64,000 bases of DNA, taken from positions 3,720,001 through 3,784,000 of the forward strand of contig NZ_PDBS01000001.1 in NCBI RefSeq assembly GCF_002572525.1. Direction: 5' to 3'. Origin of the DNA: Natrinema sp. CBA1119 (GTDB lineage: Archaea; Halobacteriota; Halobacteria; Halobacteriales; Natrialbaceae). This document shows positions 1-64,000 of the stretch, one piece after another. The notes beneath the pieces are model-generated. The model did not search any database, was not told where the DNA came from, and worked only from the letters and a program-made list of their open reading frames with translations. A program made the translations under genes and the position numbers. Within the stretch, counting starts at the first letter, position 1. Each line of letters starts with the position of its first letter.

Positions 1-326
1 GTACGAATAGTTCCCGTACCGTTTTCAGGCGATGCCCTCATCGGTCAGGGAATCGGCGTTCGCGGTCGTTCATTTGTGTCTGCTGGAGTACTACACCGAT
101 CCCAACGTCGAGAAACATGCGTAGGGTAGTTCGGTATCGGCGAACGGTTTTCTTGAACGGATCGACGGCGGAATCGATCAGTCGGCCCGTTCTCGAGCCG
201 TCCGCCGGCGGTGCGGTCGAAACCCTCTCCTCGGCCGCGACGACCATACGTCGTCGCGGCCGGATTCCCGCGGTCGTCACACGTTGCCATCGGTCATTTT
301 TTATCAGATCGCGATATAGAACCGGT
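1..326. other. Left-edge region without an identified gene
   Basis: No gene can be supported here. A 29-codon frame from an ATG at 32 to a stop at 119-121 is open but matches nothing I recognise. The open frame that begins at 117 on the plus strand is the upstream extension of the oxidoreductase that starts at 327. Confidence 0.5.
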
Positions 327-1400
327 ATGCGCGACTGGATCGATACCTACGAGGAGCGAGCGTGGCAGACGACAGAAAGCGGGACCGTCAGATACGCTCT
401 GATCGGCCTAGGGTGGTGGACCATCGACGTCGCACTGCCGGCGATCGAATCGTCCGATCTGGGCGAGGTGTCGGTACTCGTCAGCGGCTCGACCGACAAG
501 GCGACGCGACTCGCCGACGAGAACGACGTCGCGAGCGGAATCAGCTACGACGAGTTCCACGACGGTGCGGCCGTCGACGAGTACGACGCCGTCTACGTGG
601 GAACGCCGAATGCCTTCCACCTCGAGTACGCCGAGACCGCGGCCGAACTGGACAAGGCGGTCCTCTGTGAAAAGCCGATGGAGGCGACCGTCGAGCGCGC
701 CGAGGCGATGGTGGAGACCTGTGACGCCGCGGACGTGCCGTTGATGATCGCTTATCGTATGCAGACCGATCCGGCAGTGCAACGGGCCCGCGAGTTGATC
801 GCCGACGGCTTCCTCGGGGAGCCAGTGTCCGTCTACGGTCACAACACCCAGTCGCTGCTCGAGATGATTCCCGACCCCGACCAATGGCGGCTCGACGCCG
901 ACCTGAGCGGGTACGGTACCTCGGTGATGGACCTGGGAATCTATTCGATCAACACGACTCGATTCCTGCTCCGACGCGACCCCGTCAGCGTGCAGGCCGA
1001 GATGGTCTCGAGCCACGAGGCATTCGCCGACGTCCCGGACGAGCGGTCTTCGTCGCTGCTGATCTTTGAAGACGACGTGCAGATGATCTCGACCTCGAGC
1101 CAGCACGCCCACGAAGACACGCACCTCAAGATCACGGGAACCGAGGGACGAATCGAGCTCCGGCCGGCGTTCCACGGGGAGTGCTCGCTGCACCTCTCGC
1201 GCGGCGACGTGTCGGTCACGGTCGAGCACGGAAGCTTCGACGCGGAGCGCGAGATGGAAGAGGAGTTCGACTACTTCGCGGACCGCCTCCTCGGCGACGG
1301 CGACCTCTATCCGGACGGTCGACACGGCTTGCAGGACATGCGTATCATCGAAGCGCTCCACGACTCCGCGGAACGAGGTGAACCGGTCGCGCTCGAGTAG
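327..1400 (+). CDS. Gfo/Idh/MocA family oxidoreductase, D-xylose 1-dehydrogenase-like
   Basis: A 357-residue NAD(P)-dependent sugar dehydrogenase. The N-terminal Rossmann fold begins RYALIGLGWW at about residue 22. The family Lys motif CEKPM lies near residue 114, followed by the alpha/beta substrate domain. The architecture and sequence resemble the haloarchaeal xylose dehydrogenase that makes xylonolactone in the oxidative pentose pathway, but related enzymes use other sugars, so the substrate is inferred. The frame is open from 117. I chose the ATG at 327 because it puts the Rossmann strand at the usual distance and the upstream residues look non-coding. No xylose-pathway gene is adjacent; the gene converges with the malic enzyme. 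Confidence 0.85.
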   Translation: MRDWIDTYEERAWQTTESGTVRYALIGLGWWTIDVALPAIESSDLGEVSVLVSGSTDKATRLADENDVASGISYDEFHDGAAVDEYDAVYVGTPNAFHLEYAETAAELDKAVLCEKPMEATVERAEAMVETCDAADVPLMIAYRMQTDPAVQRARELIADGFLGEPVSVYGHNTQSLLEMIPDPDQWRLDADLSGYGTSVMDLGIYSINTTRFLLRRDPVSVQAEMVSSHEAFADVPDERSSSLLIFEDDVQMISTSSQHAHEDTHLKITGTEGRIELRPAFHGECSLHLSRGDVSVTVEHGSFDAEREMEEEFDYFADRLLGDGDLYPDGRHGLQDMRIIEALHDSAERGEPVALE

Positions 1401-1426
1401 ACTGACGACGGGAACCAGTCCGCCGA

Positions 1427-1483
1427 TCAGGACTCGTCGACTTGTGCGTCGACCGTCGCCACGGCCGCGAGGTTCACGATGTC
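1427..1483 (-). pseudogene. Fragment of a second malic enzyme C-terminus
   Basis: On the minus strand this stretch reads [18 protein letters not shown] then stop. It nearly matches the C-terminus of the malic enzyme gene to the right, [16 protein letters not shown] then stop, at 1629-1680. The two DNA copies are direct repeats about 200 bp apart. No other part of a second malic enzyme is visible, so this is a relic, either of duplication or of DNA inserted into the 3' end of the gene. Confidence 0.85.
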
Positions 1484-1628
1484 GCATGGACCTTTTTCCA
1501 CTCGGGTTCGTTCGCTTCGGCGCGGTTCTCACTCACTCCGTTCGATTCGAACCGCCCATCGCTCCTTCACCGCTCGTGCAAAAATCTCCACCAAAAAACC
1601 GCTCACTCCCCGTGGTCGCTCGCGGAAG

Positions 1629-3878
1629 CTACTCCTCCTGCGCGTCGACCGACGCCACGGCCGCGAGGTTCACGATATCCTTGACCTCGTCGCCCCGCTG
1701 AAGGACGTGAACCGGCTCGTCCATGCCGACCAGCATCGGTCCGATGGCGTCGGCCCCGCCGAGTCGCTGAAGCAGCTTGTAGCCGATGTTACCGGCCTCA
1801 AGGTTCGGGAAGACCAGCACGTTCGCCGGTTTCTCGAGGTCGCTGAACTCGTAGGTTCCGGTCAACATCTCCTCGACGACGGCGGTGTCGGCCTGCATCT
1901 CCCCGTCGACGGGGAAGTCGACAGCGGGATCGGCACGGAGCCGACGGGCCGCTTCGCGAGGTTTCCGCGTCCCGTCGTTGTCGACGCTGCCGAAGTCCGA
2001 GTACGAGAGCAAGGCGGCGCGGGGCTCGACGTCGAACCGGCGAGCGAGCGCTGCGGTGTGGCGAGTGACTTCCTCGAGGACGTCCTCGTCGGGGGCCTGA
2101 TTAACTGTCGCGTCGGCCACGAAGACGACGCGATTCTTGAACGTGAGCAGGTAGACCCCGGCCGCGTAGTCGGCGTCGTCGGCCGTGCCGATCACCTGCA
2201 GGGGCGGCCGGAGCGCCGACGGATAGTGGTTCGTCAGCCCCGTCAGCATCGCGTCGGCGTCGCCGCGGTCGACCATAACGCTCCCGAAGTAGTTGGTGTC
2301 GTCGCGGATCATCGACGCTGCCTCGCGGCGAGTGACGCCGTTGCGCTTCCGTCGCTCGTAGAGGTGTTCGATGTACGCCTCGTACTCGCCGCTCTCGGGG
2401 TCGACGACGTCCGGTTCGAACTCGAGACCGAGGGTCGCGACCGTGCTTCGAACCTCGTCCTCGTCGCCGATCAGAACCGGCTCAGCGATGCCTCGCTCGA
2501 CGATCTGGGAGGCCGCCCGAACGATCGTCTCGTCGGTCCCCTCGGCCAGCGCGATACGCTTCGGATCGGATTTCGCCTTGTTGAGTACCACCCGCATCAT
2601 TTCACGGGACTTGCCGAGCCGCGCCTCGAGCGCTTCGACGTACTCGTCGACGTCGAGGTCGACACGGGCCGCGCCGGAATCGATCGCCGCGCGTGCGACT
2701 GCTGGAGCGACCTCGAAGAGGACGCGTGCGTCCAGCGGCTTCGGAATGATGTAGTCCGGGCCGAACTGCAGCGGTTGGTCGCCGTAGGCCTTCACCACTG
2801 AGTCCGGCACGTCCTGTTTGGCCAGCTCGGCCAGCGCCGACGCCGCCGCGACCTTCATCTCCTCGTTGATCTCGGTGGCGCGGACGTCCAGCGCGCCGCG
2901 GAAGATGAAGGGAAAGCCGAGGACGTTGTTGACCTGATTCGGGTAGTCCGAGCGTCCAGTCGCCATGATTACCGTATCGTCGCGGGCGTCTTTGGCGTCC
3001 TCGTAGCCGATCTCCGGATCGGGGTTAGCCATCGCGAAGATGATCGGGTCGTCGGCCATCGATCGGACCATCTCCTGACTGACGATGTCGCCGGCCGACA
3101 GGCCGACGAAGACGTCCGCGCCCGCTATCGCCTCCGCGATACCGCCTTCGGGAACGTCGCTGGCGAACTCCCGGTTGTACGCGTTCAGGTCGCCGGAATC
3201 AGCCCGTTCAGTGGTCAGAATCCCGTCGATATCGCACATCGTGATGTTCTCCCGTTTGACGCCCAGCGAGACGTAGAACTTGGCCGTCGCGACCGCGGCC
3301 GCACCCGCGCCAGAGAACGTGACCTCGAGCGACTCGAGGTCCTTGCCGGAGATTTCGACCGCGTTGAGCAGCGCGGCCCCGCTGATGATCGCGGTGCCGT
3401 GCTGGTCGTCGTGAAAGACAGGGATCGACAGCCGGTCTCGGAGGCGTTCCTCGATTTCGAAGCAGTGGGGAGCCGCAATGTCCTCGAGATTGATGCCGCC
3501 GAACGTCGGCTCCATCGCGGCGACCGATTCGACGAACGCGTCCGGTTCGTCGAGGTCGAGTTCGATGTCGAACACGTCGATGTCGGCGAAGCGCTTGAAC
3601 AGGACGCCTTTGCCCTCCATGACCGGTTTCGACGCCTGTGCACCGATATCGCCGAGTCCGAGCACTGCCGAGCCGTTCGAGACGACGCCGACGAGGTTTC
3701 CCTTTGTCGTGTACTGGTAGGCGTCGTCCGCGTCCGCGGCGATCTCTCGACACGGCGCGGCGACGCCCGGCGAGTACGCCAGCGAGAGGTCGCGTTGCGT
3801 GTTCGTCGGTTTCGTCGTCGAAATTTCTATCTTACCCGGCGGATCGGCACGGTGATACTCGAGCGCGTCTTCGTCCAT
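1629..3878 (-). CDS. maeB: NADP-dependent malic enzyme with phosphotransacetylase domain
   Basis: This 749-residue protein oxidatively decarboxylates malate to pyruvate with reduction of NADP, linking the TCA cycle to gluconeogenesis. Three regions are seen. The malic N-terminal domain covers about residues 15-160 and includes [11 protein letters not shown]. The NAD-binding malic domain covers about 165-400 and includes [10 protein letters not shown]. The C-terminal phosphate acetyl/butyryltransferase-like domain covers about 420-745 and includes [11 protein letters not shown]. The length matches the MaeB class (about 750 residues). In this class the transacetylase domain usually regulates the enzyme in response to acetyl-CoA rather than acting as a catalyst. 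The ATG at 3878 is preferred over an in-frame ATG 11 codons upstream. The 3' end is duplicated at 1427-1483. Confidence 0.93.
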
Positions 3879-3976
3879 TGTTGTACTCGTGTGTCGCCAG
3901 CGGATCGACAAAAGTGTACGCTTCTGATCGGCCGATTTGCGCCGTCAGAGAGCCGATCTGTACCGAAAATCCGTGA

Positions 3977-4096
3977 TCAATCCGCCGCGTGACGCGGAAC
4001 GTGACCGCAATCGATACACTCCCACGATCGCCGTTCGAACGAGAGTTTTCCCTCGCAATCGGGACAGCGATACGTCTGTACCACTACAGTAGCCAC
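3977..4096 (-). CDS. Very small zinc-ribbon protein
   Basis: A 39-codon frame with a GTG start at 4096 (a second GTG at 4084 would give 35 residues). It encodes a compact zinc ribbon: TYRCPDC, then about 15 residues, then CIDCGHVPRHAAD. The paired CxxC motifs with correct spacing, and the resemblance to the many 35-60 residue zinc-finger proteins of haloarchaea, support a real gene despite the small size. Function is unknown; such proteins often bind nucleic acid or partner proteins. It lies just upstream of, and in line with, the malic enzyme gene. Confidence 0.65.
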   Translation of the reverse strand: MATVVVQTYRCPDCEGKLSFERRSWECIDCGHVPRHAAD

Positions 4097-4733
4097 TGAA
4101 AGTCATTGCACGCCTGATCGACCGATCAGTGTCTCCCATCGGGAACTGGATGTTTGAACTGGAAGACGAACGAATACGACACCCTGTTCGGACACCGTGA
4201 ACACATCGTTCGTTTCGGTCAGTAGCCGAGCGGATTCGGAACGAAATCGAGTACAGAGGAATCTGCGTCCGAACGGCAAATACGGCGGTTCGTTTGCCGA
4301 CCGCGACGAACCGTCTCGCGTACGAACCCATCGCTAACCGTACAGAATTACACCCCAATCTCTGTAACCGTCGATAGCCAGCAGACGGTGAGCGGTTACC
4401 GGACTATTCCAGATCAGACCGTTTCGGTACACTCTACCTCGTGACTCGCCTGATTGCTCCGACGGACCAGACGCCAGTTAAAAAATCAGCGACCAGACAG
4501 TCTTGCGTGATTAATTATACTAATCCCTCCAACTCGATCCGCGACAAATATCGCCCCATTCACACTCTTACAGTACTTTCCACTGTTCTATAGTAATCAA
4601 AATGTTATATTCTAACTAGTAACATTCGAACTCCGTCATATGTTCCTAGTTATAAATTAACGATAGATACCATCCCCGACAGGTATCTGTCAGCTGAGTT
4701 TCTGAAGGGCCAGGAATCTAGTTCGATAACCAC
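4097..4733. other. Long AT-rich intergenic region
   Basis: About 640 bp with no supportable gene. The part from roughly 4495 to 4680 is unusually AT-rich for this chromosome, with runs such as ttataaattaacg. It may be a control region for the cell-shape pair that follows. Confidence 0.5.
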
Positions 4734-4743
4734 AACATATGTA
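4734..4743 (+). promoter_or_regulatory. TATA box of rdfA
   Basis: The sequence aacatatgta is centred about 30 nt before the ATG at 4768. This fits a leaderless or nearly leaderless transcript and favours that ATG over the in-frame GTG at 4756. Confidence 0.5.
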
Positions 4744-4767
4744 CGATAGGCCTCAGTGACTACGGGT

Positions 4768-5394
4768 ATGACGGACGACTCGAGCGGTGGGCGTCGGACC
4801 AAGGTCGAGCGAGTGATAGACGAGTATGACCTCGAGTCGTGGGGGGATCGTCTCGAGACCGAGTGGGTCGGCGACGGAACGGATCGAACGAGTCTCCGCG
4901 ACCTCGCGACCGAGTTCAACAAGGCCGTCCTCCGAGCGGCTCTCCGCGATGCGGGCGGGTCGGTGCTCGATTCCGATATCGAAATTCTGTATCAAACGCT
5001 GACGGACGACGACGTGTCGCGCTCGGACGCGGTCAGAAAGCGACGTGAACTGAAACGGTCGGGGATCGACATCGACGCCGTCCGCTCCGATTTCGTCACT
5101 CACCAGACGATCTATACGTATCTGACGAACGTTCGCAACGCGTCTCTTCCCGACGAGGACACCGAGGACCGGCTCGAGCGAAAGAAAGAGACCGTTCAGC
5201 GACTCGCCGGCCGAACGCAAGTCGTCACGGAATCTACGCTCGAAGAACTGAGAAACGCCGAGGAGATTACGGATCGCGAGTACGACGTCTTCGTCGATGT
5301 CCGGACCATCTGCGCGAACTGCGGAACCGACTATTCCGTCGCCGAGTTACTCGATCAGGGTGGCTGCGACTGTGAGGCCGGGAAGACATCGTAA
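4768..5394 (+). CDS. rdfA: Rod-determining factor RdfA family protein
   Basis: A 208-residue cytoplasmic protein of the haloarchaeal RdfA family, whose Haloferax volcanii member is needed for rod-shaped cells. The N-terminal half (RTKVERVIDEYDLE, then LRDLATEFNKAVLR) is helical. The middle has a charged helix around DRLERKKETVQRL. The C-terminus is a probable zinc ribbon: CANC at about residue 180, then CDC near the end. The gene is followed 66 bp later by the SMC-like gene in the same direction. I recall this pairing with an sph-type gene from Haloferax shape studies, and it suggests joint action in morphology. The family call rests on recognition of the sequence, not a search. Confidence 0.8.
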   Translation: MTDDSSGGRRTKVERVIDEYDLESWGDRLETEWVGDGTDRTSLRDLATEFNKAVLRAALRDAGGSVLDSDIEILYQTLTDDDVSRSDAVRKRRELKRSGIDIDAVRSDFVTHQTIYTYLTNVRNASLPDEDTEDRLERKKETVQRLAGRTQVVTESTLEELRNAEEITDREYDVFVDVRTICANCGTDYSVAELLDQGGCDCEAGKTS

Positions 5395-5429
5395 CGCGAC
5401 ACGTCGGAAAATCGGCCGTTACCGCATAG

Positions 5430-5438
5430 CATTTATAG
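5430..5438 (+). promoter_or_regulatory. TATA box of the SMC-like gene
   Basis: The sequence catttatag is centred about 27 nt before the GTG at 5461, the classical haloarchaeal leaderless spacing. The SMC-like gene can therefore be transcribed independently of rdfA. Confidence 0.65.
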
Positions 5439-5460
5439 CCGGCGGCGTGAAATAACCGTC

Positions 5461-7416
5461 GTGTCATCTCCAGAGTCAGTCACCTCGTCGATTACCGTTC
5501 TCGCGGAGAATATCGGCGGTATCGATAGTAGCGAGGTTACCCTTGAACCCGGCGTTAACGTCCTGACTGGACGAAACGCGACGAATCGAACGTCGTTCCT
5601 CCAGACGATCATGGCCGCGCTGGGCAGTCGGCGCTCCTCGTTGAAAGGGGATGCGGACGCCGGTCGCGCCGAATTGGAATTCGACGGTAAACGGTACGAG
5701 CGATATCTCGAGCGACGTAACGGCGAAGTGGTCTTCGACGGTGACCCCTATCTCGAGGATCCGGAACTCGCGGACCTCTTTGCCTTCCTGCTCGAATCCA
5801 ACGAAGCGCGCCGAGCAGTGAGACGCGGCGACGAGCTTCGTGAACTCATCATGCGTCCGATCGATACGGACGAGATCGAAGCCGACATTTCCACCCTCGA
5901 GGCCGAGAAACGCGACCTCGATGATCGCCTCGAGCGCCTCGAACAACTCGATTCCGAACTTCCGGGGCTCGAGTCGAAGAAACGGGAACTCGAGAACGAG
6001 ATTGAAACGACGACCGAGGAAATCGCCGACCTCGAGGACGAGCTCGAGGCGTTCGATCTCGATGTCGAGGCGAGCCGCGACCGGAAAGCGGAGATCGAAT
6101 CGGCGTTCGCCGACCTCCAGACGGCGCGGACCGAGCTCGAGTCTATCGAATACGATCTCGAGACCGAACGGGAGAGCCACGCCGAACTCGAGCGGGAACG
6201 CGACGAGTTGGAGGGAGAACTCGAGGCATTCGACGACGATGATCACGAGTCGCCGGATCGGCTCGAAGGCCGGATCCAGGAACTTCGTGCCCGGAAGCGG
6301 TCGCTCGATACGACCGTGAGCGAACTACAGAGCGTGATCCGATTCAACGAGGAACGGCTCGCAGACGACGGGGTCGAGCTGGATCTCGAGGACCACGTCG
6401 AGTCGGGGGAGGAAGACGACGGCGACATCACGGAACAGCTCCTCGCGGACGACGACGTCGTCTGTTGGACGTGTGGCTCGCAAGTCGGTCGCGACCGGAT
6501 CGAGTCGACGCTCGAGCGATTGCGATCGCTCCGCCAGGACCAGCTCGAGGAACGAAGCGAGTTGCAGGCACAGATCGACGACCTCTCCTCGCGTCGGAAG
6601 GAGCTTCGCGAGCGAACGCAGCGACGAGGAGAGATCGAAACGCGGCTGTCGGCGATCGACGACGAGCTCGAGCGCCGCGAACAGCGCATCGAGGAACTCG
6701 AGACCGAAGTCGAACAGCAACGGACGCGTATCGACGAGCTCGAATCCGAGGCCGAAGCGTTCGAAAACGCGGAGTACGGAGACGTTATCGACACCCACCG
6801 CGAACTGAACCGTCTCGAACTCGAACTCGAGGGACTCGAGGACGACCGTGACGACGTGCAGGCCCGAATCGAAGAAATCGAGGGGAAGATCGAGGCGCGC
6901 AGTGAACTCGAAGACCGCCGCGAGACCGTCGAAGCAGAGCTGACCGACCTCAGGACGCGCGTCGACCGGATCGAAGAAAACGCCGTCGACGCGTTCAACG
7001 AGCACATGGAGTCGATCCTATCGATCCTCGAGTACCGAAACATCGACCGCATCTGGATCGATCGTCGCGAGAAGACGGTCCGAGAGGGGCGGCGGAAGGT
7101 CACGCAAACCGCGTTCGACCTGCACATCGTCCGGTCGACCGACGACGGCGCGACGTACGAGGATACCGTCGACCACCTCTCGGAGAGCGAACGCGAAGTC
7201 ACCGGACTGGTCTTCGCACTCGCAGGCTATCTGGTTCACGACGTCTACGAAATCGTTCCGTTCATGCTGCTGGATTCGCTCGAGGCGATCGACTCGACCC
7301 GGATCGCCGATCTCGTTGAGTACTTCGAGGAGCACGTCGACTGTCTCGTCGTCGCGTTGCTCCGCGAGGACGCCGAATCGCTCTCGGACGAGTACGCCTA
7401 CGTTCGGGAGATATAA
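5461..7416 (+). CDS. sph: Archaea-specific SMC-related protein
   Basis: A 651-residue ABC-type ATPase of the Rad50/SMC superfamily. The N-terminal ATPase lobe has a P-loop region reading GRNATNRTS at about residue 37, where the canonical GK is replaced. Coiled coils run over about residues 135-335 and 350-530, very rich in Glu and Leu. A zinc hook, CWTC, lies at about residue 338. The C-terminal lobe carries a signature-like LSESEREVTGLVFALAG followed by MLLDSLEAID as Walker B. The start is GTG, fixed by the TATA box. The Sph/ASMC family is restricted to archaea; a role in cell shape or chromosome organisation is inferred from rdfA next door. The unusual P-loop appears characteristic of the family. 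Confidence 0.85.
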   Translation: MSSPESVTSSITVLAENIGGIDSSEVTLEPGVNVLTGRNATNRTSFLQTIMAALGSRRSSLKGDADAGRAELEFDGKRYERYLERRNGEVVFDGDPYLEDPELADLFAFLLESNEARRAVRRGDELRELIMRPIDTDEIEADISTLEAEKRDLDDRLERLEQLDSELPGLESKKRELENEIETTTEEIADLEDELEAFDLDVEASRDRKAEIESAFADLQTARTELESIEYDLETERESHAELERERDELEGELEAFDDDDHESPDRLEGRIQELRARKRSLDTTVSELQSVIRFNEERLADDGVELDLEDHVESGEEDDGDITEQLLADDDVVCWTCGSQVGRDRIESTLERLRSLRQDQLEERSELQAQIDDLSSRRKELRERTQRRGEIETRLSAIDDELERREQRIEELETEVEQQRTRIDELESEAEAFENAEYGDVIDTHRELNRLELELEGLEDDRDDVQARIEEIEGKIEARSELEDRRETVEAELTDLRTRVDRIEENAVDAFNEHMESILSILEYRNIDRIWIDRREKTVREGRRKVTQTAFDLHIVRSTDDGATYEDTVDHLSESEREVTGLVFALAGYLVHDVYEIVPFMLLDSLEAIDSTRIADLVEYFEEHVDCLVVALLREDAESLSDEYAYVREI

Positions 7417-8277
7417 GCCGCTGAGCGATGCCGATTCGGAACGACTGAATCGGTTCGTGAAATTCGTTCGATGCTTCCGACAGTACCTCATAAATGGTAT
7501 ATTTGTGATGATACTACAAGCGAAGACAGTTCAGAGATTTTTTCTCTATCCGGTGGTCGATGGCCGTCTGATCGGTGAAACCCGATAAAAACACACTCTC
7601 TGTCGGTAATATTCGTCGTCGAATCGATTTGTCTCACGGTTTCGTATTCTCCTCCCCCATCCGAGGGGCTCTCCCTCGAGGGTTTTTTTGTAAAATAAGA
7701 TCAATAGTGGAGTACGATAGCAGTCAAATTTCTCGTATGAATGGCGGGAGGAAGTAGTCGGCAGCCTGAATAGTCTGTCATATCGAGAGAAATTTACGAA
7801 ACGGTCAACTAGTGGCATCGGATTGGTGTGTACAGTACACGGGTCTGACGCGACTCGAGCGGCTTGGGTACTGGCATCGTCGGTGACCGAACACGGGTGT
7901 ACGTTGGATTTGCGATTGTAAGCTACAATATCACCGCCGACCTATTTATCGTGTAAACTATTCCGAGACGAGACCGATACGGGCCCGTTCAATGATGGTA
8001 CCGGTGCGATCGAGGGAGATGGCGCGTTCACCGATCGATGGGGCGCTACTGTCCCGACGAGCGACCGGTCGCTCGTCGGCGGGGCGATGGCATTGGGCGG
8101 CGGCTGGCTCGTCGCTCGAGGTCACTCTGTCCGCACGCGGAAGCGGCGATCTCGTGTGAACGCATGGTACCGGCGGGACGAAACAGCCGCTGCGTGCAGC
8201 GCGTGAGTTCGCTCCGATCGACGATCGGCGGTCGCGGCCAGAGGCGGCCGACCGTCACGCGGACGAACCGTCCGCCG
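7417..8277. other. Intergenic region with no identified gene
   Basis: About 860 bp. A possible terminator lies at 7662-7689. From about 7930 to 8190 a plus-strand frame is open and haloarchaeal in composition (it includes VGGAMALGGGWLVARG) but has no start codon, so it may be the remnant of a secreted protein. Nothing else is supportable. Confidence 0.4.
7662..7689 (+). terminator. Hairpin followed by a T run
   Basis: The inverted repeat cgaggg-gctct-ccctcg is followed within a few bases by seven T residues. It lies about 250 bp past the SMC-like gene, so which transcript it ends is unclear. Confidence 0.35.
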
Positions 8278-8868
8278 TCAGGGCTGTGAATCGGGAGCCG
8301 ACGGCGGGTTCTCGTCAGACGATACCAGGTTCCCGAGGAGGGAGTCACCGACTACGACCACGACGAGAGCGCCGACGATATCGAAGACGAGGTCGAAGAA
8401 CGTGTCGGCCGCCCCGTAGGAAACGAGTACGGGTTCGAGTCCGAGGCGATTGGCGGTCGCGTGAATACCGTACTCGGCGATCTCCCACAGTACCCCGGCG
8501 CAGGCGACGATGGCGACGACCCAGAGCCGCGGGTCGCGTCCGCGGCGACGGGCCGCAGCGAAGGTTACGCCGCCGAGAATCGTCGCCGAGTGCGTGTGGG
8601 TCACGTGGTCCCACCACCAGACATCATCGTACGGACCCAGCATTCCGACTGAGTGAGTGAGCATCGCCGTACTCAGATACGCACGTTGCCACGGCTTGAA
8701 CGTCACGTCGTACCGGCGTTCGACGGCCCCGGGGAGGTACGTCGCCGCGATCGAGACGACGGCGTTGAAAACCGCCCCCGGATCACGCCGCCGGAAACCG
8801 ACGACGAGGACGGCGAGAATCGCGTACCGGACACCGCGATCGGCCTCGTTGGCTACCGATGTCTGCAT
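8278..8868 (-). CDS. Integral membrane protein, DUF2238/YjdF-like
   Basis: A 196-residue protein with about five hydrophobic segments. Conserved-looking features are HVTHTHSATILGG near residue 86, WEIAEY near residue 127, and a following AADTFFDLVFDIVGAL segment with acidic residues inside the membrane span. This pattern of His and acidic residues within hydrophobic stretches resembles the DUF2238 (YjdF) membrane family of unknown function. The C-terminal tail is polar. It is followed in the same direction, 100 bp upstream, by another membrane protein gene, but no shared role is evident. Confidence 0.65.
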   Translation of the reverse strand: MQTSVANEADRGVRYAILAVLVVGFRRRDPGAVFNAVVSIAATYLPGAVERRYDVTFKPWQRAYLSTAMLTHSVGMLGPYDDVWWWDHVTHTHSATILGGVTFAAARRRGRDPRLWVVAIVACAGVLWEIAEYGIHATANRLGLEPVLVSYGAADTFFDLVFDIVGALVVVVVGDSLLGNLVSSDENPPSAPDSQP

Positions 8869-8968
8869 TGGTTTGGTGGCAGATTGCAGTCGAGGTCCAT
8901 AACGATACTGAAAGGAGACGAGCTCGCGGTTGCCGTCGGTCAGCGGTTGCTACCAGCGCGGAAGTCGG

Positions 8969-9586
8969 TCACGTGCCGCGTTCGGGTCCGTACCGAGCGG
9001 GGAGCAGTACCAGGAAGCGATCCGGAAGCGTCTGGACCACGAGGACTTCCGCAATCGTCGGGAGCAGCCGTCGAACGGCAGTGTACACGACCGCGACGAC
9101 CAGCGCGGCTCCCACGATCAACCGAAGGACGCCGTCGAGAGCGATCAGGAGCGGGACGGCGATACCGAGCGAGAGCAGCAAGTCCTCGGGCGCGCCGTCA
9201 TACCGGACCCAGCGACGCGGCGCGAGCCACCGCCCTCGACGATGGTTGTAGACGGCGCGACTCGAGGTCGCCTCCCACGGCCGCAGTTCCAACCCGCCGC
9301 CGAAGATATCCATGACGCTGTGGACGGCCGCACTGAGCAACAGGAATGTCGCGGCGATCGTCGCCGCCGTCGGGAGGAGCACCGCGAACGGGGCGACCGC
9401 GACGCCGAGCACCGAATAATAGACGGGATAGTGCAGCGTCTTCCGATGACCGATGTACATATCCAGATCGGGGAGAATACCACCGAGCAGGCCGGCAGTG
9501 AGAGCGACGCCGGCGAATTCGGGGGCGAGTATGACAAGCGGGAGGGCGAGGGCCAGCCCGACGAGCGCGTGCGTTGGCAGCATCAT
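8969..9586 (-). CDS. YdjM-like membrane-bound metal-dependent hydrolase (DUF457)
   Basis: A 205-residue membrane protein. The N-terminus reads MMLPTHALVGLALALP, and a second motif, GGILPDLDMYIGHRKTLHYP, starts near residue 35. A third motif, AVHSVMDIFGGG, lies near residue 87. These His and Asp residues form the metal site expected of the DUF457 family of predicted membrane hydrolases. Several transmembrane helices are predicted from hydrophobicity. The substrate is unknown. A second member of the same broad family lies at 57089-57733. Confidence 0.75.
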   Translation of the reverse strand: MMLPTHALVGLALALPLVILAPEFAGVALTAGLLGGILPDLDMYIGHRKTLHYPVYYSVLGVAVAPFAVLLPTAATIAATFLLLSAAVHSVMDIFGGGLELRPWEATSSRAVYNHRRGRWLAPRRWVRYDGAPEDLLLSLGIAVPLLIALDGVLRLIVGAALVVAVVYTAVRRLLPTIAEVLVVQTLPDRFLVLLPARYGPERGT

Positions 9587-9767
9587 TATGTCGTACTACA
9601 GGCAACACAGCCGTTTGAGTATGTCGGTCAGTGCTGCCAGCATCGGTCGGCCGACAGAGTCGCGTTCTGCAGTTTCGTTCGGCCCTCTATCGGCGAACGA
9701 CCGTCCGACGACCGTCACGGTTCTCGAGGGCAATCTTTGATGGGGTTCGACACGGAATCACAGCGTG

Positions 9768-10181
9768 ATGGCCGCCGATGGATACAAACTGTTCGGTGTC
9801 TACCTCTCGGAGGACGTCTTCGACGCACTCGACGAATTCCTGTACGAAGACGCCGGCGTCGTCGACTACGAGGAGTATTTCGATCCAACCGCCTCGACGG
9901 TCCCCGCGGGCGATCCGGGTGCCGATGCCACCGACAGGCTCGTCTCGGCGGTCGTGGCGGACTTCGCGGAACTGTACGACGAGGCGGATTTCGAGGCCCC
10001 TCGAGGCGTTGCTTCCGACGCGTTCGTCCTCGCCCATCTCGCGGCCGATCCCCAGACGATCGCCACCGCTCGCGAACGCTTTCAGGCGGCCGCCACGATC
10101 CGAGAGACCGACCTCCGGACGGTCCACACCGCGATCCTCTCGGCGTTTCTCTCGCGGGAATCAGCACACGAGGGCCCCTGA
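9768..10181 (+). CDS. Conserved haloarchaeal protein of unknown function
   Basis: A 137-residue acidic, soluble protein with no recognised domain. It begins MAADGYKLFGVYLSEDVFDALDE and appears mostly helical. The composition (high Asp and Ala, few Lys) is typical of genuine haloarchaeal proteins, which supports coding. A GTG directly precedes the chosen ATG. No signal peptide or membrane segment is present, and neighbours give no functional hint. Confidence 0.65.
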   Translation: MAADGYKLFGVYLSEDVFDALDEFLYEDAGVVDYEEYFDPTASTVPAGDPGADATDRLVSAVVADFAELYDEADFEAPRGVASDAFVLAHLAADPQTIATARERFQAAATIRETDLRTVHTAILSAFLSRESAHEGP

Positions 10182-10277
10182 TTCCCGGAGTCACCGGGAC
10201 GCGGAACCGATCGGTTCAGCGGTCCTCGTCCGACGAAGAGACGATCAGGATAAGCAGTTGCCCGCGGTGACCCTATA

Positions 10278-11129
10278 TTATCCGCCAGTGGCTTCTCCCG
10301 CAATGATGGGGGCGCTCGAATCGGTCCCGGTACCACCGGACTCGTCTTCGCTTGCGCTACTGGTCTCAGTGTCGCTGGTGGACGTATTTTCGTCACTGGA
10401 CGCGTTTTCGTCATTGGATACGTTCCCGATACTGGACTCGGTTCCATCACTGGATTCGTTTTCGCCGACGGAATAGCCCTCATTGCCGCCGTCAGTTGCG
10501 TTTCCGAGAGCGTTCTCCCCGTCTCCGTCGCTGTCACCGGCACTCGAGTTCACAGTGTCGGCAGTTTCGGTTCGGTTCGACGTATCCGAGACGGTGTCGT
10601 TCGTCGGAGTGCTGTCGGGTTCGTCGGTCAGTCCGACCGACTCATTTTCTGCCGCATCTGTCGCGTTAGCATCGCTGTCGTTTGATCCAACAGCGCCATC
10701 ATCCGTTTCACCCGATCCGTCGTCCGTTTTGGGACTAGTTATTTCAGTCTCGTTTTCGTCGCCGCTGCTTTCGTTGGAGCCGGTCTTCGGGTCGGTTTCG
10801 GTGAGAGTCCCGTCACAGGGATTCAGCGCGGTATCTGCCGCACCGTTCGTCGTTCCGTTCTCGAGGCGTTCGTCGCCACCACATCCTGCTGTGACCGTCG
10901 AACTGGCCGCACTATCCGTATCAGCGTCGTGCGGACCGCGGTCGTCAGGGGGACCACGAGCGTCACCGTTGGGCGGGCCACCCTCGTACTCGTCGACCGA
11001 AACGTTGCCGGCGACGGTGATCTCGAGTTCTTCGGTGTCCGTGAACGCGCCCGTGGTGTAGCCGACGCTCAGAGCGCTGCCGACGAACACGATCGCAACC
11101 AGCGTCGCAACGAGGGGCTTACTCGTCAT
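10278..11129 (-). CDS. Secreted Asn/Ser/Asp-rich protein with SipW-type signal peptide
   Basis: A 283-residue protein. Residues 1-35 form a hydrophobic leader ending in SVGYTTGAFTDTEELE, the Gxx-A-Y/F-x-D-type context of SipW-dependent signal peptides. A short beta-rich stretch with the phrase ITVAGNVSVDEYEGG follows. The remaining 200 or so residues are low-complexity Ser, Asp, Asn, Glu, Gly and Thr with many NxS/T sites, consistent with a glycosylated extracellular stalk. The start at 11129 is chosen because the upstream residues are Arg-rich and not signal-like. It overlaps the end of the signal peptidase gene by 11 bp, so the two are probably translationally coupled. This is probably a surface or matrix component processed by its neighbour. 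Confidence 0.75.
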   Translation of the reverse strand: MTSKPLVATLVAIVFVGSALSVGYTTGAFTDTEELEITVAGNVSVDEYEGGPPNGDARGPPDDRGPHDADTDSAASSTVTAGCGGDERLENGTTNGAADTALNPCDGTLTETDPKTGSNESSGDENETEITSPKTDDGSGETDDGAVGSNDSDANATDAAENESVGLTDEPDSTPTNDTVSDTSNRTETADTVNSSAGDSDGDGENALGNATDGGNEGYSVGENESSDGTESSIGNVSNDENASSDENTSTSDTETSSASEDESGGTGTDSSAPIIAGEATGG

Positions 11130-12441
11130 CGGTATCACCGCTGGGTCTTCCGTCGTCGATCGCATCGCCGCGGACGGCCGTCCCCGTCCCGGGACTCGGT
11201 ACGTCAGCCTCCGTCTGTTCCGGGGAATGAGTTCGTGTGCCTTCCGACGGTTCGTCCGGATCGGGCCAGTCGAACGTCGACGGGGACGGTCCGTTCCGTG
11301 GAATCTCCTCCGGCGTGGCTGCATCATGATCGTCGGATTCGCCACGTGTCGCATCCGGTTCGACCGCATCGTCCGAATCGGACGCGTCCGGGTCAGCCGA
11401 GGTCGATGGTCCCGAATCGTTCGATTCCGTCCGGGCCAGTTCCGACTCGTCGGGGAGCCTCGAGCGCGCGGCGAGTGCGAGGACGAGCGTCGTCGTCGAA
11501 CCGGTGAACACCGTTATCGAGACGACCTCCGGCGCTCCGGTTCGAAGGAAGCTCGTGTAGGTCGCCCACCCGCTGTACCCCACGAGAACCGCCAGTACAC
11601 CGATCGAATACAGCAGGTCCGATTTCGTGACGACGTATCGGTCCGTCGACTGCGACGCCGCTGCCGGCTCTGTCGACCGGGTCGGACCGCCACTTTCCGT
11701 CGCGGTCGCTCCGCCGTCTCGAGATCCGCCGATCCCGTTTTCGGCCGGTTCGACCCTGCCGTCCGACCGGGAATCGGCCGCCGCTTCCGGCTCGTCCGAG
11801 TCGTCGCTCCGACGCTTCGAACGGAGCTCCCAGGCCTCGGAGAGGACGAACGAGACGAGCGGGAGCGCGACGAGCAGTCCGAATCCGACCGGCGTATTGA
11901 CGAAGGTGATCACGTGACCGATCGCCGGGATCGTAACGGTCACTCGCCCGATGAGCTGGTCGGCGGCGATCGCGGTCTGGTCCGGATCCTCGTTCGCGTC
12001 CCCTTTCGTTCGGAACTGCACATCGTTACCGGAGTCGACCTCGATCACTCGATGGGTCGTGGGACTCTCGCCCTCGGAGCGCTGGTAGGTGATCACGTCG
12101 CCCTCTTCGACCGCCTCCGGTTCGACGCCGGCGACCAGGACGACGTCTCCGGGTGAGATCGAGGGTTCCATACTGCCGGAGAGCACGACGAAGCTGTGCT
12201 CCGCGCCGGCGACCTGCGGGACGGCGTAGGCGACGAACGGCAGAACGAGCGCGATGAGGAGAATCAGACCGACGATTCGCACTGCCCGCCAAACCATCGG
12301 TTGAAGATCCGCGAGTCCTCGAGATGTGGTCGGGTCGATCGATTCGTCGTTCTCGGTCGGCTCATCGCTCTCAGTTTCGATTTCGGCCGACCCGTCGACA
12401 TCGGACGGCTGCGGTCCATCGGTCGTGTCGTTGTCGTTCAT
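11119..12441 (-). CDS. sipW: Signal peptidase I, SipW-like (archaeal/ER type)
   Basis: A 440-residue membrane peptidase that removes signal peptides from exported proteins. After an acidic cytoplasmic tail of about 55 residues comes a transmembrane helix (about 60-85). The catalytic domain follows, with the serine in VLSGSMEPSISPGDVV near residue 103 and the histidine in TTHRVIEVD near residue 140, the Ser-His arrangement of the archaeal/ER class. Further hydrophobic segments lie at about 185-205 and 285-340, and the C-terminus is a long acidic disordered tail. It is much longer than minimal SipW (about 190 residues). Genes for several proteins with SipW-type leaders surround it, so they are probably its substrates. 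Confidence 0.88.
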   Translation of the reverse strand: MNDNDTTDGPQPSDVDGSAEIETESDEPTENDESIDPTTSRGLADLQPMVWRAVRIVGLILLIALVLPFVAYAVPQVAGAEHSFVVLSGSMEPSISPGDVVLVAGVEPEAVEEGDVITYQRSEGESPTTHRVIEVDSGNDVQFRTKGDANEDPDQTAIAADQLIGRVTVTIPAIGHVITFVNTPVGFGLLVALPLVSFVLSEAWELRSKRRSDDSDEPEAAADSRSDGRVEPAENGIGGSRDGGATATESGGPTRSTEPAAASQSTDRYVVTKSDLLYSIGVLAVLVGYSGWATYTSFLRTGAPEVVSITVFTGSTTTLVLALAARSRLPDESELARTESNDSGPSTSADPDASDSDDAVEPDATRGESDDHDAATPEEIPRNGPSPSTFDWPDPDEPSEGTRTHSPEQTEADVPSPGTGTAVRGDAIDDGRPSGDTDDE

Positions 12442-12442
12442 T

Positions 12443-13627
12443 TCAGTCGCACCTCCCGTCGGCCGCACAGATCGCGACCGTCACGTGGCTGATCGCATGA
12501 TAGTCGTCCGGGTCGCTCCCCGATTCAGTCCGGTGTTGGGCGAACAGCAGTCCGCCGGTTGCGTCCGTCAGAGCACTTGTCGAGGTCTCGAACGGACCCT
12601 CGCTCGAGGGCCTGTACGTTACCGTTCCGGGACCGGGGCCCGACCCCGGACCGCCAGCGACATCGACGCGACAGAGATCGGGAGCTGACGCGCCGTCGTC
12701 GGAGACGAGTTCGAACGCCATCGCGACCGTCTCGCCGTTCCCCTTCGATTCGGTGTCCGTCACTCGCAGTTCGTATTCGGCAGTTCCCTCGGTAAACGAG
12801 TAGGTGCCCGGTTCGATCGCGTTCTCCCCGATCCCCGATGGGCCGCCCGCCTCGAGTTCGAGTTTTCCGACATCGAGACAGCACGGACACGAATCGGCGG
12901 GCGGGCAGCCGGATCCCGGCGAAAACGGCGGGGAGGACCGCCCGTCGTGGCGACATTGACGACCGATCGCCGCGAGCGAGACGGTCGCCGACTCACCGCC
13001 GACGTACCCCTCGAGGTCCCACTCGAGGCGGAGGCACACCGGCGCGTCCGGCTGTAAGCAGTCCGTCCTGTCGGATTCGGGAGCCCCGTCGAGGGCGAGC
13101 CCCGTCGTGAGATCCTCGAAGACGTCGCGCATGGAGCCGCTCGCCAGGAGCCGAGTCGGCTCACCGGTGTCGCAATCGGCGGACGAAAGCGTGACCGTCG
13201 CGACTTCGCCGAGCGTTCCGAACGATTCCGGACACGATCCCCGGAGCCAGATCGCCGCCGGGTTGTTCCCGTCGACTGCCGTGTGTACCACGCGGAGTCG
13301 GATAACACCGCTCCGGTGATCGGCGTCGTACTCGATCGGAATCCGGACCGCTCCGTCGCTGCTACCACTGAGCCCCCTCCTGGCCCCCTCGAGGACGTCC
13401 CAGTGGACCTGCAAGTCGAACGCTCCGGCCTCGAGGTCGATCCCGGCCCGCTCGGTATCGCCTAGGAACTGCTCCGCGGCGACTCCAGTTCCGATTCCGG
13501 TCGCTCCGGCAGCGCCAAGCGCGGAGAGAAGTCGCCTGCGGGAAACGACTCCCCGGTTTCCGGTGCCGTCGGTTCCCCGATTGTCGGCTCCGTCGGTATC
13601 GGAATCTGACGTTCGTTTATCGGTCAT
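12443..13627 (-). CDS. Secreted Cys-rich protein with twin-arginine SipW-type leader
   Basis: A 394-residue protein. After a short acidic tail, residues 28-60 read SRRRLLSALGAAGATG followed by AAEQFLGDTERA, a twin-arginine leader with the SipW-type A-x-F-x-D boundary. The mature part is beta-rich (GAFDLQVHWDV, then VRIPIEYDAD). It includes AAIGRQCRHDG, matching the C-terminal QCRHN/QSRHN signature of the other substrates in this cluster, and a Cys cluster PPADSCPCCLDVGK. A final domain of about 130 residues follows. It starts inside the ATGA overlap with the 68-residue frame and ends 1 bp before the peptidase, so it is part of one operon. Likely a surface fibre or adhesin; no catalytic motif seen. 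Confidence 0.75.
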   Translation of the reverse strand: MTDKRTSDSDTDGADNRGTDGTGNRGVVSRRRLLSALGAAGATGIGTGVAAEQFLGDTERAGIDLEAGAFDLQVHWDVLEGARRGLSGSSDGAVRIPIEYDADHRSGVIRLRVVHTAVDGNNPAAIWLRGSCPESFGTLGEVATVTLSSADCDTGEPTRLLASGSMRDVFEDLTTGLALDGAPESDRTDCLQPDAPVCLRLEWDLEGYVGGESATVSLAAIGRQCRHDGRSSPPFSPGSGCPPADSCPCCLDVGKLELEAGGPSGIGENAIEPGTYSFTEGTAEYELRVTDTESKGNGETVAMAFELVSDDGASAPDLCRVDVAGGPGSGPGPGTVTYRPSSEGPFETSTSALTDATGGLLFAQHRTESGSDPDDYHAISHVTVAICAADGRCD

Positions 13628-13830
13628 GGGTCTCCGGTCCCCGTCAGTCGCGGGTTCTCCGTCCTCCGTCCGTCGAGGTGACTACCGACCGCGTTACGGT
13701 TGTTCGAGATCGATTCGGATCGGTCCAGTTTCGTCCCGGTCGGCTGTAGCGTCGCCTCGTCGGCACTCACGAGTAACTCGTCGCCGCTCATCGGATCACG
13801 TCGTCTCCGCCGTTCGATCATCTCGTACAT
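13624..13830 (-). CDS. Small basic-headed protein leading the SipW operon
   Basis: A 68-codon frame that starts MYEMIERRRRRDPMSGDE and ends with TGA overlapping the ATG of the next gene as ATGA. That overlap, and its position between the repeat-rich promoter and the operon, argue that it is translated. No domain is recognised, and its composition is less typical of haloarchaea than its neighbours, so it may instead be a leader frame used for translational coupling. Confidence 0.4.
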   Translation of the reverse strand: MYEMIERRRRRDPMSGDELLVSADEATLQPTGTKLDRSESISNNRNAVGSHLDGRRTENPRLTGTGDP

Positions 13831-13902
13831 GGATCCCTTTCCATCGATTCGGTGTCGCTCTCGTCGGGTCTCTGGGTACCACTACCCGATATGTATGACC
13901 CC

Positions 13903-13951
13903 TATACCGACGCGTATACCGGTTATACCGGCACATATACCGAATATACCG
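13903..13951 (-). promoter_or_regulatory. Iteron-like CGGTATA operator array of the SipW operon
   Basis: Five exact copies of TATACCG (CGGTATA on the transcribed strand) start at 13903, 13915, 13924, 13936 and 13945. Spacing alternates 12, 9, 12 and 9 bp, giving a 21-bp period, or two helical turns. The array lies 73-121 bp before the start at 13830. The same heptamer recurs ahead of the regulator at 17793. This is the layout expected for cooperative binding by a dimeric regulator. Confidence 0.7.
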
Positions 13952-15367
13952 GCTCGAGACCGGATACAGACCGGGCCGGACACCGACCCCGAACGGCCGC
14001 TCATCGAGTGGGGCGCATCGTCGGTCAGTCCGCCGTCGATCCGGCCCCGTCGTTGTGCCGGCACTGCTCGCCGTAGAATCCGACGTCGAACGCGACCGAG
14101 TCGGTCTGGACCTCGTTTCCGACGTCGACCGGCAGTTCCCACTCGAGACTGACGCACGTCGTTACGCCCGGTTCGAAGCACGCACGACCCTCGCCGTCGC
14201 CGGCCGCGGGTGCGCCCGCTTCGACCTCGTTGTACTCCGTTTCCCGGTCGCCATCGAGCGGGATTCCGAGGTCCGTCTCGAGGATTCCCATGAGCTCCGC
14301 GAGCGTCCCTTCGAAGATGACTCGCTCGCCGGCGATGGCCTGACCGATCTGACTGAAGGCGTCGATCAGTTCGTCGTCGTCTGCAGCATCGAAGTAGTGG
14401 ACGTCCCACGGATTGCTCGCCATGGACTGTAACGTCGAGGCGTCCGCCGACCCGAACCCGACGGTGTAGAGTTCAGTACCGTCGCTTTTCGCGTCGTCTG
14501 CAGCGACGACGGGATCGCCGCTCTGGTTGTGTTCCCCGTCGGACATTACGACCATGATCTTGTCGGCACCGCTCCGAGCGTTCGAGCCGTTGTGCAGTTC
14601 GTCTTGGGCCGTCTCCACACCGTCCACGATGTGGGTCTGCCCGCCTCCCGACAGCCCGTTAATAGCCGATTGGACGTCACCGTGGCTGCCGGTCAGTTCC
14701 TGATCGAGCGACGCGCTGGTCGAGTAACTGACGAGACCGACGTTCGCATTGCTGCCCAGTTCATCGATGAGTCCGTTCGCCGCGTCCATCATCGCACCCA
14801 TCGATCCGGACATCGACCCGGACCGGTCCAGGACGAGGACGACGTCGATCTCGCCGCCGTCCGCTCCCTCCCGATCCAGCTCGCAGTCACAGTTCTCGTC
14901 GTACCAGACGCGAGTTTCGACGGCGTCGGCGAGGTCGCCTTCGCCCTCGCCGCCGGTGTCGTCGACCGCCGATTCCGGTTCGGTTAACCCGTTATCGTCG
15001 TCTGCCACCAGTTCGCCGTTCATCCAAATGTACCCCGGATTTGAACAGAGGTGGAGACTCGTCGACAGGCAGCCGGAGTCTCCGGGTTTGACGTCCTCGA
15101 GATGGACCGGTGCGACCTCCTCACCGTTGACCAGCATCTCACGGGCATCTTCGCCACAGAACCCGTTGTTCAGGACGTACTCGTCCCAGTCGTCGATATC
15201 GCCGGTGTCGGGCACCTCCTCGAGGAGGTAGGTCCCGGCTTCGTCCTCGAGTTCCGTCGCACCGTCGTACCCCATCTCCCGAATGTCCTCCAGACGGCCC
15301 GGGCCGCCGTGGTACGTGGCCTTGTAGTCGAGCAGGAGATCGAGCTCTCCCGATGCGAGACTGTTGT

Positions 15368-15375
15368 TTCCGAAC
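15368..15375. repeat. Left copy of 8-bp target-site duplication
   Basis: TTCCGAAC directly abuts the left end of the insertion sequence. The identical octamer at 16314-16321 abuts the right end, showing recent transposition. Confidence 0.9.
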
Positions 15376-16313
15376 GGCCGTGGTGAATCGCCAGACGTAG
15401 CTTGATTTCACTGTTTTAGAGATCGCTTGGTGTTGTGAACCACACACATCAAAACGAGTTCACGAAATTCACCGTACCAAGTTCGCGCACGCACGGCGTC
15501 GCCGAGCGTGCGCTTGATCGTTGAAAAGACGGTCTCACACATCGCTCGTTGGCGGTATCGAGGCCCATCGATCCGCGCGTTATGCGCGTGATCGATGGGC
15601 CGAAACTCACGATGTTTGATCAGCGGTCTCACGCCGTCTTCGCGGAGTTTTTCGCGTAAATCCATCCAGTCGTAGCCTTTGTCGGCAGCGAGGCTGGCGA
15701 GGTCGCCCGCGTTGCGGCGGGCGACCTGCCAGCCGAGCTGTGTGTCGTGGCGTTTCTCGGTCGTACAGTGAACGTCCAGAATTGCTTGGCTTTCTGTGTC
15801 GACGAGAGCTGTCGCTTTGAGCGTCTGAACCCGGTAATTCGTCCGACGGCAGTAGTGTTTGCTAGCGTTTTCGCGGTCGAAAAACGTCGCGTCAATGGCG
15901 GCGTGACCGCTCTGGCCGTGCAGCTGCGCCGAGAGGCGCAGCAGCACTCGCCAGAGTGCGGTCTTAATCCTATCAAACCACTTGACTAGCGTCGAGTGAT
16001 CGGGGAGATCGGTCGGTTCAAGGCCGATCTCCCCGAGTATTTGTGGCATCTCGCTCAGCAAATCGAGTGCTTCTCGGTAGGATTTTTCCAGGTAAACCCG
16101 CAGACAGTGCAGCGACACTACCGCATACTCGGCGAAGCCGCCACCCCCTTCGGGGGCGGCGACTTCGCCTCGCTCACCAACAGCATTTTTAGCTAACTGA
16201 ACGACTTTGCTCGTGAAGCGGGAGATTTTCGACATAGAGCATCGGCGGTTTCCCGCTTCATACTCCTAGTTCTGACGGTCGAAACCGACGCCGTCCAACG
16301 ATTCACCAGAGCC
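15376..16313. mobile_element. IS5-family insertion sequence, ISH1-like
   Basis: A 938-bp element with imperfect terminal inverted repeats of about 22 bp. The left end reads GGCCGTGGTGAATCGCC; the right end, on the other strand, reads GGCTCTGGTGAATCGTT. It carries one transposase gene and is flanked by perfect 8-bp direct repeats. An 8-bp duplication is what I recall for the ISH1 group of the IS5 family. It sits inside the VWA gene in the opposite-disrupting but same transcriptional orientation (minus). Confidence 0.9.
15408..16235 (-). CDS. IS5-family DDE transposase
   Basis: A 275-residue transposase. The catalytic triad is visible: Asp in HAAIDATFF near residue 114, Asp in LAADKGYDW near residue 184, and Glu in MCETVFSTIKR near residue 239. 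The typical family Y(2)R(3)E(6)K spacing is approximated around the last motif. The frame is uninterrupted, and with intact ends and target duplication the element is probably still active. Confidence 0.93.
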   Translation of the reverse strand: MSKISRFTSKVVQLAKNAVGERGEVAAPEGGGGFAEYAVVSLHCLRVYLEKSYREALDLLSEMPQILGEIGLEPTDLPDHSTLVKWFDRIKTALWRVLLRLSAQLHGQSGHAAIDATFFDRENASKHYCRRTNYRVQTLKATALVDTESQAILDVHCTTEKRHDTQLGWQVARRNAGDLASLAADKGYDWMDLREKLREDGVRPLIKHREFRPIDHAHNARIDGPRYRQRAMCETVFSTIKRTLGDAVRARTWYGEFRELVLMCVVHNTKRSLKQ

Positions 16314-16321
16314 TTCCGAAC
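16314..16321. repeat. Right copy of 8-bp target-site duplication
   Basis: TTCCGAAC directly follows the right end of the insertion sequence and is identical to 15368-15375. Confidence 0.9.
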
Positions 16322-16444
16322 AGTTCATCGTCGCTAAAGTACGCGGTCGTGCCGAGGCCGACACCGGCTGATGTGACGCCAATCGCGCCGAGTCCGCCCA
16401 GAAGCTGACGCCGCGACAGACCGTATTTGTCTTCTGTCATGATT

Positions 16445-16545
16445 CGTCTCTCCCGTTAAGGAGAAGCCCACCGGCGGAGTCGAACCGCCGCAACGGCCGG
16501 TATCGGCCAGAGCAGCCTGCCGGGCAGGCGCTCGGTCCGTCACGT
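16445..16545 (-). promoter_or_regulatory. Hairpin-rich leader between two SipW-substrate genes
   Basis: On the minus strand this interval holds successive stem-loops: GCCTGC-CCG-GCAGGC, then GGCCG-ATA-CCGGCC, then GGCGG-TTCGACT-CCGCC, then TCTCC-TTAAC-GGGAGA, directly before the ATG at 16440. The third looks like a tRNA T-arm, but no matching acceptor or anticodon arm exists. It may be an attenuator, a stability element or a processing site within the transcript. Confidence 0.4.
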
Positions 16546-16579
16546 GGGGAAGGTGGTGTGTGATTCGGACGCGGTTCGA

Positions 16580-17392
16580 TCAGCTACTGTACGGGTTGTT
16601 CGTGCCGTCGTTGTGACGCGACTGTTCCGCGTAGAAGCTGAATTCGAACTCGACCAGGTCGGTCTGGATCTCGTTGCCGACCTCGACCGGAATCTCCCAG
16701 TCGAGGTATATACAGGGGTTCTCCGCATCCTCGCCACCGTCGAACGGTGCTTGTTCCCCGGCTTCGACGCCGTAGGAGCCGTCGCCGTCGAGCAACACAC
16801 CGTTCGATGCCGCGGCGAGCACCTCGGTGAGCGTTCCCTCGACGATCACGCCGTTGGCCGGATCGTCGCCCTCGTAATAGAGTGTCGCCTCGATGCTGTC
16901 GGCGAGTTCGCCAGTACCGTCCGAAGCGCCGGGATCGTTGACATCCCCGGCGCTGTCGGTCTGGGGTTCCGGTTCCGTGTACCCGTTCTCGTCGTTGGCG
17001 GTCAGTTCGCCATTGAGCCACAGGTACGCGGGATTATCGATAATCCGGAAACAGAACTCCGCCCCGCCGCTGTCGCCGGGTTTGACGTCGTCGAGCGTGA
17101 GCGAGACCGCATCGCCCTCCGCGACGTCGTCGCCGTTTTCGTCGACGACCTGCACGTCGCCGTTGATCGTTCCGCTCGTCCCGCCGGAGCCGGCGCTTCC
17201 CTGATCGTAGGACAGTTCGTAGTCGACGAGCAAGTCGAGTTCGCCGGCGGAGAGCGTGTTGTCATCGAACGATTCCTCGTCGCTGAAGTACGCGGTCGTG
17301 CCGAGGCCGGCCCCCGCGGATGCGACGCCGATTGCGCCGACGCCACCGAGGAGCTGCCGCCTGGACAGCGAGTGTATCTGTTTGTCCGTCAT
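16580..17392 (-). CDS. TasA/camelysin-like secreted protein with SipW-type signal peptide
   Basis: A 270-residue protein. The leader SRRQLLGGVGAIGVASAG with a TTAYFSDEE boundary covers residues 9-41 and is almost identical to that of the VWA gene. The mature region is beta-rich, with DNTLSAGELDLLVDYEL, then LTLDDVKPGDSGG, then NPAYLWLNGELTAN. The C-terminal signature FYAEQSRHND is shared across the cluster. The mature domain resembles TasA/CalY-type matrix fibre proteins of Firmicutes, which are processed by SipW. The upstream leader is about 60-80 nt, with a TATA-like ttatctatga (plus-strand reading) near 17476-17485. Probably a surface or biofilm matrix subunit. Confidence 0.82.
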   Translation of the reverse strand: MTDKQIHSLSRRQLLGGVGAIGVASAGAGLGTTAYFSDEESFDDNTLSAGELDLLVDYELSYDQGSAGSGGTSGTINGDVQVVDENGDDVAEGDAVSLTLDDVKPGDSGGAEFCFRIIDNPAYLWLNGELTANDENGYTEPEPQTDSAGDVNDPGASDGTGELADSIEATLYYEGDDPANGVIVEGTLTEVLAAASNGVLLDGDGSYGVEAGEQAPFDGGEDAENPCIYLDWEIPVEVGNEIQTDLVEFEFSFYAEQSRHNDGTNNPYSS

Positions 17393-17662
17393 GGTTGGGT
17401 TCCCCGCCCGGAGTCCGCGATCGAGTCCGCCGATCCGGCCCGGAGGGGCTGGTTTCTTCCACTGAGTGTCCCCCCTTATCTATGAGTCCATTCGATACCA
17501 CTCAACGACCGGTTCGAAGCGTCCCCTCTCGGATCCCACGTCGCGAACGGACGGTTTGCTCGATTGAATCGATCGTTATTCCGCGACAGACCGCCCGATC
17601 CGGCCGACGACCGACTGCGACGGAACCGTTTTCGCCCTCACCGGCGACAGACCGACTCCGTG

Positions 17663-17732
17663 GGGTATACCCGGTATACTCGAGCGGCGGGAGGCAGTCA
17701 CGACCGGCAACAGAGTCCTGCGATCCGGTATA
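17663..17732 (+). promoter_or_regulatory. CGGTATA sites upstream of the DUF7344 gene
   Basis: The palindrome GGGTATACCC at 17663-17672 runs directly into CGGTATA at 17672-17678 (GGTATAC twice, 9 bp apart), and another CGGTATA lies at 17726-17732. The ATG follows at 17793. Same heptamer and same orientation relative to transcription as the array of the SipW operon. Confidence 0.55.
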
Positions 17733-17792
17733 TCGCTCATACATACGGATCCCCGATTCACTCTCCCCACTAGCGGGGAGGGATGTCGACAG

Positions 17793-18332
17793 ATGCTATC
17801 GAGAACACTCGCAGTTCCGGAACGTGAGATTCATCAGGTGTTGAGCAGCGCGCGCCGTCGCGAAGCGCTCGAGCAACTCAGGGGGGCGGGCGGTTCGATC
17901 ACGGTGCGCGAACTCTCGGAGCGGGTCGCGTCGGCGGAGTCGGGCACGTCACCGGCCCCGCGAAACGTCCGCGAGAGCGTCTACAACTCGCTCCATCAAA
18001 CGCACCTCCCGCGACTGGACGAGCTCGGGATCGTCGAGTACGACGATGATCGAAAGATCGTCACGGCCCGAGACGGGGCGCGTCATATCTCGCTGTACAT
18101 GGAAGTCGAAACTCCGATCGGCCTCAGCTGGGCCGAATACTACCGGTCGCTCGGCGTCGTCGGGCTCTTCGTCGTCGTCACGTCCCTGGGGGAGTTGCCC
18201 GGCGTGGCGATCGTCGATCCCCTCCTCTGGGGGGTCGCGTTTCTCGTTCTCTTCGGGCTCTCGACGGGCTATCAACTCTGGCAGAAACGCGGGTCGCTAC
18301 TGCGAGTGCTTCGATCGTCAGGGACCCGCTAA
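17793..18332 (+). CDS. DUF7344 winged-helix membrane regulator
   Basis: A 179-residue protein. Residues 10-100 form a DUF7344-type winged helix: VLSSARRREALEQL, then SITVRELSERVA, then SVYNSLHQTHLPRLDELGIVEYD. Two transmembrane helices follow at about 115-135 and 140-160 with a basic tail. The family is haloarchaeal and is taken to be transcriptional, apparently membrane-tethered. It is the first gene beyond the SipW substrates, transcribed away from them, and has CGGTATA sites in its upstream region, so it is a candidate regulator of the cluster and of itself. Confidence 0.75.
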   Translation: MLSRTLAVPEREIHQVLSSARRREALEQLRGAGGSITVRELSERVASAESGTSPAPRNVRESVYNSLHQTHLPRLDELGIVEYDDDRKIVTARDGARHISLYMEVETPIGLSWAEYYRSLGVVGLFVVVTSLGELPGVAIVDPLLWGVAFLVLFGLSTGYQLWQKRGSLLRVLRSSGTR

Positions 18333-18453
18333 AACACTGGCGTGGCTCTCACCGACCGACCGTTGAATCGACTCTCGAGTAACGCAACCCCGTTCGAAAG
18401 GTATCGGGCGTGCAGTGACTGTCACTGGCTACTAGACGAGCGAGCCGCGTTCG

Positions 18454-19095
18454 TCACCGCTCTCGACGCGCGTCGACCGCGTGGGCGCTCGAGACGAGTG
18501 CGAAGACGGCCGCGACGAGGAACGCGACGGCGAATCCGGCGCGGGAACCGATCGGTACCAGCCCGGACCAGGCGAGACCGACACCGACCAGACAAAAGGT
18601 CGCGACCGCGACGGACACGTCGCTCCACGCGATACCGTCAGCGGCGACCGAGTCGAGATACGTCCCGAACCGTTCGGTCGTCTCCGTCCGTTCGATCAGC
18701 CCTCTGTCCCTGTCGTACTCGACGATACCAAGATCGTCCATCTTCTCCAGATGCAACTGGTGGAGGGACGTGTACACGCGCTTTCGCTCCTTGTACGTCA
18801 CGTCCTGAACCGAGGTATCGTTCTCGCGAGCGGCGACGAAGGCGGCAAGCTCGCGGATCGGAACCGGGTCGCTCCCGTTTTCGTTGAGATACGCGATCGT
18901 GTGTCGCCGCCGACGGTTGGACAGAATTCCGAACACGTCGTCGACCGGCAACGTCGGTGATCGCTCCGCCGCGTCGCTCGATGCCGTCGACGCGCCTCCG
19001 CTCGTCTCTCGATCGTCCGGCGTCGATTCGGTTCGGTCTCCCGGTTCACCGTCCTGAGATCGCTCCGTCACTGACTCGAGCTGTGAACGTGCCAT
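18454..19095 (-). CDS. Second DUF7344 winged-helix membrane regulator
   Basis: A 213-residue protein. After an acidic N-terminal tail of about 45 residues comes the winged helix: VDDVFGILSNRRRRHTIAYL, then PVPIRELAAFVAA, then RVYTSLHQLHLEKMDDLGIVEYD. Two transmembrane helices lie at about 155-200. It is a paralogue of the gene at 17793-18332 and converges with it. The two may sense membrane or surface state together. A perfect 17-bp palindrome lies about 80 bp upstream of its start. Confidence 0.75.
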   Translation of the reverse strand: MARSQLESVTERSQDGEPGDRTESTPDDRETSGGASTASSDAAERSPTLPVDDVFGILSNRRRRHTIAYLNENGSDPVPIRELAAFVAARENDTSVQDVTYKERKRVYTSLHQLHLEKMDDLGIVEYDRDRGLIERTETTERFGTYLDSVAADGIAWSDVSVAVATFCLVGVGLAWSGLVPIGSRAGFAVAFLVAAVFALVSSAHAVDARRER

Positions 19096-19176
19096 TTTCC
19101 CATTCCCTCGTGACAGTCACACGAACCGAAGCGTACTAAACGCAAGCTAACCAGCCCGTAAGCTCCAAGGTGAGTC

Positions 19177-19193
19177 TGAAGTAAGTTACTTCA
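19177..19193. promoter_or_regulatory. Perfect palindrome, candidate operator
   Basis: TGAAGTAA-G-TTACTTCA is an exact inverted repeat. It lies 82 bp upstream of the DUF7344 gene start at 19095 and about 150 bp past the end of the HxlR-receiver gene. Perfect 8-bp arms are unlikely by chance in this GC-rich DNA. Confidence 0.5.
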
Positions 19194-19345
19194 CCGAGCA
19201 TCTCGCTCCCGATCGTGTATCGAGAAACGGAGTGGACGAATCCGGGCCGAGCACGAGTGGAGAACTGCCGGTGAGACGACCCAGTACGAGCGGAACGCCC
19301 CCTCACGAAGGCCGCCGGACGGTTTTTCCAGGGGGATGATCCGCG

Positions 19346-20167
19346 TCAGTCGTTGACCGCCGCCTCGAGGGATTCGAGCCGAGAACGAGCCTCGAGGTAC
19401 TGCGGATTCGATTCGAGCGTCTCTCGGGAGTGCACTGACCGAAACAACGACAGTTTGGCGGTGATCGCCGCCCGTTCGCGCCGGTCGTCGGGTTCGCCGA
19501 TCCGCGATAATTGCGTCTCGATCGCCTCGAGTGCGGTCTCTCGAACGATCGGTTTCCGGAGCACGTCGTCGCACTCGAGCGCGAAGAGATCGAACGTCGG
19601 CCGGTCACCGACGAGAGCGATCGTCCGACAGCGGTCGCCAACCGACTCGATCACGTCGTCGGGAGCCGCTCCCGGAAGTCCCAGTTCGAAGACGACGACG
19701 GTCGGTCCGTCTTCGAGCGCGGATTCGAGCGCTCGTCCGTCGGGCGCGCGCACCACCTCGTACTGGTCGCTCAGCCATTCACCGTACATGTCCAGAAGCC
19801 GCCGGTCACCGTCCGCGATCAGGACCGTCGGCGCGTCCGTCTCGAGGTGGCGCGTCCCCCACTCGGAAAGCGCCGCGAAGATCGGTTCCATCTCTTCGCC
19901 GGCGCTCGTGAGCTCGTACTCGACTCGAAGCGGAGACTCGCTGATGACGGTCCGGTCGACCAGCTTCGCCTCGACGAGCGTCTCGAGCGTCTCGGAGAGG
20001 ACCTTTCCCGAGATGTCGGGGATCACGTCCAGAAGCTCGTTGAATCCGCTGGGGCCGTGGTGGGTCAGCGCGACGACGACGACTGGACGCCACTTATTCG
20101 AGAGTATCGACAGGACGTCGAGTGCCACGCGGGCATCGGCCGAGACATCGACCCGTGGGCGGCCCAT
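19346..20167 (-). CDS. HxlR winged helix fused to degenerate receiver and HalX domain
   Basis: A 273-residue regulator with three parts. The HxlR-type winged helix covers about residues 10-100 (ALDVLSILSNKWRPVVVVAL, PDISGKVLSETLETL). The receiver-like domain covers about 108-220. The HalX domain is C-terminal (about 225-273). In the receiver, the strand that should carry the phosphoacceptor Asp reads VVVFELGLPG, so Asp is replaced by Glu; the later Lys is kept (DVLRKPI). Glu often mimics phospho-Asp, so the protein may be locked on or respond to a ligand through HxlR. The start at 20167 is supported by a TATA box 24 nt upstream. Confidence 0.82.
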   Translation of the reverse strand: MGRPRVDVSADARVALDVLSILSNKWRPVVVVALTHHGPSGFNELLDVIPDISGKVLSETLETLVEAKLVDRTVISESPLRVEYELTSAGEEMEPIFAALSEWGTRHLETDAPTVLIADGDRRLLDMYGEWLSDQYEVVRAPDGRALESALEDGPTVVVFELGLPGAAPDDVIESVGDRCRTIALVGDRPTFDLFALECDDVLRKPIVRETALEAIETQLSRIGEPDDRRERAAITAKLSLFRSVHSRETLESNPQYLEARSRLESLEAAVND

Positions 20168-20185
20168 ACCGCTCGTTTCACCCCT

Positions 20186-20195
20186 AGCTATAAAA
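20186..20195 (-). promoter_or_regulatory. TATA box of the HxlR-receiver gene
   Basis: On the minus strand ttttatagct is centred about 24 nt before the ATG at 20167. Leaderless spacing fixes this start over an ATG 17 codons upstream. Confidence 0.65.
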
Positions 20196-20342
20196 TTGTT
20201 GCCTGTGAAAACAGTCACGAAACTCTACATGGTGTCACATAATGGTGCGACAACGGAATAGTCGGACATTCGTCGACCGCTTCCGCACACGAGGTTCGAT
20301 CGCCTCGCGGCGGCTCCCCGCTCGAGTCACGCGAACGGGGTT

Positions 20343-21461
20343 ATGACTGCCGGGGACGAACGCGACGTCGACCTTCTGCTGGTCGAGGACAACCCGGACG
20401 ACGCCCGGTTCGTCCAGCGGCTAGTGAGCAACTACCAGTCGGAGACCGAACCCCGAGAGACCACGGGGCCGATCGTGATCGACGAACTCGATCACGTCGA
20501 TCGCCTCGTCGACGGACTCGATCGAGTGCAGCGACGGACGCCCGACGCGATTCTCCTCGATCTCATGCTGCCCGACAGCTCGGGGCTCGAGACGGTCGAT
20601 CGGATGGTCGAGCGCGCGCCGGCGGTGCCGATCGTGGTGCTGACCGGGCACGACGAGACCGAAATCGGCGTCGAAGCGATTCAGCGCGGCGCCGAGGAGT
20701 ATCTGGTCAAGGGATCGATCACCGCGACGGTGCTGGTTCGCACGCTCCGGTACGCCATCGAACGAAAGCGGAATCAGCGCGAACTCCTCGACCGAAACCA
20801 TCGGCTCGCACTGTTGAATCGGATCATCAGAACGGACATCCGAAACGACGCGAGCATGATCGTCGGCCGGGGGGACCAGCTCCGGGACCGAGTCGACTCG
20901 AGCGACGAAGCGGCCCTCGAGGCGCTGCTTGACGCGGCCGAACACCTCGTCGAACTCACGGACACGTCCGCGGGCCTGATGGACGTCCTGTCGCCGGACG
21001 ACCTACAACGCGAACCCCGCGATCTGAACGCGGTGCTTGACGCGGCGGTCACGCGAGTCCGGCGGGAGTCCGACGTCCCAATCACGATCGACCGAACCGA
21101 CGCCGTCGACGACCCGATGACGATTTACGGCACGCCGATGCTCGAGTCGGCGTTCACGCACCTCCTGTCGACGGTCGTCGATAGCGCACGCCGGGGGTCG
21201 TCGGCCGTGAGCGTACGCGTCGACGCATCGAACGACCGGGTCTCGGTGGCGATCGCCGGCGACGGGGTTCGGCTTCCCGACGCTCAGCGCGAACTGCTCG
21301 TCAACCCGTCCTCCCGATACGAAGACGGAGCGAGGATGGGGATCGGACTGTATCTCGTCACGACCGTCCTCGAGGACGTCGACGGCGAGATCGCGGTCGA
21401 GGACACCTACGCCGCCGGAACGACGGTGACGACGACGTTCGAGCGGGTCCGTCGATCGTAG
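20343..21461 (+). CDS. Receiver domain fused to degenerate histidine kinase
   Basis: A 372-residue protein. The N-terminal receiver (about residues 8-140) is intact: LLLVEDNPDD, phosphoacceptor in AILLDLMLPD, and EEYLVKGS. The C-terminal part resembles haloarchaeal kinases of the His-Asp-Ile-Arg-Asn-Asp type, but the H-box reads IIRTDIRNDASMI, with Thr where His should be. The N-box (HLLSTVVDSARRG) lacks the conserved Asn; the G-box is partly retained (GARMGIGLYLV). It probably cannot autophosphorylate and may act as a scaffold or phosphate sink. It is divergent from the HxlR-receiver gene and converges with the 7TM kinase. Confidence 0.82.
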   Translation: MTAGDERDVDLLLVEDNPDDARFVQRLVSNYQSETEPRETTGPIVIDELDHVDRLVDGLDRVQRRTPDAILLDLMLPDSSGLETVDRMVERAPAVPIVVLTGHDETEIGVEAIQRGAEEYLVKGSITATVLVRTLRYAIERKRNQRELLDRNHRLALLNRIIRTDIRNDASMIVGRGDQLRDRVDSSDEAALEALLDAAEHLVELTDTSAGLMDVLSPDDLQREPRDLNAVLDAAVTRVRRESDVPITIDRTDAVDDPMTIYGTPMLESAFTHLLSTVVDSARRGSSAVSVRVDASNDRVSVAIAGDGVRLPDAQRELLVNPSSRYEDGARMGIGLYLVTTVLEDVDGEIAVEDTYAAGTTVTTTFERVRRS

Positions 21462-21512
21462 CGACGCCGACCGCTCACGACCGGTCAGGGGGTGGCGGTC
21501 CGCGAGTCGGCC

Positions 21513-23240
21513 TCACCACGACTCCCGCGTTCGCGCCCGTTCGCCGTCGGGAATCGTGAACGCGATCTCGGTACCCTCCCCGGGCTCCGAATCGATGTCG
21601 ATCGTTCCTCCGTGTTGTTCGACGATTTTCCTGCAGATCGCGAGCCCCATCCCGGTGCCCGACTCGGGGTCGGTGCCGGACCCCTGCGTGAAGAGATCGA
21701 AGACCCGATCGAGTTCGTCCGGTTCGATCCCGCTGCCGTCGTCGCGGACGCGGAACCGCCATCCGTCGTCTCCCCGACTCGCCGTCACGCGAATTTCCGG
21801 CGATCCGCTATCGGCGTGTGTCAGTGCGTTCTCCAGTAGATTCTGGAACAGTCGCCTGAGCAGGTGTTCGACGCCCGAAACGGTCGGCAGATCCCCGACG
21901 ACGACGGTCGCGTTTTGTTCCTCGATCTCGAACCGGAGCGCCTCGAGGACCGCCGAGACGACCCGATCGCAGTCGACCGAATCGAAGGCCGTCGCCGACG
22001 GCCCGATTCGGGAGTACTGTAACAACCCGGAGATCATCTCCTGCATCCGTCGATTGTTTCGCCGTGCGACCGCGATCAGTTCCTCGCAGTCCTCGTCGGC
22101 CGTCTCCTCGAGCGACTCATCGAGCAGGCGAAGGTAGTCTTCCGTCGTTCGTAGTGGTGCCCGAAGATCGTGTGAAATCGCCCCGGTAAACGCCTCGAGT
22201 TCGCGTTCCCGCCGCCGTCGTTCGGTGACGTCCCTGAGGACGAGTACCCATCCGACGATGTCGTCGCGTCGTCGGAGCGGTCGGGACCGCACGTTGAGAT
22301 ACTCCGTTCGTCCGGAGTCCGAGGAGAACTCGACCGTCCGACTCGACGCAGTAGTCACGTCGAGCGCCGGCAGTTCAGCATGGGCCGGTTGACCGACGAT
22401 GGACGCAGACAGTCCGAGCAACGAGTATGCGGTCTCGTTCGCGTGAACGATTCGCTCGGCCGAGTCGAGAACGAGGACGCCGTCCGGGGAGCGTTCGACG
22501 ACAGTCGAGTACGCGATCGGCGGGAGATCCAAGAGTTGGTACCTGAACGTCGCGATTCCGAGGGCGATGGACGAAACTGCTGCCGTGGCGGGCACGAGGT
22601 TGACACCGTCGTGGTCGAACGGTGCGACGCCGGCCGAGGTGAGGAAACTCGCGGTCATCGGCGTGACGATGGCGATCGCCAGTAGCGCGGCCTGTGGGAG
22701 ATAGGAACGGCCGAGACGGACGGCTTGGTGGGCGATGATTCCGAGCGCGAGCAGTGCGAGGGTCAACACGTACACATAACTGAGGACGACGTACGCCGGG
22801 CCGTTTTCGGCCCGCCAGACAACTAGCCCGTCGATCTTGACGATCCGCGTTTCGACGATAACGAGATCGTACGGGTTCGTAAAGAGAAGCAGCAAAAACG
22901 CGACAGGAACGACGAATAACCCGACGACGACGCGGCGACGCAGCCAGTCCGTTCGATCAGTGTACGCGAGCGCGAACAGGAGGAGCAACGGGGCGATCAA
23001 CTCGCTTCCAACGTACAGCAGTCTGTACAGCTGAAACTTCACTTCCGGGGTCGTACTCAGGAGTTTAATCGCCGAAAATCCGGTCCAGATAGCCACTGCA
23101 ACGTTCATCGTCCCGAATATGAGAAGTACTGGGCTGTGGCCGTGCTCACGTCGACTCCTGATCGCGTACGCCCCCAGACCGAGTGAGACAGCGGTCGCGA
23201 ACAGGATCGGATAGGCATATATCGTGTGCTGCCACCCCAT
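21513..23240 (-). CDS. Sensor histidine kinase with 7TM N-terminus and PAS domain
   Basis: A 575-residue kinase. Seven hydrophobic helices (about residues 5-225) form the N-terminal 7TM sensor domain. A PAS domain follows (about 230-340; SPDGVLVLDSAERIVHANETA). HisKA contains the phosphorylated His in TGAISHDLRAPLRT. The ATPase has an intact N-box (QNLLENALTHAD) and G-boxes (RDDGSGIEPDE, GTGMGLAICRKI). Unlike the two proteins to its left, it looks fully active and could be the phosphodonor for the intact receiver at 20343-21461. The ATG at 23240 is preferred over 23297 because a TATA box lies about 28 nt upstream. Confidence 0.88.
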   Translation of the reverse strand: MGWQHTIYAYPILFATAVSLGLGAYAIRSRREHGHSPVLLIFGTMNVAVAIWTGFSAIKLLSTTPEVKFQLYRLLYVGSELIAPLLLLFALAYTDRTDWLRRRVVVGLFVVPVAFLLLLFTNPYDLVIVETRIVKIDGLVVWRAENGPAYVVLSYVYVLTLALLALGIIAHQAVRLGRSYLPQAALLAIAIVTPMTASFLTSAGVAPFDHDGVNLVPATAAVSSIALGIATFRYQLLDLPPIAYSTVVERSPDGVLVLDSAERIVHANETAYSLLGLSASIVGQPAHAELPALDVTTASSRTVEFSSDSGRTEYLNVRSRPLRRRDDIVGWVLVLRDVTERRRRERELEAFTGAISHDLRAPLRTTEDYLRLLDESLEETADEDCEELIAVARRNNRRMQEMISGLLQYSRIGPSATAFDSVDCDRVVSAVLEALRFEIEEQNATVVVGDLPTVSGVEHLLRRLFQNLLENALTHADSGSPEIRVTASRGDDGWRFRVRDDGSGIEPDELDRVFDLFTQGSGTDPESGTGMGLAICRKIVEQHGGTIDIDSEPGEGTEIAFTIPDGERARTRESW

Positions 23241-23262
23241 TACGTGCTGAAACGTTACTCGA

Positions 23263-23274
23263 GGAATATATAGA
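23263..23274 (-). promoter_or_regulatory. TATA box of the 7TM sensor kinase
   Basis: On the minus strand tctatatattcc lies about 22-34 nt before the ATG at 23240, which places the upstream in-frame start at 23297 outside the transcript. Confidence 0.6.
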
Positions 23275-23588
23275 TACAGGTCGGTTACTGTCCTCAATTC
23301 GAACGAGATGTAGTGAGACGGTGCCTGTGTCTCGAACCGGGTACTCCGATGCGATTTCCGCTTTTCGTGGCACGGATGGCACCTCGGTGTGGTGGGACTA
23401 CCGTTGGTTCGGCGATGTTCGCGTCCCGGTATGTCGACACGGCTATCACACGGGTACCGGTGGCCACCTGAACGATTCCGAGACGAAGAATAGGTGCCCC
23501 GGAACGTTGCAGGACCACTGCGAAGAGAGCGGAATTACGCGTTTCACACGGACGAACACTCGGGGCTCGAGTTTGGACATGCAACTGC
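23275..23588. other. Intergenic region with no identified gene
   Basis: About 310 bp. Open frames exist on both strands but have no recognisable motif or haloarchaeal residue bias. Confidence 0.5.
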
Positions 23589-24284
23589 GGCATTGTTCAG
23601 ATTAGCTGGTTCCAGCAGTATGCGTAGCTCTGCAACCATGTTTCAGCGGTGGCTGGATCGGCGTTTCTAAAGCAGTTTTCGAACTGAGTGGTACGTCATT
23701 TTATCTCTTTAAATAGATGTTCGACGGCATTCTGATTTCCATGTTTCTCGTATCGAAATCGGAGCCCAAGATGATGGAGTGCGGCGTTAAGCCACGGAGC
23801 TGAATCGACAAGAAACACGGCATCTTGGATATCGTGTTTCTCTCTCAGTTCACTCAGAAACAGCTCCGTAAGTGCGGTTGTACGCGTTGGATAGAGTTTA
23901 ACGTGAAGAAATTCGTTCGTTCCAGGATCGACAGCAGCATACGACAGTAGCGCTGATCGTCGAGTTGGATCACAGTTTCGTCGAGCGCAACGTGATCCGG
24001 TTGGCTTCCCGTTGTCGGCTGTAGATTGGCTTTTTGTACCCAATTATGAATCGTCAATCTCGCCCATTCGACACCGAATCTCTCTAAGACAGAAACAGTA
24101 TCCGAAAATGATAATCTCGACAAATGGAGCTGGATACTCAATCGCATCAGCTCGCGCAGTGTCGCCTCTCGCTCCACAAAATCTAATTGAATGCCGCTAC
24201 TAGCGCCGTTAAGGCGGTTGAATTCGGGCATGGACACCTAGAATTCTGACCGCCTCGCTTTTCAGACCGTATCTGAACAGCGCC
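23589..24284. mobile_element. Degenerate IS6-family insertion sequence
   Basis: A 696-bp element. The left end reads GGCATTGTTCAGAT; the right end, on the other strand, reads GGCGCTGTTCAGAT, giving near-perfect terminal inverted repeats. The transposase inside is inactivated. No matching target duplication is visible at the flanks. The size fits compact IS6-type elements of haloarchaea (ISH14/ISH15-like), an identification made by recognition only. Confidence 0.85.
23597..24231 (-). pseudogene. IS6-family transposase, frameshifted with an internal stop
   Basis: The minus strand encodes MPEFNRLNGAS, then SDTVSVLERFGVEWAR, then DHVALDETVIQLDDQRY. The frame then breaks near 23955-23965 and resumes as YAAVDPGTNEFLHVKLYP through VDSAPWLNAAL to YEKHGNQNAVEHLFKEIK. 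There a TGA replaces an Arg codon (CGA), after which RTTQFENCF to WNQLI completes the protein. The DDE residues survive in pieces. Two lesions show it is long dead. Confidence 0.88.
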
Positions 24285-24343
24285 CTAGAATTCAGCCCAA
24301 AGGCTCTTATCAGAGGTGGTGTTAGTTACCGAACATATCTGAT

Positions 24344-24784
24344 ATGCCCTCTCGTCGCACTATTCTCAGCCTAATAGCGGTGAGTGGAATCGGAGGGATT
24401 GCCGGGTGTAGCGATGTGATTAGCGCAGAGATACCCGCGCACACTGTGAGTGTCTATTTGCATAATCGAAATGCTGTCCGTGATGTCACCGTCACGATCA
24501 AAGAGGATGATGGAGCGGTTGTGTTCGAACGAGACTACTCCCTTTCCGACGACAATGAAGCTCATGAGGACGCAACGTTCCCTGAGACAACCGACCCACA
24601 TACCGTCGTCGTGACTGTCGATGGAAAACAGTTTGAACAGCCGTGGCCGGAATTCACTGACCCGAACAATCAGTGTCCTAAAGGAAACTGGGAAGGTATC
24701 GAAGTCTGGATTAAAGGTGATCCGGGGGAATCCCCGACTATTCTTTTAATTGGAAATTGCCAACATGTTACGCTTGAGGAATGA
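24344..24784 (+). CDS. Small secreted lipoprotein of unknown function
   Basis: A 146-residue protein with a lipoprotein leader: twin-Arg-like MPSRRTILSLIAVSGIGG and lipobox IAGCSD with Cys at residue 22. The mature part is beta-rich (HTVSVYLHNRNAVRDVTVTI, then PHTVVVTVDGKQFEQ) and resembles the small single-domain lipoproteins abundant in haloarchaea. Base composition is AT-richer than the chromosome average, and it lies between a dead insertion sequence and the tRNA-linked element, so it may be acquired. No function can be assigned. Confidence 0.72.
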   Translation: MPSRRTILSLIAVSGIGGIAGCSDVISAEIPAHTVSVYLHNRNAVRDVTVTIKEDDGAVVFERDYSLSDDNEAHEDATFPETTDPHTVVVTVDGKQFEQPWPEFTDPNNQCPKGNWEGIEVWIKGDPGESPTILLIGNCQHVTLEE

Positions 24785-25229
24785 CGGTATCTGTCAAAAG
24801 AGTAAACACCATTTCTGAACGGTGTTCTATACACATCTTGTATTGATCACTTCCGTTCACAACAAACATCGTAGCGGATCTGCTTCTTTAAGTTCGATAA
24901 GGCGGCAGCCGCTAACGCACTCTGCGACTATCCACTGAAACAGGGAACGGTTCGATGACCTTGAGCACGTCCTTCTGAGCGAACCGTATCCCGTCACTGG
25001 GTTCGGACAAAAAGAAGTGCTGACTGCATGAAATCGAATCCACTTTTAGCAGAAAATCGCCAGACAACTCGGCTACACAGTCTTTCAAAACCAGTAAGAA
25101 GTCTTATTGGTTGGGGCGGATTTGAACCACGAGGACTCGCTTCGCTCGCCCTCTGGGCTCAAATCCGTCCGTTACAATTTTTCCGACCCGGACTCGTTAC
25201 TACGCTCCTCGTCGGTGCGTCGGAAAAAT
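24785..25229. other. Junction region left of the tRNA-linked element
   Basis: No gene found. It contains a partial third copy of the att sequence at 25109-25128 (ggttggggcggatttgaacc), with an imperfect inverted copy about 40 bp further on (ggctcaaatcc near 25157-25167). These look like remnants of earlier integrations at the same tRNA. Confidence 0.5.
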
Positions 25230-25262
25230 GGGTTGGGGCGGATTTGAACCGCCGACTTCCTC
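25230..25262. repeat. Distal attachment site, copy of the tRNA-Val 3' end
   Basis: A 33-bp sequence starting gggttggggcggatttgaac is identical to 35448-35480, the 3' half of tRNA-Val. It lies 85 bp before the first integrase start, as expected for the attL or attR of a tRNA-targeted element. Confidence 0.88.
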
Positions 25263-25346
25263 GCTCGCTCCGCTCGCAACCGCGTGATGGAGACTTCCTA
25301 ATCCAACGGTGTGAGCCAACCAACGCGGCGTTCCCGTCAGATAACA

Positions 25347-26357
25347 ATGACCGAACGCCAAACTCAGATGAAACCCGAACGGGCTGTGAACCGATTCCTC
25401 TCCGAGATGAAACCAGAGTGGGCTGAATCAACGTACTACAACTACAGCTCATCGCTCTCTCGATTCCTCGAGTTCTGCGAAGAAGACGACCTCGAGAACA
25501 TTTGCGATATCGACGGCTTCCACATATCCGATTTCAAATCCACTCGTCGGAATGACGGTATCAGCGAGATGACCCTCTACAACGAACTCAGTTCCCTCCG
25601 ATCGTTCCTGAAGTGGTGCAAGTCGATGGGACTCATTGAGTCGTGGGTGATCGAAGATATGGTCCTCAATGAACCGGACGATAAGGTTCGCTCTGACAAG
25701 CTGGACGCTGAGGAAGCAGAGATAATTCGCAACTACCTCAACCAGTTTGAGTACGCTACTCTTCGTCACACGCTGTTCGCGCTCTTGTGGGATACAGGAA
25801 TCCGACTTGGGACTGCCCGCTCTCTTGACGTGGATGACTACCATCCAGAGGAACAATACATTGAGGTGCAGCATCGTCCCGATCAGGGAACACCGCTGAA
25901 AAACAATTCCGAGGCTAATCGGGAGATCAATCTCCACTCGTGGGCATCCGAGATTCTTGACGACTATCTCCAAATGAACCACAAAGGAGTGACCAACGAT
26001 CACGATCGAGAACCCCTGTTAGCTTCCCGTCACGGTCGAATGTCTCTCTCCAACCTACGGATGCACATCCGTCGCCTCACCCGTCCGTGCCACTATACAG
26101 GGGATTGTCCTCATGGACGGGATCAAGACGAATGCGAAGCTGCCCTGGACTATCGTGCTGCTTCTCAGTGCCCTGGCTCTGTCAGTCCACATCCAATCCG
26201 ACGCGGGGCTATCACTCACTGGCTCAACGAAGGCCATCGGAAGGAACTGATCAGCGAACGGATGAACGTCGGCGTGAAAACGCTCGATGAACACTACGAC
26301 GCTCGAACTGAGTCAGAGAAGCGGAATCTACGACGAGAGATGTTCAAGATGGACTGA
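25347..26357 (+). CDS. Tyrosine recombinase (integrase) of the left element
   Basis: A 336-residue site-specific recombinase. The N-terminal SAM-like DNA-binding domain covers about residues 10-95. In the catalytic domain the first Arg lies in LLWDTGIRLGTA near residue 153, the H-x-x-R box in SPHPIRRGAIT, and the nucleophile Tyr in LDEHYDART near residue 313. A Cys-rich insert (CHYTGDCPHGRDQDECEAA) precedes the HxxR box, as is common in haloarchaeal integrases. The ATG at 25347 is used; an upstream GTG at 25311 is in frame. Adjacent to the att copy at 25230. Confidence 0.92.
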   Translation: MTERQTQMKPERAVNRFLSEMKPEWAESTYYNYSSSLSRFLEFCEEDDLENICDIDGFHISDFKSTRRNDGISEMTLYNELSSLRSFLKWCKSMGLIESWVIEDMVLNEPDDKVRSDKLDAEEAEIIRNYLNQFEYATLRHTLFALLWDTGIRLGTARSLDVDDYHPEEQYIEVQHRPDQGTPLKNNSEANREINLHSWASEILDDYLQMNHKGVTNDHDREPLLASRHGRMSLSNLRMHIRRLTRPCHYTGDCPHGRDQDECEAALDYRAASQCPGSVSPHPIRRGAITHWLNEGHRKELISERMNVGVKTLDEHYDARTESEKRNLRREMFKMD

Positions 26358-26636
26358 GGAAAAGGGTCAAGCAAGATTTGAACAGATCTCGCTGTCTCTC
26401 CCCAAGGGTTCGACCGCCCAAAACCACCTTACACATTTGGATTTTTGTAGAACTATCTCGTCGCCTTCTTGCGAATACCGGTATCTATTTCCCTGTGGAT
26501 GCCGTCTATACAGTGAAGACAAGTTCTCGCGGAACTCTCCAACCGACCAGTCACAACTATCGGGTTCCTCTTAGGGTATCGCCACATCGAGGGGAGAGTA
26601 GAACAGACCGCTGAGAGTCTTCATTATCTCTGACTT

Positions 26637-28292
26637 ATGAGTATAGATACATCCACAGCGGCATCTCCGAGCAGTACAGAGACAACGTCGAACAGCGACT
26701 ACTGCGCGTGCATCCAGTATGGTTTTCCTGAGGGGAAGGGGCCGCTTCGAGCGCCGAAACTCCGAACGATTTTCGAGCCGATTCCCGATGAAGCCCATAC
26801 CGCCAGCCCCATCTACAAAATCTCGAGAGAGCAGTATGAACGTCAACGGGATATGGAAAACCCCTACCTGGTCGATGGTGGCTACTCGATGAAAGCCACA
26901 GAGATACAGGACGAGTGTGAGGACGATGACCGCGTACTCTGTCCCGTTCACATTGAGTCCGACGCATACCACGAGGTGGGACCGGATACGCTTATCACGT
27001 GGTTTCGGGAGTTCGTAGAGGACTATCTCGAAGCACCGTTCAACACGTGTACGCTGTACTTCTCGGGGAATCGTTCCATCCACGTTCACGTTCCCCGGTT
27101 CGTATCGGGGGAAGCCGACCGGGAGCGGTTGAAGGAACTGGCCAAGTTGTACTGCGATGAGGCGAGGGCTGAACTCGACATCAGTGTTTACGATCGGAAA
27201 AGTTTGTTTCGAATTCCCAGCGTAGAACACGCAAAGTCCGGCATCCCAAAGGTCGAAATCGAACCGACTTGGGACAGAACCCGCATCTTCCGTAAGGCAA
27301 ACGGAGCGAACCCAAGCACGCCTGCAACGTATGCTGATGTACTGTGGGATGTGTTCGGGCAGGAACGCCTCACTGTCGGGACAATTGGCCCTGAAATGAA
27401 CCGGTCGCAGAATCTGTTTCAGGTGCTTGACCCCGAGAAGACGCTCTTGGAGTTCACACGCGATGAACCGGAGAACGAGATCGAGACTCCCCTCATCGAG
27501 CAGGTGGCGTATCCCGAAGACCCCGCTGAAGTTCCGGAGTGGTCGATGTACAACGCACACGAGTTCTCTCCATATGCTCACGCATCAGGAAACCCTCGAA
27601 GTGTCGCGGCGCTTCGCGTGAAAGGCGGGGTGTTCGCTCGAGAGAACAAGCGTTGTGGGGCGACGATGGTGCCAGCGTACTTCTACGGTGCTGTTGGGTG
27701 TAACGGTGGGTTCACGAAACAGGACGTTCACGCGCCGCTCCAGTTGTCGAAGAAGGACTACCGCAAGTGGGACTACGAACACGGGGAAAAGGTCGTCATC
27801 ATCGGCGGGAAAAGCGGGAGTTCCAGAATCTTCAGCGTCTCCTCGTGGGAAGCCACCGAAGTTGGCCACGCGCTCACAAGCGATAAGGGCGGGCGTGACA
27901 CCGCGCTCAACTATCTCTCCGAGAAGGGATACGATGTTGGTGCGTCTGGTTCCACGGTGTCCGGCTCGAAGTGTACGACTGCATCAAGGTCGAATGAGTT
28001 TAGCAGAGAGACAGGAACAATATGGCCTGCTCGTGAGAATTGGGGGACGGACGTGGAAGGCCTCCAATGGAAAGCCGAACAGGAGGGGATTGGAACACTC
28101 TCACATAAGGAGCGGATCCGTGTTGCGTGCCGCTTTCTTCAGAACGGCTGGCAACCGACTTGGGAGTGGTTCAAGGAGCAGTACGGCTCCACGTTCAAGC
28201 CGAGGATTACATGGCAATTCCTCAGGGGAATAGTCGAAGACCCCGACTTCAGGGAGTACGACAACGTGGACGTACCCCCAAAACCCACGTGA
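26637..28292 (+). CDS. Archaeo-eukaryotic primase-like replication protein
   Basis: A 551-residue protein. The region at about residues 85-205 resembles the small-subunit (AEP) primase fold: TLYFSGNRSIHVHVP matches the S-G-x-R-x-H motif II, and KSLFRIPSVEHAKSG followed by PKVEIEP matches the later Arg/Lys nucleotide-binding segment. The first acidic motif (VHIESDA) is only approximate. The C-terminal 250 residues are unassigned and have Cys and Trp residues typical of mobile-element proteins. It probably initiates replication of the excised element or primes DNA synthesis. Confidence in AEP membership is moderate and rests on motifs alone. Confidence 0.6.
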   Translation: MSIDTSTAASPSSTETTSNSDYCACIQYGFPEGKGPLRAPKLRTIFEPIPDEAHTASPIYKISREQYERQRDMENPYLVDGGYSMKATEIQDECEDDDRVLCPVHIESDAYHEVGPDTLITWFREFVEDYLEAPFNTCTLYFSGNRSIHVHVPRFVSGEADRERLKELAKLYCDEARAELDISVYDRKSLFRIPSVEHAKSGIPKVEIEPTWDRTRIFRKANGANPSTPATYADVLWDVFGQERLTVGTIGPEMNRSQNLFQVLDPEKTLLEFTRDEPENEIETPLIEQVAYPEDPAEVPEWSMYNAHEFSPYAHASGNPRSVAALRVKGGVFARENKRCGATMVPAYFYGAVGCNGGFTKQDVHAPLQLSKKDYRKWDYEHGEKVVIIGGKSGSSRIFSVSSWEATEVGHALTSDKGGRDTALNYLSEKGYDVGASGSTVSGSKCTTASRSNEFSRETGTIWPARENWGTDVEGLQWKAEQEGIGTLSHKERIRVACRFLQNGWQPTWEWFKEQYGSTFKPRITWQFLRGIVEDPDFREYDNVDVPPKPT

Positions 28293-28751
28293 TACTCGCC
28301 CTCCTACTGTAACTATCTGCATAGACGGCATCCACTATCCACGAGGAACGTGACTACTTCACCCTACCTCGATGAATGGTTACACCACTTTTTCTTCAGT
28401 CCCCATACCACCACAACAACCACCACTAAGTTATGTTGCGAGAACGCGGTACTGCGACGGGGTACCTCTCGTCGGTGCTGATGTTTCTTATAAAGGGATT
28501 AGTAGCTTCAATCAATTCATTTCTCCAAGAGGTAATGACGCGGTCAGCGTGCGCCAACAACAGGCTGGTCACGCCGTCCAAATGTTCCGTGATGATTCCC
28601 CGGTGGCACGTTGTGGATCCCCATAAGAGGAAGGTGCGAGCCTACTACGAGTCTCCATACTCCCCGTTTTCCTATTCCCAACACCCGTGGATTTCGATGA
28701 TCCTGGCAAGTGGGTTCCAACCTCAAAGTGGTCGAACACCTGTGATACCTT
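28293..28751. other. Region of the element with no identified gene
   Basis: About 460 bp downstream of the primase-like gene. No frame has recognisable protein features. Confidence 0.45.
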
Positions 28752-28978
28752 CATCGAGTCGGTTGTTCTTCCCGCCCCTCATGCAGTAGATCGTCTGGTA
28801 GTTCCTCGTAGAGATTGGGTCGGATCTCACAGTATCGCAACGCCGATTGTGAGTTCCCCCTCACCCCTTCGACAGCCTGGTGAGATAGTTTGTGGTAGTG
28901 GCGGGCCTCAGCAACGTTGTCACCGTCCTCGATGCAGCAAAACCTTCAGACAAACCTCACGGACTCATTGTGAATTAA
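28752..28978. repeat. Module repeat R1 (decayed gene end)
   Basis: About 227 bp homologous to 30209-30437 (R2) and in its first 50 bp to 31852-31900 (R3). Shared blocks include gagtcggttgttct, agttcctcgtagagat and gagatagtttgtggtagtgg. On the minus strand R1 keeps HYHKLSHQAVEG and, after a 1-nt shift, NLYEELP, so it is a degraded gene 3' end. R1 and R2 diverge from one another by many substitutions. Confidence 0.75.
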
Positions 28979-29003
28979 GCTAATTGGGTTTCCGTCAACG
29001 GGC

Positions 29004-29705
29004 CTATATCATGCTGATCAACTGCAGTATAATTCCGAAAACTGCGAATCCACTCAATATAGTTGCTGTAGCGATTAACAGGCGATGCCGTTCAGGCCAA
29101 CTCGACACATGAAACTTTACTGATTCTTCCTCCATCCAGAACGTAGCACCATCACGGTAAACAAATGTCATTTCCACCTGGTGGTTACCAGGTGATGCTG
29201 AGTCAAGGTTAAGACTAATGTGCATTGGTGCGGGTCCAAGAGCTTCAAAATCTCCGTTATTTCTTCCCTCATCTGTATCCTTGTTCCCCAGATTCTTGCT
29301 TATCTTTGTCTCGGACACATTCATTGGATAGACCATTTCTGACTGCTCTGGACTTTCACCAAAGTCTGGAGAAACATTGGCAAAGAACCATTCAGGGAGG
29401 GTGGATGTGAAGCCCACGTACGATATGTTAGCATCTATTTTTTCTTCGGCCTCATTGATACCCACTAATTCAACTGTATCCTCTTGGTCTGTCTCTCTGT
29501 ATCCATATCCTGATTTCACTACCCCCACATTCTCATCATCAAGAATAGATTGATCTGGTAGTATTACTTGAAACTTATTAGGAAATGGTGTTCCTACTCC
29601 GCTAAAATAGAGATCTATATCAACAGTGCCATTTGGGGGTACATTCGGTTCCTGAAGTACTGATATTAGCCTAAAACGAGTATTCGGAAAATGTTGTTCT
29701 GCCAT
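29004..29705 (-). CDS. Unknown protein with a C-terminal membrane anchor
   Basis: A 233-residue protein encoded by AT-rich DNA. It has no signal peptide. The body is beta-rich (TVDIDLYFSGVGTPFP, HISLNLDSASPGNHQVEMTF). Residues about 208-230 form one hydrophobic helix (LLIATATILSGFAVFGIIL), placing it as a tail-anchored or C-terminally anchored protein. It lies between module repeat R1 and an integrase remnant, the position of a captured cargo gene. No family recognised; a defence role is only a possibility from context. Confidence 0.6.
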   Translation of the reverse strand: MAEQHFPNTRFRLISVLQEPNVPPNGTVDIDLYFSGVGTPFPNKFQVILPDQSILDDENVGVVKSGYGYRETDQEDTVELVGINEAEEKIDANISYVGFTSTLPEWFFANVSPDFGESPEQSEMVYPMNVSETKISKNLGNKDTDEGRNNGDFEALGPAPMHISLNLDSASPGNHQVEMTFVYRDGATFWMEEESVKFHVSSWPERHRLLIATATILSGFAVFGIILQLISMI

Positions 29706-29777
29706 GATCAGACCCTTGCGTTCCCTCTACTAAAGGTTATAGATATATCTAACATAAAGGCATAAAATATATTTCAG

Positions 29778-29990
29778 CTAAATTGCCCGGAGATACTCTT
29801 CATGACGTTCCATCTTTTCACTCTTTGTCACATGGTCGTGGTGCTTATCTAATACATCGATAGCCATATTAACCAGATCAGCAGTTACATCTTGAGGTTG
29901 GACAGCATTCAGTGCTTCTGTTACGTATCCATGACAGAGTGCGTGCGGGCCGACTGAATCGCAAGAATAGATACCTGAAATCCGCTCGAG
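29778..29990 (-). pseudogene. Integrase C-terminal remnant 1
   Basis: On the minus strand about 70 codons read DSVGPHALCHGYVTEALN through VLDKHHDHVTKSEKMERHE to a stop at 29778. It aligns with the H-x-x-R and Tyr boxes of the intact integrases, but Arg is replaced by Cys and the catalytic Tyr by His. It lacks an N-terminus. Confidence 0.8.
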
Positions 29991-30208
29991 AAACTCATAA
30001 TCTCTCTAAGCAGGTAACCAAATATACGCGTTCGAAACGACCTTCATTGTTCTAACTGCAGTCTTGTGGGGCCATCTTTGGTAGGCGTAATCTCATTCTT
30101 TCGATGTATCAAACACTGCTCTCTCGTCCAGATCTCGGCGTAGAATTGGCGCTGTCTCTTGCTGTCGTTTCCAATGATAGCCTACGTAGCTGTCTGTATG
30201 GTTCACTG

Positions 30209-30437
30209 CATTGAGTCGGTTGTTCTTCCCAACCCTCGATGCAGTAGATCACTCTGGAAGTTCCTCGTAGAGATCGAGATGGATCTCATATAGGATTGCG
30301 ACGCCGACCGTGAGTTCGCCCTCGGTCCTTCGACAGACTGGGGAGATAGTTTGTGGTAGTGGTGGCTTCCATCGACGTTACCCCCGCCTCAATGCCGCAA
30401 AATCTTCGGAAAAACCTCATGGATTCATCGCGAATTC
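30209..30437. repeat. Module repeat R2 (decayed gene end)
   Basis: About 229 bp homologous to R1. On the minus strand it keeps HYHKLSPQSVEG and, in the adjoining frame, ELTVGVAILYEIHLDLYEELPE then stop, which appears to be the ancestral C-terminus. It lies between integrase remnant 1 and the nuclease gene. Confidence 0.75.
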
Positions 30438-30470
30438 ACTTGGGCAGTTTTAATTCACATGAAGTGATAT

Positions 30471-31457
30471 ATGCGTGCAGCTAAGATGGGTCTCTATATG
30501 CAAAACCCGCAGAAGTTGAAATCTTCATTACAAGAATTGAGTGCAAATCGTTTCGAAGAATTTGTTGCCTCGGTATGGGACTCAATGGGATGGGAAACCA
30601 AAGTAACGCCATCTGGTCGCGATAAAGGAATTGACATAATTGCGACAAGGGAAGGTATCGTTGATGAGAAGGTCTTGATACAGGCTAAACGGTATAGTCC
30701 GGGCAATAAGGTGGGGAGACCAGCCATTCAACAATATAACACCCTCCAACAGCAGGTACCCGATGCCGATTCAGTAATTGTAGTCACTACCTCCAGATTT
30801 ACAACGGAGGCACTTGAGCTCGCAAAGCAACTCAATATCAAGACTATAAATGGGAATAATATTTCAGAAGCCGCAATTGACCATATTTCGAAGGAAGACC
30901 TAAAACAAGTAATCAGCAAGTCTACTACCAATACAAAACAGGAGAATTCAGCCAGACCAAATGAAGTTTCAACGGAGGAACTTTCAGAGTCGGAGGAGGA
31001 CCTTGCTCAGGTTTATCAAGTCTACTTTCGGAGGTTGAGGGAAGCAATTAGCCAGTCCGAACAAAGAATCCTCTATTTCGATATTAACAGAGAAAGCGGA
31101 GACACAAGTGAATACTCTGTCATGGGTACCATGCATAAAGTGAAGTTTTCTTCTGACAATCCGGAAATTTGGCTAAAATTTCAGAAAACTGCAAAAACTT
31201 ATGGATGGGTGATAGCTCTGAGTGAAGCTTATGGTAGCGGTGCTGGAGGTGTGGAGATGGTAATGCCGCCAAAGGAATCGGACACATTCTATTTAGCAAT
31301 TGAAACTGAACGCGGAGAGCGTATCTTACCACAGCGTCAAGCCAAAATATCAAGTTTGATACTGGAACATATTTATGACCAACCTTTATCCGGAACTGAA
31401 GTTACAGATATGTCGCAAAACCACGGCAAAGAACTATACACAAGGGTTGTTAAATAA
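30471..31457 (+). CDS. Mrr-type restriction endonuclease-like protein
   Basis: A 328-residue protein. Residues about 20-130 form an Mrr_cat-type endonuclease fold: NRFEEFVASVWDSMGWETKV, then the catalytic GRDKGIDIIA and VLIQAKRYS (D-x-n-Q-x-K), then VGRPAIQQYNTL and VIVVTTSRFT. The enzyme type cuts modified or foreign DNA. The C-terminal 150 residues are unassigned, with a Glu/Ser-rich linker near residue 165-185 and no recognised target-reading domain. DNA is AT-rich. ATG codons at 30471, 30486 and 30498 are all possible starts. It is flanked by R2 and integrase remnant 2, so it is a cargo gene, likely for defence of the element or host. Confidence 0.82.
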   Translation: MRAAKMGLYMQNPQKLKSSLQELSANRFEEFVASVWDSMGWETKVTPSGRDKGIDIIATREGIVDEKVLIQAKRYSPGNKVGRPAIQQYNTLQQQVPDADSVIVVTTSRFTTEALELAKQLNIKTINGNNISEAAIDHISKEDLKQVISKSTTNTKQENSARPNEVSTEELSESEEDLAQVYQVYFRRLREAISQSEQRILYFDINRESGDTSEYSVMGTMHKVKFSSDNPEIWLKFQKTAKTYGWVIALSEAYGSGAGGVEMVMPPKESDTFYLAIETERGERILPQRQAKISSLILEHIYDQPLSGTEVTDMSQNHGKELYTRVVK

Positions 31458-31479
31458 ATTAGCTATGTGTCTAAAAATA

Positions 31480-31664
31480 CAGTCTTCTCTTCGTTCCATC
31501 TTTTCCTCCCTCGTTGCAGGGTCATAGTGCTTGTCTAAGACCTCTATCGTCATGTCCACTCGATTTGCAGTCACCTCTCGAGGTTGGCCAGCATTCAGTG
31601 CTTCTGTCACGTACCCTCGACGGAGTGCGTGTGGGCCAGCTGAACCCGAACATTTGCTTGCCAT
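31480..31664 (-). pseudogene. Integrase C-terminal remnant 2
   Basis: The minus strand reads MASKCSGSAGPHALRRGYVT through VLDKHYDPATREEKMERRE. It keeps the H-x-x-R and Tyr boxes but has no N-terminal domain. Its frame runs on into the 3' end of the nuclease gene, stopping at 31434. It is more similar to remnant 1 than to the intact integrases. Confidence 0.8.
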
Positions 31665-31851
31665 ATTGTAGGAGGTTCTTCACACCCCTCGATGCTTCGA
31701 TTCATTGATAGTCTGTGCATCTACCTACCGGTAGCTTCGTGCCAAACGGGTCTGGTGAAAACCTGAGTCTCAGTCAGAAATCTCGCTGGACAAGTTACCA
31801 AATATACGCCCAAGTATGCGCAGTGAATGTTCTATCCGGGCGTTTCACATC

Positions 31852-31900
31852 ATTGAGTCGGTTGTTCTACCACCTGCCTCAATGCTGTAGATCACTTGAA
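31852..31900. repeat. Module repeat R3 (partial)
   Basis: About 50 bp beginning cattgagtcggttgttct, matching the start of R1 and R2 and keeping the block with atgc-gtagatcac. Between remnant 2 and R3, and between remnant 1 and R2, a shared segment ending accaaatatacgc also survives (near 31790 and 30008). Confidence 0.6.
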
Positions 31901-32156
31901 GTCCCGTGTTGAGTTTGAAATAATGCTCTCGAGGAATCCAGCATTAGTCATAGATACGTCGCTAATTCGAGAAGGGGGAGATTTTTGCTTATTAACGCGC
32001 ATTATAGCATTCCCGCAACTACTTGTTGAGTAAGGGAACGCCGTACTGCGATTCCACACAGAATTGGGAAGCGACTCAGTGAATTGCTGGAGGAGTGCAA
32101 GACGAATATGCCACCCTCTGGTGGTTTGCTACTTCACGCGAACGAAGTGAGCGAGT

Positions 32157-32183
32157 GGGTTGGGGCGGATTTGAACCGCCGAC
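32157..32183. repeat. Internal attachment site
   Basis: A 27-bp copy of the tRNA-Val 3' end starting gggttggggcggatttgaac. The sequence just before it (ttcacgcgaacgaagtgag at 32133-32151) also precedes the tRNA copy at about 35424-35442, so the duplication extends beyond the tRNA. It marks the boundary between the two tandem elements. Confidence 0.85.
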
Positions 32184-32239
32184 GCCGCCCTTCGCTCCGC
32201 TCCGGGCGGTTGCTCCCCTATGGTGGACTACGATACCAA

Positions 32240-33283
32240 ATGGCAACCACCAACCCGAAACGGCTCGCAGAGCTATTCATCAAGGACCGAACCGGCGAAA
32301 AGTCGAAGTCAACCCTCTACAACAATCAAGGCCATCTACGCCAGTTCTGTGACTGGTGTGAAGAAAACGAGATTGACTCCGTCCGTGATCTTGGCGGAGA
32401 AGACTTTCTCGAGTATAAATTCCATCTACGGCAATCTGTTTCAGATTCTACCATCAGGAACCACTTCAGTACTCTACGCACTTTCTTTAAATTCTGCTAT
32501 CGTATTGATGCGACAGAAAAAGGGCAGGAACTTGCCACTAAGTTAGAAACACCAGACTTTGCTAAGGGTGACCTCTCCCGCGACATATTGATGGATTTTG
32601 AAGAGGTGAATCGGTTACTGGATTACCTCAGTAAGTTCGAATATGGAACAAAAAAGCACATCACCTTCCTAATATTCTGGCATACAGGGTGCAGACGTGG
32701 CGCACTACGAGGTTTAGATATATCTGATTATGCACCATGCAAAGAGCGGGAACACGGTACATATGCTCTCTTGACCTTCAAGCACCGGCCAGAAACAGGG
32801 ACTCCGCTGAAGAACGGAAAAGAAGGAGAACGCGAAGTTATGATTTGGCCAGAGTATGCAGAAGTGATTGAAGATTATCTCGAGATGAAGCGCCGAGATA
32901 TACAGGACGAACATGGTCGAAAGCCACTTGTGACCGGTCCTAATGGACGCCACTCTAAATCGAATATTCAAGCGCTTATCTACGCTCTTACCCGTCCTTG
33001 CTACTACGCTAATGACTGCCCCCACCAACGGGATGAAGAGGAGTGCGAGGCAGCTTACTACGAATCAGCATCAAAATGTCCATCCTCATTATCACCACAC
33101 CCAATGCGACGAACATCTATCACATACCACCTTGACCAGAAAAATTGGACATATGAAGCAGCCTCTGGGAGATTTGATGCATCAGTGAGTGTCTTGAAAG
33201 AACATTACGACGAATCAACAAAGGAGGGTCAAAGAAAAACAAGAGCCTCACAGTTCTTTAAAGGAGATCAATCTACATTGTAG
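32240..33283 (+). CDS. Tyrosine recombinase (integrase) of the right element
   Basis: A 347-residue recombinase related to the left integrase. The core-binding domain covers about residues 8-100. The catalytic Arg lies in WHTGCRRGALRG near residue 155, the H-x-x-R box in SPHPMRRTSIT, and Tyr in LKEHYDEST near residue 325. The same Cys-rich insert is present (CYYANDCPHQRDEEECEAA). The ATG at 32240 is 56 bp past the internal att site; the longer frame to 32084 is att sequence. DNA is AT-richer than for the left integrase, suggesting a separate origin. Confidence 0.92.
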   Translation: MATTNPKRLAELFIKDRTGEKSKSTLYNNQGHLRQFCDWCEENEIDSVRDLGGEDFLEYKFHLRQSVSDSTIRNHFSTLRTFFKFCYRIDATEKGQELATKLETPDFAKGDLSRDILMDFEEVNRLLDYLSKFEYGTKKHITFLIFWHTGCRRGALRGLDISDYAPCKEREHGTYALLTFKHRPETGTPLKNGKEGEREVMIWPEYAEVIEDYLEMKRRDIQDEHGRKPLVTGPNGRHSKSNIQALIYALTRPCYYANDCPHQRDEEECEAAYYESASKCPSSLSPHPMRRTSITYHLDQKNWTYEAASGRFDASVSVLKEHYDESTKEGQRKTRASQFFKGDQSTL

Positions 33284-33357
33284 GGATAGAATACTTGTAA
33301 CTAAGAAAGTATCTAAATAAGCAACATTTTTCTATTTGACACTGTAATAAGCATGAA

Positions 33358-34137
33358 ATGGGGAAGAAATACCCATCAGATTGGGATAGAAGGCGAAAGG
33401 AGGTATATAAACGTGACAACTACACCTGTCAGAGTTGTGGCGCTCGAGGAGGTCCACATGGAGACGCAGAACTTCATGCACACCATAGCTTAGCCATAAG
33501 CAAGGGAGGACCTCACAAAAAGTCAAATCTTATAACTCATTGCGAGGAATGTCACAGAAAAATACATAACAATAGTTCTACCGGACGAACTACTGCTCGA
33601 AAAATAACAATCGAGAACTCAACCACCTTTAGTGAGCGACAAGAATACTGGATATATACGTCAATAATACTATCGCCTGCAATTCTAATCTTAATATCAT
33701 CACTCTACTCGGGGAGTATTAGGCTTATTATTATAGGAACAATAACCAGTGTGATATTCACTGGTATTACTATTTATATTTGTGGTGCGACTGCATATGA
33801 GAACTATACTGCATTAAAAACTATTGACTCATCTGGCCGTTGGGACTACACAATGGAGCTTATGGAAGATGGTCAACAATGTTTAGAACAGAAAGAATGG
33901 TTAGAGGCAAAACGCTACTTTCGGAGAGCATCAGAATCTTACGCGCGAATCTACAAAAATAACAAGAATGAGAATTCTTTAGAGAGCCAAGCAGCAAAAC
34001 AGTGGTTCGAGGTTGCAAAACGCCGTTCATATATGTGTTCTGACCTCTATAAAGGAAGAAATTCTCGAGCAAAAGCAGAACAAAAGAGAGCTAATAAACT
34101 AACTGAAGAGATCCACCAATCATCTTTGAATGACTGA
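33358..34137 (+). CDS. HNH nuclease with transmembrane segment and helical tail
   Basis: A 259-residue protein with an unusual layout. Residues 8-75 form an HNH nuclease with a zinc knuckle: YTCQSCGARGG, HAHHSLAISKGG, and NLITHCEECHRKIH, which includes the expected His, Asn and His plus two CxxC motifs. Two transmembrane helices follow at about 98-145 (SIILSPAILILISSLY and IIIGTITSVIFTGITIYI). The last 100 residues are helical with TPR-like character (CLEQKEWLEAKRYFRRASESYARI). Tethering a nuclease to the membrane suggests action on entering DNA or in an abortive response; this is inference. A TATA-like tctattt lies about 24 nt upstream. Confidence 0.72.
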   Translation: MGKKYPSDWDRRRKEVYKRDNYTCQSCGARGGPHGDAELHAHHSLAISKGGPHKKSNLITHCEECHRKIHNNSSTGRTTARKITIENSTTFSERQEYWIYTSIILSPAILILISSLYSGSIRLIIIGTITSVIFTGITIYICGATAYENYTALKTIDSSGRWDYTMELMEDGQQCLEQKEWLEAKRYFRRASESYARIYKNNKNENSLESQAAKQWFEVAKRRSYMCSDLYKGRNSRAKAEQKRANKLTEEIHQSSLND

Positions 34138-35446
34138 TTTATTGAGGTAGCTGATGGCATATTAGAAAGATGTGTTCCTTGGAACAGGCTGGAAGGGGGC
34201 AGAACAGATTCACCCTATTATAGCAAAAACATAGAATTTCTCGAGTCGGGTTACGTTACCTGTCTATTCTTGCTACGAGTTCATGTTCTAACCTCCAAGA
34301 ACTTCCAATTCCTCCTGGTAGAACTAAGTCTGTGGCACAGTAGGATCATATACCAGAATTCTTAACATACTATCTGATAGATCAATATGGGCGGAGATAC
34401 TTGAGAATGATTTCTTGAACATACAGATAACATCTACTAATAATTTAGAAAACTCACTCAACAAATCTGTGGGCGTTCTGAGAGCTTTTTCCACTCGAGA
34501 CAATGAAAACCATTCACGGTTTTATGGAGTGGCATAGGCGGCGACTGAGGCACCTTAAAATTGATTTGACCGGGTGGGTTCTGCCCTGATATAGGAATAG
34601 AATGGATTTCAGCTAAAATATTGTCTCTTGTAGTAGCCTAATAGTCTACTTCTGTACTTCTGCTGTAGTAGCGTAACAGAAGGAAGTAGTACTGTAGTAA
34701 AGTCTGGAAGCATAGTACAACAACAGTACAGCATACAGCAACGTACAGCAACAGTACAGCTTACAGCACAGCAACGTACAGCGTACTATAGTAAAGTCTG
34801 GAAGCATAGTACAGCAACAGTACAGCTTACAGCACAGCAACGTACAGCAACAGCACAGCCTACATTGCTCTGTTACTCCCTACCGGATAACAGAAGGATG
34901 TATTCTTTTCAGCAGTGACTATATTCGGAGTATACAGTGGCTCCATCATACTCCTTATCCCGCATCATTATATAATATTTTAGACTGTTTAGTGTTATTA
35001 TAATATTTATTACATAGTGTGGGAATGGCTTCTCGACTATATTTAGTTAACCTCTGGCATTCTATTCCAAGGGGTTCTGATTCCAACATCGTATTATTAT
35101 CAGTAATAACATAGATTGTTGCATCTATACAGACTGGAAGGGGTATAACAAGGTCCCTCAATGAAAATTCCTGCCTGAAGGAACCAGAGAAACATGCTTC
35201 GGGCACTTCCAGACTTCATTAAGATACCACCGGGTCAGTCTACTTTTTAGAAGCTATCACAGTGTTCACTGAAATTCTATTTTTGCCTGTAAGGGAGAAA
35301 CACTTATCTATGATTCTTCCTTTAGCCAAACCACCATACGGGAGTGATGCCCGAGAAGCGACTTAATGGGTTCACTGATGGAGAAACCGGCTCTATTAAG
35401 AGGGTCGCTACGCCGTCTGTGGGTTCACGCGAACGAAGTGAGTGTA
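34138..35446. other. AT-rich non-coding end of the right element
   Basis: About 1.3 kb without a supportable gene. It contains the repeat tract at 34691-34862 and several short inverted AT-rich segments. Because the replication-like gene lies in the other element, this stretch may hold a replication origin or regulatory RNA of the right element; neither is shown. Confidence 0.5.
34691..34862. repeat. 94-bp direct repeats built of acagca/gtacagc microrepeats
   Basis: The block tagtaaagtctggaagcata starts at 34695 and again at 34789, a 94-bp period. Each is followed by strings such as gtacagcaacagtacagc. The whole tract is made of near-identical 6-12 bp units with almost no G+C bias of the host. 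The arrangement resembles iteron arrays more than coding DNA. Confidence 0.7.
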
Positions 35447-35520
35447 TGGGTTGGGGCGGATTTGAACCGCCGACTTCCTCCGTGTGAAGGAGGTATCATA
35501 ACCAACTAGATCACCAACCC
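35447..35520 (-). tRNA. tRNA-Val (anticodon CAC)
   Basis: A 74-nt cloverleaf on the minus strand. The acceptor stem is GGGTTGG paired with CCAACCC plus discriminator A. The anticodon arm is CCTCC-TTCACAC-GGAGG with CAC at 35486-35484. The T-arm is GGCGG-TTCAAAT-CCGCC. Its 3' half is the integration target for the adjacent elements and is reconstituted intact. No intron. Confidence 0.95.
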
Positions 35521-35560
35521 GCACGAGGAAATTCCCGTGCGTTTGACTTAAGGCTTCCTT

Positions 35561-35827
35561 TCAGCGATCGTCCGCAGCCACCCTCGAGCGGCCCACGCGG
35601 TCACGCGCGGAATCGAGCGCTGCGAAAACCCTCGTTTCGGCTCGTCGCTCGAGGTCGGTCACGTCCTCGCGGACCCGGTCGATGCGGCCGGGTTCCGGGT
35701 CGCGCTCTCGGCCGAGCAACGATCGGACCCGATCCGTGACCCCGTCCATCTGCTCCATTACGCCGAGTCGAGCGTGCTCGGCGGCTCGTCGCAGGTAGTA
35801 CAGGCTGTCGTGGAAGTGTTTGTTCAT
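35561..35827 (-). CDS. Small conserved haloarchaeal helical protein (DUF7553-like)
   Basis: An 88-residue soluble protein starting MNKHFHDSLYYLRRAAEHA, followed by charged helices with GRERDPEPGRIDRVREDV. This N-terminus and the EPGRID segment are familiar from a widespread haloarchaeal family (DUF7553, by recollection) of unknown function. The start at 35827 is preferred over an ATG five codons upstream because the family begins with this Met. Confidence 0.7.
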   Translation of the reverse strand: MNKHFHDSLYYLRRAAEHARLGVMEQMDGVTDRVRSLLGRERDPEPGRIDRVREDVTDLERRAETRVFAALDSARDRVGRSRVAADDR

Positions 35828-36227
35828 GTGACACTCTCCCATAGAGAGGCCGGACGAGAATATAGTTCTTTCGCGGACGACAAAATTCGAGCGTGCGGTG
35901 CAGCAGCGTCGTGACAGGATCTCGAGCCGGTGAGTGAAGTGACCCGGGTTCGCGAACGGCTACCGTGGTCGTCCGCTCGAGCCCGAGCGTTCGAAGCGGA
36001 TGGAATCTCGGGCTCGAGCAGCCCGTGTCGCACGGCAGCATTCGACAACCCAGATCCGACGATAACGGGCGTTTCACCCGGTAACACTTCCGTTAGCGAG
36101 ACTATATCGGGTTCGGATACGAACCAGCTAACGTAATGCGACTACTATCGCGACTCGAGGCGCAGACCCGACTGCAGCGGAGTCACTCACGACCATCGAC
36201 GACCTCGCGGACGGCGGTGAGTCGCTG
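35828..36227. promoter_or_regulatory. Upstream region of the DoxX gene with nested inverted repeats
   Basis: Most of this 400-bp interval holds no gene. At 36091-36133, arms cgttagc and gctaacg enclose a TATA-like actatatcgg and an inner hairpin ggttcg-gata-cgaacc. Just after it, a 30-codon frame starts at the ATG at 36136 and ends in TGA overlapping the DoxX ATG as TGATG. Confidence 0.45.
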
Positions 36228-36644
36228 ATGGCGTTCGAGAGCGGCATCGGCGCGGCGCTCCTGCTCGCCGGGCGACTCCTGTTCGGTGGTCTCCTCGTGT
36301 ACCAGGGACTCAATCACTTCGTGGCGACGGAGATGCTGTCCGGCTACGCGCAGTCGAAGGGGGTTCCCGCGGCCGGGTTCGGCGTCGTCGCGTCGGGCAT
36401 GATACTGGTTCTCGGCGGGTTCGGCATTGTCTTCGGCGTCTATCCAGTCGTCGCCGCGGGGATGCTGGCCGTGTTCTTCCTCGTCGTGACGCCGTTCATG
36501 CACGACTTCTGGGCGGTGCCCGAGGACCAACGGCAAGGCGAGATGACCCACTTCCTCAAGAACGTCGAACTGCTGGGCGCGTCCCTGATCGTGCTGGTCA
36601 TCGCCGGCGAGACGTGGGGCTACGCGTTGAATATCGGTCTGTAA
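36228..36644 (+). CDS. DoxX family membrane protein
   Basis: A 138-residue integral membrane protein with four helices: about residues 8-27, 50-70, 72-92 and 113-133. The conserved start AGRLLFGGLLVYQGLNHF and the PAAGFGVVASGMILVLGG segment match the DoxX/DoxD-like family. Haloarchaeal members are usually annotated as small membrane proteins of uncertain role; quinone-linked thiosulfate oxidation is known only for distant relatives. The ATG at 36228 is the only start in the frame. Confidence 0.85.
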   Translation: MAFESGIGAALLLAGRLLFGGLLVYQGLNHFVATEMLSGYAQSKGVPAAGFGVVASGMILVLGGFGIVFGVYPVVAAGMLAVFFLVVTPFMHDFWAVPEDQRQGEMTHFLKNVELLGASLIVLVIAGETWGYALNIGL

Positions 36645-36788
36645 CCCGTCCGGACAAACGAAGTCGTCTCTGCGGCCAGTAGAGAGAGCGTATTGACCGA
36701 AACCCAGTCCGCACGCCGTGTCGACCGGCGACGAAATCCAATCTGTTTTGGAGGGCAGTTCAAGCAGTCGGTCGTCAACTAGTGGAGT

Positions 36789-36983
36789 ATGGCAACGAAC
36801 GAGACGGCCTCTGGCTCCCGAGAGCGGAAACGGTTCCTCGTGGAATGCAACGGCTGTGGGTACGAGCAATCAGCAGACGGCCGCGACGAAGCGACCCGAA
36901 TCGGAACCGACCACCGACGAGAGACGGGACACGATCTCGTCGCTATCGAATTACCGCCGATGACCGAAACCGAGCGCTCGTAG
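36789..36983 (+). CDS. Small protein with a single CxxC and His pair
   Basis: A 64-residue protein, FLVECNGCGYEQSADGRDEA followed by GTDHRRETGHDLVAIELP. Cys-x-x-Cys with two later His residues (H-x6-H) suggests a small zinc finger. The composition and context are typical of conserved haloarchaeal micro-proteins. No partner or role is known. Confidence 0.65.
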   Translation: MATNETASGSRERKRFLVECNGCGYEQSADGRDEATRIGTDHRRETGHDLVAIELPPMTETERS

Positions 36984-37113
36984 TTCCACGCCGTTCGGGG
37001 CCAGACGCGGGCCGCGATGAGACGATACTGATCGAGCCGATATCGAGTGCCAGAGCCGTCGTCTCGAAAATAGCTGCCACGGAAATCAAAGCCGATTTGC
37101 TGACCGGTTGCAC

Positions 37114-37647
37114 CTAGTAGTCCGGCGCGTCTTCCGGTTCACCGTCGCGAGCGTTAACCACGCGAGCGAACGTGAACAGGCCGTCCGAGAGCCGGTTGAG
37201 GTACTGGACCGCATCCTCGTTGATCTCCTCCTCGCCGGCGAGCGCGACCGCCCGCCGCTCCGCTCGCCGACAGACCGTGCGAGCGTGGTGAAGCGCCGCC
37301 CCGTGTTCGCTACCGGTCGGGAGGATGAACGAGGTCAAGGGCTCGAGTTCGTCGTCGTACTCGTCGATCCAGTCCTCGACGGTCTCGACGTGATCGGGAC
37401 GGACCGCGGGGTCGTCCTCGTCCGGATCGGGATTCGCGAAGTCCGCCTGAACGACGTGGAGGTGGTTCTGGATCGACGCCAGCCGATCGTCGATATCGTC
37501 GTGGTCGGTCGGTCGGATCGTCCCGAGCAGGGCGTTGAGTTCGTCGACGGTCCCGTAGGCCTCGATGCGGGCGCTGGACTTCGAGACGCGAGTCATGTCT
37601 CGAAGATCCGTCTGCCCGTCGTCGCCGCGACCGGTGTAGATCGACAT
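37114..37647 (-). CDS. Cob(I)alamin adenosyltransferase, PduO type
   Basis: A 177-residue enzyme that transfers the adenosyl group of ATP to reduced corrinoid to make coenzyme B12. Family motifs are TGRGDDGQTDL at the N-terminus, VSKSSARIEAYGTVDELNAL, and FILPTGSEHGAALHHARTVCRRAERR. The Arg/Glu pair in the last motif contacts ATP. The fold is a trimeric helical bundle with full-length size. The start at 37647 is chosen because residues upstream are not conserved. No cobalamin genes are adjacent. Confidence 0.92.
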   Translation of the reverse strand: MSIYTGRGDDGQTDLRDMTRVSKSSARIEAYGTVDELNALLGTIRPTDHDDIDDRLASIQNHLHVVQADFANPDPDEDDPAVRPDHVETVEDWIDEYDDELEPLTSFILPTGSEHGAALHHARTVCRRAERRAVALAGEEEINEDAVQYLNRLSDGLFTFARVVNARDGEPEDAPDY

Positions 37648-37779
37648 GGCTGAACCGACGGAGGGATCGCACTTAACTTCCCTGTCACTCAACGCGCCGC
37701 GAGTCGCGTCCACTCCGGAGATTCGATTCAGGGCTCGAAAATCAGTACGTTAAACTCGCTTCGCTCTCTTGGGTCACGT

Positions 37780-37956
37780 ATGGCTCTGGAACTCGTACAC
37801 GAGTGTCCCGATTGTGGGGGCGAGAAGACGTTCTACCGCGCCGCCAGCACGATGCTCCACCTCGGTGAGAAGGTCAAGTGGCACTGCCCTGACTGCAACT
37901 ACGGATTCGTCCGGATCGGCGACAACGGAACAGCCGTGGACTCGAGTACGGCATAG
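37780..37956 (+). CDS. 58-residue zinc beta-ribbon protein (DUF7838-like)
   Basis: A short gene starting MALELVHECPDCGGEKTFYR and ending after KWHCPDCNYGFVRIGDNG. Two CPDC knuckles 29 residues apart form a zinc ribbon. The family is common in haloarchaea as an unnamed putative zinc ribbon (DUF7838, by recollection). It is divergently placed from the adenosyltransferase. Role unknown. Confidence 0.8.
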   Translation: MALELVHECPDCGGEKTFYRAASTMLHLGEKVKWHCPDCNYGFVRIGDNGTAVDSSTA

Positions 37957-38069
37957 CTTCGGTCCCGAAACCGACCGGCTCGGCTCGCGTTTTCTGCGGA
38001 GTTGTCTGTTGATCGCCCTCCTGTCGTTGAACCGTACGACAGAACGAAGACCGCGAACCGATCGATCGC

Positions 38070-39593
38070 TTAGGAGTCGTCCGAAAGCGCCTGCCACGAC
38101 AGTCGCGGGTTCCGCGCGGCGCTCGTCTGGTCGATTCGACGGGCAGTAGTGCGCTCCGGCGCGGCCTCGAGCGTCGCATCGTCCTCGCCGGCGACCGCGT
38201 TGAACGCGGCGGCGAGTCGATCGAGGGTGTCCTTGCTCTCGATTTCGGTCGGTTCGGTCATCAGGGCCTCAGGGACGATCCCGGGCCACTTGGTCGTCGG
38301 CGGGTGGACGCCGTAGTCGAGCATCCGCTTTGCGACGTCGGCGGCGTCCTGTTCGCCGGCGCTGGCGACGAACTCGTGGTGGAACGGGCCGTAGGGGATG
38401 TCGTACTCGATCCGTTCCGCGAGATAGTTCGCGTTGAGCACCGCGGAGGCGCTCGCGTCCGCGAGTCCCTCGTCGCCGAGGCGGGCGATGTAAGCGAACG
38501 CCTTGAGGAGCACTAGCCAGTTACCGTCGAACCCGTGGACCTTGCCGATCGTGTGGTCGGGATCGAACCGCTCGTAGATCGGATCGCCCCCGTTCGAGCC
38601 CTCGTCGCGCTCGCGGACGCGCGGCGCGGGCAGGAACGGGGCGAGGTCGTCGACGACGCCGACCGGACCGGCACCCGGCCCGCCGCCGCCGTGGGGCGTC
38701 GCGAACGTCTTGTGGACGTTGTAGTGCATCACGTCGAAGCCCATGTCGCCCGGCCGAGCGCGGCCGAGCAGGGCGTTCAGGTTCGCCCCGTCGTAGTAGA
38801 GCAGGCCGCCGACGTCGTGGACCATCGCCGCGATTTCGGTGATGTCGCGCTCGAACAGCCCGAGCGTGTTCGGATTGGTCAGCATGAGCGCTGCGGTATT
38901 CTCGGAGAGGGCGGCCTCGAGCGCCTCGAGGTCGACCCGTCCCTCGTCGTCGCTGGGCAGGGAGACGACGTCGTAGCCACCGAGCGCAGCACTGGCGAAG
39001 TTGGTCCCGTGGGCGCTCTCCGGGATGATGACCTCGTCCCGATGCCCCTCGTCGGTGTGTTCGTGGTATGCCGCGGCGACGCGGATCCCGACGAACTCGC
39101 CGGCCGCGCCGGCGGGCGGCTGGAGCGTCACCGCGTCCATCCCGCCGATCCGGCCGAGGTAGTCCTGCAACCGGTAAAGGAGTTCGAGCGTCCCCTGAAC
39201 GGACCCTTCGGACCGATCGGGGTGGACTGCGGCAGACGGCAGCGCGGCAACGTCCTCCGTGAACTTCGGGTTGTACTTCATCGTGCACGACCCCAGCGGG
39301 TAGGGCCCGCTATCGATCCCGTAGATCATCTGCGAGAGCCGCGTGTAGTGGCGCGCTAACTCGGGTTCGGAGAGCTCGGGCAACTCGATCGAGTCCCGCG
39401 TCAGGTCGTCGGGAAGCGGTGAGCCGGTGTCCTCGCTACTGGCACCGTTGCCGTCGTCCCCACTGACGCCGATCTCGACCCGCGTCTGATCCTTCTCGGA
39501 GAGCAGCGGTTCGTACTCGCCGTTCTCGACATACCGGGCCTGGTCGTAGCGCGACTGTGCGGCGTCGCAGTTGTCGGATCCGTCGTCACTCAT
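38070..39593 (-). CDS. gcvPB: Glycine dehydrogenase (decarboxylating) subunit 2
   Basis: A 507-residue subunit of the glycine cleavage P-protein, which decarboxylates glycine on pyridoxal phosphate and passes the aminomethyl group to GcvH. The PLP-binding Lys lies in [16 protein letters not shown], followed by GPGAGPVGV. Upstream motifs include [12 protein letters not shown] and [14 protein letters not shown]. Length is normal for the split archaeal type. Its ATG overlaps the stop of gcvPA by 4 bp. The C-terminal 30 residues are acidic and unconserved-looking. Confidence 0.95.
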
Positions 39594-40927
39594 CGTGCCA
39601 CCTCCTCGAGAGCCTTGACGAATCGATCGATCCGGTCGTCGGAAACGCCGGCGATACAGAGCTGAATCTCGTGGTCATCGAGAACGTGAACCGCAAAGCC
39701 GAGTCGCTCGAGGTCCTCGGCGACGGCCCGTGCGGGCTGGTCGACGCGGGCGACGAACTCCCGGACGTGGTGGCGGTCGTGGACCGGGGCTTTGACGCCG
39801 GCGATGTCGTCGAGGCGCTCAGCGAGGTCTCGGGCTCGGGTGACGTCGCGTTTCGCGAGATCGACCATTCCGGTCGGCCCCAGGACGGCAGCGTGTATCG
39901 CGGTTCGGAGCGCGACCCAGGCCTGGTTCGTACAGATATTGCTCGTCGCGCGTTCCCGGCGGATGTGCTGTTCGCGGGTCTGGAGGGTGAGCGTGAACGC
40001 CCGGCGGTCGGTCGCGTCCTCGCTGACACCGACCAGTCGGCCGGGAACCTGGCGCAGGTACTCCTCGCGCGTCGCAAAGAGGCCGAGCCCCATTCCGTAA
40101 CTCGTCGGGAGGCCGAGCACGCTCGCGTCACCAACGACGACATCGGCACCGATGTCGACGGGCCGCTCGAGCAGGGACAGCGCGATCGGATCCGAACCGA
40201 GCGCGTAGAGCGCGTCGTTGTCGTCAGCGAGGTCGCCGACCGCCGCGAGGTGCTCCTCGATCGTCCCGCGCACGGTCGGATTCTCGGCGTAGATCATCAC
40301 GACCTCCTCGTCGACGGCCGCCTCAAGCCCTGCGACGTCGACGTTCCCGTCGTCGATCGGATACTCTTCGACGACGAGATCGGTCCCAGCGACGTAGTTC
40401 TCGAGCGTGCTTCGCCGTTCCGCCCGCAGGAGTTCGGGAACGAGCACGCGGTGGCCCGTCGTCTCGCGGACGCGGTTGGCCAGCGTGGCGGCTTCGCCGA
40501 GCGCCGTCGCCGCGTCGTAGATCGAGCAGTTCGCGATCGCGAGGCCGGTCAGTTCGACCAGCAGCGACTGGTACTCGAACAGGGCCTGCAGGAACCCCTG
40601 GGAGATCTCCGGCTGGTACTGCGTGTACGACGTGAGAAACTCGGAGCGGTCCGCGAGGTGGTCGACCAGCGACGGAATGTAGTAGCCGTAGTGGCCGCGT
40701 CCGAGCAGTTCGGTCACGTCGTCGTTGCGATCCAGGATAGATCGAACCAGTCGTCGCGTTTCCCGTTCCGTTCGTGCGTCGATGCCGAAGCGGCCCTCGA
40801 ACGCGACGTCGGCCGGGATGTCGAAGAGGTCTTCGACACTTCCCGCACCGACCGCCTCGAGCATCGCCGCGCGGTCCTCGTTCGTGTGGGGAGCGTACGG
40901 ACTCCCCGTGGCGTGTGATCCGTGCAT
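39590..40927 (-). CDS. gcvPA: Glycine dehydrogenase (decarboxylating) subunit 1
   Basis: A 445-residue partner of gcvPB. Diagnostic motifs are [38 protein letters not shown] and SNICTNQAW. The start at 40927 ([15 protein letters not shown]) is chosen because the longer frame adds Arg- and Cys-rich residues unlike the family. It forms a two-gene operon with gcvPB. The other two system genes, gcvT and gcvH, are 13.7 kb away at 54.6-56.1 kb. Confidence 0.95.
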
Positions 40928-41101
40928 GATTAGCGGTGGTCCCGATCGATCGTTCCGGTCTGCCCCCACCCGCGTCGATTGCGTCGTTCGATCCGAGACA
41001 CGATACACGTCTCTAGCGGGCACGGGGTTATGAACGCACTCGTTTCGGACTGACGGGCCGGTCGTCGCCGTCTCTTCCACCCTGCAGGCGCTACACAGAC
41101 C

Positions 41102-41109
41102 ACTATAGC
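41102..41109 (+). promoter_or_regulatory. TATA box of the DUF2270 gene
   Basis: The sequence actatagc is centred about 28 nt before the ATG at 41133, supporting that start over the in-frame GTG at 41118. Confidence 0.55.
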
Positions 41110-41132
41110 GGACGCCGGTGTCGGAGGGGCGC

Positions 41133-41912
41133 ATGGTCGACGCAGGGGACGAGACACGTGCGGACGACAGCGAGACTCGAGACGGGAAACTCGAGGGAGA
41201 CGGCGGGGAGGACCGGGACGCTCGAGACGGCCCGCTCGATCGCGGCGATCAGGAGATCGGTGCGACGGCCGCCGCCGACACCGACTCACTGCTCGGCGTG
41301 CTCCCGCACTTCTATCGCGGAGAGGTCAGCCAGGCCAACAGCGCGCAGGACCGAATCGATCGGACGACCGACTGGGCGATCACCCTCCTCGCCGCGTTGC
41401 TCTCGATCGTCTTCTCGAGTCGGAACATGCCCGCTTTCCTGCTCCTGATCGGGATGTTCGTCCTCTCGATCTTCCTGTTCTACGAAGTCCGGCGCTACCG
41501 GTTTTACGACCACTGGCGCGCCCGCGTCCGGTTCATTCAGGAGAACGTGTTCGCGAACGCCCTCGAACCCGTCGGCGTCGAACATCCGGCCTGGCGCGAG
41601 GAACTGAGCGACGATCTCCGAAATCCGACGTTCAAGGTATCGACTCGAGAGGGGCTCTCTCGGCGTATTCGTCGCGTGTACGGGCTCCTGTTCACGGTGG
41701 CCGGGGTCGGCTGGCTGTTCAAAGTCACGATGTTTACCCCTGAGCAACAGTGGACGGAAGCCGCCGAGTTACCGGGGATTCACGGTGCGGTCGTGGCGGC
41801 AGTCCTCGGTCTCTTTTTTGTGACCGTAATCGCACTCGGGCTGTGGCCTGGGGGACGGGAGGCGAAAGGCGAGATTCACGGTGCAAAACCCGGCGAGTGG
41901 AAGAACGAGTAA
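41133..41912 (+). CDS. DUF2270 membrane protein
   Basis: A 259-residue protein. An acidic soluble N-terminus of about 50 residues precedes [25 protein letters not shown], typical of DUF2270. Two helices follow (about 83-120, [12 protein letters not shown] and [21 protein letters not shown]). A soluble stretch with [17 protein letters not shown] comes next, and two more helices are at about 185-235. Function unknown. It is divergent from gcvPA and sits tail-to-tail with the transporter. Confidence 0.85.
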
Positions 41913-41936
41913 CGGCGTCAGCTGTGGTACGTTCGA

Positions 41937-43112
41937 TTACGAGTCGGAACGCAAGTCGTCGTCCGGATCGGCCGCTGTCTCAACATCTCCGCCTTCGTCC
42001 GACTCGGTCGCGGATTCTGGTTCGCCGGCCGACTCCGCAGGGCCAGCGTCTATTCCCTCACCTTCAGTGATGGCTCCCGCGATTGGCTGATCGGTGCGCG
42101 CTCGAGCGAAGCAATCGAGGGTGAGTTTCGCGCCCCCGAGGACGACCGGGCCGATGAACAGCCCGACGGCACCGAAGGCGATGAGGCCGCCGAAAATCCC
42201 CACGACGACGATAGCGGAGTTGAAGGCGCTGGTCCGGCCGATCAGCGCGGGGCGCAGATACGAATCCGAGAAGGTGACAAGCAGCCCGTACACGGTCATC
42301 GCCGCGCCAGCGGTCGGCCGCCCCATCGCGACCAGGTAGGCCGCCGCCGGAATCCAGATTCCGAACGCGCCGACGAGCGGGAGCAGCGTCAGAACGAACG
42401 TCGCGACGGTGAGGAAAACGACGGCGGGGACGCCGGCGATCGCTAGCCCGACCCCGAGCATCACTGCCTGAATCGCCGCGACGGCGACGTTCCCGACGAC
42501 CGAGGCCCACATCAGCCGATCCAGCCCCGTGCTGAGTTCGTCCAGAATCTCGTCGTCGATCGGCAACACCCACTGGAACCACGCGACGAGTCGCTCCCCG
42601 TCCCGCAACAGCGCGAAGAGGACGAACAGCGTGACGGTCAGACCGATGAACATGCTCGGCAAGCTACCGACGAGACCGATCGCCCCCGACGTGACTTCCT
42701 GAATGGCGGTCGCAATTCGACCCTGATTCGACTCGTACAGGTCCACGAGATCGACGGCATAGCCATTGGTCTCGAGCGCTCCCTCGACCGTCTCGACATC
42801 GATCTCGCCTTGCCTGATCGAGCGGACCAGCCCGAGCGATTGTCGAACCGCGACAGAAATGACGTAGACGAGCGGTATCAACACGACGAGTAACGTGGCA
42901 ATCACCACCGTGATCGCTGCAAACGTGGGTCTGATGTACTGCTCGAGGCGTCGCTGGACGGGCAGCAGAATGTACGCGAGAACGACGCCAAACAAGACGT
43001 ACTGGAGATACGGGAGGAGGACGAACAGTGCGAGGAGACCGCTCAACAGTGCGAACACGGTCAACCCGGGCTGCTCGACAATCCAGTCCGGTGGCTCGGG
43101 GCTGTCTGGCAT
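41937..43112 (-). CDS. AI-2E family transporter
   Basis: A 391-residue permease-like protein with about eight transmembrane helices. Family features are the early ILLPVQRRLEQYI, the central soluble loop (about residues 85-150), the LRDGERL motif, and the conserved late LPLVGAFGIWIPAAAYLV and FSDSYLRPALIGR segments. Bacterial relatives export autoinducer-2 or act as sodium antiporters, so the substrate here is unknown. The C-terminal 50 residues are acidic. The ATG at 43112 fits a TATA box 22-27 nt upstream. Confidence 0.88.
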   Translation of the reverse strand: MPDSPEPPDWIVEQPGLTVFALLSGLLALFVLLPYLQYVLFGVVLAYILLPVQRRLEQYIRPTFAAITVVIATLLVVLIPLVYVISVAVRQSLGLVRSIRQGEIDVETVEGALETNGYAVDLVDLYESNQGRIATAIQEVTSGAIGLVGSLPSMFIGLTVTLFVLFALLRDGERLVAWFQWVLPIDDEILDELSTGLDRLMWASVVGNVAVAAIQAVMLGVGLAIAGVPAVVFLTVATFVLTLLPLVGAFGIWIPAAAYLVAMGRPTAGAAMTVYGLLVTFSDSYLRPALIGRTSAFNSAIVVVGIFGGLIAFGAVGLFIGPVVLGGAKLTLDCFARARTDQPIAGAITEGEGIDAGPAESAGEPESATESDEGGDVETAADPDDDLRSDS

Positions 43113-43131
43113 GTCCGAGTATGCAATACCC

Positions 43132-43139
43132 CTATAAAT
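43132..43139 (-). promoter_or_regulatory. TATA box of the AI-2E transporter
   Basis: On the minus strand atttatag lies 20-27 nt before the ATG at 43112, indicating a leaderless transcript. Confidence 0.6.
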
Positions 43140-43261
43140 TAGTCCACTGATACGATTTGCGACCAGTTTGATTTCCAAGAACTCTGGAACAATTCACAGA
43201 CTCTCCTCACACCCCTAACGAATGCTCAGTCCCGGGAACTCACGTATCGCTCAGTACGGAG

Positions 43262-43933
43262 CTATGCGTTGGCGGTCACCCGGCGAAACGGGCGGCCAAT
43301 CCGACGCGGTACCCAGACAAGGAATTGGACGACGGGAGTCAGTCGACCCCATCGGGGCGGCTCTGCACGGTAGTGGTCACCCTCCTGCTCTACACGGCCT
43401 TTGCCTTCCAGAAATCCGAGGGCACTTCCGACGCGTGATTCAGTGAGATCGAGATCAGTAGCAAGCTCTGGGGCTGTCTGCGGTTCAGGGGCGTCTCTCA
43501 GACCCTGATACACGACGTTCAACGTCTGCATTCGAAGCAGCGTCTCCCCCATCTGGTCCTCCTCGAGGTCGGAGATGTACTCGTGTGTCTCCCGAGATGG
43601 CCCATGTCGGATGGCCGTCACGCCATCGAAGACGAACCAGAGACCTGCGAGAGCCAAGAAACTGCCAACCCACGGGAGCGGGGAGATGAGTATCCAGTAT
43701 GTACCGACAGCGAACACAGATATCCCGTAAATGAGCCAGTTCGCCCCCTCGGGCAAGTTGTGTGACTCATCGACGACATCGTGTACCACCATCGCACCAA
43801 GTACGAGTATCAGCGGAACGCTTGTTCGGATCGTCATATCGGTGAAAACAACGAGGAGGGCAAGTATGCCGACTGTGCCAACGATGGTGCGGAAGTGTTT
43901 GTTTCCGTGGAGTGCTCCGATACGACTGTCCAT
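43262..43933 (-). CDS. Membrane protein with C-terminal winged-helix-like domain
   Basis: A 223-residue protein. The N-terminal half has about four hydrophobic segments (GTVGILALLVVFTDMTIR, VPLILVLGAMVVHDVV, LIYGISVFAVGTYWILI, GSFLALAGLWFVF). The C-terminal half (about residues 120-205) reads LLRMQTLNVVYQGLRDA, PELATDLDLTESRVGSALGFLEGKGRVEQEGDHYRA, a winged-helix pattern. Such membrane-winged-helix hybrids are common in haloarchaea. The target is unknown. An upstream TTG at 43954 is possible, but the ATG at 43933 is preferred. Confidence 0.7.
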   Translation of the reverse strand: MDSRIGALHGNKHFRTIVGTVGILALLVVFTDMTIRTSVPLILVLGAMVVHDVVDESHNLPEGANWLIYGISVFAVGTYWILISPLPWVGSFLALAGLWFVFDGVTAIRHGPSRETHEYISDLEEDQMGETLLRMQTLNVVYQGLRDAPEPQTAPELATDLDLTESRVGSALGFLEGKGRVEQEGDHYRAEPPRWGRLTPVVQFLVWVPRRIGRPFRRVTANA

Positions 43934-44190
43934 ACGTCTTTGTACGGGATCCAATTGGATATTTGTTCTGTTCTCAGTGACAAGTCGCCACTCCGTGTAA
44001 CGACTGTTTCAGATGAGATAGTGACTAACAATGGATTACAATAGAACTCTTCGACCTCGTCTCTACTGAGCAGTTAGTTCTACCCCACTACTCTCCGACA
44101 GCAGACCGTGAGAGACCAATCGCTCAGTCCAGATTAGGCCCTGCTCGAATAGGCAGAAAGAATATGTGACAATAGAATTGTATATAAAAT

Positions 44191-44571
44191 GTGATTTTAA
44201 CTCGTCGCAGGTTCTTGCTAGGCACCGGTGCGACGATTGCACTACTTTCTGGCTGTAGTCGGTTTCCCACCGTCCTCTCTGCACCTCGCACGCTATACTT
44301 CGTGGTTTTCAATAACACATCAGAGCCCAATATGTTTCACTTCGCTACCGAGACGAAACAAGGACTCGAGGACTGGGTATCGTTGAGAGTAGATGCAAAG
44401 AAAGACAGGAAGTCCGTGGTAGATATCTCCGATCTCGATGAAATAGTCGCTGTCCATGGGTTTGTCGATGATGTTCCCTTACGAACTACCGAGATTGATT
44501 CCGCGGAAAGGTGTCTTATCGTGACGATCGTGTACGACCGATTAGTGAAAAACCGTGATATTCTGGAGTGA
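44191..44571 (+). CDS. Small Tat lipoprotein of unknown function
   Basis: A 126-residue protein with leader LTRRRFLLGTGATIALLSGCS: twin Arg, hydrophobic core and lipobox Cys at about residue 22. The mature part is beta-rich (RTLYFVVFNNTSEPN, DWVSLRVDAKK, RCLIVTIVYDRLV). The only start available is GTG at 44191, immediately preceded by tatataaaat, which is too close to be the TATA box of a transcript containing that GTG. The 5' end is therefore uncertain, or the gene may be decaying. Confidence 0.6.
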   Translation: MILTRRRFLLGTGATIALLSGCSRFPTVLSAPRTLYFVVFNNTSEPNMFHFATETKQGLEDWVSLRVDAKKDRKSVVDISDLDEIVAVHGFVDDVPLRTTEIDSAERCLIVTIVYDRLVKNRDILE

Positions 44572-44657
44572 ATCTAACGACTGTTAAGAACGTTAGTTGA
44601 GCAGAAAGTGTCCTTCTAACCATCTTTAGTTCCGTCTGAGAAGCATCGCTCCGTGCG

Positions 44658-45995
44658 CTACTCCACGTACCGATACTTCCGCTCGCCCATGCGGCCCCAG
44701 CCGTCGAAGACGAACTCCTCGGTGGGCGTCGTGAACTCCTCGACGTCGACGTCCATCTCGTGATTGTGGGCGTCGTGGATCTCCTCGTAGTCATCCCACG
44801 ACATCTCGTAGCGATCCGCGAGCTGTTCGTCGACGTTCAGGGAGTCGATCTCTTCGGCCCACCCCTCTCGAATCGTCTCGGAGTGGATCTCCGCCTGTGC
44901 ACCGCTACCGTAGGAGCCGATGAGCATCTTTTCGCCGGTCATCTCCCGGCCCTGCTCGCGAGCGTGTTTGAGCGCACTCGCGCGGGCGACGTGGACGGAG
45001 CCCGTGTACCAGTTGCCGACCTCGCGGGCGATGGTCAGCGTCGGATCGATCGTCGTGTCGTACCACTCCGCGTAGCGGTCGGTGTCCTTCAGGAGATCCA
45101 TGTACTCCCGGAGCGCGTCGCGGTACTCCTCGTCGGAGTCGAACGCCTCGGGTCGGGGCTGCCGACCGATTTCCTCGGCCAGTTCGTCCTCGATTTCCGT
45201 GTTCCGAGTGATGTGGCGGAACGCGAGCAACGCCGCCTTCCGGACCATCCCCGGGAACGGCGTGTGGAACGGCGCGTAGACGAAATCCTCCTCGTGGACC
45301 TCGCCCGCGACGCTCTCGTAGTCCTCGAGGGCCTCGCGCATCCGCGCGAGGTAGACCTGCACGGAGCGTTTGCCGTCGACGGACGGGAACTGCTGGTTTG
45401 GCTTGAGGAAGTCCGTTTCGTCGGCCGAGCCGTAGCCTTGCTCGGCGGAGAGTTCGACGAGGTTCGGTTCCTCGCTGATGAGCATCGCGACGGCGCCGGC
45501 CCCCTGGGTCGCCTCGCCGTCGTCGCCGCGCGCGTAGAGCGCGGTGTCGGTCGCGATGACCAGCGCCGAGCGACCACGATTGCGGCCCGCGCGGATCCAG
45601 TTGTAGGCGTCGTCCAGACTCTGGGTCCCCGCGATACAGGCGAACTTCCGCTCGCCCTTGTTCGCGTGGTGGAAGTCGTCGTCGTACACCTGCTCGAGGC
45701 AGCCAGCGACGTACGTCGAAACCGGCTTCGAGTTGTCGAAGGCGCTCTCGGTCGCGACATCGATTCGACCGATATCGGCCGGCTCGAGTCCTTTCCGTTC
45801 CATCAGTCGGTGAGCGGCGTTCGCCCCCATCGTGACGATGTCCTCGTAGCTATCGGGGAACGAACTCGCGTTGAGCCCGAGCCCTTTCGTATACTTTTCC
45901 GGGTCTTCGCCCTTCTCCGGGGCGAACGTGCCGGGGAGGTCCAGTTTGAGGTTCCCGGTCCAGATCTCGACGGCGTCGATGCCGACTGCAGTCAT
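44658..45995 (-). CDS. mvaS: Hydroxymethylglutaryl-CoA synthase
   Basis: A 445-residue enzyme that condenses acetyl-CoA and acetoacetyl-CoA to HMG-CoA, the entry to mevalonate and archaeal isoprenoid lipids. The catalytic Cys is in ERKFACIAGTQSLDDAYNWI near residue 119, the Glu in RIDVATESAFD near residue 83, and the His in YAPFHTPFPGM near residue 252. Length is typical of haloarchaeal HMGCS, longer than the 350-residue archaeal form. The C-terminal tail EEFVFDGWGRMGERKYRYVE is conserved in relatives. Confidence 0.95.
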   Translation of the reverse strand: MTAVGIDAVEIWTGNLKLDLPGTFAPEKGEDPEKYTKGLGLNASSFPDSYEDIVTMGANAAHRLMERKGLEPADIGRIDVATESAFDNSKPVSTYVAGCLEQVYDDDFHHANKGERKFACIAGTQSLDDAYNWIRAGRNRGRSALVIATDTALYARGDDGEATQGAGAVAMLISEEPNLVELSAEQGYGSADETDFLKPNQQFPSVDGKRSVQVYLARMREALEDYESVAGEVHEEDFVYAPFHTPFPGMVRKAALLAFRHITRNTEIEDELAEEIGRQPRPEAFDSDEEYRDALREYMDLLKDTDRYAEWYDTTIDPTLTIAREVGNWYTGSVHVARASALKHAREQGREMTGEKMLIGSYGSGAQAEIHSETIREGWAEEIDSLNVDEQLADRYEMSWDDYEEIHDAHNHEMDVDVEEFTTPTEEFVFDGWGRMGERKYRYVE

Positions 45996-46110
45996 GTCTC
46001 GTCAATACAGGTGATGATACAAGGTATTGTCGTTCGGCATTTCGTCACCTGTCGAACTCCTACTCCACCGGCTCCCGCAGTCACATCGTAAGTAAACAAC
46101 TCGGTCGTGA

Positions 46111-48204
46111 CTAGCCCGGATTGTCGTCGTCCCACCGTTCGACAACGGCACCGTCCGAATCGAAGATTAGAAGCGTGATTTCGTACGCGTCGCCGCCGGT
46201 CCCGCCGCCGGGCTCGTGGACGAACTGGCCGTTTGCGTCCTGTTGCTCTGCGATTTCGGTCGCCCACGCGTTGTCGAGATTTCGGAACTCCGCCCAGACG
46301 GTTCCGAGATTTGACGAACTGTCGACGGTGTAGTCAACGGTGTACCTCGATTGACCGTTGTTTCCGTTGTCCGTAACGGATACCGACTGGAACTGCGGGC
46401 TCGTTGACGCAGCCAAATCGTCGTTGGCAGTCGGATTGGTTCCGTCGGCCGTATCACCGAACGACCGGCTGTCGACCAGCACTCCGTCGGTATCGTACAC
46501 GCGAAGTTCGATTCCGAACTCGTCGCCGATAGAGTTCCCAGAGAACTCGAGTCGACCGCGGGGGTCAGTCGCAGTTTCGGTCGTGATCACACCGGTGTCG
46601 CGGTTCTTGAAGCTGACCTCGACTCGGTCGAACTCGTCCCGGTTTCTGACATCGTAGGAGACAAAGTAATGCGCAGAGTTGTCGTTCGGTTGACTCCAGT
46701 CGTCGACGCGACTTCCATTCAGTCGCGGACTCGTCGGTGACGATAAGTCGTCATCTGCGTCCGGGTTCACGCCATCTGCCGTGTCCGTCTCGTTCCTCGT
46801 GTCGATTACGTCCCCATTGGTGTCGTACGCCGTTATCGTGATCGTATACGAGTCTCCGCCGGATCCACCCTCGCTGTACTCGACGGTCCCACGGGGGTCG
46901 GATCGATTCTCAACCGTCGTCGTCCCACTATCTATATTGTCGAACTCGATCTGGACGTGATCGAACGACTCCGCACTCACGTTGTACGAAACAGCGTACT
47001 GAGCGACGTTATTCGTCGTGTCGTCCGTGATCGACCACGCGATTCCGTCCGTTTCGGAACCGGGCCCTTCGTCCGGCTGCCTCACGTCAATGACAATCGT
47101 ATCACTGACACCACCGCTCGAAACGAATAGATCAATCGTGCCGTTCCCGTCGGCGATAACGTCTACGATACCGTCCTCGCTATATTCACTGAAGGTGTCG
47201 ACCGTCACGCCGTCGCTCGTCGTATAAGCGAAATCGAACGCAGCTGCTTGCGCGGTTGCCGTGGCCGAGAACGTTACTGTCGTTCCAGCCACGAAAAAAT
47301 AATCACAGCTCTCAGCGTCGTCACACCGCTCTACGTTCCCAGAGGGTTCATCGAATGAAACGTCGTAACTGCCACTCGTCCGGTAATCGTTGCCAGTACG
47401 TTCGGTACCAATAGTAAAATTTTTCGCTGAACTCCCCCCGTTCCCGACGCCGACTCGAGCGATATCGAGTTCGAACTTTTCCTCTAGGACGATCGATGCG
47501 GTACCGTTTCCGCTGCCTGCTTCGTCGTATCTAGCTCCCTCGGTCGACTCAAGTTCGACCTTCCATCGCTCTGGACTTTCGGTCGGTACCGTGATTCTGG
47601 AGCCGGCTTCGAGTGTCGTTGTTCGAACCGGATCGAGGGATTCGACGGGAATCGACACAGTTCCCGAACTCCGTTCCTGTAGACTGCCATCGAGAAGCGT
47701 AAGCGTGATCCGCTCACTCCCGATCAGTTGTTGGCTCCCGACTGAAACGTTCGCCCGCTCGAACTGATTGTACAGTAGCGAGTGTTCGAGTATAGTCCGG
47801 GGTGCGTTGCGGTACTCGTTGTAGTCGGGCTCGTACACGAGAAACCGAGTTTCGTACTCGTCCGTTTCGTTCCCCGAAACGATCGTTACGTTGGCTTCCG
47901 GTCGGATAGTTTCGATTGTCCCACTCGGATCAGGCGGATTCATCGAAAACGTTCGGGTCGGATACTGCGTCCCGAGTGTGATCGATGCAGATTGTGAGCT
48001 CCCCGTTGTGCCTGTGTTTCGAATCGCGTTCCGTAGCTCCTGCATCTCGTCGTGAACGTTTTGATTGTGCTCGTACTCGAGCGCACTGTTTTCCGCAGGG
48101 ACCGTGTTGACCTGATAAAGCACGAGCGCGGCGAAGATGATAGCGAGCAGCAGCACCGCCCCGATCTGGACGGTCACTGCACGCTCGTCTCTCCGCAATG
48201 ACAT
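46111..48204 (-). CDS. Large surface protein with pilin-like N-terminus and three repeats
   Basis: A 697-residue protein. Residues 1-30 (MSLRRDERAVTVQIGAVLLL and following hydrophobic run) resemble the class-III signal/hydrophobic segment of haloarchaeal pilin-like proteins. Residues about 35-380 are beta-rich with many NxS/T sites. The last 300 residues hold three related domains of about 100 residues, each with an aromatic-S-Y-x-V opening (YAVSYNVS, YFVSYDVR, YTVDYTVD), a D-x-R/N-G middle, and YDTNG/YDTDG/FDSDG near the end, consistent with Ig-like folds. The start at 48204 is chosen at the pilin-like leader. Probably an extracellular fibre or adhesin. Confidence 0.78.
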   Translation of the reverse strand: MSLRRDERAVTVQIGAVLLLAIIFAALVLYQVNTVPAENSALEYEHNQNVHDEMQELRNAIRNTGTTGSSQSASITLGTQYPTRTFSMNPPDPSGTIETIRPEANVTIVSGNETDEYETRFLVYEPDYNEYRNAPRTILEHSLLYNQFERANVSVGSQQLIGSERITLTLLDGSLQERSSGTVSIPVESLDPVRTTTLEAGSRITVPTESPERWKVELESTEGARYDEAGSGNGTASIVLEEKFELDIARVGVGNGGSSAKNFTIGTERTGNDYRTSGSYDVSFDEPSGNVERCDDAESCDYFFVAGTTVTFSATATAQAAAFDFAYTTSDGVTVDTFSEYSEDGIVDVIADGNGTIDLFVSSGGVSDTIVIDVRQPDEGPGSETDGIAWSITDDTTNNVAQYAVSYNVSAESFDHVQIEFDNIDSGTTTVENRSDPRGTVEYSEGGSGGDSYTITITAYDTNGDVIDTRNETDTADGVNPDADDDLSSPTSPRLNGSRVDDWSQPNDNSAHYFVSYDVRNRDEFDRVEVSFKNRDTGVITTETATDPRGRLEFSGNSIGDEFGIELRVYDTDGVLVDSRSFGDTADGTNPTANDDLAASTSPQFQSVSVTDNGNNGQSRYTVDYTVDSSSNLGTVWAEFRNLDNAWATEIAEQQDANGQFVHEPGGGTGGDAYEITLLIFDSDGAVVERWDDDNPG

Positions 48205-48303
48205 AGCCGAGGATAGTCGTGATAACGTAAACGTCTGGTGGCTACGGAACGGCGAACTCACCGCCCAAAACAAACGTATCGCCCGAGCGGCCGCGCGGAC
48301 TCG

Positions 48304-48882
48304 TTACTCGTCTTCTTCGACGACTTCCGGATCGCTCATCGCGCTCTGGAGGCTGTCGAGGCCGTTGATCCACTCCGTGACCAGTCCGTACTCGAGGTCC
48401 TCGGCGACGGTCATGTCGAGCTCGTTGCCGTCGATGATGAGCGTCCCCGCCTGGGCCGCGTAGCCGAGTGCGGCATCGAGATCCTCTTCGGCCTCGGCGT
48501 CGGCCGCGGCGCCGAGGTAGTCGCTGACGCTGCCCTCGTCGGCAGGTCCGTTGGCGACATACTCCTCGGCCGCGAAGAAGACACAGACCAGACTCGTCTG
48601 GACGCCGTCGACGAGGATCAGCTTCTCTTCGTCCTCGATATCGACCTCGCTGAGAACGATCTCGCGGACGTCCGCGATCTCTTCGAGCGCATCCTCCTGG
48701 TCGAGTTCGTCGTCGTCGTAGGCAGCGACGATTTTCGCGATAGCGATTGCCGTGTCATCCTGCAGATTGAGCAGGAGCCGCGCCGACGATTCGTCTTCCG
48801 GATCGATCTCTTCGTCGTTGATTCGACCGATCCAGTTCTGCCAGCGTTCCTCCGAGTAGAACTCGGTCGGGGGATTGCTCAT
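48304..48882 (-). CDS. DUF2150 family protein
   Basis: A 192-residue, very acidic, helical cytoplasmic protein beginning FYSEERWQNWIGRIND. The LQDDTAIAIAKIVAAYDD and EEDLDAALGYAAQAGTLI segments are recognised as DUF2150, a euryarchaeal family of unknown function. No membrane segment or catalytic motif. It ends 100 bp before the start of the triple-repeat protein on the same strand. Confidence 0.85.
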   Translation of the reverse strand: MSNPPTEFYSEERWQNWIGRINDEEIDPEDESSARLLLNLQDDTAIAIAKIVAAYDDDELDQEDALEEIADVREIVLSEVDIEDEEKLILVDGVQTSLVCVFFAAEEYVANGPADEGSVSDYLGAAADAEAEEDLDAALGYAAQAGTLIIDGNELDMTVAEDLEYGLVTEWINGLDSLQSAMSDPEVVEEDE

Positions 48883-49051
48883 ACAGACACCTACACCGGC
48901 CGCTTGAAATGCCTTTCTCTACACTAGCCGCCGTGAGTGACTGTTTAGTGAGACCGAACGAATACACAATACCCGACTACGACCGACCTAGTGGCCCAGA
49001 TACGGCGCTTCCTGCAGTTGGTTCCCCGAACAGTCGATCCGTAATCAGCAA

Positions 49052-49903
49052 TTACTCCGATCGCTCGAGCGTCGCTTCCGTGTCGATCCCGTAGACTCGC
49101 TTTGGCGTCTCGACGTGGGCGATCCGAACCGCGGTATCGTGACCGTTCTCGAGCAACCACCGAACCCGCCGTGGGACCGTCTTGGGTCCGAGCACCGCTC
49201 CCGGCCGATCCGGATCGTCGATGTAGTCGGTTTCCATCAGGAACGGCTCGCCGCGCTCGGCCGCGGTCTCGAGGCGATCTTTCTCGCTCATCACGCTCGG
49301 CGTCGGCCCCTCGAGGCGGCCGCCCGCGTAGTGTTTCACGACGCGGTGGGCCGGCATGCCGGCGGCTTCGGCCCACTCCGCGACAGTTGTCAGATCCTCG
49401 CTGGCCTCGGTGTGGAGCTGGACGGCACACTCGAGGTCGGCCCCGTGGTCAAACGCGCGGCGCATGACCGCGTTCGAGGCGGCCCAGACGTCGTCGTCGA
49501 CCTCGTAGTGTGGCCGGCCGGATTTCAGCGCCAGCGCGTCGCCCGACTCGACGTACTCGGCCGCGACATCGATTCCGGCCCGCATGAGGTCGCGGGCGTC
49601 CTCGGGCGCGAACCCGCGGTCGTCGACCAGCCGCGAAACGAGGCCGGGGTGGACGCCGAGGACGGGCCACGCTCGGCCCTCGAGTTCGCTCGAGGCTTCG
49701 TCGACGATTTCGACGGTGCGCTCGAAGACCTCGCGGAAGTCCTCGCCGGTCTCGGCCTCGCACCCGAGGTGCCAGGAGGGTTTGTTCACCACGAGCAGGT
49801 GGGTGCCGCCGACGCGGGCGAAGTCACGAACGGCGTCGATGCCTCGGTGACTGTCGGGATCGAGGTGGAGGTGGTCGTCCAGTACCGGCGTCTCGTCGAT
49901 CAT
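49052..49903 (-). CDS. TatD-related metal-dependent hydrolase
   Basis: A 283-residue TIM-barrel hydrolase. Metal-ligand positions are visible: LDDHLHLDPDSH at the N-terminus, VLGVHPG near residue 102, CAVQLHTEAS near residue 166, and VVKHYAG near residue 190; a final acidic LMETDYIDDPDRPG near residue 225 supplies the catalytic Asp. TatD-type enzymes act on DNA 3' ends; the archaeal branch is less studied, so the substrate is open. Monocistronic by spacing. Confidence 0.88.
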   Translation of the reverse strand: MIDETPVLDDHLHLDPDSHRGIDAVRDFARVGGTHLLVVNKPSWHLGCEAETGEDFREVFERTVEIVDEASSELEGRAWPVLGVHPGLVSRLVDDRGFAPEDARDLMRAGIDVAAEYVESGDALALKSGRPHYEVDDDVWAASNAVMRRAFDHGADLECAVQLHTEASEDLTTVAEWAEAAGMPAHRVVKHYAGGRLEGPTPSVMSEKDRLETAAERGEPFLMETDYIDDPDRPGAVLGPKTVPRRVRWLLENGHDTAVRIAHVETPKRVYGIDTEATLERSE

Positions 49904-50132
49904 ACCCGCTAGTGAGCGCTCCGCGCTCGAAAAGTCACTGATTTCCGAGTCATTTCGACGGACGGTGGACGCGCCTCGGTCGCCGGAAAGATGTCAACCC
50001 GGAGCGACAGTTCGATGATTATCCACCGTAGGAGAGGTATCGGACAATGAGCGCCGGTGAGCGCACCTGTCGGTAATAGTTATTATGGCGGATGTAATTA
50101 GTGCCGCAATGTATCAATATGCGTGATCACGT

Positions 50133-51704
50133 ATGAGTGACACTGGGGACGGGCCGGCCGGTGACGGACCGGCAGATCAGTTCACACAGCCGGATCAAGA
50201 GAGCGGGCCGAGAGTCGAGTTCTACGGCGGCCGCGGGATGAGCGCGTTCCCGATCGCGTTTTTCATCGTCTGGGCCATCGTCCAGACCGCGCTCTGGCGG
50301 ATCGGGGACACGGGCGGGCTCATCGTCGGGATCCTCGTCGGGCTCATCCTCGGCATGTTCTTCGTCCGGGGGAACTGGGAGTCCTACGCCAATACGATCT
50401 TCGAGGGGATGACCCAGCCCGTCGCGGTGACGGCGATCGTGGCGTGGATCTGGGCCGGCATGTTCGCCCAGCTGTTACAGGACGGCGGCTTCGTCGGCGG
50501 CCTCGTCTGGCTGGCCGACACCGCGGGCGTCGGCGCGGCGCTGTTCCCCGCGATCACGTTCGTCCTCGCCGCCGTCTTCACGACGGGGATCGGGACGGGC
50601 TACGGCGCGACCGTCGCCTTCGTCGGGCTGTTCTTCCCCGCCGGCGTCCTGCTCGGCGCGAACCCCGTCTTGCTGTTCGGCGCGATCCTCTCCGGTGCGA
50701 TCTTCGGCGACAACCTCGCGCCCGTCAGCGATACGACGATCGTCAGCGCCGTCACGCAGGACGCCGACATCGGCGGCGTCGTCGCCTCGAGATTCAAGTA
50801 CGTCATCATCGCCGCGATCGTCGCCTTCCTCGGCTACGTCGTCGCCGGCGGAGCGATGGACGGCCGCGATATCGGCGCCGAAGCCCAGGCGATCTTCCTT
50901 GAGGGAAGCGAAGCGATCGGCCTGATTCACGTCGTCTCGATGCTGGCCGTGATCGGCGCGGCGATCGCCGGCCGCCACATCGTCGAGGCCATCTCGTGGG
51001 GGATCGTCATCGCGGTCGCGTTCAACCTCATTTTCGGCCTCGAGGGCCTCGGCGGTATCGTCATGTTCAACGCGCCGCCGGACGCGCCATTGGCCGAACC
51101 GCTGTCCGGCCTGCCGATCCTCACGATCGTCGAGGATCCAGACGCGGTCGGCGTCGGCGGGAGCCTGATGAACGGCGTGGCTGGCTTCCTCGAGCTGTCG
51201 ATCCTGGTCTTGCTGATCATCGGCGCGGCCCAGATCATGATCCGCGGCGGCGCGTTCGAGGTGTTGCTCGAGTGGTCGCTCGAGAACCTCGCGACGAACG
51301 TCCGCAACGCCGAACTCACGATGGTCGGTTCCGCGGCGCTGATCAACGCGATCATCACCATCAACACCGCGGCCGAGGTGGCGATCGGTCCCTACATCTC
51401 GAAGATCGGGGAGCGATTCAATCTGAACGGCTACCGGCGAGCCAACATCCTGGACGGCCAGACCGCCGCCCTGGGCTACATCTTCCCGTGGTCGGGCGGC
51501 GTGCTCGCCGGCTACAGCGCGATGCAGAACCTCCCCGGCGAGTACGACTGGTTCGACCAGTCGATGGTCGTCACGCCGATCGACGTCGTCCCGTTCGTCT
51601 TCCAAGGCTGGTTGCTCGTCTCGGTGTTCGTTCTCGCGGCGCTGACCGGGTTCGGCCGCGAGTACGTCATCGATCGCGAGAGCGAGGAGGTGGCGCGCGT
51701 ATGA
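50133..51704 (+). CDS. nhaC: Na+/H+ antiporter, NhaC family
   Basis: A 523-residue secondary transporter that exchanges sodium for protons, with about 12 hydrophobic helices. The acidic N-terminus of 30 residues is followed by RGMSAFPIAFFIVWAIVQ. Conserved features are FTTGIGTGYGATVAFVGLFFPAG and IFGDNLAPVSDTTIVSA, the latter typical of NhaC. Sodium export is central to haloarchaeal energetics. An AT-rich stretch with taatagttattatgg near 50077 lies upstream. The stop overlaps the next gene by 4 bp. Confidence 0.9.
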   Translation: MSDTGDGPAGDGPADQFTQPDQESGPRVEFYGGRGMSAFPIAFFIVWAIVQTALWRIGDTGGLIVGILVGLILGMFFVRGNWESYANTIFEGMTQPVAVTAIVAWIWAGMFAQLLQDGGFVGGLVWLADTAGVGAALFPAITFVLAAVFTTGIGTGYGATVAFVGLFFPAGVLLGANPVLLFGAILSGAIFGDNLAPVSDTTIVSAVTQDADIGGVVASRFKYVIIAAIVAFLGYVVAGGAMDGRDIGAEAQAIFLEGSEAIGLIHVVSMLAVIGAAIAGRHIVEAISWGIVIAVAFNLIFGLEGLGGIVMFNAPPDAPLAEPLSGLPILTIVEDPDAVGVGGSLMNGVAGFLELSILVLLIIGAAQIMIRGGAFEVLLEWSLENLATNVRNAELTMVGSAALINAIITINTAAEVAIGPYISKIGERFNLNGYRRANILDGQTAALGYIFPWSGGVLAGYSAMQNLPGEYDWFDQSMVVTPIDVVPFVFQGWLLVSVFVLAALTGFGREYVIDRESEEVARV

Positions 51705-51973
51705 GCTTCTTCGAGAAGTACCTCAAAGGTTGGCAGTTCCGTGCGAACCGACCGACGCTCGAGACCGGATCCGAGATCGACGTCTTCGTCGCGGAGACGA
51801 ACGGGACCAGCGGCCGGGCGTACATCGGCGACACGGAACTGGTGATCGACGGGGCCGGTCCGGAGACGGTCGAGAAACAGGTGCGGGTGCGCGTGACCGA
51901 ATTCGACCAGACGACCGCCACGGGTCGCGGCGAACTCCTCGAAATCGTCGGTGAGAGTTCCTACAGCGGTTGA
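51701..51973 (+). CDS. Small conserved protein coupled to nhaC (TRAM/DUF7513-like)
   Basis: A 90-residue protein starting MSFFEKYLKGWQFRANRP. A single beta-barrel-like domain follows (DVFVAETNGTSGRAYIGDTE to QVRVRVTEFDQTTATGRGEL), with the look of a TRAM- or OB-like fold. A haloarchaeal family with this N-terminus is known to me as DUF7513, held at moderate certainty. The ATGA overlap with nhaC indicates translational coupling, so a link to the antiporter is plausible but unproven. Confidence 0.72.
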   Translation: MSFFEKYLKGWQFRANRPTLETGSEIDVFVAETNGTSGRAYIGDTELVIDGAGPETVEKQVRVRVTEFDQTTATGRGELLEIVGESSYSG

Positions 51974-51991
51974 TTTTCCTGTCCCTCGCCG

Positions 51992-52462
51992 TCACGGCTC
52001 GAGCGTGACCGCTTCGTCGGCCGCGTTCCGAAGCGCGTCGGAGCGGCCGTGCGTCCCGGGCGCGATCGCGATCGTCTCCACGCCGACGGTACCCGCGTAC
52101 TCGAGGACGGGTTTGAAGTCGGTATCTCTCGAGGCGATGGCGAATCGATCGATGGTGCCGTCGCCGGCGAGCGCGGTCGCGTCGACGGCGAGCTTGACGT
52201 CGACGTCGCCGCTGGTGACGATCACTTCGAAGCCGCGGGCTTCAGCGGCCTGAATGAGGCCGGGGGTCGCGTGCTCGTCGAGATAGAGTCGGATGACGCC
52301 GACGCGGCCGAGTTCGCGGGCCGCGTCGCGCAGATCGTCGAGATCGACATCGAACTCGTCGCGGAAGACGTTCGGCCCGTCGACGAACAGACCGACTGCC
52401 GGCTCGGCGGTGGTCCGTGAGTCCCCGAGTCGGGCGAGACGAGCGCGAACGCGGTCAAACAT
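51992..52462 (-). CDS. NYN domain protein (PIN-like nuclease fold)
   Basis: A 156-residue protein with the NYN/LabA-like fold: VGLFVDGPNVFRDEF carries the first acidic residue and Asn, VKLAVDATALA the second Asp, and FAIASRDTDFKPVLEYA the third acidic cluster. These are the metal-binding positions of PIN-like RNases. It matches the size and order of the archaeal TIGR00288-type family. A role in RNA processing is inferred. It converges with the small nhaC-coupled gene. Confidence 0.85.
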   Translation of the reverse strand: MFDRVRARLARLGDSRTTAEPAVGLFVDGPNVFRDEFDVDLDDLRDAARELGRVGVIRLYLDEHATPGLIQAAEARGFEVIVTSGDVDVKLAVDATALAGDGTIDRFAIASRDTDFKPVLEYAGTVGVETIAIAPGTHGRSDALRNAADEAVTLEP

Positions 52463-52812
52463 AACCCGTGCTTTCCGCGGCCGCGAGATAGATGTGACGA
52501 AACGCCGCGTGGGCCTGTCTGGTGAGTCCGTGGATGAACCAGCATCCTCAGGCTACTCTGAACGGAAACGAACGTCGCGCTATCGGGGCAACGGGAATTT
52601 CCACGCCCTCCCGGCCGAATTCTCTACACGGGTGCTTGCACCCGTCTGCTCATGAGCCGACTGCCCGTCTCCTCACGGGTCAGTTCGTTCACCGCGGCCC
52701 AGCGTGCGCTATTGCACGCAGTGTGACCAGTCCGAAGCGATCTGTTACTCGCCTCGATCGAGCAGTCGGCTACTGGCTGTAAAACGGGTGAAAGCCGCTT
52801 CCTATCGTTCGA
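52463..52812. other. Intergenic region with hairpins
   Basis: About 350 bp with no gene. Short perfect hairpins occur, such as acgggtgc-ttgcacccgt near 52633 and gtgcg-ctatt-gcac near 52705. This could be the decayed end of a small insertion sequence, but no transposase remains. Confidence 0.4.
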
Positions 52813-54294
52813 TTACTCGAAAACGAAGTAGTCCCGTTCCTCGCCCTGAACCGAGATCCACTTCGGCTCGGTGAGTTCCCGGACGATCCACTCGCCGTGG
52901 TACCGGCCGAGGCCCGATTGCTTGACCCCGCCGAAGGGGGCGTTGTGGTCCTCGTTGATCGGCTGATCGTTAATGTGGACCATCCCCGCCTCGATTCGAT
53001 CGGCGAGGTCGCGGGCGCGATCCACGTCCTCGCAGAAGACCGAGGCCGAGAGGCCGTACTCGGTGTCATTGGCCAGTTCGATTGTCTCCTCGTCGTCCGA
53101 GAACGGAATCACGGGCGCGACGGGACCGAAGTGCTCGTTGCACGCCGTCGGCATGTCGTTCGTACAGTCCGAGAGGACGGTCGGCTCGACGAACAGGCCG
53201 TCGGCCTCGCCGCCCGTCTCGAGGGTGGCACCCGCCTCGAGCGTCCCGTCGATGAACTCGACCAGCTCGTCGCGCTGGGTCTCGTTCTGGACCGGGCCGA
53301 ACGTCACGTCCTCGCTCTCGGAGGGGTCGCCGATCACGAGCGACTCCGCGTGGTCGACGAGCAGGTCGACGTACTCGTCGTACAGCGATTCGTGGACGAG
53401 ATGGCGGTTGATCGAGATGCAGACCTGGCCCTGATGGAAGAAGGAACCGAACGCGCCGGCGCGCGCGGCCCGCTCGAGGTCGGCCTCGTCGGTGACGACG
53501 AAGGGCGCGTTGCCGCCAAGCTCGAGGGCGGGCAGCGCGAGGCTCTCGCCGGCGTTTTCGGCGACGCCCTTGCCGACGGCCGTCGAGCCGGTAAAGGAGA
53601 TGACGCGCGGCGTCGGGTGGCCGGTCATCCGATCGCCGATCGCCGAGCCGCGGCCGGTGACGACGTTGACGACGCCGTCGGGGACGCCGGCCGCCTCGCA
53701 GAGCTTCGCGATGAGCAGCCCGCCGGTGATCGGGGTGTCCGTCGCCGGCTTCAGAACGACGGTGTTCCCCAGCGCGATCGCGGGTGCGAGGGCCCGAAGC
53801 GAGAGGTGCAGCGGGAAGTTCCACGGCGAGATGATACCGACCACGCCGACCGGTTCGTGGACGATGTGATTGTCCTTGTCCTCGATCGACGAGGACGGCC
53901 GAACCTCCTCCGCCGGCGGCTCGAGCTCCAGCGCCATCTCCACGTCGCCGGTCGCGGTCGCGAACTCGCCCATCGCTCGGTAGCCCGGGGTGCCGGCCTC
54001 CGTCGCGAGCAGGCCGGCGATCTCCTCGAAGCGCGCGTTGAGTTCGTCCAGCAGGTTCTGAACGATCTCGTTGCGCTCCTCCCGAGGGGTCGCCGCCCAG
54101 TCGGACTGGGCGGCCTCGGCGGCCTCGTAGGCGGCGTCGACGTCGTCTTCGGTTCCCGCTGGTACCTCCGTAAACACTTCCTGTTTCGCCGGATTCTCCA
54201 CGGGAATCGTCTCGCCGCCGGTGGCGTCACGCCACTCGCCGTCGATGTACAGTCGGTTCCAGTCGGCCCGTGGCTCGAGTTTCGGAGAACTCAT
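52813..54294 (-). CDS. NAD(P)-dependent aldehyde dehydrogenase
   Basis: A 493-residue enzyme oxidising an aldehyde to a carboxylate. The general-base Glu lies in LALPALELGGNAPFVV near residue 261, and the catalytic Cys in FHQGQVCISINRHLVH near residue 295. Cofactor-binding motifs are ISPWNFPLHLSLRALAPA and SFTGSTAVGKGVAENAG. The sequence resembles the benzaldehyde/vanillin dehydrogenase-like branch common in haloarchaea, so the substrate is not fixed. Its TATA-like tatatgcc (minus strand) lies about 25 nt upstream near 54320. Monocistronic. Confidence 0.92.
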   Translation of the reverse strand: MSSPKLEPRADWNRLYIDGEWRDATGGETIPVENPAKQEVFTEVPAGTEDDVDAAYEAAEAAQSDWAATPREERNEIVQNLLDELNARFEEIAGLLATEAGTPGYRAMGEFATATGDVEMALELEPPAEEVRPSSSIEDKDNHIVHEPVGVVGIISPWNFPLHLSLRALAPAIALGNTVVLKPATDTPITGGLLIAKLCEAAGVPDGVVNVVTGRGSAIGDRMTGHPTPRVISFTGSTAVGKGVAENAGESLALPALELGGNAPFVVTDEADLERAARAGAFGSFFHQGQVCISINRHLVHESLYDEYVDLLVDHAESLVIGDPSESEDVTFGPVQNETQRDELVEFIDGTLEAGATLETGGEADGLFVEPTVLSDCTNDMPTACNEHFGPVAPVIPFSDDEETIELANDTEYGLSASVFCEDVDRARDLADRIEAGMVHINDQPINEDHNAPFGGVKQSGLGRYHGEWIVRELTEPKWISVQGEERDYFVFE

Positions 54295-54591
54295 ACGGCG
54301 GCGTTTACGTTAGTTTTAGGCATATACCTTCGGCAACCGGAGACGATAGTCCGCGCCGTTGTAACGGCAAACGGTTACGGAAACGAGGTGGATATCGGTC
54401 TCGACGAGCGACGGTTCGCGTTCCCGGATCGGCCGTTTGATACCGAGAGATGACGCTGAAACGATTTTCGTGAAGGTCAGGCGGCCGACATGCGTCAACT
54501 GTGCAGTAACTGTCAGTGGCTACGATACCGGGATGGCCAGTGGGTCCGACCGACGAAAAGACATTACTACTCCGCGGCAGATATCTCGAGT

Positions 54592-55692
54592 ATGCCGCTT
54601 CAGACGCCGCCGTTACGTGGGTTACACGACGAGCGCGGAGCGAAGTTCACGGAGTTTGGCGGCTGGGATATGCCGGTCGAGTTCGATTCGATTCGAACCG
54701 AGCACGCCGCCGTCCGGGAGGACGTGGGGGTCTTCGACGTCTCGCACATGGGCCAGATTCACGTTACCGGCCCGGACGCGACGGAGTTGATGCAACGACT
54801 GACGTCGAACGACGTCTCCCGGCTCGCGGTCGGCGACTCCCAGTACGCCGCGATCACCGACGAGGACGGGATCATCATCGACGACACCGTCGTCTATCGG
54901 CTCCCCGATGACGGCGGGCAGGCGACGTACCTGTTCGTCCCCAACGCCGGCACCGACGAGACGACCCACGAACGGTGGCTCAGCTACCGCAACGAGTGGG
55001 ACCTCGAGGCGACCGTCGACAACCGGACCGACGAGTACGCCATGTTCGCCGTCCAGGGCCCGAACGCCGTCGATCTGGTCGAGGGCGTCGCCGAGGAGTC
55101 GGTGAGCGACCTCGAGCGGTTCGAAGCTCGGTACGCGACGATCGGGGGGGTCGACTGCTGGACTGCCCGGACGGGCTACACCGGCGAGGACGGGTTCGAG
55201 TTGCTCGTCCCCTGGGCGGCGGCCGAGGAGATCTGGACGGCGCTGGACTGCCAGCCCTGCGGGCTCGGCGCGCGCGATACGCTCCGTATCGAGGCCGGCT
55301 TTCTCCTCGCCGGCCAAGATTTCGACGCGGACACCGATCCGCGGACGCCGTACGAGGCCGGCATCGGCTTTACCGTCGCCCTCGAGACCGAGTTCGTCGG
55401 TCGGGACGCCTTGGCGGAGATCGAGGCGGCGGGCGTCGAGGAGCGACTCGTCGGCTTCCAGTTGATCGATCGCGGCGTCCCCCGACACGGCTACGACATC
55501 ACGACGACGGAGAGTCGCGTCATCGGCACCGTCACCAGCGGGACGATGAGTCCGACCCTCGAGCGACCGATCGGCCTCGGCTACGTGCCGGTCGAGCACG
55601 CCGAACCGGGGACGACGCTGCAAGTGGTCGTCCGCGGGCAGTCCAAAAAAGCAAGAGTTGAAACCACACCCTTCATCGACACAGTACAATGA
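54592..55692 (+). CDS. gcvT: Aminomethyltransferase (glycine cleavage T-protein)
   Basis: A 366-residue folate enzyme that moves the methylene from GcvH to tetrahydrofolate and releases ammonia. Motifs: [13 protein letters not shown] at the N-terminus, FDVSHMGQI with the conserved Asp, [16 protein letters not shown] near residue 195, and [13 protein letters not shown] near residue 225. The start at 54592 ([14 protein letters not shown]) is the conserved one; the frame extends to 54490 without conservation. The stop overlaps gcvH by 4 bp. Confidence 0.95.
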
Positions 55693-56072
55693 GCTTCGAC
55701 GTTCCCGACGATAGACGGTACCTGGAATCGCACGAGTGGGCACTCGAGACCGACGGCGTCGTCCGCGTGGGCATCTCCGACTTCGCACAGGACGAGCTCG
55801 GCGACGTGGTCTTCGTCGAACTCCCAGACGAGGGCGACGAACTCGAGGGAGGCGACGAGTTCGGCGTCGTCGAATCGATCAAAGCCGTCTCGGACCTCTA
55901 CGCGCCGGTCGGCGGCGAAGTCGTCGCGATCAACGACGAGCTGTTCGACGCCCCCGAACTCGTCAACAAGGACCCCTTCGGCGAGGGCTGGATGCTCGAG
56001 ATCGAGGCCGACGACCTCGAGGAACTCGAGGCCCTCCTCTCCGCCGACGAATACGAGGACCAGATCGCCTGA
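55689..56072 (+). CDS. gcvH: Glycine cleavage H-protein
   Basis: A 127-residue lipoyl carrier that shuttles the aminomethyl intermediate between GcvP and GcvT. The lipoylated Lys lies in [19 protein letters not shown] near residue 64. The N-terminus [20 protein letters not shown] and the C-terminal [10 protein letters not shown] are canonical. Cotranscribed with gcvT through the ATGA overlap. The gcvPAB operon lies separately at 38-41 kb. Confidence 0.96.
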
Positions 56073-56185
56073 CTGCCGTTGCGATGACGGATCCGTTGTA
56101 GCGGCTATCAGATCTGTCGAGGACGCCAGACGATACCATCCCACCCGTCGACTGCGCAGCCGCTCACACGACGGCGTTCCCCGGG

Positions 56186-56896
56186 TTACTCGAGCGTCAC
56201 GAGGTGCTCGAGCACGTCGTCGAGCGGTGCCGAGGTGACGGCTAGCGAGTAGCCGTCGATTCGCGCGAGCTCCCGCGCGTGGTCCCAGAGGTCCTCCTCC
56301 TCGAGTCCGTGGAGAATCACGGCGTTCGGCGTCGGGTTGATCATCCGGAGGGCGATGCCGACGCCCTCCCCGCGCGTGACGTTGGTGAACACGAGCACGC
56401 GACTCGTACTCTGTCCGTAGAGCCGAAAGAACTCCTCGCTCGAGAGGCGGGTGATCGCCTCGATGCTGTCGATGACCGTGTGACCGCTGACCTGATCGGT
56501 GCCGCTCGAGGCCACTTCGGTCGCCTCGAGGTCGTCGTACAGCCGCGTGAGGGGAAGCGACGTGGCGTACTCCCGGAGGTCGTAGACGATGTCGCTGTCG
56601 AAGCCCGCCGAGAGGACCCGACCGTACTGTCTGATGCGCTCGCCGCCGCGTTGCTCGTCGATCTCGAGCAGCCCCTCGACGAGACGGCCGACGACGCCGA
56701 TGCCGGGACTCTCCCGGCGGCCGCTCTCGTAGTCGGAGATGACCGACGACGAGACATCGAGTTCGGCCGCGAGATCGGTCTGTGAGACGCTGAAGTCGGT
56801 GCGCCACTTCCGGAGCGTGGCCCCGGGATCCTCACTCAACGTGATCTCCCCGGCGATTTTCTCCGCAAGTTCCCGTTTGGGTCCGCGTCCGCTCAT
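56186..56896 (-). CDS. XRE-type helix-turn-helix regulator with ligand-like domain
   Basis: A 236-residue protein. The HTH at about residues 27-80 reads LRKWRTDFSVSQTDLAAELDV, then SSVISDYESGRRESPG. The C-terminal part (about 120-236) is a mixed alpha/beta domain (VIDSIEAITRLSSEEFFRLYG, RVLVFTNVTRGEGVGIALRMINP, PNAVILHGLEEEDL). This layout is a conserved euryarchaeal putative regulator (COG1709-like, by recollection) with unknown effector. It converges with gcvH but no link is shown. Confidence 0.78.
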   Translation of the reverse strand: MSGRGPKRELAEKIAGEITLSEDPGATLRKWRTDFSVSQTDLAAELDVSSSVISDYESGRRESPGIGVVGRLVEGLLEIDEQRGGERIRQYGRVLSAGFDSDIVYDLREYATSLPLTRLYDDLEATEVASSGTDQVSGHTVIDSIEAITRLSSEEFFRLYGQSTSRVLVFTNVTRGEGVGIALRMINPTPNAVILHGLEEEDLWDHARELARIDGYSLAVTSAPLDDVLEHLVTLE

Positions 56897-57088
56897 ACGC
56901 GACGGTCGTGCGGTCGATCCAAGTAGCTACCGGAGACGGGTCGATCGTTCGACTGGCGGAGTCAGCGAGCGATGTCCGCATCGCCGATCGATCGGCTGGA
57001 CCGGCGAGCGAGATCAGCAATCGGTCGACGGCGAGAGCGGCTCGAGCGCCCCAAAAGATCAAGCCCCCACGGTTCGAGTCGCCGGGAT

Positions 57089-57733
57089 ATGCCATCGACC
57101 GTCGTCCACGTCGCGTTCGCGGGGCTGCTCGGTGTCGCCTTGCTCGGCGACGAGTTCGACACGCGAGCGATCCTGTTCGTGATGGGCTGTAGCGCCCTCC
57201 TCGATCTCGATACGCTGATCGGCGTCGTCGTCCCCGGTACCCACCGCGCCGCGTTGCACAACGTCTGGATCGTACTCGTCCCCGCCGCCGCCCTGCTCTG
57301 GGACGGCGCGATCCGCGAGGAGTCGATCGTCCGGAAACGGTGGGGTGGGTCCGCGCCTCGCGTCGCGTGGACCACGCTCGCTGCGTTGCTGTTCGCACAC
57401 GTCCTGTTCGACGCCTTCTTCAACGGCGTCAATCTCTTCTGGCCGGTCCACGATCGGTTCTACGATCTCTCGGGGTCGCTGCTCATCACCGACCAGCGCG
57501 GACTCGTCCAGACGTTCGTCGAACTCGATCCCGGAGGTGTCGCCGAGTCGACGGCGCGCGGGACGACCGAAGATACCCACTACAGGACGGGATTCGATCC
57601 CACCCGAGACGAACCGGCCACGGGGGTCGAGCGAATCTTTCCCATCGCGGCGACCGGCGAGCGGTTCGTCCTCACTGTCGCCGGACTGACAGCTGTTCTC
57701 GTTCGGATCGTCGAGGACCGCCGATCAGCGTGA
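57089..57733 (+). CDS. Membrane-bound metal-dependent hydrolase (DUF457-like)
   Basis: A 214-residue membrane protein. Metal-site motifs are PSTVVHVAFAGLLG at the N-terminus, CSALLDLDTLIG near residue 36, THRAALHNVWIV near residue 51, and FAHVLFDAFFNGVNLFWP near residue 105. About four helices are evident, with an additional periplasmic-side segment at about 120-185. Distant relative of the protein at 8969-9586. The ATG at 57089 aligns with the first motif; the upstream frame is Arg-rich and unlikely to be translated. Confidence 0.8.
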   Translation: MPSTVVHVAFAGLLGVALLGDEFDTRAILFVMGCSALLDLDTLIGVVVPGTHRAALHNVWIVLVPAAALLWDGAIREESIVRKRWGGSAPRVAWTTLAALLFAHVLFDAFFNGVNLFWPVHDRFYDLSGSLLITDQRGLVQTFVELDPGGVAESTARGTTEDTHYRTGFDPTRDEPATGVERIFPIAATGERFVLTVAGLTAVLVRIVEDRRSA

Positions 57734-57797
57734 TCGCGGACTGCCTGTGACACGGATCGACAGTGACGCTCGAATCGGTCACTATCGTCTCATCATA

Positions 57798-58763
57798 TCA
57801 GTCAGCCGCCAGCGAGCGAAGCTGTTCGAGGCGCATCTCGAGCGGCGGGTGTGTCGAACGAAGACCGGTACTGGTGGGTCCATCACCAACAGTCGGAAGA
57901 ATAGTGATCGCTTTCGTCGATCGAGCGTGTTCGCGAAGATCCGCTGTCGGTTTGGCAGACGCTGCTTCGTCGAGTTTCTCGAGCGCAGTCGCGAGTGCAG
58001 CCGGATCGCCGGTTAGCTCCGCAGCGGCGCGGTCGGCGGCCAGTTCTCGACCTCGGGAGAAGACACCGACTCCAATCACTGCGATGAAACTGAGGATGTG
58101 GCCACAGACTTCGAAGACAGTTGACGTACTCCCTTCGTCCGGTGTAAGCGTCTCGGCAGCGATGAGGGGGACGAGTACCACCGTGAGTAGTCGAAGATCG
58201 TCGTTGGAAATATGGGCGAGTTCGTGTGCGAGGACCGCCGATAGCTCCGACTCCGATAGCGTCTCGATGAGTCCCTGCGAGACGACGATAACCGGCGTCG
58301 CGTCGTGACTGGTTCTGACAATCGGGTCGTCTGGTCGGGATGTCGTGTATGCAAGCGGCGTCGCCGTCGGGTCGATTCGTATCGGCGGTTTTGGGACATC
58401 TATCTGCCTCGCGAGACGACCAACTGTGTATTCGATGGTCGACGGTTCGTCTACCGCTGTCTTCGAGAGAGGTGTCGTTCGGTGGAGTAAATCGGCGCGT
58501 CCGGTTCGAACGGCGCTTGCAATCGCTCGAGTGAACCAGACGACCGCACAGAGACCGCAAAGCGACCAGACGACTGACCATACCACACTGGGAAGGGAAA
58601 TATGAGTGAAACCCAGCAAATCGGCCGCATACGCGGAAAACACCATTCCACTGGTGATCGCGATCACCAGTACGACGGTAAGACTACCGGCGAGCACTGC
58701 GACACTGGTAACCGTCGCAAGCGTCGCACGGGTTATGAGTCCGACCGGTGTCGTCAGTCGCAT
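57798..58763 (-). CDS. M48 family metallopeptidase (HtpX-like)
   Basis: A 321-residue membrane zinc protease. The zinc site HELAH lies near residue 180 (LSAVLAHELAHISNDD), with the third ligand in FSRGRELAADRAAAEL near residue 240. Two N-terminal transmembrane helices (about residues 10-45 and 60-85) and one after the zinc site place it in the HtpX/M48B class. HtpX-type proteases degrade misfolded membrane proteins. Haloarchaea usually encode several paralogues. The ending PPLEMRLEQLRSL is typical. Confidence 0.9.
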   Translation of the reverse strand: MRLTTPVGLITRATLATVTSVAVLAGSLTVVLVIAITSGMVFSAYAADLLGFTHISLPSVVWSVVWSLCGLCAVVWFTRAIASAVRTGRADLLHRTTPLSKTAVDEPSTIEYTVGRLARQIDVPKPPIRIDPTATPLAYTTSRPDDPIVRTSHDATPVIVVSQGLIETLSESELSAVLAHELAHISNDDLRLLTVVLVPLIAAETLTPDEGSTSTVFEVCGHILSFIAVIGVGVFSRGRELAADRAAAELTGDPAALATALEKLDEAASAKPTADLREHARSTKAITILPTVGDGPTSTGLRSTHPPLEMRLEQLRSLAAD

Positions 58764-58966
58764 TTTAGATGTCGACCTCCGTTCTCTACCAAGTATTTTC
58801 TACCGATTCTATCGAGTCTATACTTTCAGCTGCTCGCCGTGACGAATGGAGTGTTTCCGTAGTCGGAGGTATGATGGATCCAGTTCAGCGTCTCGGAGAG
58901 GGATGGACGGAGATGGAGATCGCACCGCAAACCGTCCGTAAAAGAACCTCGCCGTCCGCCACTCCA

Positions 58967-59719
58967 TCACGTCTCCTCGGTCGACGGCGGCTCGGTCGTC
59001 TCGACGTGCTCCCGAAGCCACCCGATCGCCGCCTCGACCGTCTCGAGGTCGGTACTCGAGACGCGGATCCGGCCGGGTCGGTTCTCGCTGCGCGGATAGC
59101 TCCCGACCGCGACGTCGAACCGCTCGGTGACGCCCTCGAGGGCCTCGTGGAGCGATCCCTCGGGTGCCGGTGTGTAGATCGTGCGGGCCACTGCATCGCC
59201 CTGGAACTCGTCGGCGACGGCCTCGAACATCGCCTTCATCTCGTCGGGGATGCCGGCCAGGACGTAGACGTTCTCGACGATGCAGCCGGGAGCCCACCCC
59301 TCGTCGACGACGATCGGCGTCGCGCCCTCGGGAATCGAGGCCGCCGCGTCGATGTCGAGCTGGAGATCGTACTCCTCGACCATCTCCGGATTCTCGTCCC
59401 GAAACGCGGCTGCCTTCTCGACCAGCCGCTCCTTGATCTCGCCGTGGACGACGAACTCCCGCTCTAAGCCGTCGGCGACGGCTTCGACGGTCACGTCGTC
59501 TGGAGTCCCGCCGATGCCGCCGGTGACGATCACGGCGTCGAACGCGTCGCTCCACCGGGCGACGTAGTCGGCTATCAGCTCGCGGTCGTCGGGGATCGTC
59601 AGGATCCGCTCGACGTTGCTGCCGCGCTCGGTGATCCGCTCGGCCAGCCACGACGCGTTGGTGTTGGTCGTCGATCCCGCGAGTATCTCGTCGCCGACGG
59701 TGACGATCGCCACGTTCAT
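58967..59719 (-). CDS. CinA/MoaB-type molybdopterin-binding-domain protein
   Basis: A 250-residue protein of the CinA N-terminal (COG1058) family, structurally like MoaB/MogA. Motifs: VAIVTVGDEILAGSTTNTNASWL at the N-terminus, VIVTGGIGGTPDDVTVEAVA near residue 65, and VYVLAGIPDEMKAMFE near residue 150. Without the C-terminal deamidase domain of bacterial CinA, it probably acts as an ADP-ribose pyrophosphatase-like or nucleotide-processing enzyme; this is known only for bacterial relatives. Confidence 0.88.
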   Translation of the reverse strand: MNVAIVTVGDEILAGSTTNTNASWLAERITERGSNVERILTIPDDRELIADYVARWSDAFDAVIVTGGIGGTPDDVTVEAVADGLEREFVVHGEIKERLVEKAAAFRDENPEMVEEYDLQLDIDAAASIPEGATPIVVDEGWAPGCIVENVYVLAGIPDEMKAMFEAVADEFQGDAVARTIYTPAPEGSLHEALEGVTERFDVAVGSYPRSENRPGRIRVSSTDLETVEAAIGWLREHVETTEPPSTEET

Positions 59720-60069
59720 GGGCCGGCTTCGAGTTCCGGGTAGTTATCGGCTCCGGGACCCGACCGGCGAGCGGATCCGACTGCTGGTCGGCGTCGGGAC
59801 AGTCGACCGATCGCCGAAAACCGCTCGAGCATGCTGTGGATCGCACGCTCTCGCGATCGCCAGCGCCACGGTTTTGTAACCCGTGTGCCAACTGACTGTA
59901 TGGTCGTCTTCACCGGCGGCGGGACTGCCGTCTCGTCTTCGCCGCCGAGCGATGGTTGTTGTCCCGTCGGATCGACGGTGGAAATCCATCGAATCGGTAC
60001 TCGAGCACAGAGCGGACCCGACAGGACGATGACGGGACGGCATCGCTCACAGCCGCCGGGGTGGAACTG
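59720..60069. other. Intergenic region with no identified gene
   Basis: About 350 bp between divergently transcribed genes. Arg- and Ser-rich frames here have no recognisable features. It must contain the promoters of both neighbours, but no clear TATA box was placed. Confidence 0.5.
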
Positions 60070-61440
60070 ATGGTAGAAGTGGATCTCGCGTTCTCGTTCG
60101 GGCGGCTCCTCTTCGCTCTCTTCCTGGTCTTCCTGAACGGCTTTTTCGTCGCCGCTGAGTTCGCGTACGTCCGGATTCGGCCGACGCAGATTCAGACCCT
60201 CGTCGACGAGGGCCGGTCGTCGGCGAAGCTCGTCCAGGAGGCCGAGGAGAACCTGGACGATTACCTCGCGACCACCCAGTTAGGGATCACGATCGCCTCG
60301 CTGGGACTGGGATGGGTCGGCGAACCCGCCATCGCCTCGCTCCTCGAGCCCGTACTGGGGCCGGTGCTTCCCGCCGGCACGCTCCATCTGGTTTCCATCG
60401 CGATCGGATTCAGCATCATCACGTTCCTGCACGTCGTCTTCGGTGAGCTGGCCCCGAAGACGCTCGCCATCGCTGACGCCGAGCGGATCGCATTGCTCGT
60501 CGCCGCACCGATGAAGTTCTTCTACTACATCTTCATCCCGGGAATCATCGTGTTCAACGGGACGGCGAACTTCTTCACGCGACTCATCGGCGTCGCGCCG
60601 GCCTCCGAGCGCGACGAGAGCCACACGCCGAAAGAGATCATGCGCATCGTCTCGCAGTCGGGAGACCAGGGAGCCGTCGACGCGGACGAGGTCGAGATGA
60701 TCGAGGCCGTCTTCGATCTGGGCGATACGATCGCGCGCGAAGTGATGGTCCCCCGACCGGACGTCGTCACCGTTCGCGCCGGGATGCCCCTCTCGGAGCT
60801 CCGAGGCGTCGCCGCGAGCGGGAACTACACCCGGTTCCCCGTCGTCGACGAGACGGCCGATGAACCGGTCATCGGCTTCGTCCACGCGAAAGACGTGCTC
60901 AAAGCGATCGAGGCCGCGGACGGCGGTGGGCAGTCGGACGAGGAACCGGCCGACGAGCCGACCGCTCGCGACCTCGCTCGAGACGTCATCATCGTCCCCG
61001 AAACGCGCCGGATCGACGAGGTGCTCGCGGATTTCCGCCGACAAAACGTCCAGTTGGCGGTCGTCATCGACGAGTGGGGCGCCTTCGAGGGAATCCTGAC
61101 GATCGAAGACGTCATCGAGGAGGTTGTCGGCGAGATTCAAGACGAGTTCGACGTGGCGTCGATGGAGCCCTCGATCGAGGAACTCGCCGACGGCCGCTAC
61201 GAGATGGACGGCGGCGTCCCGCTGGACGTGGTGAACGAGACCCTCGGAACGGCGTTCGAAAGCGACGCGTTCGACACCATCGGCGGACTGGTGTTAAGCC
61301 GTCTCGGTCGCCCGCCCGAGGTCGACGACGCGATACAGGCTGACGGCTACGAGGTAACGGTCGAAGCCGTCGAAGGAACTCGCGTCTCGAGCGTAACCGT
61401 CAGTGAGGCCGTTCCGGAGGCCGAGGAGTCTTCAGGCTGA
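60070..61440 (+). CDS. CNNM/CorC-type membrane protein with CBS domains
   Basis: A 456-residue hemolysin-C/CorC family protein, probably a divalent cation (magnesium) transporter or exporter. The DUF21/CNNM transmembrane domain covers about residues 8-190 (FALFLVFLNGFFVAAEFAYV, TTQLGITIASLGLGWVGEPA). Two CBS domains cover about 215-355 (REVMVPRPDVVTVRAGMP, LAVVIDEWGAFEGILTIEDV). A C-terminal CorC_HlyC domain covers about 365-445 with MDGGVPLDVVNETLG. The ATG at 60070 puts the first helix at the expected place. Confidence 0.9.
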   Translation: MVEVDLAFSFGRLLFALFLVFLNGFFVAAEFAYVRIRPTQIQTLVDEGRSSAKLVQEAEENLDDYLATTQLGITIASLGLGWVGEPAIASLLEPVLGPVLPAGTLHLVSIAIGFSIITFLHVVFGELAPKTLAIADAERIALLVAAPMKFFYYIFIPGIIVFNGTANFFTRLIGVAPASERDESHTPKEIMRIVSQSGDQGAVDADEVEMIEAVFDLGDTIAREVMVPRPDVVTVRAGMPLSELRGVAASGNYTRFPVVDETADEPVIGFVHAKDVLKAIEAADGGGQSDEEPADEPTARDLARDVIIVPETRRIDEVLADFRRQNVQLAVVIDEWGAFEGILTIEDVIEEVVGEIQDEFDVASMEPSIEELADGRYEMDGGVPLDVVNETLGTAFESDAFDTIGGLVLSRLGRPPEVDDAIQADGYEVTVEAVEGTRVSSVTVSEAVPEAEESSG

Positions 61441-61534
61441 GCACTCGACGGCGATTTTCGCCTTGAACGGGTTACATGTCAATCCGACCCGTTACGTCCG
61501 GGCCGATGACTGTAATCGGACATAACATTTCTCC

Positions 61535-61543
61535 TACATTTTA
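61535..61543 (+). promoter_or_regulatory. TATA box of the acidic lipoprotein gene
   Basis: The sequence tacatttta is centred about 30 nt before the ATG at 61569 and so places the lipoprotein start there rather than at 61476 or 61506. Confidence 0.6.
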
Positions 61544-61568
61544 TGGTGCGGGGCGGACTGGTCCAGAT

Positions 61569-62570
61569 ATGGACCGTCGAACACTCATCGCCTCCGCGGG
61601 ACTCGGAGTTGGACTGACGGGCTGTCTCGACCTAAACGGCAACGAAACGGACGGCGGGAACGGAACGAACGACGGCTCCGACCGGCTGGATTCCGGGACC
61701 GGCTCGGAGACGAACGGGACCGAGGGAAGAACCGACGGTTCGGCAGCTGACAGCGACGCGGAGACCGATAGTTCCGACGGCGAGACGGACACGGGAGACG
61801 AGAGTTCGGACGACGACACCGAGAACGAGAGTGACGACTCGAACGGCGAGACGGAACGAAACGTGACGTTCGACTCCTGTTCTCGAGCGACGGTTTCCGG
61901 CACGTTCGAGGCCGGCGACGTCGCCTTCGCGAGCACGGGATTCTACGCCGACGATGGCCTGTACGGCGACACCATCCTCGAGGACGGCATCACCTTCGGC
62001 GAGGACGTCGACGCCCCGTTCTCGGGAACGGTCGTTTTCGAGATTGCGGACGGATCGAACGTGCACGCCGGGGCCGACGAGATTACCGTCGAGGTGCCGG
62101 ACTACGGCAGTACCGGCACCGTCCTCTCGTCGCTGACGACACGGAAAGCGGACTACCAGCGGGTGTCCGCGACCCACGAGAATCCGCGCGCCAGCGAGTG
62201 TCTCAGCGAGATCGAGCCCGACGGCGGCGACGATAGAAGCAGCGACGACGGCGATACCAGCGGCGACGCGACGTTCACGATCGGTCCGCTCGAGACGAAC
62301 ACGCCCATCGACTCCGGCGAGTTCCTCGAGGTGAGCGTGACGGTCGAAAACACCGGTGGGGCCGCCGGCACGCAGGAACTCGAGCTCCTCGTCGGTACCA
62401 GCGCGGAACTGGTCGAACGGCGGTCGGTGTCACTCGACGCCGGCGAGCGGACGGTCCTCTCGACGGGGTACGAAACGCCCGTCATTGCGAACGATCACGA
62501 GTTCCCTATTCGGATCGAATCCGACGACGATACGTCCGAGCGGTCCGTTCTCGTCTACGGGAGGGGGTGA
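61569..62570 (+). CDS. Haloarchaeal lipoprotein with acidic linker and two beta domains
   Basis: A 333-residue protein. The leader MDRRTLIASAGLGVGLTGCL gives a twin-Arg-like start with lipobox Cys at residue 19. Residues 24-98 are a low-complexity Asp/Ser/Gly/Glu/Asn/Thr linker. A beta domain at about 100-215 (CSRATVSGTFEAGDVAFAST) is followed by a second acidic linker and a CARDB/NPCBM-like end domain at about 240-330 (GEFLEVSVTVENTGGAAGTQ, VERRSVSLDAGERTV). Probably a cell-surface-anchored binding protein of unknown ligand. Confidence 0.8.
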   Translation: MDRRTLIASAGLGVGLTGCLDLNGNETDGGNGTNDGSDRLDSGTGSETNGTEGRTDGSAADSDAETDSSDGETDTGDESSDDDTENESDDSNGETERNVTFDSCSRATVSGTFEAGDVAFASTGFYADDGLYGDTILEDGITFGEDVDAPFSGTVVFEIADGSNVHAGADEITVEVPDYGSTGTVLSSLTTRKADYQRVSATHENPRASECLSEIEPDGGDDRSSDDGDTSGDATFTIGPLETNTPIDSGEFLEVSVTVENTGGAAGTQELELLVGTSAELVERRSVSLDAGERTVLSTGYETPVIANDHEFPIRIESDDDTSERSVLVYGRG

Positions 62571-62670
62571 CAGGGCGGAGGCGGAGTGAGACGCCATCCG
62601 ATTGCGACGCGTTCGCTTGCAGTACGCACCGACAAAATTTGCAGGGCTGAAGCGCTGGTCGTCTCTCGAT

Positions 62671-64000
62671 TCAGGACCACCGGACGAGCGGCTCGTCGGT
62701 CGCGGCTCGGCGGATGTAGTCGGCTTGCATTTCGTACACGGCGTCGTCAAATCGTTCGCCAGCGTCGAGATAGTCCGCGACGCGGGCCAGTTTCCATCGA
62801 CTCGGAGTCGTCCGATCGGTCCAGCGTGCCTCGATCGGCCCGACGTAGTCCTCGATAGTTGCCGACGAAACTCCCTGCTCGCGGAGGCCGCGACGAGCGA
62901 ACTCGAAGAGTTCGTCGTAGATTACAGTCGGATCGGTCGTTCGATCACCGTCCGCAGTAACCCACGCCATCTCGGCATCGATCCCGTCCTCGACGGCGGC
63001 GTAAAAGCTTCGTTCGGCGATGTCTCGATCGAGGCTCGAGAGCGGATGGTCGGCCGTACACAGCCCGTGGACGAGCCCCGCGACTAGGACCTGGAAGCCG
63101 ATGTTCTCCGCGATGGTCGGCTGCGTGGGAAGCGGTCGGTATTCGATGCGAACCGACCAGTGGTCTCCCCGCTCGACCGGTTGCCCGCCGATGACGGCGC
63201 GGAGCCACCGCCAGTACGTTCCCCGCTTGTGATCGAGTTCCCAGAACTGGTCCGCGAACGTCTCGCGAGCCCCGTCTTCGAGCCACTCGCGGAGAAACGG
63301 CGCACACGTCTCGTCGGCGACGAGCCGGTCGACGGTGTCGACCGTCCGCCGTATTCCGTTCGGGAAGCGAACTTTCTCCCAGCCGTGATTGACGGACTGC
63401 TCGAACACCGAAATCCGGAGTTCGTGATAGGTTTCCTCGAGCAAGCGGGGCGGATCGTCGATCTCGTACAGATCCGGCGGAAGCAGCGGCGAGTTCGTCG
63501 CGAGCGCGAGCACCGGACCGAGCGTCCGGATCGCGGTGTTGTAGTAGCGCGGAAACGCCTCGACGTCGGGAATCTGGACGTGGGGCTGGATCGAGGTCGC
63601 CAACGACTCGAAGAGGATCGACGGAAACGCACGCTCGACGCCCGGAACCGAGAGGGTGACCGCTCCGCCGGCTCGCGCCAGAATGTCGTTATCGATCGCA
63701 CAGTAACGCGGCGACCGCGTCATGTTGTCGGCGATCGTCATCCCCTCGCTCTCGCGAGCGGCCGTGAGGTAGTCGTCACTGCCATCCGGCGGCGGAGTCG
63801 TCCACATCGCATCCAGCACGATCTCGAGCCCGTCGCGGTCCGCGGCGCGTCGAACGGCTCGATAGTCACGCCGGAGCGTCGCCGCCTGCGTTTCGATTCC
63901 GTCGCCGTCGAACGAGTTCGGATCGGTGTGGAGCTCGACGTTGTGTCGGCCGAGCTCCTTCTCACAGCGGCTCTCGAACAGGGAGGACGGAACGCGAGCG
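62671..64000 (-). CDS. GCS2-like carboxylate-amine ligase family protein, 5' end beyond window
   Basis: About 443 residues are visible; the gene runs past the right edge. The visible part opens VPSSLFESRCEKELGRHNVEL, followed by ATSIQPHVQIPDVEAFPRYY, LGPVLALATNSPLLPPDLY and DHWSVRIEYRPLPTQPTIAEN. The HVQIP, ALATNSP and EYRPLPTQPT motifs resemble the glutamate-cysteine ligase GCS2 family (HVHV, ANSP, E.R..PTQPT). Haloarchaea make gamma-glutamylcysteine, so a ligase role is reasonable, but this branch is divergent and may have another substrate. Confidence 0.65.
   Translation of the reverse strand, partial: ARVPSSLFESRCEKELGRHNVELHTDPNSFDGDGIETQAATLRRDYRAVRRAADRDGLEIVLDAMWTTPPPDGSDDYLTAARESEGMTIADNMTRSPRYCAIDNDILARAGGAVTLSVPGVERAFPSILFESLATSIQPHVQIPDVEAFPRYYNTAIRTLGPVLALATNSPLLPPDLYEIDDPPRLLEETYHELRISVFEQSVNHGWEKVRFPNGIRRTVDTVDRLVADETCAPFLREWLEDGARETFADQFWELDHKRGTYWRWLRAVIGGQPVERGDHWSVRIEYRPLPTQPTIAENIGFQVLVAGLVHGLCTADHPLSSLDRDIAERSFYAAVEDGIDAEMAWVTADGDRTTDPTVIYDELFEFARRGLREQGVSSATIEDYVGPIEARWTDRTTPSRWKLARVADYLDAGERFDDAVYEMQADYIRRAATDEPLVRWS

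Follow-up and report, generated by a model that had tools for sequence, protein, structure and literature searches.

Archaeal mobile elements are described as evolving in modular fashion by homologous recombination, and tandem integration has been proposed to favour this modular evolution (PMC8371274, section 'Mobile genetic element modular evolution'). In bacteria, tandem accretion produces composite genomic islands, which the cited parts of two papers describe as elements stacked at one tRNA gene, with att copies between them and with decayed integrases (PMC4891358, PMC8978831). The SSV-type 'suicide' integrases, treated together with gene capture by She et al. (cited in PMC8371274), leave fragments at tRNA genes.

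We analyzed an island in a 64,000-nucleotide stretch of the 5.06 Mb genome of Natrinema sp. CBA1119, here called the window (G000:C1:3720001-3784000; coordinates below are positions within it). To judge from the cited sections, the closest known frame is homologous recombination among tandem-integrated elements (PMC8371274), complemented by bacterial tandem accretion. As in the modular evolution outlined there, modules appear to have been swapped between elements with common backbone genes, but the module considered here is tagged by an integrase 3' end, and its cargo seems to have been changed repeatedly in one slot. The two elements of the window, A and B, are stacked like those of the bacterial islands in the cited parts of PMC4891358 and PMC8978831; the inner scars, in contrast, are integrase 3' ends only. 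They point to a different tRNA specificity, and each goes with one cargo gene instead of a whole element with att sites. Integrase fragments at tRNA genes recall the SSV type, whose genes are split at an internal att according to PMC8371274, whereas int8, the intact relative of our fragments at locus L008, is unsplit with att upstream of its start codon, and the fragments described here comprise the final 45-90 codons and lie at a distance from every att. The gene structure of full-length clade members thus excludes a split integrase of the SSV type. A limited open-access text search, in which absence proves little, found no literature on such an integrase-end tag.

Two further systems invite comparison. 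Like integrons, the island contains repeated units of cargo beside a tyrosine recombinase gene, but there are no attC sites and the repeats are gene relics of 150-300 bp. The integron integrase model TIGR02249 scored 26.5 bits against an NCBIfam cut-off of 265, and a repeat scan of 24000-38000 revealed no attC-like array among the repeats; integrase type and missing attC sites exclude an integron, as the original prediction had also held. The island resembles SNJ2-type haloarchaeal (pro)viruses and plasmids in inserting at tRNA 3' ends and in its integrase, int8 showing 38% full-length identity to the SNJ2 integrase and 37-39% identity to integrases of SNJ2-group viruses. For a pleolipovirus provirus the comparison covered integrase similarity. 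The replication gene had no match in the phage collection searched, and the viral contigs searched contained no relative of int8.

Two elements are stacked at one tRNA-Val gene

Elements B (25228-32183) and A (32133-35474) lie in tandem at a tRNA-Val (CAC) gene predicted by ARAGORN at 35447-35520 on the minus strand. Their ends are direct repeats of the tRNA 3' end (25228-25262, 32133-32183 and 35424-35480). The left att copy of B (25228-25262, plus strand) is identical to 35446-35480 in 35 of 35 positions, and the copy separating the stacked elements, as tandem accretion expects (32133-32183, plus strand), is 94% identical to 35424-35474. An empty site exists in the closest relative (G073), which has the tRNA-Val gene without A or B, and the related locus L009 lacks element A, its junction of element tail and tRNA-Val being unbroken. 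When the island was compared with plasmids, close matches covered 1% of it, which seems to be the surroundings of the tRNA gene.

Element B reads intB, rep, R1, cargo 1, relic 1, R2, Mrr, relic 2, R3, tail, att. Its integrase intB (25347-26357, plus strand) is an intact SNJ2/XerC-like tyrosine recombinase, 85 bp from att, 93% and 91% identical to the intB of L037 and L044, both of which are tRNA-Val elements. The primase-like replication gene rep follows (26637-28292, plus strand), with weak PriS similarity (PF01896, E 0.05; phrog_16345 primase, E 2e-9) and 55-80% identity to its counterpart in L008, L036-L038, L040 and L049. At the other end lies a tail (31961-32132) conserved at 82-91% in L009, L037, L044, L168 and L178, in all of which it immediately precedes the tRNA-Val end. 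Element A consists of an intact integrase, intA (32240-33283, plus strand), 57 bp from att, and an HNH endonuclease as cargo (33358-34137, plus strand; PF01844, E 1.5e-8). The stretches of PF02899 and PF00589, corresponding to the SAM-like N-terminal and the catalytic domain, are present in intB, intA and int8 alike.

The order that had been claimed for the series is correct: 28744-31960 comprises R1, cargo 1, a relic, R2, Mrr, a relic and R3, followed by att and a live integrase. That integrase is indeed present, but it belongs to the second element, and the relics do not descend from it, its amino acid identity to them being 21% and 38%.

The cargo genes are AT-rich, as are the scars (42% GC for cargo, 45-49% for the relics and 60% for the window). 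Cargo 1 (29004-29705, minus strand) is an open reading frame for a 233-residue protein of no family with a C-terminal membrane segment, for which none of 28 congeners holds a relative. Cargo 2 (30471-31457, plus strand) encodes an Mrr-type restriction endonuclease (PF04471, E 9e-27) that matches the PADLOC candidate PDC-S02 (E 3e-19) and mREase_IV, a type IV restriction model (E 2e-11); its stop codon adjoins the stop region of relic 2. Neither cargo 1 nor Mrr could be traced to a donor: the congeners searched contain no close relatives, and the best family-wide match was 47% over part of the protein. In L009 the cargo is a DUF2971 gene matching PADLOC PDC-S31 (E 2e-17). The cargo may plausibly serve in defence.

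R copies are remnants of a small element gene

Self-comparison of 24000-37000 confirms that the repeats are real: R1 and R2 (28749-28976 and 30206-30436) are 80% identical over 232 bp (E 5e-50), R2 and R3 (30190-30280 and 31832-31921) 74% over 92 bp (E 1e-9), and the two integrase relics (29765-29958 and 31452-31644) 73% over 196 bp (E 3e-30). All three R copies lie on the minus strand. R1 (28744-28985) is a small-gene relic without 3' flank (R profile, E 4-5e-42), R2 with its 3' flank occupies 29999-30450 (E 8e-52, and the repeats), and R3 with its 3' flank, presumably the native R of the tRNA-Val element, 31733-31960 (E 6e-18). R had been taken for a decayed gene end. It is a relic, but of a whole minus-strand gene of about 65-80 residues plus 3' flank. 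The segment reported after each integrase remnant ('accaaatatacgc', copies at 29999-30029 and 31779-31809) is present at both, as part of the R 3' flank and not as a separate piece; R1 lacks it. The R2 flank carries an insert of about 130 bp (about 30060-30190). The 3' flank also contains a palindrome and TTACCAAATACGCGC; the coding reading of R provides no explanation for the palindrome.

The R profile finds strong full-length matches at many other haloarchaeal loci. Intact genes of 65-90 codons on the minus strand occur in L038, L042, L045, L049 and L050 (for example L038:9586-9837 and L042:9682-9882; one such protein is MARRALLTDRERELIKGG...DVEVLRENHPDLYAELHEVVCE), and R matches phrog_26393, to which no function is assigned, as well as small genes of tailed haloviruses. 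The idea that R might be an RNA or a structured site of recombination was dropped because the intact copies encode a small protein. Most of the R loci fetched contain an element with a tyrosine recombinase close to a tRNA-Val, -Lys or -Ala gene, and often the same primase-like gene too. An internal deletion and a frameshift are common to R1, R2 and the R of L008 and L009, which are thus already-decayed copies. A reading of R3 as a clear hybrid of Ala and Val types was set aside; its left flank looks Val-type, yet it has the internal deletion of R1 and R2, which blurs the distinction between native and donor R.

The integrase relics point to a tRNA-Ala lineage

Both relics lie on the minus strand and correspond to the end of an int8-type integrase of 334 codons: relic 1 (29779-29962) to codons ~275-334, with 75% amino acid identity to the L008 integrase, and relic 2 (31460-31715) to codons ~251-334, with 85%. 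Both are C-termini of one SNJ2-type integrase clade and of neither live integrase in the window, their identity to these being 21-42%. The seven other closest intact integrases (70-78% at the amino acid level) and int8, all eight intact clade members checked, stand beside a sequence that matches the last 31-34 nt of tRNA-Ala. In a tree of integrase 3' ends, the relics of the window, L009 and L037 form a clade with the L008 integrase (100/100), which nests among the tRNA-Ala integrases and is separate from the tRNA-Thr group. From this position and the tRNA-Ala ends of the intact relatives, the relics at tRNA-Val derive from a lineage now targeting tRNA-Ala; as they lack the N-terminal parts, where specificity would show, their own original target is read from the clade.

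An apparent enrichment of orphan C-termini in the tRNA-Ala clade (6/13 versus 0/50, Fisher p 3e-5) was set aside as evidence, since, with the query and E-value cut-off used, short scars from more distant clades would escape detection; one short scar of a more distant clade is present in L222.

The same unit and slot occur in related elements

Modules of R and integrase end with other cargo were found at tRNA-Val in L009 and L037, and as a single unit at tRNA-Ala in L008. L008, from the same genus, reads tRNA-Ala, rep, cargo, R, two small cargo genes, integrase, att, with its integrase intact on the minus strand; it is a single-unit version of the window series with the integrase complete. L009 is a tRNA-Val locus of another genus whose positions 12356-13056 match window positions 31482-32183 at 87% over 706 bp, through relic 2, R3, the tail and the tRNA end. 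Between R and the relic, L009 has the DUF2971 gene where the window has Mrr. The relic has an identity of about 0.8, R3 and the tail reach 0.83-0.98, and the cargo shows none, a profile that fits exchange of cargo plus part of its flank.

L037, a tRNA-Val locus of the same genus, combines its Val-type intB with the helix-hairpin-helix cargo of L008 (88% amino acid identity) and an int8 relic that is 96% identical to L008 int8 over 162 nt before the Val tail begins. By these similarities L037 appears to be a direct hybrid of the tRNA-Val and tRNA-Ala element types. The Val right end, that is R or an R fragment, tail and tRNA-Val, also occurs without an integrase relic, in L044, L168 and L178.

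A proposed route of unit exchange and its alternatives

That R, cargo and integrase end form a real unit, and that cargo accreted stepwise, is well supported. We propose, with a probability of roughly 60%, that recombination moved units of integrase 3' end and cargo between elements of differing tRNA specificity. The starting point would have been a tRNA-Val element of the order intB, rep, R, tail, att, which gained two units, each of R, a cargo gene and an integrase 3' end. Donors would have been related elements sharing rep and R and carrying a tRNA-Ala integrase just past the cargo (R, cargo, int8, attAla), the presumed ancestral order that L008 retains, and the homology joining the two element types was most likely R. 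The redundant 5' part of the integrase, the donor att and the donor rep would subsequently have been lost, and between units the integrase 3' end would have stayed behind as a scar. Bounded by R on the left and the integrase stop codon on the right, the slot would be refillable because both flanks could act as homology arms. The recombination route, its substrates (a circle or an integrated copy) and the order of events are what we infer from these comparisons; the acquisition order is partly readable from the DNA. No intermediate was found in the form of a complete donor integrase with att and rep inside a tRNA-Val element. A homologous crossover inside integrase genes would yield chimeras and not a scar behind an intact integrase, which would count against the proposal. 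Moreover, R is absent from L034, L035 and L083-L089, so R homology cannot account for their scars and is not the sole route.

The original prediction had explained the series by serial integration with 5' loss at one tRNA. It was right about stepwise units, each with one integrase end, one R copy and a new cargo gene, but the integration route it gave for them is, in our view, the less likely one. Spelled out for tRNA-Val as classic tandem accretion, each new element would have inserted next to the tRNA gene, and the integrase before it would have lost its 5' part and att by deletion, leaving its 3' end, R and cargo. Element A truly is another element inserted in tandem at this tRNA gene (att 94%), the closest relative has the tRNA-Val gene without the island, and stacks of cargo, scar and cargo in L085 and L221 would fit, the model being most plausible for these two loci. 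Against this stands the nesting of the relics in a clade of tRNA-Ala targets, so that in the window the scheme needs lost integrases with a specificity absent from all intact relatives examined. Nor do the junctions of relic and next R contain a tRNA-Val or tRNA-Ala end, complete or partial, all tRNA-end copies in the repeat scan of 24000-38000 lying outside 28752-31912. Scars of the clade are, besides, found beside tRNA-Leu as well as tRNA-Val, and directly behind unrelated intact integrases. Salinibaculum litoreum (L034) has an int8 scar behind an intact integrase of a different type. The cargo gene that comes next shares 91% identity with the gene adjoining intact int8 in L083, and homology is unbroken from codon ~276 of the integrase to the end of the cargo. 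At L035, in Haloarcula japonica, the int8 scar lies behind an unrelated integrase at tRNA-Leu, and a Schlafen/AlbA-type cargo gene is 91% identical to the gene adjoining intact int8 in L084, homology being unbroken from codon ~289 through the cargo. With L037, this makes three cases of a relic joined to cargo that elsewhere adjoins an intact integrase. L224 adds an intact intB-type integrase followed by a scar.

Alternatively, one unit could have been doubled in situ at tRNA-Val and the cargo of one copy swapped later. The direct order of the units and a weak pairing of R1 with R2 in the R tree (83/35) would agree with such a history, but the cargo genes are unrelated, the breakpoints differ (codon 275 versus 251), and the two relics (73% at the nucleotide level) are as distant from each other as from L008 and L009, which makes a local duplication improbable. 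In the same tree R1, R2 and the R of L009 and L008 cluster together (100/100), with R3 separate, joining the R of L044 (81/91) and not R1/R2.

Still less probable, in our estimate, is a dedicated cassette system in which the R edge and the integrase 3' end serve as recombinase sites for cargo insertion. Such a system would account for the closeness of cargo ends to the integrase stop (0-3 nt in L008, in L009 and for cargo 2 of the window), and for the scar start codons (275, 251, 250 from the same event as 251, 282, 282, 246, 276-280, 277 and 289 of 334), six of nine of which fall in codons 275-289 around the HxxR box (codons 280-283). The sequence ATTGTGAATT at the R edge also recurs between the two L008 cargo genes, precisely where homology to L037 starts. 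This repeat is, however, a single 10-nt case, the breakpoints are not identical and have no structured site in common, and homologous recombination in conserved sequence explains most of the pattern.

That R is an ordinary dispersed repeat in a coincidental arrangement is practically negligible as an explanation: R-type genes do occur in several halovirus and element families, but a search with R2 found three copies in the whole genome, every one in this series, R matches came from 20 of 391 Halobacteria genomes, some to the 3' flank alone, and the same order recurs in three other genomes.

A record of cargo traffic between elements

Returning to exchange between elements of different tRNA specificity, we favour seeing the island, on present sequence comparisons, as a well-recorded case of modular evolution, a variant of a known process with an unusually legible record. 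A wider generalization can be put forward tentatively: a standing slot for cargo may lie immediately behind the integrase gene of haloarchaeal tRNA elements, and its content, often candidate anti-virus genes, would move between tRNA specificities together with the final 45-90 codons of the donor's integrase, with breakpoints preferentially near the HxxR box and the integrase 3' end acting as a recombination platform.

The entry and exit of single cargo genes in small archaeal integrative elements is poorly documented. Each acquisition in this island appears to have left a datable tag that names the type of donor, and the tags would reveal traffic between elements specific for different tRNAs. 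An orphan integrase 3' end beside a gene may thereby serve as a simple signature when other genomes are searched for cargo, candidate defence genes included.

Variation around the tRNA-Val gene

In the closest relative (locus L165, genome G073), the match to the window ends at 10187 and is followed by an ISH-like remnant, which corresponds to window positions 23589-24163, and then by the tRNA-Val gene. Because this relative passes from 10187 through the ISH-like remnant to the tRNA-Val, about 13 kb within window 10187-25228, outside both tandem tRNA-Val elements (B and A), is variable as well. Many congeners (L170, L183-L189) carry short additional copies of the tRNA-Val 3' end 100-250 bp ahead of the gene, which are marks of small earlier insertions at this site. 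Near the right end of element A, its AT-rich part contains short tandem repeats with GTACAGCA-type units (34689-34881).

Cargo genes, integrase relics and shared motifs

At locus L168 (887-2060; minus strand region, genome G067, contig C1, about 545400-546600), a gene termed Fic-like from a motif recognised by eye occupies the cargo position and directly precedes a fragment of R, the relic of a small element gene, and the conserved tail of tRNA-Val elements, without an integrase relic.

In the tRNA-Ala locus L008 of the same genus (12481-12979), the 10-nt motif ATTGTGAATT lies at the right edge of R and again between the two cargo genes, the second copy coinciding exactly with the start of homology to the cargo of the tRNA-Val locus L037. 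This repetition may mark a cassette boundary or be what is left of another copy of R.

A motif around CCCTCGATGC occurs at 31676-31700 and 30221-30245 of the window and, inverted, at 26578-26604. It is common to the R palindrome, the region preceding the primase-like gene and the integrase gene near codon 250, the latter being one of the two zones in which the scars (orphan integrase 3' ends) break.

In L222 (6754-9411, genome G019), a decayed integrase is followed by one cargo gene and then by the C-terminus of a second integrase, which is of a different type; this locus is an additional cargo-scar arrangement that does not belong to the tRNA-Ala integrase clade.
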